This document shows, one piece after another, positions 1 to 32,277 of a DNA stretch of 32,277 nucleotides. Every line of letters starts with the position of its first letter. Within the stretch, counting starts at the first letter, position 1. Where the stretch lies: assembly GCA_013288205.1 (NCBI GenBank), contig JABDCH010000023.1, positions 1 to 32,277 of the forward strand, in the 5' to 3' direction. The notes beneath the pieces are model-generated. The model worked only from the letters and a program-made list of their open reading frames with translations, searched no databases and had not been told where the DNA came from. The DNA is from Bacteroidota bacterium (lineage in GTDB: Bacteria > Bacteroidota > Bacteroidia > JABEUT01). Made by a program: the position numbers and the translations under genes.

Positions 1-41
1 TTTCCGCTACTATCCCTCACGCGAAAGACAAAATTATATCG

Positions 42-2330
42 TTAAACAAATAGTAGTCTTTCAGAAATATTCTCTTTGCCTATTAAATTAACCCCTAAGT
101 CACAGTAAATTTTATTCATCTCAATACTTATAGATTTTACTCCTAAAGTACTCGCTGTCCTTGCAGTAGTAAAACTACCTGCATATGGATCTAAAATTTT
201 TTCACCTGGAAACATATTTCTTAGCAATAGATTCGGTAATTCTTTTGGAAATGGAGCCGTATGTCCTAATACGTTTTCGCCTTTTACAATTTTATGAACA
301 GGGTTGACATAAATTATATCAGGCATTCTATACGATTCTTTTTCATTCCCTGGCTTTACAAATTCAAAAATATGTTCATAACAATTTAGTGGGGCTTGAT
401 AGTATGGGAAAGGATTACCTTGATTAAAGCTTCTATTCCCCTGTATATGCCCTTTATACCAAATTATATTATTTTTTAATTCAAAGCCAGCTTTTTTAAA
501 TAAATGAATAATATATGCACCCAAAATCATTCGTTTTTTACCCATTGCAGAAAAAACAATGTTGTTCTCATTATCAAAATAGTCGAAAATGTTATACAAA
601 TAAGTTGCCCCAGGTTTAAGTGAATTAAATACTCCTATTGCATTATTATACATATCATATAAGTAACAATAAATATTATCCCATTGTGAATATTCTCTGG
701 CATTGTAATAAGGCGGAGAAGTAATTGCCGCATCTATGCTATCTATTTTTAATTTTCTTAAAATATTTGCACTGTCTCCATGAAATATTTCGTGATTCTT
801 GAATGGTGAAATATTGGCGAACGTCTCCTGCTCGAAATTTGTTTTGCGAATTTCGAATCTTTTAAAAAATGATGAATTATAGAAATTCTCAAGTGACCCA
901 TCCTTTACTCTTTCAAAAGGTATAAATACAATATTTCTTCTAAACTGATCTTTTACTTTCGGGAGATAGTCAACTATTTCTATAGTGTCATTAACTAATG
1001 TATAATGTTTAATTAAGAATTCAAGAATAATCTCCTTTTCAGGTTTCTTAAGAACATCAAGTTGCCATTTTTTAATTGTTTCATTCTTTATTTCATTTGC
1101 TTCATCCAATATTGCCTCTTGCTTTATCAACGAAGTAAGTGAATACCTTTTGCCCCTATTAAACTTACTCTTATCAGGGCAAAGTATGTTATTGCACTCC
1201 CAACTTTTAACGCCAATAACTGGATATGAATTTCCTCTTACATTGTAACTTCTACAGGCCGGACAAGGGATGATTGTTTCATCGCGTTCATTTTTCTCAA
1301 ACAATACCAAGAGGCTATAATTATCATCAAATTCAACATCATTTTTATTAATTTTCAAATCATTTTCAGACAGTATAAAACAATCTTTGTATGAAAACCC
1401 TCCATTTGCAACTTTAAAATTAGCATCTTCAATATTTAATCCCTCTATATATTTTCTAGTGCTATCTTGAATCGTATTTGGATGAAAGTACCCAATTCTT
1501 AATCTTTCTTCAATAAATTTTTCAGCGTATAGCACTATATCAGCGTAAAGTTCCCACTTAAAGTCCTTATATTTTTTACTAAGATCAATATAAACAGCTA
1601 AATAACAATGATTTGATAATGAACTATGAGTATTTCTAATGAATGCACATAAAGAATCTTTAAATTCTTGAATAGATTCACAGGAATCAACTAAATCATC
1701 ATTTACTACGATAAATGATAACGCTTTCTTACGTTTTAGTTTATCCCCTAAACAATTATGCAAATACTCAAAATAATTAGGGACGTATTCTGCTTTGCTT
1801 TCCATGTTACCATCACAAAAGTATTTGTGAGTTTTTTCTATTGGAAAAGAATAAAAAACATACGCTGAAAATAACGAATGTAAAATATCGCTCTCATTTT
1901 GTGTTGTAAAGATAGTATCGTGTAATCTTTTAATTGTTTCTTCTTTAGATATAGGGGTAAACTGCGATATATATATATCTTGCTCATTTTTAGAGTTGAA
2001 TTTTGCTCTAATCCAATTCTCGAATGCTTTTTCTTGGGATGTATCAAAAAAGGTTTTGATAATATTTTTTTCATGATAGTTAAAATAAACCTCCCGACTA
2101 GCAGCAAAGTCAATGAATGATTTTGTGTTATTTTTATTGAATTCGAATTTTTGATTAATTTCAAATAAACAAGCGGCTTCCCTATATGATTTTGGTTGAA
2201 TAAATTCTTTACATGTGTCAACCAATTTTTGCGTTTCAGCTTTGTATTCTGGATTGGGATCAAACTTCCACCTTATAACTTTGGAAAAGTCATCCATGAG
2301 AGTAGACGTATCAACAGTTTTCCTATCCAT
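42..2330 (-). CDS. Beta-class DNA methyltransferase of a type II R-M system
   Basis: Predicted AdoMet-dependent DNA amino-methyltransferase (N4-cytosine or N6-adenine) that protects host DNA from the HNH nuclease encoded divergently. I place the start at 2330 (MDRKTV...), giving 762 residues; an in-frame ATG at 2378 would add a cysteine-containing leader and run into the palindromic operator. The catalytic SPPY motif (motif IV) is at residues 538-541. The AdoMet-binding motif I (DPYAGS, a DPFxGSGT variant) is at about 714-719, near the C-terminus. The order IV then I marks the beta class. About 520 residues precede the catalytic domain and are unrecognised apart from a zinc-ribbon-like CX2C-X18-CX4C (C356, C359, C378, C383). 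This large N-terminal part may hold target recognition, but that is inference. Class assignment is solid; target base and recognition site cannot be read from sequence. Confidence 0.88.
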   Translation of the reverse strand: MDRKTVDTSTLMDDFSKVIRWKFDPNPEYKAETQKLVDTCKEFIQPKSYREAACLFEINQKFEFNKNNTKSFIDFAASREVYFNYHEKNIIKTFFDTSQEKAFENWIRAKFNSKNEQDIYISQFTPISKEETIKRLHDTIFTTQNESDILHSLFSAYVFYSFPIEKTHKYFCDGNMESKAEYVPNYFEYLHNCLGDKLKRKKALSFIVVNDDLVDSCESIQEFKDSLCAFIRNTHSSLSNHCYLAVYIDLSKKYKDFKWELYADIVLYAEKFIEERLRIGYFHPNTIQDSTRKYIEGLNIEDANFKVANGGFSYKDCFILSENDLKINKNDVEFDDNYSLLVLFEKNERDETIIPCPACRSYNVRGNSYPVIGVKSWECNNILCPDKSKFNRGKRYSLTSLIKQEAILDEANEIKNETIKKWQLDVLKKPEKEIILEFLIKHYTLVNDTIEIVDYLPKVKDQFRRNIVFIPFERVKDGSLENFYNSSFFKRFEIRKTNFEQETFANISPFKNHEIFHGDSANILRKLKIDSIDAAITSPPYYNAREYSQWDNIYCYLYDMYNNAIGVFNSLKPGATYLYNIFDYFDNENNIVFSAMGKKRMILGAYIIHLFKKAGFELKNNIIWYKGHIQGNRSFNQGNPFPYYQAPLNCYEHIFEFVKPGNEKESYRMPDIIYVNPVHKIVKGENVLGHTAPFPKELPNLLLRNMFPGEKILDPYAGSFTTARTASTLGVKSISIEMNKIYCDLGVNLIGKENISERLLFV

Positions 2331-2356
2331 ATCACAAAGATATATATAATTTTTTA

Positions 2357-2390
2357 ATATGCGAATTTGGCATATCATAAAATCGCATAT
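2357..2390. promoter_or_regulatory. Palindromic operator between MTase and controller gene
   Basis: The short divergent intergenic region carries nested dyads. ATATGCGA (2357-2364) is the exact reverse complement of TCGCATAT (2383-2390). Inside it, ATATGC (2357-2362) pairs with GCATAT (2370-2375) across 7 bases, and GCATAT recurs at 2385-2390. Such repeated half-sites are typical of C-protein (controller) operators, which time methyltransferase and nuclease expression. Binding by the adjacent XRE protein is inferred from position and symmetry. Confidence 0.6.
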
Positions 2391-2407
2391 ACTTTTGATT
2401 CTTTAAA

Positions 2408-2674
2408 ATGAGTTTTGTCAAAATAAAAAAGACTATTCACGCAAGGGAATATCATAAAGTTATTTCCCTTCTTAGGGAATGTCGTGAAGCTAAAGGTCTT
2501 ACTCAAAAGAATTTGGCAGACAAAATTGGAAGTGACCAAACGTTTATCAGCAAAATTGAAATTGGTGAACGAAGAATAGACATAATAGAACTACGACAAA
2601 TATGTATTGCTATGAAAATGACTTTACCTGAATTTATTGAAAAACTAGAATCTCACTTAAAGGGGAAGAAATGA
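2408..2674 (+). CDS. XRE-family HTH regulator, likely R-M controller (C) protein
   Basis: An 88-residue single-domain helix-turn-helix protein of the Cro/C1 (XRE) type. The HTH covers about residues 18-75: LLRECREAKGLTQKNLA (first helices), then DQTFISKIEIGERR, the usual recognition helix and turn. Size and position match controller proteins of type II R-M systems, which bind their own promoter, repress the methyltransferase and time nuclease expression. Its stop overlaps the HNH start in an ATGA arrangement, so the two are almost certainly co-transcribed and translationally coupled. The dyads just upstream (2357-2390) are the likely binding site. A generic XRE regulator is certain; the controller role is inferred from context. 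Confidence 0.85.
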   Translation: MSFVKIKKTIHAREYHKVISLLRECREAKGLTQKNLADKIGSDQTFISKIEIGERRIDIIELRQICIAMKMTLPEFIEKLESHLKGKK

Positions 2675-3249
2675 TGTTAGATATTACAAAATTTCCTTCT
2701 TCAGATGCTAGTTGGACAGAAGAACATTGGAAAAACTTTATTAGTTTTCTAGTTGAAAGTGAATTAGTTACCTACGAACAAATTTGCAGCGCAGTATTGG
2801 GACAATTAAATCCTCCCCAAGTTGGGACAGGAACAACAATCCTTGTCAAGCATAATTACCCACATAGAAAAGCTTGGCAAAATGTTAAAGCTTGGTTTTA
2901 TCAAAGGACAGGAAAATGTGAAGATTGTGGCACTCGATTGGACCTGCAAACGGAGCATATAATACCTAAAAAAGAAACAGGTAGAGATGCAGATAAACTT
3001 GAAAATTTCACATTACTCTGCAGAAGATGCAACGTGATTAGAAGACCATCTCACAAGCAAGGTGGTGTTTTACATCTAACAACAGCTGCGGCACTTATGT
3101 GGGTACTTTTAACTAGACAACCTAAAACATATAAAGAGTTTCATGAACTGTGTCGGAAATATGGCATGACAATGGCAGATATACGATTTCAAGAGGCATG
3201 GGCGTTAGCGGTTTGGCTAAATAGAGAAGGAAAATATGAAATTGAATAA
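2671..3249 (+). CDS. HNH endonuclease, probable type II restriction enzyme
   Basis: A 192-residue HNH nuclease. The core shows a zinc-binding CxxC (C83, C86), then E95-H96 (EHIIPKK, the first catalytic His), N112, and a second CxxC (C117, C120) followed by N121. That is the classic zinc-stabilised HNH finger of the McrA/5-methylcytosine and type II HNH restriction families. About 55 residues before the finger and 70 after it are not recognised and could contact DNA. It starts inside the controller stop codon (ATGA overlap). Two consecutive ATGs exist; either could serve. Pairing with a divergent methyltransferase makes it the best candidate for the restriction subunit. A role as an unrelated HNH nuclease is possible but less likely. 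Confidence 0.83.
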   Translation: MMLDITKFPSSDASWTEEHWKNFISFLVESELVTYEQICSAVLGQLNPPQVGTGTTILVKHNYPHRKAWQNVKAWFYQRTGKCEDCGTRLDLQTEHIIPKKETGRDADKLENFTLLCRRCNVIRRPSHKQGGVLHLTTAAALMWVLLTRQPKTYKEFHELCRKYGMTMADIRFQEAWALAVWLNREGKYEIE

Positions 3250-3750
3250 CATATAAGTTCTTACCTTTTATAATTACAAGCCTTTTCTATTTACTCGCTC
3301 GGCCCTGACTGTATTACTTTATCATCTGCCCCAAAGTCAATGACCGTTATTTGTCTTTTAGCTCATGTCAAGGCAAAAAGATTTTTAATGCCACATAAGG
3401 CCATAATTGTTGCAAGTAAAAATGGCCTATTTTTTAGCATGTCGGGTTTTCTCTATAGCTTTGGGGCTGAGGAGTTTATAATCCTTACAAATGCCCTGCA
3501 TTTACCACACATTTGTATTGGCGTACTAATTGTCACAACATTTGCGTTCCGTGTGACACATCGTAAGTCAATGAATATCAATAAGTAGAAGGTAAAATTC
3601 TTGCTTCCTACTATCGCCAAAAGTGTGACGATTAGGCCCAAAGAAAAAGCCGCAGAAGTTAATCTACAGCTCTTTAAATTTAATTGAGACTGTCCGCCCG
3701 GATGAACAGGCTCGGACGGGCTTCGTACCTCGCAGTAACGGACTCTCAGA
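3250..3750. other. Intergenic region without a convincing gene
   Basis: About 500 bases between the HNH gene and malate dehydrogenase. Short overlapping open frames on both strands (for example 3340-3588 plus and 3453-3641 minus) lack recognisable domains and look fortuitous. A GC-richer patch at about 3689-3745 contains short self-complementary words (GTCCG/CGGAC and GCCCG/CGGGC) just beyond the mdh stop; this could be an imperfect terminator, but there is no clear T-run. Nothing else is supported. Confidence 0.4.
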
Positions 3751-4698
3751 CTATTTAGCGGCAGATGCAGCTAATTGCTTGTCGAGCACGTCCATAACAT
3801 TACGTACCGCTTTAGCAGAGGTATTCATAAGGTCCATTTCAGCAGTATTGAGCTTGAGTTCAATAATTTCTTCAATACCATTCTTACCCAACTTAGCAGG
3901 AACACCGAGGTAAATATCTTTCAATCCATATTGGCCATTCAATAAAGCACAACATGGGAATATGCGGTTTTCATTCTTAATGATAGACTCTACCATTTGG
4001 GCAGCAGCAGCTCCGGGAGCATACCATGCCGAAGTTCCGAGCAGGTTAACGATTTCGCCCCCACCATTTTTGGTCCGGTCAATAATAGCGTTGAGCCTGT
4101 CAACAGGAATGAGTTCGGTAACCGGTATCCCAGAAACAGTGGTGTAGCGTGGCAATGGAACCATGGTGTCGCCATGTCCACCAAGCAACATACCTTGAAT
4201 GTCTTTCGGAGAAATGTTGAGTTCGCTGGCCAGGAAAGCACGGTAGCGGGCTGTATCGAGCACGCCTGCCATACCAAACACCCGGCTGGAATCAACCTTA
4301 GCTGTAAGGTAAGCGCAATAGGTCATCACGTCAAGCGGGTTAGATACTACAATGATCTTGGTATCGGGAGAATACTTGATCACATTCTCGGTAACCTGGC
4401 GTACGATACCCGCATTGGTAGCGATAAGGTCATCACGGCTCATACCGGGTTTGCGCGGCAATCCGGAAGTAATAACCACCACATCCGAATTTTTGGTTTG
4501 GGAGTAGTCGTTGGTATAGCCTTCCACCCTTGTGCTGTAATCATTAACGGGTGCGGTTTCCCAAATGTCGAGGGCCTTGCCTTCGGCAACACCTTCTTTT
4601 ATGTCGAGCAGAACAACTTTGTTTACGATGTCTTTTTGTGCCATCACGTTAGCGCATGTAGCACCTACATTTCCTGCACCAATTACTGTTACTTTCAT
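3751..4698 (-). CDS. mdh: Malate dehydrogenase (LDH-like, NAD-dependent)
   Basis: Oxidises malate to oxaloacetate with NAD+ in the cytoplasmic TCA cycle. The 315-residue length fits the LDH-like bacterial MDH type. The Rossmann motif GAGNVG is at 7-12, and D32 at the end of the second strand favours NAD over NADP. Substrate-binding arginines appear as R82 and R88 (LPRKPGMSRDD) and R151; the catalytic pair is D148 and H175 (GGHGDTMVP). N120 in VSNPLD contacts the cofactor. The R82 context, RKPGMSR, is the malate rather than lactate specificity loop. The gene stands alone, read away from the tRNA fragment, with a plausible Bacteroidota promoter upstream. It is complete and looks like a core housekeeping gene. 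Confidence 0.97.
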   Translation of the reverse strand: MKVTVIGAGNVGATCANVMAQKDIVNKVVLLDIKEGVAEGKALDIWETAPVNDYSTRVEGYTNDYSQTKNSDVVVITSGLPRKPGMSRDDLIATNAGIVRQVTENVIKYSPDTKIIVVSNPLDVMTYCAYLTAKVDSSRVFGMAGVLDTARYRAFLASELNISPKDIQGMLLGGHGDTMVPLPRYTTVSGIPVTELIPVDRLNAIIDRTKNGGGEIVNLLGTSAWYAPGAAAAQMVESIIKNENRIFPCCALLNGQYGLKDIYLGVPAKLGKNGIEEIIELKLNTAEMDLMNTSAKAVRNVMDVLDKQLAASAAK

Positions 4699-4724
4699 AG
4701 CGTATCTTATTTTATGTTGTGCGG

Positions 4725-4758
4725 CAAAATTAGTAAAGAATGTATACTAACCCCCAAA
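4725..4758 (-). promoter_or_regulatory. Candidate Bacteroidota-type promoter for mdh
   Basis: On the minus strand TAATTTTG (4725-4732 on plus as CAAAATTA) matches the -7 consensus TAnnTTTG. A TTTG (-33 element; CAAA at 4755-4758) lies 22 bases upstream. Spacing is at the long end of the usual range. The position 27 bases before the mdh start is sensible. Confidence 0.4.
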
Positions 4759-4860
4759 AATTATTAACATATAATAGGCTGATTATTGGAGCTTAAAAAT
4801 GACAGGGTCACAGGTTATCAAAATGGTTTTTATGGTTCTGCTATATTTGCATTTGAAAAG

Positions 4861-4904
4861 CGGAAGTAGCTCAGTTGGTAGAGCATCAGCTTCCCAAGCT
4901 GAGA
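4861..4904 (+). tRNA. tRNA-Gly (CCC) 5' fragment, truncated after the anticodon arm
   Basis: The sequence starts with the acceptor strand GCGGAAG, followed by a canonical D arm (GCTC AGTTGGTA GAGC) and a complete anticodon stem-loop (TCAGC / TTCCCAA / GCTGA) with anticodon CCC. The variable loop, T arm and 3' acceptor strand CTTCCGC do not follow; from about 4905 the DNA is AT-rich and unrelated. No matching 3' half was found elsewhere in the window. It cannot fold into a functional tRNA as it stands. Integrase-mediated or other rearrangement at a tRNA gene is a natural explanation, and a decayed tyrosine recombinase lies 1.5 kb downstream. Confidence 0.8.
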
Positions 4905-5232
4905 ATACATTTTTACATTTTGCTTATATTCAGTTAAATACACGTATTTGCTTTTTGAAAATTAGGATTTTAGGTCTTTTCAGGTCTTTTGGTCATCATC
5001 GTTTCGCGTCCTATGCTTTGTTATGATAAAGGATTGGAAAGGCGGCTTCTTTGAATTCGTATTTCTGCAAATATCGATTTTTCCGTTTCGGGCTGGTTAC
5101 GCTTTATCGGTTCTTGAAAAATTCAGAAACGTTTTTAATTGATCATTATGCGGTGTACCCAACATTTGGGAATACTGTCTCGTTATTATCATCAAACGCA
5201 GTCTAATTAAAATCTATTAAAACTACATCAAT
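4905..5232. other. AT-rich intergenic stretch downstream of the tRNA fragment
   Basis: No gene is supported. A short imperfect tandem copy, AGGTCTTTT at 4972-4980 and 4982-4990, is the only visible repeat. The open frame covering the tRNA fragment (4799-5026) is spurious because it runs through the tRNA structure. Confidence 0.4.
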
Positions 5233-6348
5233 ATGAAAACGGTTTCTTTGCTATTTATTGCGATTTTGTGTTTAAGTATAAAAGTTCTTTTTGCACAAAC
5301 TACTGTTAATTTTTCTCAGGAGAACGCAGTTCAAAATTGGACAATACCGGCGGGAATAACTACGGTTACTATAACAGTAACAGGCGCAGCAGGTGGTGGC
5401 ACTACCGGGCAGGGCGCCGGCGGGAATGGTGCATCTTTAACCGGAATATGTACAGTAATACCTGGACATAAACTTTCTATTGCAGTTGGAAGTATGGGTG
5501 GTGGTAATGTTTCAACCTGGGGCTGTGGTGGTGGCGGAGCCAGTTATGTATACGATTCTAATACGGTAATATTACTTATTGTCGGAGCAGGGGGCGGCGG
5601 CGGATCATCATCACTTGGTTATAATGGTGCAGCAGGAGGTACCAATATTTCAACCAATGTAACTACAACCACGCAATATGATGGAAATGGAGGAACTGGT
5701 GGCAATGGAGGAAATCCTTATAGCTCCAGCGATGCTGCTGGCGGTGCAGGATGGATAAGTAATGGCGTAAATGGCGCGTTCGGTGCTGATGGTGGTAATT
5801 GTAGGGTAAATTTATTTGCAGGCGGAGCGGGTTCCCTTCCAGGTCAGAATAACAATAATGGTGGATATGGCGGTGGCGGAGGTGGCGGTAATGATGGCGG
5901 CGGAGGCGGTGGTGGGTACAATGGCGGCGGAGGCGGCGGATATGGCGGCGGCGGAGGCGGCTCTTATCTGAATGGTACAGTAGTCGGTACACCCATAGCT
6001 AATAACACAGGTAATGGAAATGTATCTATTAAATATCTCGGCGCGACAGGAATAAATGATATTACTTCTAACGCAGAAACGATAAGTATTTACCCTAATC
6101 CCAGTAGGGGAGTATTCAGTTTGCAAATTGTAAATCTCCAATTTTTTAGCAGTAATAATGAAATTCAGATTTACAACATGCTCGGAGAAAAAGTATATTC
6201 ACAAATTATTACCAAAGAGGCTATTGGCATAAATAGTGTGCGAATGACAATAGATTTGAATTCTCAACCAAACGGCATATATATATACCGGGTACTCAGT
6301 ACAGATAATAGCTTAATTGGTCAAGGCAAACTGGTAATTCAAAGATAA
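5233..6348 (+). CDS. Secreted glycine-rich protein with T9SS type A sorting tail
   Basis: A 371-residue predicted extracellular protein. Residues 1-22 form a signal peptide ending in LFAQ. About 23-75 hold beta-strand sequence (TIPAGITTVTITVTGAAGGG) typical of the glycine-rich domains that follow a 'VPAGVTSVTV' strand. About 75-270 are very Gly-rich with Asn, Ser and Tyr, peaking in GGGG runs at roughly 213-245. The last ~80 residues are a Por-secretion tail: ISIYPNPSRGVFSL, then YNMLGEKVYS, PNGIYIYRV and a basic ending KLVIQR. The protein should cross the inner membrane via Sec and the outer membrane via the type IX system. Function is unknown; structural or adhesive is only a guess. It is the only plus-strand member of the window's T9SS set. 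Confidence 0.88.
   Translation: MKTVSLLFIAILCLSIKVLFAQTTVNFSQENAVQNWTIPAGITTVTITVTGAAGGGTTGQGAGGNGASLTGICTVIPGHKLSIAVGSMGGGNVSTWGCGGGGASYVYDSNTVILLIVGAGGGGGSSSLGYNGAAGGTNISTNVTTTTQYDGNGGTGGNGGNPYSSSDAAGGAGWISNGVNGAFGADGGNCRVNLFAGGAGSLPGQNNNNGGYGGGGGGGNDGGGGGGGYNGGGGGGYGGGGGGSYLNGTVVGTPIANNTGNGNVSIKYLGATGINDITSNAETISIYPNPSRGVFSLQIVNLQFFSSNNEIQIYNMLGEKVYSQIITKEAIGINSVRMTIDLNSQPNGIYIYRVLSTDNSLIGQGKLVIQR
5866..5962 (+). repeat. GGC/GGT-rich low-complexity tract
   Basis: A run of GGCGGnGGn-type glycine codons within the Gly-rich gene encodes alternating poly-Gly, Asn-Gly and Tyr-Gly blocks. It is the most repetitive and GC-rich DNA in the window and liable to slippage; it produces long spurious antisense frames. 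Confidence 0.7.
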
Positions 6349-6400
6349 TAATGACTGAAATCAAGTCAATTGCGGTTCTAAGTTTCAACAAAATGGAAGT

Positions 6401-7171
6401 TCAGGTCTTTTTACTCCTTGAGAAAACCTTGCTTCCAAACCTAGTAGCGGCTACGATTTTCGGGTCAATATAGTGCTCAATCTCGACTTTTAAGTCAGTA
6501 TGATGGTCGGTCGGTTCTCCGGCACCTCTTTTAAGAGACTCTATAGTAATATTTGCACGACGGCAGGAATATAATGTTAGATGCCTGCCCGTGTTCAACT
6601 GAGAATAGTAGTGAGTGAAAGCCTTTGTCAATTTAGATAACATTGTGTGTCTCTTATTGATTACTTCTGGTGCTAACAGAAACCTATCTGTACCTTTATA
6701 TTGGTCGTAGTCTAATTCCTCCAGCAGACACAGCATTCCTTCAGTAATACGTATATTGAGAAACTTCCTATCGTCCCCTGTTAATTTGAATTGGTTGTTG
6801 ATCTTATCATCAGGTATCCTAATTATGCCCGGCTTACCATTCTTCTCAATAATATCTCCAAATTTTAAATAAACAATGCCCGGTCTGCGCCCTCCAGTTT
6901 CAAGAGCCAACTTAAATCCAAGTTTCAACCAGGGGTAATAATGGTTTTCCCTCTTCTTACCGGAATAGTTAACGATTCTGATACCATTTTCAGGAGTAAT
7001 TTGTTGCAGCAATCGTTCAAATTCTTCCTCGATTATTGCTTCAGGCTCTTTTTTCCCTTTTTTCCTTGGATCTAGAAACTGCGGGTGATAATACCCCGCA
7101 AACCAATAAAAGCTTCTATTATGAGAATATAAAGCATCTGGCGAGCGATAAGTATGTAGAAAGTTCTGAAT
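6401..7171 (-). pseudogene. Degraded tyrosine recombinase (phage/transposon integrase)
   Basis: The reading frame is open from 7171 to the stop at 6401 (256 codons) but has no ATG; a TTG at 7012 is the first nominal start. The catalytic domain is recognisable. ETGGRRPGIVYLKFGDI carries the first catalytic Arg in the usual 'TGxRxxEIxxLxxxDI' setting. Further on, LTLYSCRRANIT is the degenerate equivalent of HxLRHTxAT. HHTDLKVEIEHYIDP resembles the C-terminal 'GHxxxxxTxxYxxp' with the tyrosine nucleophile. The N-terminal SAM-like/core-binding domain is missing: a TAA at 7172-7174 closes the frame, and upstream frames have no clear match. Probably a remnant of an integrative element, perhaps the one that disturbed the tRNA-Gly at 4861, though that link is inference. 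Confidence 0.68.
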
Positions 7172-7551
7172 TTATAAATCGGCAATTTATTACATAAATC
7201 TCTGTAGCACAAATAAGGCAAAAACTGCCATAGATTTATAAGGTATAATGCCCAGATTATTTGGCGGTTATATATCAGAAATTCGAATGAATAACTCACC
7301 AAATTTTGTGATGGTCAATATGTTTTAATCCTTGCAATATAAGGAATTCCCGTAAAAAATTCCATGCAATGTGCATATGGAGTCTAATAGAATACTCTGT
7401 CATACAAGGTCGTTGCTCCCATATTTTTGCAGTTATTGAACCAACCATTTCACCTAAAATTAAGACTGTAGTAGAGAATAACCTTATATCTTTAAGAGTC
7501 ACCACCGGCTTAAAATGGCGTTGTTTCTGTTATCGCTTGCAATATTAGAAA
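7172..7551. other. No supported gene between integrase remnant and nuclease stub
   Basis: About 380 bases. Short minus-strand frames (7296-7505; 7072-7302, which overlaps the recombinase remnant) have no recognisable domain. The region may hold the decayed N-terminal part of the recombinase, but I could not align it convincingly. Confidence 0.35.
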
Positions 7552-7887
7552 GTGGAAACAAATAAATCTCATATCCTCTCAAAAAGTACGTTCATGTATG
7601 GGTGTCAGTGCCCCAAGCGTCTATACCTGCATAAATTCAAGCCGGAATTAAGCAACCCGGAAGATGACCAAACTGAATCAATGTTTTCATCAGGTATCGA
7701 TACCGGACTTTTGGCAAGGGGTCTTTTCCCTTGTGGAGTCAGTGTAGAGCCACCAAATTCTTATTCCTACCACATGGCTGTCGAAAAAACAAGAGAATAT
7801 ATTGCAGAAAATCACCTCATCATTTATGAAGCTGCTTTCAACTTTGAGGGAGTGTTATGTGCCATACTCCATTTGCCAAGTCATTAA
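7552..7887 (+). pseudogene. N-terminal stub of a DUF2779/Cas4-like PD-(D/E)XK nuclease
   Basis: Starts at GTG 7552. The 111 residues match the start of DUF2779-type RecB/Cas4-like proteins: LSKSTFMYGCQCPKRLYLHKF (a cysteine-containing 'QCPKRLYL' signature), then the EESMFSSG-like helix, GLLARGLFPCGV, and IIYEAAFNFEGVLCA. Family members usually run to about 500 residues or more, continue after this point with the nuclease core (D...E-K), and end in an RNase H-like region. Here the similarity stops at about 7860 (after VLCA), and the reading frame ends a few codons later. It therefore lacks the catalytic core and should be inactive. The break coincides with the end of the MORN-repeat gene coming from the opposite strand. 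Confidence 0.72.
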
Positions 7888-8869
7888 TATAGGACGACTC
7901 TTTCATTAATGATCCACCTTCGTAATATTCCTTTACAATCCCATTCCATTTACCGGCAGTGTAGGGTTCTTCTCTTTTTACTTTACCGCTTTCATAATAC
8001 TCCTTTGCAATCCCGTTTAATTTGTCGTCAGTATAAGGTCGCTCACTTTTAATTTTTCCGCTTTCATAATACTCTTTAGCAACTCAATCTAACTTACCAT
8101 AGGTATAAGGAGTTTCACTTTTTAATGCGCTATCCTTATAATATTCTTTTGCAACTCCATTTTGCTTACCATCTATGAATATAGCTTCTTTAGCTAATTG
8201 CCCATTGGTATAGTATTCCGTTTTTATTCCATTTAGTCTGCCATCTGTATAAACAGATATGGATTTTATTCTCCCATTATTATCATATTCTTTTGTAATT
8301 CCATCTAATGTATTATCCTTATACGTTTTTATACTTTTTAAGCCGCCGCCCCGATTATATTCTTTGGCTACACCATTGATTTTGTCATCAGTGTAAGGTG
8401 TTTCATAGCGTATAGATTCAAGATGCTCATAATCATTTTTATAATCACACTGAACATGGACATAATATTCTATTGAAATTCCATCTTTTTCCCCGTTGAT
8501 ATATGGTGTCCACGAGTATAAAAGTCCACCTTGAGTATATTTTTTAACCAATCCATTTAGCTTGCCATCAGTATATGGGTATACTGCCGTTAATGCATCG
8601 ACGCCGGGTCTTGTGTAATAATTTCTAACAATACCGACTGGTTTGCCATGTTTATAAATTGTAAGGTGGTAATTTTCTGAATATTTGGCGCTACTTATAT
8701 GTCCATAGTCATCATAGTATTCGATCCATTTGCCTTCTTTTAAGCTATCTTTCATTTCATTTTTAGCTTCGGCTTTATTCGTAAAGCCACTATCATCAGG
8801 CATTGTATATTGCCCAATAGCATTCGTAGAAAACAGAAAGGATATTATTACAGTATATATAGCTTTCAC
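7838..8869 (-). pseudogene. MORN-type (YwqK-like) repeat protein gene broken by an in-frame TGA
   Basis: Starts at 8869 with a signal peptide (MKAIYTVIISFLFSTNAIGQ). It then consists of ~22-24-residue repeats of the form (DGKLNGI.KEYY.NGQLKSE), the MORN_2 / YwqK-like 'antitoxin' repeat. The annotated-length product (261 residues) ends at TGA 8084-8086 in the middle of a repeat (...YGKLD-stop). Reading through, the same frame immediately continues with VAKEYYESGKIKSE, then at least two more perfect repeats (TDDKLNGIAKEYYESGK and TAGKWNGIVKEYYEGG), and ends in NDLANGVW at about 7861 before running into the nuclease stub. One GGA-to-TGA change would explain the stop. A second lesion (3' truncation by the junction near 7860) is also likely. 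A shortened secreted protein may still be made. Confidence 0.78.
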
Positions 8870-8987
8870 ACTTTTACTTATTTTATCGTAATCCCATAGT
8901 TTTCAGTCATACGTGTAAGTCCGTCACTGACTTATTGCGTGGCTAAGCTAATAATGAGAAATGTAAATAAAATGGGCGATTAGCAAT

Positions 8988-10376
8988 TTATCGTTGCACC
9001 ACCACTTTCCCTGTAGCAACCAACTCACCCGTTTGGGTAACTACCCTATACAAATAAACACCCATTGGCTGACCTGATAAGTTTATATTGCTATTACTCT
9101 GGTTTAAAGGTTCTGTAAATACTTTTTCTCCAAGCACATTATATATTTCGACTTTACATGCCATATTTATATTTGATGATGACAATGTAAATTGTCCATT
9201 GCTTGGATTAGGATATACGATAATTCTTTGCATGGGAGTGCTTATATTATTTATACCAGCAATGGCATTACTATCAACTTTAAAAATAACTCCTGCACCG
9301 TTAATGCCTCCGTACGTTGTCATGCCATATAGAACGTTTCCCAGAAGAGTGAGTGTGCCTTCCGGATTATACCCGTCGTCACCGTTAAAATAAAATAGGT
9401 TTTTGCTATTAGTCCCATCTGTATCTATTGAAAAAATAACTCCATGCGAAATACCATTCACCACCAGTCCTCCTGCAGACATTCCATATAAGATATTTTT
9501 GGAAATAACAAATGAACCAGTAGGGGAACCAGCATCGAAATTATTAAGATTAAGTAGTATCTTGTAGTTATGTTTATTAGTATCAATAGAGAATATGAAC
9601 CCCGCCGAACCTGTCGTATATACCATGCCATACATTTTAGCTCCTGAAACTGTCAAATCTCCATACGGATGAGTACCCTCGGCATTATTGAAATCGAACA
9701 AATCTTTATAATTGGTGCCATCTATGCTTATAGAAAAAATAACTCCATAGGAATTTGCTCCTCCATTGTATGTCATCCCATAGAGCACTTTATCTGAAAG
9801 GGTTAAAGTACCTAATGGAGAAGCCCCATCTGAACCATTAAAATCAAATAAATCCTTGTAATTTGTTCCATTTACATTTATGCAGAAAATACATCCCTGA
9901 GAATACTTCCCTCCAGCGCTTGTCATTCCGTACAAAGTATCATTATAAAGTGTTAATCCTCCATTAGGAATACCTCCATTTAATCCATCAAAATCAAGCA
10001 TATCCTTATAATTGTTGCCACTGGTATCAATAGAAAAAATACATCCCAAATCATTCTTTCCTCCAGAACTTGCCATTCCATATAAAGTTCCAGAAGAATA
10101 AATTAGTGAGTCATACATTGGTTGTGAACCAGTAATGCTATCAAAATCATGTAAATTTTTATAATTACTTCCATTTGTATCAATTTTAAAAATAATACCA
10201 AAATTATGTTTGCCACCATATCTTGTCATTCCATATAAAGCTTTGCCTGAAAAAGTCAATGCGCCATACGGAGAGGCTCCATCCTTACTATAATTAAAAT
10301 TATGTAGTACTGTATATTGGGCTTTAATTGTCCCAAAAATTAAAAGTACAAAGAGTAGTATAGAATATCTTTTCAT
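8988..10376 (-). CDS. Secreted GloVer-repeat protein with T9SS type A tail
   Basis: 462 residues. A signal peptide (MKRYSILLFVLLIFGTIKAQ) precedes seven tandem repeats of about 50 residues, each with FDFNG..DGA.P.G.LT...LYGMT..GG...GVIFSID. This is the 'choice-of-anchor tandem repeat GloVer' family, probably a beta-propeller-like fold. The C-terminal ~75 residues are the type A Por tail: IIVYPNPSNGQFTL, YNVLGEKVF, PMGVYLYRV, GKVVVQR. Expected on the cell surface or released by the type IX secretion system. No enzyme motif is visible; function unknown. First of four T9SS cargo genes in a row on this strand, separated by short gaps, but each may have its own promoter. Confidence 0.9.
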   Translation of the reverse strand: MKRYSILLFVLLIFGTIKAQYTVLHNFNYSKDGASPYGALTFSGKALYGMTRYGGKHNFGIIFKIDTNGSNYKNLHDFDSITGSQPMYDSLIYSSGTLYGMASSGGKNDLGCIFSIDTSGNNYKDMLDFDGLNGGIPNGGLTLYNDTLYGMTSAGGKYSQGCIFCINVNGTNYKDLFDFNGSDGASPLGTLTLSDKVLYGMTYNGGANSYGVIFSISIDGTNYKDLFDFNNAEGTHPYGDLTVSGAKMYGMVYTTGSAGFIFSIDTNKHNYKILLNLNNFDAGSPTGSFVISKNILYGMSAGGLVVNGISHGVIFSIDTDGTNSKNLFYFNGDDGYNPEGTLTLLGNVLYGMTTYGGINGAGVIFKVDSNAIAGINNISTPMQRIIVYPNPSNGQFTLSSSNINMACKVEIYNVLGEKVFTEPLNQSNSNINLSGQPMGVYLYRVVTQTGELVATGKVVVQR

Positions 10377-10458
10377 TTTGCATTAATACGAGTAGTTATT
10401 TATTCGCATATCATAATTCAAATGGATATAGAAAACGGTAGGTGTTTGATAAATGACT

Positions 10459-11574
10459 TTATCGTTGCATTACTACTTTTCCTTCCCCAACCAAATCGTT
10501 TGTAGTAGATATAACGCGATATAGATAAACTCCGTTGGGTTTATTGGATAGATTTATTTCTATATGGTCAGAATTTACACTGGATTGGTAAACCTCTTGC
10601 CCAAGTATGTTGTAAACTTTGACACTGTATTCTTGGTTTACATTTGTTGCTGACAAAGTAAACTGCCCATTGCTCGGATTTGGATACACTTTTATTGTAC
10701 CATTTTCTGAAATTACAGGAACCCCTAACGGGCAATTGACTACAACTACGGTAATTTGTGAAACACTGGTACATGGCCAGCTACCAGAAACTATGGCAAG
10801 ACTATAGCTGGTAGTTACAGAGGGGCTAACAACAATAGCGGAAGTAGTTTCACCTGTGCTCCACAAATAGCTACTAATCGGGTTCTTGGAGTATTTGTTT
10901 GACCCACCTGAAGAGCCACCGGATGCTATTAGTGTATCAGATGACCATCTGCACATGGTATCCATTCCCGTTATTTTTGCATTAATATAGCCCACGGTAA
11001 CGGTGTCGTATTCCTTCGCTATGCATCCGTTCAATCCAGCTATGGTAAGGGTGTAAACTGTGGTTTTATCCGGAAATGCAGCAGGGTCTTCACAAGCCGT
11101 GCAACTAAGGCCTTTAGAAGGAGCCCACGAATAAATATTATATTGAGAAGTATCTACAAGGGAAAAGAAAACGGTATCCAACGGTTTTCCTTTAGGAGAA
11201 GTATCACATATACCACCCGAAGGAGGCATGATAATAGCCGAAGGAATAGGGCTAACTCTTACGCAATATTGAACAGTAACACTATCGGCCCCGGAATTGT
11301 TTTTTACTACACAAGTCACATAATAGATACCCGGATGTTTATAAACGACAGGAGGGGGATTTCCAGGAGGAGTAAACGTATTGAACACGGGCAAATTGCT
11401 TCCAGGCAGATACCATGTCCATATCAATGGAGAATTAGTGGAAGTATTAGTAAAAGTAACTGAGCCTCCCGCACAAACGATTGAAGGTGTAGCAGTAAAA
11501 GTTACAGTGGGCGCTTGCGCAGAAACATTTAAGGTAATCGCTAAAAGTACTGTCAATAGTAATGTACTTTTCAT
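10459..11574 (-). CDS. Secreted PKD/Ig-like protein with T9SS type A tail
   Basis: 371 residues. Signal peptide MKSTLLLTVLLAITLNVSAQ. Residues ~25-110 form a PKD-like domain (CAGGSVTFTNTST...IWTWYLPG...YYVTCVVKN). Two further Ig-like segments follow, including the common Bacteroidota motif 'YSWAPSKGLSCTACEDPAAFPDKTTVYTL', and an SxYLWSTGETTSAIVVSPSVTTSYSL stretch. The tail (VYPNPSNGQFTLSA, YNILGQEVYQ, NGVYLYRV, GKVVMQR) directs type IX export. Cysteines occur in pairs and may form disulfides outside the cell. Likely an adhesin-like or surface structural protein; no catalytic signature seen. Confidence 0.88.
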   Translation of the reverse strand: MKSTLLLTVLLAITLNVSAQAPTVTFTATPSIVCAGGSVTFTNTSTNSPLIWTWYLPGSNLPVFNTFTPPGNPPPVVYKHPGIYYVTCVVKNNSGADSVTVQYCVRVSPIPSAIIMPPSGGICDTSPKGKPLDTVFFSLVDTSQYNIYSWAPSKGLSCTACEDPAAFPDKTTVYTLTIAGLNGCIAKEYDTVTVGYINAKITGMDTMCRWSSDTLIASGGSSGGSNKYSKNPISSYLWSTGETTSAIVVSPSVTTSYSLAIVSGSWPCTSVSQITVVVVNCPLGVPVISENGTIKVYPNPSNGQFTLSATNVNQEYSVKVYNILGQEVYQSSVNSDHIEINLSNKPNGVYLYRVISTTNDLVGEGKVVMQR

Positions 11575-11675
11575 TTGTTATAACATTTTCTTATGTATGT
11601 TATTGAATAATTATTTTTACTTTTCCGATCCACTCTACGTTTTCAGTAATCACATAATCAGAATACCCAAACCAA

Positions 11676-13328
11676 TCATTTATTCTGCATTATCAATAGC
11701 TTACGCACCGATGTCCCGTTAGTGGTTTGCATACGCAAAGAGTATATACCAGAAGCTAAATTTTCGACATTTAATTGCTCAGCATAATCTCCTGTATTTA
11801 TATTTTTCTGTTCTGTATACACTTGCTGTCCAAGCTCGTTAATAATACTTATAGTAACATTATCACTTCCAGTGATGGTATAATTCAAAGTAAACATTCC
11901 GTTACTTGGATTTGGATAAACATTCAAATTAGTTATGTTATTCTCCAGATTATTAATACCAAGCAATTTTGCTACATTAAATCCATTAGAGAAAGCTCCT
12001 GAAAGTAATGAAAAGGAAGGCTTACCGGGTCTGTGTGTAGTGGGTACGCAGGGACCATTCGGATTTTCCGCTTCTACAACATAGTAGGAACCTAAAGGAG
12101 GCAAAGTATCATGGTAGGTGAGTATATTATTGGCAACTGAATCAATTGCCGTAAGTTTACTCAAGGAAGGGCCCCGGTAAATAATATATTTTGAAGGGGT
12201 AAATCCGACATAAGCTGTCCAATTCAAGATATATACATTATGTCCCGCTGTAGCAGTAAGATAAATACTTGTGTGCACAGGACTTAGTCCCGATTCGCCG
12301 CAAGAATCAACGGTAGATAATTTATAACTAACGGCTCCAGCAGAAGGATTAGAATTAGGATCGATATATTCACTCAATAGATTTAGAGCCTGACTATGAT
12401 CTAAAATATATGTATTATTACTATCCCTGTATATGTTAAAATGACCGTATCCTCCTGCTGGCGGAGAATTAGTTCTTCCCCATATTATTTTGCATTTATT
12501 TGTTGCGGTATCAAGAGTAACAATACAAATGGATTGATCATACGAATTTGTACAAGTACAATTAGTATCCACAATAACACCATCGGAATCACTACAACCA
12601 GCGTTATCCGTAACTCTGCACCCATAGTAATTAGCACATAAATTGTTTACTGTGGAATTAGTATACCCGCCTGGGGACCATAAATAAGTGTAGGGAGAAA
12701 CTCCTCCCCTCGTCAATGCTGTTACTGAACCGTTACATAAGAATTTGCAATCAGGGGTTGAAGAAGTCGTTAAAAGCGGAGCCAATGTGCCACCTACGGT
12801 TGCTGCGACAGAAGAAGTACATCCATTATTGTCGGTTACTGTACATGTAAATGTACCCGGTGGTAAATTAGAAAGGGTAGGACCAAACCACCATCTTGAG
12901 GGAGTCCAAGAATAAACATAGGGAGAAGTTCCTCCAGAAGGAATTGCAGTTGCTGTCCCATTAGGATTTTTGCAGCTGCTGTTATTAGTGGACGAGGAAG
13001 AAGCGGTCAGTGACGTAGGCTGTGTAATGGTCACAGATACAGAAGTTGTGTTAAATAATGCGTCAGCAACTCCTACAGTATATGTTCCTACTGAAAGACC
13101 TGTTGCCGTGACTCCCGATTGGGTAGGATTGGTTGACCATACATAAGTATATGGCGATGCACCTCCGGTAGCTGTTGCGGTTGCTGTACCACTGCTACCT
13201 CCATTACAAGATACATTTGTTTGACTTTTAATAACCACACTGAGTGGGGTTGCTTTAACTTGATCAAAGAAGAGGGGAATCATTAATACAAACAAAAAAG
13301 CACGTAATACGATAGTAGTGTTTTTCAT
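11676..13328 (-). CDS. Secreted SprB-repeat protein with T9SS type A tail
   Basis: 550 residues. After a signal peptide (MKNTTIVLRAFLFVLMIPLFFDQVKA) come three SprB-type repeats of ~75 residues, each containing C..GNGT/GTATA..GG.SPYTY.WS, then a 'LSVGTYTVGVADA' strand. The second and third copies read TATAIPSGGTSPYVYSW and SVTALTRGGVSPYTYLW. A middle region (~270-440) looks fibronectin/Ig-like without enzyme motifs. The tail is type A (LNVYPNPSNGMFTL, NELGQQVY, SGIYSLRMQT), slightly divergent with a final QNK. SprB repeats are known from gliding adhesins; a gliding role is possible but the protein is far shorter than SprB itself. Confidence 0.88.
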   Translation of the reverse strand: MKNTTIVLRAFLFVLMIPLFFDQVKATPLSVVIKSQTNVSCNGGSSGTATATATGGASPYTYVWSTNPTQSGVTATGLSVGTYTVGVADALFNTTSVSVTITQPTSLTASSSSTNNSSCKNPNGTATAIPSGGTSPYVYSWTPSRWWFGPTLSNLPPGTFTCTVTDNNGCTSSVAATVGGTLAPLLTTSSTPDCKFLCNGSVTALTRGGVSPYTYLWSPGGYTNSTVNNLCANYYGCRVTDNAGCSDSDGVIVDTNCTCTNSYDQSICIVTLDTATNKCKIIWGRTNSPPAGGYGHFNIYRDSNNTYILDHSQALNLLSEYIDPNSNPSAGAVSYKLSTVDSCGESGLSPVHTSIYLTATAGHNVYILNWTAYVGFTPSKYIIYRGPSLSKLTAIDSVANNILTYHDTLPPLGSYYVVEAENPNGPCVPTTHRPGKPSFSLLSGAFSNGFNVAKLLGINNLENNITNLNVYPNPSNGMFTLNYTITGSDNVTISIINELGQQVYTEQKNINTGDYAEQLNVENLASGIYSLRMQTTNGTSVRKLLIMQNK

Positions 13329-13442
13329 AATAAAATTATTGAATGATTATTGTTCAGATACAAATATATTAATTTCCGCCACATATTATCTATTCAAAGA
13401 TTATCGTTACTAATTATCTGTTAGTGTATTTTTCTGTATATT

Positions 13443-16400
13443 CTACCTTATCAATTGCACAAACCCATCTCTTTTATAAGATGCTCCCTGACAGCTCACG
13501 CTTATTATGTAATAATATACGCCATCAGGTGCTTCGCCCCCGCTTTCTGTCTTACCGGTCCAATATTGATTGGGATTACTTGATTTGTAGACTTCTTTGC
13601 CCCATCGGTCATATATGAGCAATGACCAGGTATCAACATTGTTTGTGGGTATATATAGTACACTATTTACTCCGTAAGGTCCTGCATAATTGGGAGTAAA
13701 AACATTGGGTACAATGAACCTGGAACATGGCAATTCAACAGCTATGGTAACTAATCTCTCCACCTGGCAATCCATGGAATCTATTCCAATTACTGTATAG
13801 GTAGTCGTTACCGTAGGTGCAACAGTTATAGAAGGACAAGTGTCACAGGTTATGCCTTCAGCCGGTTCCCATCTATAACTTTTTATTCCTTTTCCGCTTG
13901 CGGTAATTATCGTATCACCACCGAGAATTATAACGGTATTGCAACATGCACTCAGAGCAGGAATATCTGCTTTCAGGCTTGCCGAATCGACCACATCGCA
14001 CCCATTAGATACATTTACCGTGTAGGTTACATTACTGTCTCTTACAGTGATGGTAGATGTGGACCCATTACCTGGAGACCAGGAATAGCTAAACGAACCC
14101 TGGCCTGTAACATTCGCCTGTATTATTACAGGGCTGCCTTCACAAGCAATGAGAGGAGGAATGACGGTAACTGTGGGTGCAATGAGTGGTTTTATTTTAA
14201 ATAAAGTAGTGTCTGAACATCCGGTTTTTCCCAATGAATCAATAGCGATAACCAATATAGTTGAATCGCCATCAATGGGTCCTGTTATGTATTGGGCCCC
14301 TGTTTCCCCATTACTCCATTTGTAATAGGTTCCCCCGGTTGCGATTAAATTATCCAGGTAACCTTTGCAAAGCGAATCGTGCCCTGTTATGTCGGGATTG
14401 GGTTTAGCACAAACCTTTATAGTAACTATAGCAGAAGATGCTCTGCAACCCAATGCACTGTCTGTAACCGAATATGTAGTAGTAGTGGTAGGTGTAGCTA
14501 TGGGATTAGGACACCCGGTGCAGGAAAGCCCTGAAGCTGGGCCCCAATTATAGTTTATACCTCCAGAAGCTGTAATGGAAATACTTGTCCCCTCACATAT
14601 TGTTGTGTCATTGGGAATGGCTAAAATAGTATAGGTAGACACATCGGTAGAATCAAATTTGGCTACGAAGACATCCTTGCTCCCATTATTAGTTGATTGG
14701 TAGGCTCCTACTGTTGCCACTCCAGAATCGAGGGCGGTAATTCCAGTGATATAAACATTCTTACCGCCATCAATAGCTATTGTAGTGGGATGGTCATCTG
14801 AACCTGAACTGTTGTAATACGTTCCCCATAATAGACAGGTAACCGATGAGTTAAACTTTGCCACAAAGGTTTCTCCAAAAGTTGTCTGGTAAGCGTTGGC
14901 AGTAGCTATATTGCTTGTAGAATAAGTAAAACCTGTAATGTATGGATTATCTTTCGAATCTATTACTATTCCCGTAGCATCTGTATTATATTTTCCACCG
15001 TAATAAGTTCCCCATAACAGGGAAGAACCGGAAGAATTAAGTTTAGCTACAAAAGCATTAAAATCAGATCCCTCTTTCCCTAAAAAAGTGGTTTGGTATG
15101 CACCGGCAGTAGCTATTCCTGAACTGCTCCATGTCCCACCTGTAATATAAACATTATCGCTCGCATCAATAGTTATCCCATTAGCATCAGTCTCATATTC
15201 TCCCCCGTAATAAGTACCCCACAACAGAGAACTACCTGAAGAATTAAACTTAGACACAAAGGCATTATCCTGATTTCCAAAATTGCTGGTAGTATAATGT
15301 GGTTGGTAAGCTCCGAGGGTAGTAATACCCGAATCGCCCATAGTCTGTCCGGCAATATAACAATTATTGCTTGCATCGACAACTATTCCATTACTCCATA
15401 CGAACTGATTAGATTCATAATAAGTACCCCATAACAGAGAGGAACCGGCAGGATTAAACTTCGCTATAAAAACAGATAAGAGGCCTATATTAGTGTTTGT
15501 GTTCTCATAAGCGCCGACAGTAGCGATGCCTGACGTGCAGTTAGTCCCACCGGTAATGTAAATATTATCATTGGCATCAATAGCTATTCCTGTGCCATTT
15601 GTGCCCCCACCATTACCGGACGTTCCGCCATAATAAGTTCCCCACAACAAAGAATCTCCTGTAGAATTAAATTTGGCAACGAAAGCATCGACTCCAGCTA
15701 CTGCATAATTTGTTTGGTAAGCTCCTTTGGTAGCTATGCCTGATGTACTTGAAGTAGCTCCTGTAATGTAGGCATCGTCATAAGCATCTACTGCGATACC
15801 GTATGCCTCCGCTCCCCCAGCTCCGCCATAATAGGTTCCCCAAAGCAAGGAAGAACCGGAAGGATTAAATTTGGCCACAAAAGCATTGAAATTTCCTGCG
15901 TAAATCGTTTGGTATGCCCCAACGGTAGCTATATTGCTGGTGTTATTTGTCCATCCTGTAATATATACACTATCATGGGCATCCAGAGCTATTCCTGTAC
16001 TTTCCACAAAATCGGGGCTTATACCTCCATAATAAGTTCCCCAAAGTAAATCGGGAACCGGGTCAATTATCAAATCGGTAGATAGCGCTGTACCATTGGG
16101 AAGGGAAAAACCGAATGTATTATTGCCAAGACTAATATAATTGACATTCACGGGCTTTTTATTGGCTCCTTTACTTGAGCCGACACGCTCTAATAAATAG
16201 CTATTGGGAATACTCTCTGCAAAATCTCCTTTAGTTACGCTAAGTATTAATTTATTGTCGGTCAGAGTTGTTTTATAGGTTCCTTTATAGGTCAGTTTTA
16301 TATCAGCAAGATTTCCACCGGGATGTACGATAAACTGGTATTCTATAGGGACTATAGAAATTTGCGCCGGATTTTTCTGCATAGCACAAAATTCCAAATC

Positions 16401-16892
16401 TATGTGCGGATAGATGTTTTTATAAATAACCCGTTGGTAATAGTGAATATCACGTGCTCCTCCGTGTGCTGCATCGGCAGTAAGGTAATTAAAATAGGCA
16501 GTAGATTTTTCTTCTGCTATTATTTGGGCATTTCTATTGCAGCCCACTAATTCTATATCAACCCTGTGATACTGACGGATAAATCTTTTAAGATTTTTTT
16601 GATTCTTTCCAAATGATTTTTTAGAATAAATAGTGAATGAACTATCGTCAATTACTGAATCAGTGTAAGTATCATAACTAAAGCCGGTTTGCCGAAGTTG
16701 TATGTTAAATCCTGGACGGCATAATAAAAACTTTATAGTAGGATAGGGCTCATGGTTTTGGTCTATCACTTGTCCCTTATTTTCTACAAAGCCATTTGCT
16801 CCAACTTTACATCCTGTAAGGTTCCCAGTCTGGGAATATCCCATAATTGCCAGTAGAATAAATAAACCGCTTAAAGTAGAAATTTTCCTCAT
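13443..16892 (-). CDS. Large SBBP-repeat surface protein with gliding-type (type B) T9SS C-terminus
   Basis: I start at 16892 (MRKISTLSGLFILLAIMGYSQ, a clear signal peptide); an upstream in-frame ATG at 16970 would put a hydrophilic leader in front of it. The product is 1149 residues. The N-terminal ~250 residues match the domain that usually precedes SBBP propellers (FVENKGQV..., YQRVIYKNIYPHIDLEF). Seven repeats follow, each carrying LLWGTYYGG...GIA.D...N.YITG.T.S..IAT.GAYQT..., the beta-propeller SBBP unit. About 780-1050 contain Ig-like segments with paired cysteines (GLSCTGCPNP, GITCDTCPS). The last ~90 residues are the gliding motility-associated C-terminus (FIVPNVFTPN, WSLLIYDRWGKEVY, APDGVYYYIISV, KRDGFVQLIR), i.e. 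a type B signal. Surface-exposed; role unknown. Confidence 0.9.
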   Translation of the reverse strand: MRKISTLSGLFILLAIMGYSQTGNLTGCKVGANGFVENKGQVIDQNHEPYPTIKFLLCRPGFNIQLRQTGFSYDTYTDSVIDDSSFTIYSKKSFGKNQKNLKRFIRQYHRVDIELVGCNRNAQIIAEEKSTAYFNYLTADAAHGGARDIHYYQRVIYKNIYPHIDLEFCAMQKNPAQISIVPIEYQFIVHPGGNLADIKLTYKGTYKTTLTDNKLILSVTKGDFAESIPNSYLLERVGSSKGANKKPVNVNYISLGNNTFGFSLPNGTALSTDLIIDPVPDLLWGTYYGGISPDFVESTGIALDAHDSVYITGWTNNTSNIATVGAYQTIYAGNFNAFVAKFNPSGSSLLWGTYYGGAGGAEAYGIAVDAYDDAYITGATSSTSGIATKGAYQTNYAVAGVDAFVAKFNSTGDSLLWGTYYGGTSGNGGGTNGTGIAIDANDNIYITGGTNCTSGIATVGAYENTNTNIGLLSVFIAKFNPAGSSLLWGTYYESNQFVWSNGIVVDASNNCYIAGQTMGDSGITTLGAYQPHYTTSNFGNQDNAFVSKFNSSGSSLLWGTYYGGEYETDANGITIDASDNVYITGGTWSSSGIATAGAYQTTFLGKEGSDFNAFVAKLNSSGSSLLWGTYYGGKYNTDATGIVIDSKDNPYITGFTYSTSNIATANAYQTTFGETFVAKFNSSVTCLLWGTYYNSSGSDDHPTTIAIDGGKNVYITGITALDSGVATVGAYQSTNNGSKDVFVAKFDSTDVSTYTILAIPNDTTICEGTSISITASGGINYNWGPASGLSCTGCPNPIATPTTTTTYSVTDSALGCRASSAIVTIKVCAKPNPDITGHDSLCKGYLDNLIATGGTYYKWSNGETGAQYITGPIDGDSTILVIAIDSLGKTGCSDTTLFKIKPLIAPTVTVIPPLIACEGSPVIIQANVTGQGSFSYSWSPGNGSTSTITVRDSNVTYTVNVSNGCDVVDSASLKADIPALSACCNTVIILGGDTIITASGKGIKSYRWEPAEGITCDTCPSITVAPTVTTTYTVIGIDSMDCQVERLVTIAVELPCSRFIVPNVFTPNYAGPYGVNSVLYIPTNNVDTWSLLIYDRWGKEVYKSSNPNQYWTGKTESGGEAPDGVYYYIISVSCQGASYKRDGFVQLIR

Positions 16893-17077
16893 GCGGGTGG
16901 TTTTATGAATAAAAAACAGCCTCCGATATATTACAAAGATAGCCTTTTCTTGTAATAAAATAGCTTGCAATGCTCTTATAAATGCCCTTAAGACACAAAA
17001 TCACGCATATCATAAAATTTCGATACTTTATTTTTTGTGCTTTAGGGGCAATGTTGTTACTTCTGAATGGAGTTCAA

Positions 17078-17248
17078 TGGGCTATCATTATCTTGTCTGC
17101 TTTTATGAGGGTATTATCCATATTCGTTATGCGGTAGTAATAAATACCCGATGAAATACCTGAGACCGGCAGGACGAGTATAGAATGGCGAAAGCAATGG
17201 GAAGGTACAAAGGATAAAACTCTAAAAAGGAAAATAATACATTATAAT
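17078..17248 (+). pseudogene. Remnant of RNase H-like/RecB-type (TM0106-like) nuclease domain
   Basis: In the same frame as the transposase that follows, but interrupted by TAG-TAA-TAA at 17135-17143. Before the stops, LSAFMRVLSIFVMR resembles the 'CVNVLSIIY..V' helix of TM0106-family RecB-like/RNase_H_2 nucleases. After them, TGRTSIEWRKQWEGTKDK and then IHYNLDDCAAL match the end of that domain ('SGIQSIVWRKxWE...YNxEDCxAL'). The intervening FPTYSNGLKDIG-like segment is missing, and the whole nuclease N-terminus is absent because the divergent SBBP gene begins at 16892. So the nuclease half is truncated and decayed. Confidence 0.6.
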
Positions 17249-19036
17249 TTGGATGATTGTGCTGCCCTTATGCAGGTATATTATTGGTTAAAACAACTGG
17301 GTACGGATGCTCAACAGGACAATGTGCAGCAAGTGAATGAAATGAAGAGGGTCAGTCCATATAAATTTCATAATAATCCTGAATTTGGTGACGATTTCAA
17401 CTTCATCAATAAAGCTTCATATTTTGATTATCAGCGCACCAAAATTTACTGGAGAAATCAGAGAGGGACAACACCGGCTGCTATATTGAAGAGTCAGCAA
17501 CAGAAAAGACATCTTGGCAGGGGGAATGTCTTTTGGAAACCTAAAAAAGTTCATGAGGTTATTATTATTCCGCCATTAAAAAAATGCCCATTTTGCGGTA
17601 CCAAAAAACTTTATCATACAAGAAAGACTCGTGCATCCAGGCAAACAGATATAAAATTTACATCAACGGGTATTAAGCAGCACGTCATTGAGTATAGATG
17701 TGGAAATGTTAAATGTGCAAAATGCCGTAAAAAGTCAAGCAATGGTAATATACGGAAACTGCACTATGGTGATAATTTATTTGCCTGGATTATAAATCTT
17801 TATGTAAGGTATCATATCAGTCATGAGTTAATATGCCGTTTGATTTATGAGCAATTTGGAATTTGGATGAATGCGGTATACTTAATAACCGCTAAACAAA
17901 GGTGGTGGTCGAATTGGAAGCCTGAAGCTGACTATCTCTGGCAAATTGTCAAAAATAGCCCGGTTATACACATAGATGAAACTACGGTTAAGTTATCTAA
18001 GGAACGGGGTTATGTATGGGTATTTGCCACACAGCACACAGTCTTTTATCATTTTACCATCAATCGGGAAGCTGACTATTTGCAGGAATGGTTAAAGGAT
18101 TATAAAGGAGTTATTATTACTGATTCATTTCCTGGATATGATTCTATACCCATAAAACGCCAAAAGTGTCTTATTCATATCATCCGGGACTTGAATGATG
18201 ATTTATACAAAAATCCTTTTGATGATGAGTATAAAGCAATAGTAGTGGCATTTGGTAAATTATTGCGTGATATTATAGAAACCATTGACCATTATGGGCT
18301 ACAGAAAAAGCATTTGCGTAAGCACAAAAAAATGACCGAACGATTCTATAAATTGCATATTGATTGTATACATAAAAGCGAGTTATCTGTTAAGTGTACA
18401 AAACGTCTTCAAAAACACTGGGATGAATTATGGGTATTTCTTGATCATGACAATGTGCCATGGAACAATAATAACGCTGAAGCTGCCGTGAAAGCCTTTG
18501 CTCAGCATAGGCGGGGTGTAAATGGTCAGGTTAGTGCCAAAGGCATTAGTGAGTTTTTGGAAATGCTTAGTCTTGCACAAACTTGCCGCTACCGTAATAT
18601 TTCGTTTTTAGATTTCCTTCGCCGCAAAGCAGGTATATGGGATAATATTCAATCAAGCGATTTAACAAAGTTCCTACCATACTCACAGGCCCGGTTATTT
18701 ATGCATAAACAAGAATTGTATAATAAGGAGGAATGGATACTATGGAATAGTGAAGATAAGCGACCTCATTTTATTCCACAAAATCCTGAAAGAACATATA
18801 AGGATAAGGGGTGGAGAGATTGGGACGATTGGCTTGGTTGTCCTTTTTTACCTTTCAATAAGGCACGGACTTACATGCGAAAACTTGGTCTCCGAACCAG
18901 AAGACAATATGTAACTTGGCTTCGCAATGGTAAACGTCCTAAATTTATTCCTCCCAATCCCGAAGAATTTTATAATCGCATTGGTTGGAATGGCATTGGC
19001 GACTGGCTTGGGATTAATATCGAAAACGGAACATAG
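17249..19036 (+). CDS. IS66-like DDE transposase with two C-terminal integrase-type repeats
   Basis: 595 residues from TTG 17249; the frame is open from 17144, so the true start is uncertain and the protein is probably 5'-truncated. An 'FINKASYFDYQR' segment (~52-72) leads to a zinc ribbon (KKCPFCG at ~111-115 and CGNVKCAKC at ~151-159). The catalytic triad is plausible: D243 (HIDETTVKL), D292 (ITDSFPGYD) and E411 (WNNNNAEAAVKAF), in the IS66 style. Residues ~475-590 hold two ~55-residue units, each with PF..AR.yM.k..L......Y..W....kRP.FIP.NPE..Y...GW..W.DWLG, like the phage-integrase repeat unit (INT_rpt). Fusion of the RNase H-like nuclease end to this transposase type is, to my knowledge, a recurring architecture in bacteria; the added integrase repeats are unusual. 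No terminal inverted repeats were recognised. Confidence 0.8.
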   Translation: MDDCAALMQVYYWLKQLGTDAQQDNVQQVNEMKRVSPYKFHNNPEFGDDFNFINKASYFDYQRTKIYWRNQRGTTPAAILKSQQQKRHLGRGNVFWKPKKVHEVIIIPPLKKCPFCGTKKLYHTRKTRASRQTDIKFTSTGIKQHVIEYRCGNVKCAKCRKKSSNGNIRKLHYGDNLFAWIINLYVRYHISHELICRLIYEQFGIWMNAVYLITAKQRWWSNWKPEADYLWQIVKNSPVIHIDETTVKLSKERGYVWVFATQHTVFYHFTINREADYLQEWLKDYKGVIITDSFPGYDSIPIKRQKCLIHIIRDLNDDLYKNPFDDEYKAIVVAFGKLLRDIIETIDHYGLQKKHLRKHKKMTERFYKLHIDCIHKSELSVKCTKRLQKHWDELWVFLDHDNVPWNNNNAEAAVKAFAQHRRGVNGQVSAKGISEFLEMLSLAQTCRYRNISFLDFLRRKAGIWDNIQSSDLTKFLPYSQARLFMHKQELYNKEEWILWNSEDKRPHFIPQNPERTYKDKGWRDWDDWLGCPFLPFNKARTYMRKLGLRTRRQYVTWLRNGKRPKFIPPNPEEFYNRIGWNGIGDWLGINIENGT

Positions 19037-19223
19037 AAACTAAGGTTTGATATACTCATAATATGGTTAAATATCAATGTATATGAAGGGTTTGCCATGC
19101 TTAAGGTTTCAGTGTCGTGAGAAGGCAGTAGTTGTTAACCCTGAAGAATGCCATCTTGTGGACTATGTGTAAGCTGTCCCGAACATGCTATAAAACTCAA
19201 GAAGATACCCAATGGGCAGTAAT

Positions 19224-20468
19224 TTATGCTGTATATTTCTTAAAGATACTTGTAGCAATATGTCCACCAAAGCCAAATGTATTGCTCATAGCGTAGACGA
19301 CTTCACTTTTAAGTGCTTTACCAGTGATAATATTTAATTTACCTGCAAATTCCGGTTCAATCGTTTCAGTATTGATTGTGGGTGGTATTGCATTTTCATT
19401 GATCGCTATTATGCAAGCAATCGCTTCTATTGCTCCTGCAGCGCCTAACAGGTGCCCTGTCATAGATTTGGTAGCACTTATCTTTAGCTGAGAATTATTT
19501 CCAAAAACCCTTTCAATTGCTTTTAATTCACTCAAATCTCCCACAGGAGTTGAAGTAGCATGAACATTGAGGTAATTAACATCACCAGGTTTTATATTTG
19601 CATCTTCCATCGCTAACAGCATTCCTAAATAAGCGCCTTCTCCTTCCGGATGAGTGCCGGTAAGATGATAAGCATCCGCGGCCATTCCTCCACCCACAAT
19701 TTCAGCAAGAATTGGCGCATTCCGCTTTATAGCATGTTCGTAGTTTTCGAGGACAAGCGCGCCGGCCCCCTCACCCATTACAAATCCATCGCGATTGACA
19801 TCAAATGGCCTTGAAGCGAGGGCAGGGTTATCATTAAATGTAGACAATGCCCTTGAAGCATTAAAGCCCCCCAAAGCGCTTGCGGTAATTGGAGCCTCTG
19901 AGCCGCCAGTTATAATCATATCAGCCTTTCCCCATCTTATATAATCGAAGGCAGTTACGATAGCGGTGTTGGAAGTAGCACAGGCTGATACAGTGGCGAA
20001 ATTAATACCCCGTAGGCCATATTTAATAGAAATAACTCCGGCAGCTATATCTACAATCATTTTCGGAACAAAGAAGGGATTAAACCTGGGCGTACCATCT
20101 CCTTTGGCGTATTCTACCACTTGTTCTTCAAAGGTAGTTATGCCTCCATTGCCCGAACCCCATATAACTCCAATACGGTTCCTGTTAAGCTTTTCAAAAT
20201 CAATAGCAGCATCTTTTATGGCCTCATCAGCAGCTATTACTCCATATTGTGTAAATAAATCGTATTTGCGGGCTTCTGATTTTTCTATATAATCTAAGGG
20301 CTCAAAACCCTTCAGCTCACACGCAAACCTCGTTTTAAATTTCGATACATCAAACCGCTTGATATGCGCTGCACCGCTTTTACCGGCAAGTAATGCCTTA
20401 CTGAATGCATCCACATTATTCCCAATTGGCGTTAATGCCCCCATTCCTGTTACAACAACTCTGTTCAT
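19224..20468 (-). CDS. fabF: 3-oxoacyl-ACP synthase II (FabF-type)
   Basis: Condensing enzyme that extends acyl-ACP with malonyl-ACP in fatty acid synthesis; cytoplasmic. 414 residues, the normal FabF length. The catalytic Cys is C163 (TVSACATSNTAI). The two active-site histidines are H303 (NVHATSTPVGD) and H339 (TKSMTGHLLGAAGA), with K334 before the latter. The C-terminal NTFGFGGHIATSIF loop is typical. It lies apart from acpP or fabD/G genes, so it is probably a second FabF copy. Context (thiolase, thioesterase, SDR and exporter further upstream on the same strand) suggests a specialised acyl pathway, but the 100-bp gap and the intervening membrane gene make co-transcription uncertain. Confidence 0.93.
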   Translation of the reverse strand: MNRVVVTGMGALTPIGNNVDAFSKALLAGKSGAAHIKRFDVSKFKTRFACELKGFEPLDYIEKSEARKYDLFTQYGVIAADEAIKDAAIDFEKLNRNRIGVIWGSGNGGITTFEEQVVEYAKGDGTPRFNPFFVPKMIVDIAAGVISIKYGLRGINFATVSACATSNTAIVTAFDYIRWGKADMIITGGSEAPITASALGGFNASRALSTFNDNPALASRPFDVNRDGFVMGEGAGALVLENYEHAIKRNAPILAEIVGGGMAADAYHLTGTHPEGEGAYLGMLLAMEDANIKPGDVNYLNVHATSTPVGDLSELKAIERVFGNNSQLKISATKSMTGHLLGAAGAIEAIACIIAINENAIPPTINTETIEPEFAGKLNIITGKALKSEVVYAMSNTFGFGGHIATSIFKKYTA

Positions 20469-20568
20469 ATTATCTTATATTATTAACCTTAAAACTTAGC
20501 AAAAACTGAGCTTACAACCCTCTATAACCCGCAATTTATATGAGCCGATATTAGCGTTTCGTGCTTTA

Positions 20569-20967
20569 TTAATCCGAGTTTTTTAAAGTGTTTTCTTTTT
20601 TAGACACCATTATCAATGCAACTACCTGCAATATTGATAACACAAACGGCCCTATTGATTTTCCAAAGTCAGCTTGATAGATTCCAATGAATCCATCAAA
20701 AAACTGCATTAACCCAACTAAGATTCCTAAAACGACTAATTCCTGTTGAGTCCTTTTTAAAATCACCCATATAACTATAGCAGCTATTGGAATTGTTCTT
20801 GCTGCAGCATACATCGCAAAAATCAGAGTCGAGTTTGAAATAACTGAATTAGCAGGCAGTAACACAGAAGGATGGATAAGTCCAGCAATTGAAAATCCTG
20901 TCGCAACTAAAACATTTATAGCAGTTACGATACTTAAAAATTTCAAATTTGTCTTTTTCATAATCAT
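20569..20967 (-). CDS. Small four-helix membrane protein, unknown function
   Basis: 132 residues starting MIMKKTNLKF (M3 is an alternative start). Four hydrophobic segments are visible, at about 10-32, 43-65, 73-95 and 104-124. Short Lys/Arg-rich turns lie between them (KRTQQE near 69) and a charged C-terminal tail (SKKENTLKNSD) follows. An 'AARTIPIA' motif in the second helix recalls small DUF4267/DoxX-like membrane families, but I would not assign a family. No catalytic residues are obvious. It lies 86 bases after the thiolase and 100 before FabF on the same strand. Confidence 0.6.
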   Translation of the reverse strand: MIMKKTNLKFLSIVTAINVLVATGFSIAGLIHPSVLLPANSVISNSTLIFAMYAAARTIPIAAIVIWVILKRTQQELVVLGILVGLMQFFDGFIGIYQADFGKSIGPFVLSILQVVALIMVSKKENTLKNSD

Positions 20968-21053
20968 TCATTTTTTTAATGGTTTATACCCTGAGTTCTC
21001 TTTTTATTACAATCCCAATTCTTCACATTTAATCGATACTGATTCCGAAGTAT

Positions 21054-22325
21054 TTACGCTGGTTTCTCCAAAATCATTGTTATGCCTTGTCCCCTGGCCG
21101 CACATATGGAAATAAAGCCTCTGCCTGAACCTTTCTGATTTATAAGTTTCGCAAGTGTGGCAATAATGCGTCCGCCAGTAGCGGCAAACGGGTGTGCCGC
21201 AGCAAGGCTGCTTCCTTTCACATTTAATTTGATTCTGTCTATTTTGCCAAGAGGCTCGAATCCAAAAGTCTTACTAAGCTCTGCACTTTCCCATATTTTC
21301 AACGTTGTCAATACCTGGGCTGCGAAAGCTTCATGTATTTCGTAAAAGTCGAAATCCTGTAATGTTAATCCTGCCTTTTTCAGCATTCTGTTTGCTGCAT
21401 AAACAGGGGCGAGTAAAAGGTTATGTTTGTTTTCTACATATTCTATGGCTGCCAGTTCGGCATGGGTTAGGTACGCTAAAACAGGCAGGTTGTGTTCTGC
21501 TGCCCATTGTTCGCTTGCTAATAGTACACTCGCAGCCCCGTCGCTGAATGGTGTTGAATTACCCGCCGTCAATGTGCCATGTTCTTTATCAAAAGCCGGT
21601 TTAAGCCGCGCTAATTTTTCCATGCTGGTATCTCGGCGGAGGTTGTTATCTTTCTCCAGGCCCATAAAAGGGGTTAACATATCATTAAAGAAACCTTCAT
21701 CATAAGCCTTGGCCATTTTCAGGTGGCTTTGCAAGGCAAATGCATCTTGTTCCTCACGCGATATGCCATAGTATTTAGCCGTATATTCTGTATGTCCGCC
21801 CATAGATAATCCTGTTTGTGGTTCGTTGATATTGGGCACCACAGGCATTAAATCTTTTAAATGGATAGATGCTATTTTCTTTATTCTTTCCAGCGTGGAG
21901 TGGCTTCTTCGCACTTGCAATAATATTTTGCGCAAGTGTTCACTAACCACAATGGGTACCTGGCTGGTAGAATCTACGCCCACGGCAATGCCTGAATCTA
22001 TCTGTCCCAAAGTAATTTTATTGGCTAAATAAATGGCGGCCTCAATACCTGTATCACAAGCTTGTTGCAAGTCGCAGCCCGGAGTTGCAGGATTCAAAGC
22101 CGTATTCATCACAGATTCCCGAACGAGATTGCCTTCTGAACTATGTTTTATAACCGCTCCTCCGGCAACTTCTCCCAATAGTTCCCCTTTTAGTTTGTAT
22201 TTTTCAATAAGTCCGTTTAGCGTCGCTTCCAACATATCTCTATTGCCCGCTTCGGCATACGCTGTATTTTGTCTGGCGAATGGAATCCGGCTATACCCGA
22301 CTATGGCTACCTTTCTGTTATTCAT
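21054..22325 (-). CDS. Thiolase, FadI-like acetyl-CoA C-acyltransferase
   Basis: Catalyses reversible 3-ketoacyl-CoA thiolysis or acetyl-CoA condensation. 423 residues, slightly longer than biosynthetic thiolases and close to FadI. The nucleophile is C90 (QQACDTG), where FadI-type enzymes have a CATS-like motif. H331 lies in EIHEAFAAQ, H378 in AAAHPFAATGGR, and the second catalytic Cys is C408 (SICAARGQG). The 'GGAVIKHSSEGNLVRE' segment is FadI-like. Its start overlaps the thioesterase stop by 4 bases, so the two are coupled. Whether it works in beta-oxidation or in synthesis of an exported compound cannot be read from sequence. Confidence 0.9.
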   Translation of the reverse strand: MNNRKVAIVGYSRIPFARQNTAYAEAGNRDMLEATLNGLIEKYKLKGELLGEVAGGAVIKHSSEGNLVRESVMNTALNPATPGCDLQQACDTGIEAAIYLANKITLGQIDSGIAVGVDSTSQVPIVVSEHLRKILLQVRRSHSTLERIKKIASIHLKDLMPVVPNINEPQTGLSMGGHTEYTAKYYGISREEQDAFALQSHLKMAKAYDEGFFNDMLTPFMGLEKDNNLRRDTSMEKLARLKPAFDKEHGTLTAGNSTPFSDGAASVLLASEQWAAEHNLPVLAYLTHAELAAIEYVENKHNLLLAPVYAANRMLKKAGLTLQDFDFYEIHEAFAAQVLTTLKIWESAELSKTFGFEPLGKIDRIKLNVKGSSLAAAHPFAATGGRIIATLAKLINQKGSGRGFISICAARGQGITMILEKPA

Positions 22326-22756
22326 TTTTTTGCTTGTATTTTAAACATGGTTGAATGTCCTTTGGCTATCATCTTGCTTTTATCATGGTTCCAAACAATA
22401 CACTCCGCGTTGGCAAACTGAGCCCCATTTTTTATCAGCGTAGTTTCAGCCACTAATATATCATTTTCCCTGGCAGCCGAATAGTAATCAATCACGTTGT
22501 TAATTGTGGTGTTGAAAAATGGTTCGCCAAGCGAATACATGGTAGCCCCTATAATATCGTCAATAATGGCTGCGGTTACTCCACCGTGGAGCGTTCCTAT
22601 CGGGTTTGTCATTTCTTTTCGCACCGTATATTGAAAACAGAGTTTGCCGTGTTTTGCTGACACTACTATGGGTTTGAGCCATAACATAAATGGGGAAGGG
22701 GAAGTGGCAAATTCCTTTCCTATAAAAGATTGAATGTTTTCCAAAGGTATATTCAT
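22322..22756 (-). CDS. Hotdog-fold thioesterase, PaaI family
   Basis: 144 residues, the usual size of PaaI/YbgC-like hotdog hydrolases that cleave acyl-CoA thioesters. The HGG signature (TLHGGVTAAIIDD) has H57-G58-G59 on the central helix and D66/D67 as catalytic or base candidates. The later GAQFANAECIVWN strand and GHSTMF end fit the family. It overlaps the thiolase start by 4 bases and follows the MFS gene by 20, so it belongs to the operon. Pairing with a thiolase suggests an acyl-CoA product that is released as a free acid; the substrate is unknown. Confidence 0.85.
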   Translation of the reverse strand: MNIPLENIQSFIGKEFATSPSPFMLWLKPIVVSAKHGKLCFQYTVRKEMTNPIGTLHGGVTAAIIDDIIGATMYSLGEPFFNTTINNVIDYYSAARENDILVAETTLIKNGAQFANAECIVWNHDKSKMIAKGHSTMFKIQAKK

Positions 22757-22776
22757 TTTTTAAAAATTAATATAGA

Positions 22777-24207
22777 TTAATGAGTAGCAATAGATGCTTC
22801 CATTTTTTTTGATTTTATATCGGGCAAAAGATATAAAAGGACAATTACCACGATAAGGCAAAATATTTCCAGCGTAAGTCCATAACAAAAAGCTTTGTGG
22901 TAACTGCTTCCTGTATTATCTGAACCAAGCACTGAATAAAAAACTCCGCCTATAATGCTGATGCCTAAAGATGAAGCCACTTGCTGGCAGGTATTATAAA
23001 CGCCTGCGGCAGCTCCTGCAAAGTGGTGTGGTACGCTCTTCAATGCCATGTTTATTAATGAGGGCAGCACAAGTCCTCCGCCTAAGCCATAAAATGACAT
23101 AAGTACATAAATGTAACTGGGCTTTATTCCGGGTAAGAACAGGATGGATTGTATAATAAAGGTAACGATAACTATAGGTGGCCCTGCTTGTAGCGCCCGT
23201 TTGCCAAATGTATTAACCAACCTGATGGAAAGGAGTGATGATAGGGTAAAAAAGATGCCGAAAAACACAAAATACAATCCGCTTTGGTAGGCTGATATAT
23301 GTAGCCCGTTTTGAAAATAAACGGTACAGATAAGCAGGTACGATGTGTGCATCATAAAATAGAAGGCCACCAGCATGATTCCAATGTTGAAGTCTTTTAT
23401 CCTGAATAATTGCATATTGATAAGATAGCTCCGGTTTTCGGCTAATTTCTTTTTCTGGTTATAAATGAAATAGGCAAAAATTAAAAGAGAAGAGGTCAAG
23501 AGGCAAACACTCCATAGCGGCCAGCCCTTTTCGCGGCCAATAATTAACGGATATATCAAACTCATTAGGCCGCTTGTCAGTATGCCTACTCCCGGGTAAT
23601 CAAATTTGCCTGAACGGTTCTTTTCACTTTCATGCAGATACTTTGCTGTAGCTGCTAATGCGATTAGTCCGACAGGGAGGTTGATAAAGAAAATTAAGCG
23701 CCATCCTTCTACTATAAAATAAACACCCGAAAGGTAGCCGCCCAAAAATTGGCCAAGGATAGATGCCACGCCCATAGTGAAGCCAATGAGTCCGATTGCC
23801 TTGGTGCGTTCATTGGGCAGGGGGAAAAGAATTTGAACATATGATAAAGCCTGTGGAAGCATAAAAGCCCCGCTTACGCCTTGAAAAAATCGGGCGATAA
23901 TTAATTCGGATGCAGTGGTTGCCAGTCCACAAAAACAAGATGTGATGGTAAAAAATAACATACCCATGAAGAACACCTTTTTACGCCCGAAGTGATCACC
24001 TGCCCGCCCGCCTACAATTTGGAAAGAGGCATATCCCAAAAGATACATGGCGATAATAAGTTGTATCTCTCCGTTGGTAGCGCCCAATCCTTTTTTTATA
24101 GACGGTATGGCTACATTTACAATAAAAACATCAATTACTGTAAGCAATGGCGCCGATAATAATATCAAGTGCTGGAACCACCTTTTATCTATCTCTTTCA
24201 ATCGCAT
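22777..24207 (-). CDS. MFS drug/solute exporter, DHA2 (EmrB/QacA-like)
   Basis: 476 residues with about 14 hydrophobic segments, the DHA2 pattern. Motif A is seen in loop 2-3 (GRAGDHFGRKKVFFMG). Motif C-type sequence lies in helix 5 (GFTMGVASILGQFLGGYLSG), which marks antiporters. Likely a proton-driven exporter in the inner membrane. It starts 9 bases after the SDR stop and is followed within 20 bases by the thioesterase, so it is in the TetR-controlled operon. The arrangement TetR-SDR-MFS is typical of efflux loci induced by their substrate; the compound is unknown. Confidence 0.9.
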   Translation of the reverse strand: MRLKEIDKRWFQHLILLSAPLLTVIDVFIVNVAIPSIKKGLGATNGEIQLIIAMYLLGYASFQIVGGRAGDHFGRKKVFFMGMLFFTITSCFCGLATTASELIIARFFQGVSGAFMLPQALSYVQILFPLPNERTKAIGLIGFTMGVASILGQFLGGYLSGVYFIVEGWRLIFFINLPVGLIALAATAKYLHESEKNRSGKFDYPGVGILTSGLMSLIYPLIIGREKGWPLWSVCLLTSSLLIFAYFIYNQKKKLAENRSYLINMQLFRIKDFNIGIMLVAFYFMMHTSYLLICTVYFQNGLHISAYQSGLYFVFFGIFFTLSSLLSIRLVNTFGKRALQAGPPIVIVTFIIQSILFLPGIKPSYIYVLMSFYGLGGGLVLPSLINMALKSVPHHFAGAAAGVYNTCQQVASSLGISIIGGVFYSVLGSDNTGSSYHKAFCYGLTLEIFCLIVVIVLLYLLPDIKSKKMEASIATH

Positions 24208-24216
24208 TTTACGAGA

Positions 24217-24978
24217 TTATTTTATAGGGGCCCGGCTGGCAAACATTTTTTGCAGGGCGGCTTCGGGCGAAGACAGGTAGAGTTTGTAAAAATCTGCCGT
24301 CATGCCTGCATGAATTTCATAGGTGTCATTTTCAAGCCCTTGCCATAATGCTTCTGCCACTACCGATGGGTGGATTCCATTAGCTCCGCCTATGTCTTTG
24401 GAAAGTTCCGTATTTACAAGCGGAGGCATCAATTCAAATACTTTTACATTATCGGTAACTTCTGCCAGTTGCATCCGCAGCGATTGGGTGTAATTATGCA
24501 AAGCCGCTTTGGTGGCAGAATAGGTGGCTATGCGTCCGGGTACAAAAGCAACAACCGACGATACGTTTACAATAGCCGATTCAGGCTGTTTCTTTAATTG
24601 GGGTAAAAGTTTTTCTATTAACCGTATCACGGCAAAATAATTGGTCTGCATTTCATCTTTCGCTTTTTCATATGCGTTAATGCCTTCTTCTAAAAGCGGA
24701 TATGCGATGGCACGTCCTGCATTGTTTATCAGGATATTCATTTGCGGAAATTCCTTTTCAATTCTTGCCACTAATTCATCCATATCTTTTTCCTTGCGTA
24801 TGTCACATTGTATGGCTGTTATATTCGTAAGCCCCGAAGCCGCTTTCATAAGCCGTTCTTTATCCCTGCCGGTCATTATTATATGGTTTCCTTTTGCCGA
24901 TAGAAGTTTTGCCATTTCAAAGCCTATTCCGGCGCTGCTGCCTGTAATTAAGATGGTGTTCCCACTGGTGTTTTTCAT
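24217..24978 (-). CDS. Short-chain dehydrogenase/reductase (DltE-like SDR)
   Basis: 253 residues, classical SDR. The cofactor loop TGSSAGIG is at 12-19 and NNAG at 85-88. The catalytic tetrad is N113, S140 (VNVSS), Y153 and K157 (YSATK). R38/D39 after the second strand suggest NADP(H) preference. Sequence such as ELMPPLVNTEL and the C-terminal region place it with DltE-type oxidoreductases; the substrate is unknown. First gene after the palindromic operator at 25008-25029, 30 bases before its start, and probably the head of the operon SDR-MFS-thioesterase-thiolase. Confidence 0.9.
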   Translation of the reverse strand: MKNTSGNTILITGSSAGIGFEMAKLLSAKGNHIIMTGRDKERLMKAASGLTNITAIQCDIRKEKDMDELVARIEKEFPQMNILINNAGRAIAYPLLEEGINAYEKAKDEMQTNYFAVIRLIEKLLPQLKKQPESAIVNVSSVVAFVPGRIATYSATKAALHNYTQSLRMQLAEVTDNVKVFELMPPLVNTELSKDIGGANGIHPSVVAEALWQGLENDTYEIHAGMTADFYKLYLSSPEAALQKMFASRAPIK

Positions 24979-25007
24979 GATTTTGTTTTGTGTTTTATTT
25001 ATTATTA

Positions 25008-25029
25008 AAATATACCGTTCGGTATATTT
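25008..25029. promoter_or_regulatory. TetR operator O1, perfect 10-bp dyad upstream of the SDR operon
   Basis: AAATATACCG-TT-CGGTATATTT: a perfect inverted repeat of 10 bases around a 2-base centre, 30 bases before the SDR start. The same motif with one mismatch occurs upstream of the tetR gene (25673-25694). The core ATACCGnnCGGTAT is typical of TetR-family sites. Regulation by the adjacent TetR is inferred. Confidence 0.8.
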
Positions 25030-25043
25030 GTGGCTAAAAAAAA

Positions 25044-25637
25044 TTATTTTTTGAGTTCCTGTTTAATTATTAATTCTATTCTATCCAGGGCATTAAATAA
25101 AAGTTTAGCATCGTTATTAATCTTTGCCATCATAATCCCCCCCTCTATCAATATGATTATAGTATTGGCATATTTATGCGCATCAATACTCTTTTTAAAC
25201 TGGCTTTGCTTTTTACCAAGATTGATCAGTTCAGCCACATAATTTACCCAATTGCTTATAGTATGCTGTACGTCCTTTTTTAAAAAAGGCAAGTTATCAT
25301 CAGCTTCAATAGACGCATTTAATATAGGGCATCCGCCACGTTCAAATACCTGTTTCCAGCCATCGCGGTAATATCCTGTAAAAGCAAAAAGCTTATCAAT
25401 TGCCATCTCTTTGCTGTTAACCAAGTCACCCACTCTTTTTCTCATGCCTCCGACATTATAGTTATATACGGCAATTGCAATTTCATTTTTGTCCTCGAAA
25501 TTTCCATAAATAGCTCCCTTTGTTAACCCGGTAACAGTAGTAATGTCATTTAATGAAGTCCCGGCGTATCCTTTAATATTAAAAATAGGAGCGGATTTTT
25601 CTATTATAAATTGGCGAGTGTTATTGGCTTTTGACAT
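25044..25637 (-). CDS. TetR/AcrR-family transcriptional repressor
   Basis: I start at 25637 (MSKANNTRQF), giving 197 residues; the in-frame ATG at 25706 would place the operator inside the gene. The N-terminal HTH (residues ~9-55) contains FNIKGYAGTSLNDITTVTG and TKGAIYGNFEDKNEI, the standard TetR signature. The ligand domain has an RGGCPILNASIEADD segment (C103) common in YxaF/AcrR-like members. It lies directly before the SDR-MFS-thioesterase-thiolase genes on the same strand. Two palindromes, one before its own start and one between it and the SDR, indicate autoregulation and operon repression. The inducing ligand is unknown. Confidence 0.92.
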   Translation of the reverse strand: MSKANNTRQFIIEKSAPIFNIKGYAGTSLNDITTVTGLTKGAIYGNFEDKNEIAIAVYNYNVGGMRKRVGDLVNSKEMAIDKLFAFTGYYRDGWKQVFERGGCPILNASIEADDNLPFLKKDVQHTISNWVNYVAELINLGKKQSQFKKSIDAHKYANTIIILIEGGIMMAKINNDAKLLFNALDRIELIIKQELKK

Positions 25638-25658
25638 AACTACTAATATTTGACGGGG

Positions 25659-25694
25659 CAAAGATACATCAGAAATATACCGATTGGTATATTT
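25659..25694 (-). promoter_or_regulatory. tetR promoter with operator O2
   Basis: On the minus strand a -7 box TATCTTTG (CAAAGATA at 25659-25666) matches TAnnTTTG. Immediately upstream is O2 (25673-25694): AAATATACCG-AT-TGGTATATTT, the same dyad as O1 with one mismatch. The operator occupies the space between the -7 and -33 elements, where a bound repressor would block polymerase. Confidence 0.65.
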
Positions 25695-25966
25695 TAGTAT
25701 CAACATCTACACTTTCTACTTAATTTGATTTGATTATCAAGGCAAAATAATTTAGGAAGATAATCATACCACTTTCATTCTGTTTTTCCTTCCCTTGTGG
25801 TTCCCCGGCATTCATATGGGACTATTAAGGTTGAAAAGATGGCAAAGCTTTCACTACTGCCTGATCCAAGGTACATTTAAACTCAATGGATACTTAGAAT
25901 GAGTTTTGAGAGTCCATAGTTTTAATACATTAGTCTAACAAAATTGGCTATCAGTTTGTTACGGAA
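25695..25966. other. Intergenic region, one weak hairpin
   Basis: No gene is seen. AAACTCA (25879-25885) pairs with TGAGTTT (25900-25906) around a 14-base loop, without a T-run, so it is at best a weak terminator. Confidence 0.35.
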
Positions 25967-26405
25967 TTATGTACGCAAATGAGAAATAATCATTTTTGCA
26001 AAGCCGCTATCCTGTATCCTTTTTAATGAATCAATGGTTTCTGAAACCTTATTAATGAAGGTGTACGTAGCATATTCTTTAATAATATCCACATTATTTG
26101 TATCATCGGTACACGAGCATATTGCAGTTGCACAGCCGGCATTTTGAAAATACGCCAATATCTCCGACAATTCTCTTTCCGAATCTTCGCCCGCGACTAT
26201 CCCCACCATTTTTCCGTCCTTTGCTAATATATCATAAAAGTCTTTGTTTCCATAAATCTTTTCGCCCAGAAAGTTAAAAGCTTCCTCCTGGCTAAAATAC
26301 CCCGGAACATGTGTATATTCTATATTTAATAGTAATTTGATACGCTATACTTAACGTATGGGATTTGCCGCAATTCGCAGAACTCTTTAAAGCAATAATT
26401 TCCAT
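25967..26405 (-). pseudogene. Frameshifted small P-loop protein gene
   Basis: The first frame starts at ATG 26405 and gives MEIIALKSSANCGKSHT, with a P-loop-like ANCGKS (K14, S15; the first Gly of Walker A is Ser). It would end early (…TCSGVF). A second frame, entered near 26336-26338, continues as LLLNIEYTHVPGYFSQEEAF, then GEKIYGNKDF and GIVAGEDS, and runs to the stop at 25967. Removing one T from the TTT at 26336-26338 joins both into a single ~145-residue protein. The parts look like one small nucleotide-binding-type protein found in Bacteroidota, of unknown role. A true frameshift or a sequencing error would look the same. An 80-residue product from ATG 26209 is possible but would lack the P-loop. 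Confidence 0.7.
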
Positions 26406-26501
26406 AGTTTGTTAGTTTTTAGGTGTTTATTAAGAAACTCACGAATAGCCCTTACAAGGTATGATACCGGTAAGTAATTAGAAATGAAAATTAGGACCGA
26501 G

Positions 26502-26518
26502 TTGTCTACTTTGGACAA
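26502..26518. promoter_or_regulatory. Possible operator upstream of the Crp/Fnr-type gene
   Basis: TTGTC-tactttg-GACAA is a perfect 5-base dyad with a 7-base spacer, 67 bases before the regulator start. It could be an autoregulatory site, but the dyad is short and no second copy was found. Confidence 0.3.
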
Positions 26519-26584
26519 TATCAGCTTAAATTATATTACTAATATTGTGCGGCAACATAATAAAAACAATAAACAAACTGATAG

Positions 26585-27172
26585 ATGAAGGATTTTGAAA
26601 TTCTACAATATGCTTTAAACTCTTTTGCTAATCTCAATGACGAGGATTTTAAACTTTCATTACCCTATTGGCATTGTAAAGAGTATAAAAGAGGGGAATA
26701 TTTTAATGAGCATAAAGAGGTATGTATTTATATGGGGTTTGTAATAAGCGGAATATTTAGGTCATACATTATTGATAAAAAGACAGGTGAGGAGAAGAAT
26801 ATTTTTCTGTATCCTAAAAATCAGTTTGTAGTAACATTCAAAAGCTTTATAAACCAGATTCCATGCGACTATTATACGCAAGCGATTGAAGATTCTCAGG
26901 TGATATATATTAGTTTCATTGATCTTCATAATTTATATAAACAATCCCAAAATTGGGAACGTTTTGGACGGCTTTTGGCTCAGGAAGCTTTTAATGTAGC
27001 AATGGATAGGTTGGAAAGCTTTGTTTTTAAGACACCGGAAGAGCGTTATATTGAGTTATTGAAACACAATCCCGATATATTCAATAATATTCCGCTTTAC
27101 CATATTTCATCTTATTTGGGTATAAGGGGGCCATCACTAAGTCGAATCAGAAAAAGAATTTCTTTAAAATAA
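26585..27172 (+). CDS. Crp/Fnr-family transcriptional regulator
   Basis: 195 residues. The N-terminal cNMP-type beta-roll covers ~25-115 (YKRGEYFNEHKEVCIYMGFVISGIFRSYI... then FVVTFKSFINQIPCDYYTQAIEDSQV). A dimerisation helix follows (~120-150), then a C-terminal winged HTH (~160-193) with IPLYHISSYLGIRGPSLSRIRKRI as recognition region. The usual cAMP-contact RGExxxRxxxA motif is not visible, so the effector is probably not cAMP; no Fnr cysteine cluster is present. It sits 71 bases before a plus-strand operon of hydrolases and a dioxygenase and is the natural candidate for its regulation. Confidence 0.88.
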   Translation: MKDFEILQYALNSFANLNDEDFKLSLPYWHCKEYKRGEYFNEHKEVCIYMGFVISGIFRSYIIDKKTGEEKNIFLYPKNQFVVTFKSFINQIPCDYYTQAIEDSQVIYISFIDLHNLYKQSQNWERFGRLLAQEAFNVAMDRLESFVFKTPEERYIELLKHNPDIFNNIPLYHISSYLGIRGPSLSRIRKRISLK

Positions 27173-27243
27173 TACGATTTTAACTTAGGTTAATAATTTT
27201 ATATGTTTTTTCAAGCACATTTGTAACCTTAAATAAATTATCC

Positions 27244-29133
27244 ATGAAAGCAGATACCATTCTTTTCAATGGTAAAATTCATACCATTGATAAATTAAAC
27301 AAAGGAGCAACAGCGGTTGCGATAAAAGATGGAAAGTTTATTGCCGTTGGAAGTGACAGTACAATCATGCAGCTTAAATCGGATGGAACTTCCATGATTG
27401 ATCTCAAAAAGAAACGAGTAATTCCGGGGTTAAATGATTCCCATTTACATCTTATCAGAGGTGGGCTTAACTATAATTTGGAATTGCGTTGGGATGGAGT
27501 CCCTTCACTTGCCGATGCTTTACGTATGTTAAAAGAACAAGTGTCAAAAACACCATCTCCACAATGGGTTCGTGTAGTAGGCGGTTGGACTGAATTCCAA
27601 TTTGCTGAAAGACGTATGCCCACACTTGATGAAATTAACGCCATTGCTCCGGATACTCCTGTATTTATATTACATCTGTATGACCGGGCATTTTTGAACC
27701 GTGCTGCTTTAAGAGCTGTAGGCTATACTAAAGATACACAAGCGCCTCCGGGAGGGCAGTTACAAAAGGATGCCAATGGGGAACCGACAGGTTTAATCCT
27801 TGCTACTCCAAATGCAATGATTCTATATTCAACATTAGCAAAAGGTCCAAAACTACCATACGAGCATCAGGTTAACTCTACCCGTCATTTTATGAGAGAA
27901 CTTAACAGACTTGGTATTACAAGTGCAATTGATGCAGGAGGCGGGTTCCAAAATTTCCCGGATGATTACAAAGTAATTACCGAATTAAACCACAAGAAAC
28001 AATTAACAGTCCGTATCGCCTATAATCTTTTTACGCAAAGACCTAAACAAGAGCTGGAAGATTTTGATAACTGGACTAAATCAGTCAAACTGTATGAAGG
28101 TGATGATATGTATCGCCACAATGGAGCGGGCGAAATGTTGGTATTCTCTGCAGCAGACTTTGAAGACTTTCTGCAACCGCGTCCCGATTTGGTAGATAGC
28201 ATGGATGCCGAACTGGAACGTGTAGTAAGATTGTTGGCTGAAAAGCATTGGCCATTTCGTTTACATGCAACCTATAATGAAAGTATTACCCGCTTTCTGA
28301 ATGTTTTTGAAAAGGTGAATCGAGATATTCCATTTAATGGGCTGCCTTGGTTTTTTGACCATGCGGAAACTATTGACGAAAAAAATCTTGAAAGAGTAAA
28401 GGCTTTGGGTGGAGGTATTGCGATACAAGACCGCATGGCGTTTCAGGGGGAATATTTTACGGAACGATATGGGGCTAAAGCTGCCATGGATACTCCTCCC
28501 GTTAAACGTATGCTCGAAACGGATATACCTGTTGGTGCAGGTACCGATGCAACGCGTGTAAGCAGTTATAACCCCTGGGTTTCTTTATACTGGCTTTCTT
28601 CGGGTAAAACGGTGGGTGGATTGCAATTGAACAATGGCAAAAAAAGCCTTAGCCGGGAAACTGCCCTTGAGCTTTATACGAGAGGCAGTGCATGGTTTTC
28701 AAATGAACAGGATAAAAAAGGAGATATTAAAGTAGGAATGTTCGCTGACTTAGCTGTATTAGATGAGGACTACTTTAACATTGAGGAAGAAAAGATAAAA
28801 GGTATAGAGTCTGTTCTAACTATTGTAGATGGTAAAATTGTATATGCAAAAGATGACTTCGCATCTTTTTCTCCGGCTCCGATTCCTGTCCTACCTGACT
28901 GGTCGCCAACTAACAGTTACAATGGGTACTATTCTGCAAAAGGTAAAAGAACAGCTAAAGACAAATTAGATACATCTGTCGATACTGCCGGCATAACAGC
29001 AATGATACACCAATGTATTGGAAGTTGTAATGTGCATGGACATAATCACGATAATGCGCGCCTGAGTAATTTGCCGGTAAATAATTATACTGCATTTTGG
29101 GGTGCACTCGGATGTTCGTGCTTTGCATTTTAA
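27244..29133 (+). CDS. YtcJ-like metal-dependent amidohydrolase with Cys/His-rich C-terminal tail
   Basis: 629 residues, amidohydrolase superfamily (YtcJ/AHS type). An N-terminal beta-sandwich strand (TILFNGKIHTID) and the HxH metal pair H67/H69 (GLNDSHLHL) are followed by H341 (FRLHATYNE), H373 (FFDHAET) and D435 (GAGTDATR), the expected metal and catalytic ligands. The C-terminal beta-sandwich strand (LTIVDGKIVYAKDDF) ends at ~540. An ~85-residue extension follows with MIHQCIGSCNVHGHNHDNA and a final ALGCSCFAF, rich in Cys and His and possibly metal-binding. No signal peptide. First gene of a tight plus-strand operon (30 bases to the next gene). Substrate unknown. Confidence 0.88.
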   Translation: MKADTILFNGKIHTIDKLNKGATAVAIKDGKFIAVGSDSTIMQLKSDGTSMIDLKKKRVIPGLNDSHLHLIRGGLNYNLELRWDGVPSLADALRMLKEQVSKTPSPQWVRVVGGWTEFQFAERRMPTLDEINAIAPDTPVFILHLYDRAFLNRAALRAVGYTKDTQAPPGGQLQKDANGEPTGLILATPNAMILYSTLAKGPKLPYEHQVNSTRHFMRELNRLGITSAIDAGGGFQNFPDDYKVITELNHKKQLTVRIAYNLFTQRPKQELEDFDNWTKSVKLYEGDDMYRHNGAGEMLVFSAADFEDFLQPRPDLVDSMDAELERVVRLLAEKHWPFRLHATYNESITRFLNVFEKVNRDIPFNGLPWFFDHAETIDEKNLERVKALGGGIAIQDRMAFQGEYFTERYGAKAAMDTPPVKRMLETDIPVGAGTDATRVSSYNPWVSLYWLSSGKTVGGLQLNNGKKSLSRETALELYTRGSAWFSNEQDKKGDIKVGMFADLAVLDEDYFNIEEEKIKGIESVLTIVDGKIVYAKDDFASFSPAPIPVLPDWSPTNSYNGYYSAKGKRTAKDKLDTSVDTAGITAMIHQCIGSCNVHGHNHDNARLSNLPVNNYTAFWGALGCSCFAF

Positions 29134-29163
29134 TAATATACTAATTATCTAACCTAACCAATT

Positions 29164-29952
29164 ATGGCAAAAGGAAAAATTGTATTTATTCATGGATTAT
29201 GGATTCACACCAGTTCATGGCAACCCTGGATGGATTTCTTTAACCTGCATGGTTATGAAACCATAAACCCTGCATGGCCCGGTGATTCTGCTACAGTTAT
29301 AGAATGCAGGGAGAATCCACAAGCTATTGCCAACAGAGGGGTAACGGAAATTGCAGACAGTTATGCTAAAGTTATTGAATCGCTTTCTGAACCACCAATT
29401 GTGATTGGTCATTCTTTTGGTGGGCTCATCGCACAGATAATATTGGGACGTGGTATTGCTGCTGGGGGTATAGCCATTGACCCTGCTCCTATAAAAGGAG
29501 TATGGCAGCTACCGTTTTCATCACTTAAATCTTCCTTCCCTGTACTCGGAAACCCATTCAACCTCAAAAAAGCTAAATCCCTAACTTTTGGCCAATTCAG
29601 ATATGGTTTTGCTAATGCAGTTACGGAAAAGGAAGCAAGGGAATTATATGATAAATGGACAATACCTGCTCCTTGTCGTCCGCTTTTCCAGGCTGCAACA
29701 GCCACTTTTGCAGGGTCAGAAACAAAAGTAAATACAGCCAACGTTACACGAGGGCCACTACTTATTACTGGTGGAGAAAAAGATCACATCGCACCTCCTA
29801 TTCTTGGCGAAGCCTCACTTAAAAAATATAATTCATCTGTAATTACAGAGTTTAAATTGTTTGAAGATAGAGGACATTCCTTAATTGTTGATCATGGGTG
29901 GAAGAAAGTTGCAGAAAGCATACTTACCTGGCTTAACAATAAAGGGCTATGA
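29164..29952 (+). CDS. Alpha/beta hydrolase
   Basis: 262 residues, alpha/beta-hydrolase fold. The oxyanion strand IVFIHGLWIHTSSW is at 6-19. The nucleophile elbow GHSFGG gives S84. The acid is D207 (ITGGEKDHIAP) and the base H238 (EDRGHSLIVD). A lid-like insert covers ~115-180. No signal peptide or membrane segment. It lies 30 bases after the amidohydrolase, so co-transcription is likely. An esterase or C-C hydrolase role fits the dioxygenase downstream, but the substrate cannot be inferred. Confidence 0.9.
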   Translation: MAKGKIVFIHGLWIHTSSWQPWMDFFNLHGYETINPAWPGDSATVIECRENPQAIANRGVTEIADSYAKVIESLSEPPIVIGHSFGGLIAQIILGRGIAAGGIAIDPAPIKGVWQLPFSSLKSSFPVLGNPFNLKKAKSLTFGQFRYGFANAVTEKEARELYDKWTIPAPCRPLFQAATATFAGSETKVNTANVTRGPLLITGGEKDHIAPPILGEASLKKYNSSVITEFKLFEDRGHSLIVDHGWKKVAESILTWLNNKGL

Positions 29953-30001
29953 GACGAATTAACATAAAATATAAATCAAACTAAAATCAAATCAGCAAGT
30001 T

Positions 30002-30196
30002 ATGAAAATATCGTCTAATTTATTGACTCCAGGTAATCACTCTCTATTACTTGCTGACTATGAAGGTCAGATGAGTTTTGCAACACAAAGTATTCCAATA
30101 AGTGAACTGCGTAATAACGTTGCGATTGTTGCCGGGGCTTCCAAAATTTTTAATATTCCCACAATTATTACAACAGTCGTTATTAATGGGAAATAA
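30002..30196 (+). pseudogene. N-terminal fragment of an isochorismatase-family cysteine hydrolase
   Basis: Only 64 residues: MKISSNLLTPGNHSLLLADYEGQM..., then SELRNNVAIVAGASKIFNIPTIITTV. This matches the start of cysteine hydrolases of the isochorismatase/nicotinamidase fold. The catalytic Asp (D19 in LADYEG) is present; the Lys and the nucleophilic Cys, expected ~100 residues further on, are missing. Family members are about 180-220 residues. The frame ends just after the second strand, and the next gene begins 18 bases later, so most of the gene was deleted rather than frameshifted. It should have no catalytic activity. Confidence 0.8.
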
Positions 30197-30213
30197 AAGA
30201 AGCTGATTTTTAT

Positions 30214-31482
30214 ATGAAACGTTTTTTCTCAATAGCAGCATTTGAGCCTTTTAAAGAAAAACTCTTTCTGACCCTTTGGGTAGCAGCTTTTATATCCAAT
30301 ATTGGTACCTGGATGCAAAATGTAGGCGTAGGTTGGTTAGCCGCTACTATGTCGGCATCACCATTGATGATTGCATTGATTCAGGCGGCATCTTCTTTAC
30401 CTGCCATGCTTTTCAGTTATCCAGCCGGTGTAATCTCCGATCATTCCGATAGGCGAAAACTATTGATATGGGTACAGATTTTTCTTTTTGTAGTGGTGTT
30501 GCTTTTAACAATACTCACCCAATTCCAGTTATTGGAAATTTATTTGTTGATATTTTTTACTTTTTTAATTGGGATAGGTTCTGCATTTACCACTCCTATA
30601 TGGCAGGCTATTACCCCGGAAGTGGTGAGTAAAGGCCGTATGAAAGAAGCCATTGCCTTGAATGGGGTGAATTTTAATTTGGCGAGGGCAGTCGGTCCCG
30701 CAATTGGAGGTGTTATCCTTGTTTACGGAGGTATACAATCTATCTTTTTATTCAATGCAGTTTCTTTTCTTGCACTAATCGGAGGGCTTTATTGGTGGAA
30801 AAACTCTACTTCTGCATTTCAATCCATTCATTTCCGTAAAACAGCCATTGAAGGCCTTAAGGCTGTAAGAAAATCAAAACCATTCCTGCATTTGCTTATA
30901 CGTACTCTTTCATTTACAGCTTTTACCAGTATCGTATTTGCACTTCTTCCGCAGTTATCAAAATATGAATGGCATCAAAATAGCGGACAATATGCCTGGC
31001 TTTGGGTAAGCCTCGGTGTAGGTGCATTAGTGGGTAGTTATTTATATGGTATTGTGAATAAATCGCTAACTGCCGCTAAGGTTATCTTTTATAGTTGCGA
31101 ATTGGTGGCACTTTGTCTTTTCCTACTTACAAAAACTGCAAATTACTACATGCTTAATTGTATTATGTTTCTTGCGGGAATTGGATGGATAAACGCAACC
31201 TCCACTTTAAATGTATTGGCACAACAACACTCTCCCAATGAATTAAAAGGGAGGTTTTTAGCTGTTAATGTTACTGTTTTTCAAGGTTCCATTGCATTAT
31301 CAAGTGTGGCATGGGGTTACTTATCTGAGCTATTTAGTGCGTTGCCGGTTATAAGAACTGGTGCAATAGTTATGGGCATTCTTTCTGCGATAATATTATT
31401 ATCACCGATGGAAGAACAGGAAATTATAAAAAAGGACACGGTTGCCTGTAGTGACCCATTACTGCAATATCAGCTAAAATAA
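30214..31482 (+). CDS. MFS transporter, MFS_3 / enterobactin-exporter-like
   Basis: 422 residues, about 12 hydrophobic segments, resembling the MFS_3 group. The opening FLTLWVAAFISNIGTWMQNVGVGWL is characteristic, and motif A-like SYPAGVISDHSDRRKLLIWVQ lies after helix 2. GIGSAFTTPIWQAITPEVV and the GRFLAVNV loop of the C-terminal half are also typical. Probably an inner-membrane exporter of small hydrophobic or aromatic compounds. It sits in the same operon as the hydrolases and the ring-cleaving dioxygenase, 18 bases after the truncated hydrolase. Confidence 0.9.
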   Translation: MKRFFSIAAFEPFKEKLFLTLWVAAFISNIGTWMQNVGVGWLAATMSASPLMIALIQAASSLPAMLFSYPAGVISDHSDRRKLLIWVQIFLFVVVLLLTILTQFQLLEIYLLIFFTFLIGIGSAFTTPIWQAITPEVVSKGRMKEAIALNGVNFNLARAVGPAIGGVILVYGGIQSIFLFNAVSFLALIGGLYWWKNSTSAFQSIHFRKTAIEGLKAVRKSKPFLHLLIRTLSFTAFTSIVFALLPQLSKYEWHQNSGQYAWLWVSLGVGALVGSYLYGIVNKSLTAAKVIFYSCELVALCLFLLTKTANYYMLNCIMFLAGIGWINATSTLNVLAQQHSPNELKGRFLAVNVTVFQGSIALSSVAWGYLSELFSALPVIRTGAIVMGILSAIILLSPMEEQEIIKKDTVACSDPLLQYQLK

Positions 31483-31533
31483 TGTTATAAAAAATAGCCA
31501 TTAATTATTCACAAGAAAAGATAAAAGAAAACC

Positions 31534-32277
31534 ATGAAAGAAAATATTTTAGGATTGCACCATATAACAGCCATAACTGGAAACCCACAGAAAAACTATG
31601 ATTTTTATACCAAAGTATTGGGTTTAAGGATGGTCAAAAAGACTGTTAATTTTGATGCACCGGACACGTATCATTTTTATTATGGTAATGAACAAGGTAC
31701 ACCGGGAACTATTCTTACCTTTTTCTCATGGGAGAATATTGACAGGGGTTTTACAGGAGTTGGAATGGCTGAAGAAATAGGGTACTCTGTCCCGTATGGA
31801 AGCCTTGATTTTTGGCAGGAAAGGTTCAAACAACTTAACATTACTTTTGCAGGGAAAAACGAAAGATTTGGAGAAGAATACTTGTCTTTCATAGATGGGG
31901 ATGGATTAAATAGCAGCCTTATCATCCCTAAAATTGCTGATGAAAGAAAATCATGGGAAACAAAAGAAATAGGCAAAGATTTTGCGATAAAAGGATTTCA
32001 AGGCATTACATTGTCACTGAAGAAAATTGACAAAACCGCCAAAGTCCTAACCGACATATTGGGATACAGATTAATGTCACAAGAAGATAATCGTTACCGT
32101 TTTATTACGGATTCTGTTCAAAGTGCATCAATTGTTGACTTATTAGAAAATGCAGATGGTGCTGCCGGACGGAATGCTATCGGAACCATTCATCATCTGG
32201 CATTTCGTGTAGCGAATGAAAATATTCAAATGGAATACCGGGAAAAGATATTGAGTAGCGGACTGCAAATTACACCA
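31534..32277 (+). CDS. Ring-cleaving dioxygenase, VOC superfamily (PcpA/LinE-like), 3' end beyond window
   Basis: 248 codons are visible from ATG 31534 with no stop before the window edge. Two VOC (glyoxalase-like) beta-alpha-beta modules: residues ~5-135 (LGLHHITAITGNPQKNYDFYTKVLGLRMVKKTVNF) and from ~150 (FQGITLSLKKIDKTAKVLTDILGYRL). Candidate Fe(II) ligands are H9/H10 in the first module and H220/H221 in IGTIHHLAFRV; the third ligand, a Glu, should lie past the window. These positions fit PcpA/LinE-type hydroquinone-ring-cleaving dioxygenases (known ligands H11, H227, E276). It may open an aromatic or hydroquinone ring whose products go to the hydrolases upstream. Substrate assignment is not possible. 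Confidence 0.87.
   Translation, partial: MKENILGLHHITAITGNPQKNYDFYTKVLGLRMVKKTVNFDAPDTYHFYYGNEQGTPGTILTFFSWENIDRGFTGVGMAEEIGYSVPYGSLDFWQERFKQLNITFAGKNERFGEEYLSFIDGDGLNSSLIIPKIADERKSWETKEIGKDFAIKGFQGITLSLKKIDKTAKVLTDILGYRLMSQEDNRYRFITDSVQSASIVDLLENADGAAGRNAIGTIHHLAFRVANENIQMEYREKILSSGLQITP

Follow-up and report, generated by a model that had tools for sequence, protein, structure and literature searches.

Gene run and paired palindromes around tetR

The window, by which we mean the whole 32,277-nucleotide stretch of Bacteroidota DNA analysed here, carries on its minus strand a tetR gene followed, in this order, by genes for an SDR oxidoreductase, an MFS transporter, a 4HBT thioesterase, a thiolase, a small membrane protein and a FabF paralogue. 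Two matched palindromic 22-mers, both upstream of minus-strand genes, lie on either side of tetR.

25673..25694, no strand: operator 2 (putative), AAATATACCG-AT-TGGTATATTT, one mismatch
25659..25666, minus strand: TATCTTTG, Bacteroidota-type -7 box of tetR, by consensus match only
25044..25637, minus strand: tetR, 197 aa, TetR_N + TetR_C_13; true start ATG 25637, stop 25044
25008..25029, no strand: operator 1 (putative), AAATATACCG-TT-CGGTATATTT, perfect 10-bp arms, 2-bp spacer
24217..24978, minus strand: SDR oxidoreductase, 253 aa
22777..24207, minus strand: MFS transporter, EmrB/DHA2-like, 476 aa; TIGR00711 207.1 bits, below the cut-off of 230.2
22322..22756, minus strand: 4HBT hotdog thioesterase, 144 aa
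21054..22325, minus strand: thiolase, NF006740/PRK09268 acetyl-CoA C-acetyltransferase, 423 aa; 662 bits, cut-off 539
20569..20967, minus strand: small membrane protein, 132 aa, no family
19224..20468, minus strand: FabF paralogue, 414 aa; TIGR03150 545.8 bits, cut-off 493.75

The regulator scores 31.2 bits against TetR_N (cut-off 24) and 73.9 bits against TetR_C_13 (PF16925; cut-off 27). The ATG at 25637 was preferred as its start over a longer, mechanically called reading frame that extends across the operator. From tetR to fabF, the successive intergenic gaps measure 65, 9, 20, -4, 86 and 100 bp. The original prediction of an SDR-MFS-thioesterase-thiolase operon is correct as to those genes, but the run goes on to the small membrane protein and FabF. 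It had also described the thiolase as FadI-like; the protein fails the FadI models (TIGR02446, 332 of 711 bits; NF006516, 386 of 560 bits) and fits NF006740/PRK09268. The transporter stays below the EmrB cut-off, and the operon contains no EmrA-like gene.

The two palindromes lie exactly where they had been reported. Operator 1, said to precede the SDR operon, falls inside the 65-bp gap between tetR and the SDR gene, where the promoter of the target operon is predicted; operator 2, said to lie over the tetR promoter next to the -7 box, covers the -33/spacer region and stops 6 bp short of that box on its upstream side. Allowing up to three mismatches, the 22-mer occurs twice in the 32-kb window (expected 0.00 from 100 shuffles), and a scan of the draft genome (2.42 Mb, 153 contigs, 61.68% complete) returned the same two copies only rather than many unrelated places. 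No other palindrome in the entire 32 kb reaches an arm length of 9 bp with a spacer of 0-6. A third, weaker genome match on contig C57 lies inside an 841-aa reading frame and was judged to be a chance occurrence. A palindrome search of the 86- and 100-bp gaps ahead of fabF found no operator, and co-transcription of this gene with the SDR operon is predicted from comparison with other loci. A literature search for a described operator of this sequence returned no relevant match.

Only two of the 11 genomes from the window's own genus carry this TetR, and the tetR locus therefore looks accessory. A gene for an IS66-type transposase (17249-19036, plus strand; NF033517, 198 bits, cut-off 180) is found at the end of the operon. 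On the other side, plus-strand genes at 26585-31482 encode a protein with a cNMP-binding domain (just under the Pfam cut-off), an amidohydrolase, an alpha/beta hydrolase and an MFS_3 transporter; no matching operator was seen at these genes. Positions 5233-6348 and 8988-16970 encode several secreted proteins whose C-terminal signals (Por_Secre_tail, CHU_C) are those of type IX secretion, which is to be expected where a Bacteroidia genome possesses that system.

Conservation of the paired sites

Relatives of the TetR were collected from public genome contigs and from 396 sampled Bacteroidia genomes, among which 27 carry one at E <= 1e-42. The set of loci compared comprises 34 Bacteroidota TetR loci, the window included. 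In nearly all of them a near-consensus ATATACCG-NN-CGGTATAT is located just upstream of tetR, and in 24 of the 34 a second site lies between tetR and the next gene. The presence of this second site follows the length of the gap: none of the ten loci with a gap of 25 bp or less has it (one of these has a neighbour on the opposite strand), as against all 24 loci with a gap of at least 38 bp, where it usually starts about 19 bp past the tetR stop (Fisher p = 8e-9, relatedness of the loci ignored). Given this pattern, the second site is expected to mark a separate target promoter and would not be needed where the target is co-transcribed with tetR.

The core ACCGNNCGGT is kept in relatives from Bacillota and Alphaproteobacteria. 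A Priestia megaterium plasmid encodes a TetR 29% identical to that of the window, with AGACCGNNCGGTCT at both ends of its gene and SDR and FabF genes thereafter; on another plasmid of this species a related TetR adjoins a PaaI thioesterase and a thiolase, and a Sinorhizobium relative has AAATACCGATCGGTATATTT before tetR. The two Priestia plasmids, L146 and L149, have AGACCGNNCGGTCT or near-matches to it around their tetR genes.

Matched sites at the regulator's own promoter and at that of its target are thus conserved in orthologues, from which we infer DNA binding and repression. It is highly probable, on these comparative grounds, that the TetR would repress both its own gene and the next operon through the matched predicted operators. 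The simple regulon envisaged at the outset, in which TetR represses itself and the SDR operon, draws strong support from the conservation of the paired sites and from the gap rule. A large regulon was rejected, most genomes having one to four operator matches versus zero to two for a control pattern.

Target genes and the FabF paralogue

No gene is found under this repressor more often than fabF, present at 16 of the 34 loci. Fifteen loci have it within the tetR operon; in the sixteenth, from sister genome G004, fabF and tetR diverge from a single operator between them. Thiolase (11 loci), SDR (nine), thioesterase (nine) and MFS (five: the window, L007, L009, L052 and L058) genes come next, and further targets include alpha/beta hydrolases and other types of thioesterases. 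Counting these gene types, some loci consist of tetR and fabF only (L043, L047, L051, L054, L060) and others of tetR and thiolase only (L048-L050). Many have other targets, such as hydrolases only or an MFS gene only, making FabF the most frequent output of the switch rather than a universal one. SDR proteins 57-62% identical to that of the window adjoin the orthologous tetR in several loci, and thiolases 70-72% identical to the window's are encoded in the tetR operons of L044, L045 and L048-L050. Small membrane proteins of 76-82 aa follow the SDR or thioesterase in the tetR operons of L006, L008 and L010; the one from L010, encoded between the thioesterase and FabF, was considered as an acyl carrier protein and rejected in favour of DUF2798 (PF11391), which the L006 and L008 proteins resemble by eye.

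The genome of the window encodes a second FabF, 63% identical to the window copy, directly after acpP on contig C27. The window FabF is therefore a dedicated paralogue of this essential enzyme; its assignment as the housekeeping copy was rejected, as it is not next to acpP and has HATST and N107 instead of HGTST and I108. The near-complete genomes G008-G010, which are without this TetR, each yielded a single, acpP-linked FabF match. In a tree of 37 FabF proteins, a branch with 100/99 support separated the 18 that are acpP-linked from the 19 others, which are tetR-linked or unlinked paralogues. Since the paralogues form one clade, few evolutionary events may account for them.

The paralogues are set apart by changes in the acyl pocket and beside the catalytic histidine (E. 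coli numbering). G304, in HGTST beside the catalytic H303, is Ala in 19 of 19 paralogues versus Gly in all 18 housekeeping proteins; I108 is replaced by Asn or Gln in 17 of 19 (Ile in 18 of 18 housekeeping proteins), and G198 by Ala or Ser in 18 of 19 versus one of 18. L111 and position 168 are altered as well, and L111 and G198 also line the FabF acyl pocket. The catalytic residues C163, H303 and H340 are kept throughout the paralogues, including the window FabF, whose changes are I108N, G198A and G304A. The Priestia FabF encoded beside a related TetR keeps I108 and G304, which limits the signature to one clade; sequence comparison points to a trait of that clade, possibly with a single origin. 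In the FabF of B. subtilis, an I108F change confers cerulenin resistance via an altered acyl pocket (PMC3996569).

Genome G354, which already has one such TetR, carries on contig C13 (L134, about 2840-5660) a second tetR-SDR-fabF cassette with its own operator, a TetR 40% identical and a FabF that likewise has HATST. L108, one of three proteins called unlinked in the FabF tree, is a member of this cassette.

Putative sensing and purpose of the regulon

Cys103, located in the motif GGCPILN, is the only cysteine of the window TetR. It is kept in 36 of 36 aligned TetR proteins and aligns with Cys106 of NemR, and Lys172, kept in 31 of the 36, aligns with NemR Lys175. Cys106 is critical for reactive chlorine sensing by NemR, for which a Cys106-Lys175 sulfenamide was proposed (PMC5297802); an engineered NemR-based sensor formed no such bond and required the cysteine alone (PMC8748444). 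By analogy, Cys103 probably acts as a thiol sensor releasing TetR from DNA. It could also be structural, and TetR_C_13 proteins in general may have it. The closest solved structure by sequence, the TetR-family regulator PDB 3eup (E 1.1e-40), shares the GGCPxLN motif; the match to it supplies no ligand or operator details.

The E. coli nemRA-gloA system resembles the window locus in that NemR is autorepressing (as predicted here), has C106 and K175 at the aligned positions and controls a reductase gene; the two regulators are, however, only 21% identical, and the E. coli targets are NemA and GloA, not condensing enzymes. AltR, a NemR-like TetR of the allicin tolerance cluster of Pantoea ananatis, autorepresses via an inverted repeat, has further boxes in its target cluster and needs a conserved Cys100 for its release by a thiol-reactive compound and its response to thiosulfinates (PMC13178969). 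It differs in its operator, CAATCTAC-N6-GTAGATTG, and in its larger and different target cluster (PMC13178969).

The closest experimental precedent is that of P. putida F1. As described in the available portion of the report (PMC8319022), the TetR Pput_2425 represses fabF2 (Pput_2422), which forms an operon with an efflux pump (Pput_2424/2423), and FabF2 can stand in for FabB once the repressor is lost. By that description, the cluster and the window share the same order, with TetR first, the pump in the middle and the FabF paralogue last, and TetR keeps a spare FabF silent, as predicted for the window. This host is a Gammaproteobacterium, and the same portion of the report mentions no natural inducer, operator, paired sites, thioesterase or thiolase (PMC8319022). 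The likeness is one of gene order; a pocket signature of its own marks the Bacteroidota FabF clade. Our literature search turned up no relevant paper on a TetR-fabF-thioesterase regulon in Bacteroidetes.

The explanation that we find best, and to which we would give somewhat better than even chances, is that of a thiol-sensing repressor switching on a spare condensing enzyme together with detoxification genes. A TetR_C_13-type repressor would bind two matched operators, at its own promoter and at that of the next operon, and would keep tetR and SDR-MFS-thioesterase-thiolase-(small membrane protein)-fabF2 expression low. Its release would be brought about by a compound that reacts with thiols or mimics an acyl group, probably through Cys103, and the cell would then produce a second FabF, its acyl pocket remodelled, along with the thiolase, thioesterase, reductase and pump. 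The induced set might then sustain fatty-acid elongation and thioester handling during impairment of the normal Cys-dependent condensing enzymes, and might also help remove the offending compound. FabF and the thiolases, which recur among the outputs together with thioester hydrolases, an SDR and pumps, are themselves Cys-dependent condensing enzymes. We infer the cysteine chemistry, the inducer and the physiological purpose of this scheme from the gene set and conserved residues, and its purpose is less certain than its regulatory architecture. A narrower version is a widespread regulon for inducible target replacement, in which the TetR of Bacteroidota and, in relatives, of Bacillota would detect cerulenin-like electrophilic inhibitors of Cys-dependent condensing enzymes and call up inhibitor-tolerant FabF or thiolase isozymes with a pump, reductase and hydrolases; this is put forward tentatively, as a rather unlikely proposal in so specific a form.

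Foremost among the alternatives to an inducible spare-FabF/thioester-stress regulon, which we favour, is acyl-ligand homeostasis. TetR would here sense an acyl-CoA, fatty acid or similar thioester non-covalently and adjust elongation by FabF, cleavage by the thiolase and release by the thioesterase of an unusual acyl pool, the changes in the FabF pocket reflecting a different acyl substrate rather than resistance. Acyl thioesters are indeed the substrates of most recurrent outputs, fatty-acid sensing is known from other TetR proteins that regulate beta-oxidation operons (Smlt2053, PMC10304680), and a remodelled pocket could equally set chain-length preference. The cassettes reduced to tetR-fabF or tetR-thiolase do not, however, form a pathway, and chemical stress is suggested by the invariant cysteine, the mostly conserved lysine and the repeated presence of pumps, SDRs and alpha/beta hydrolases; we consider acyl-ligand homeostasis possible, if on balance unlikely.

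The same reduced cassettes bear on the original model, in which a specific acyl compound is exported or cleared, the MFS protein serving as exporter and the SDR, thioesterase and thiolase as catabolic or tailoring enzymes. That model can call on the EmrB-like transporter of the window and on its counterparts in four other loci; yet MFS genes are found in only five of 34 loci, and the commonest output, FabF, a biosynthetic elongation enzyme, had been overlooked. A gene set that often lacks a pump, thioesterase and SDR and has FabF or thiolase as its sole target is hard to reconcile with a pathway dedicated to export, and the model now appears weak and quite improbable. Another regulator might conceivably bind the palindromes, or these might be decoys while the adjoining TetR acts elsewhere. 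Such a reading would accommodate the weaker third site found inside a gene; the co-occurrence of the motif with this TetR subfamily across families, including the ACCGNNCGGT core at both ends of the 29%-identical Priestia tetR and before that of Sinorhizobium, renders it very improbable.

Should the favoured inducible spare-FabF regulon prove true, many Bacteroidota would possess an additional FabF kept silent by a chemical-sensing repressor, with a bearing on their tolerance of natural and clinical fatty-acid synthesis inhibitors, and the unexplained TetR-fabF2 arrangement of P. putida would gain a testable trigger. The wide recurrence of the switch and its gene set in Bacteroidota makes the trigger amenable to testing now, and the 16-bp operator and the gap rule make the regulon easy to find in new genomes.

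In one genome (G191, contig C17; L128), three perfect ATACCGATCGGTAT palindromes at 4322, 7693 and 12434 lie in a stretch of about 8 kb distant from the tetR locus, out of a total of eight matches. G191 may have a larger regulon, or its motif may be common to this and another TetR.
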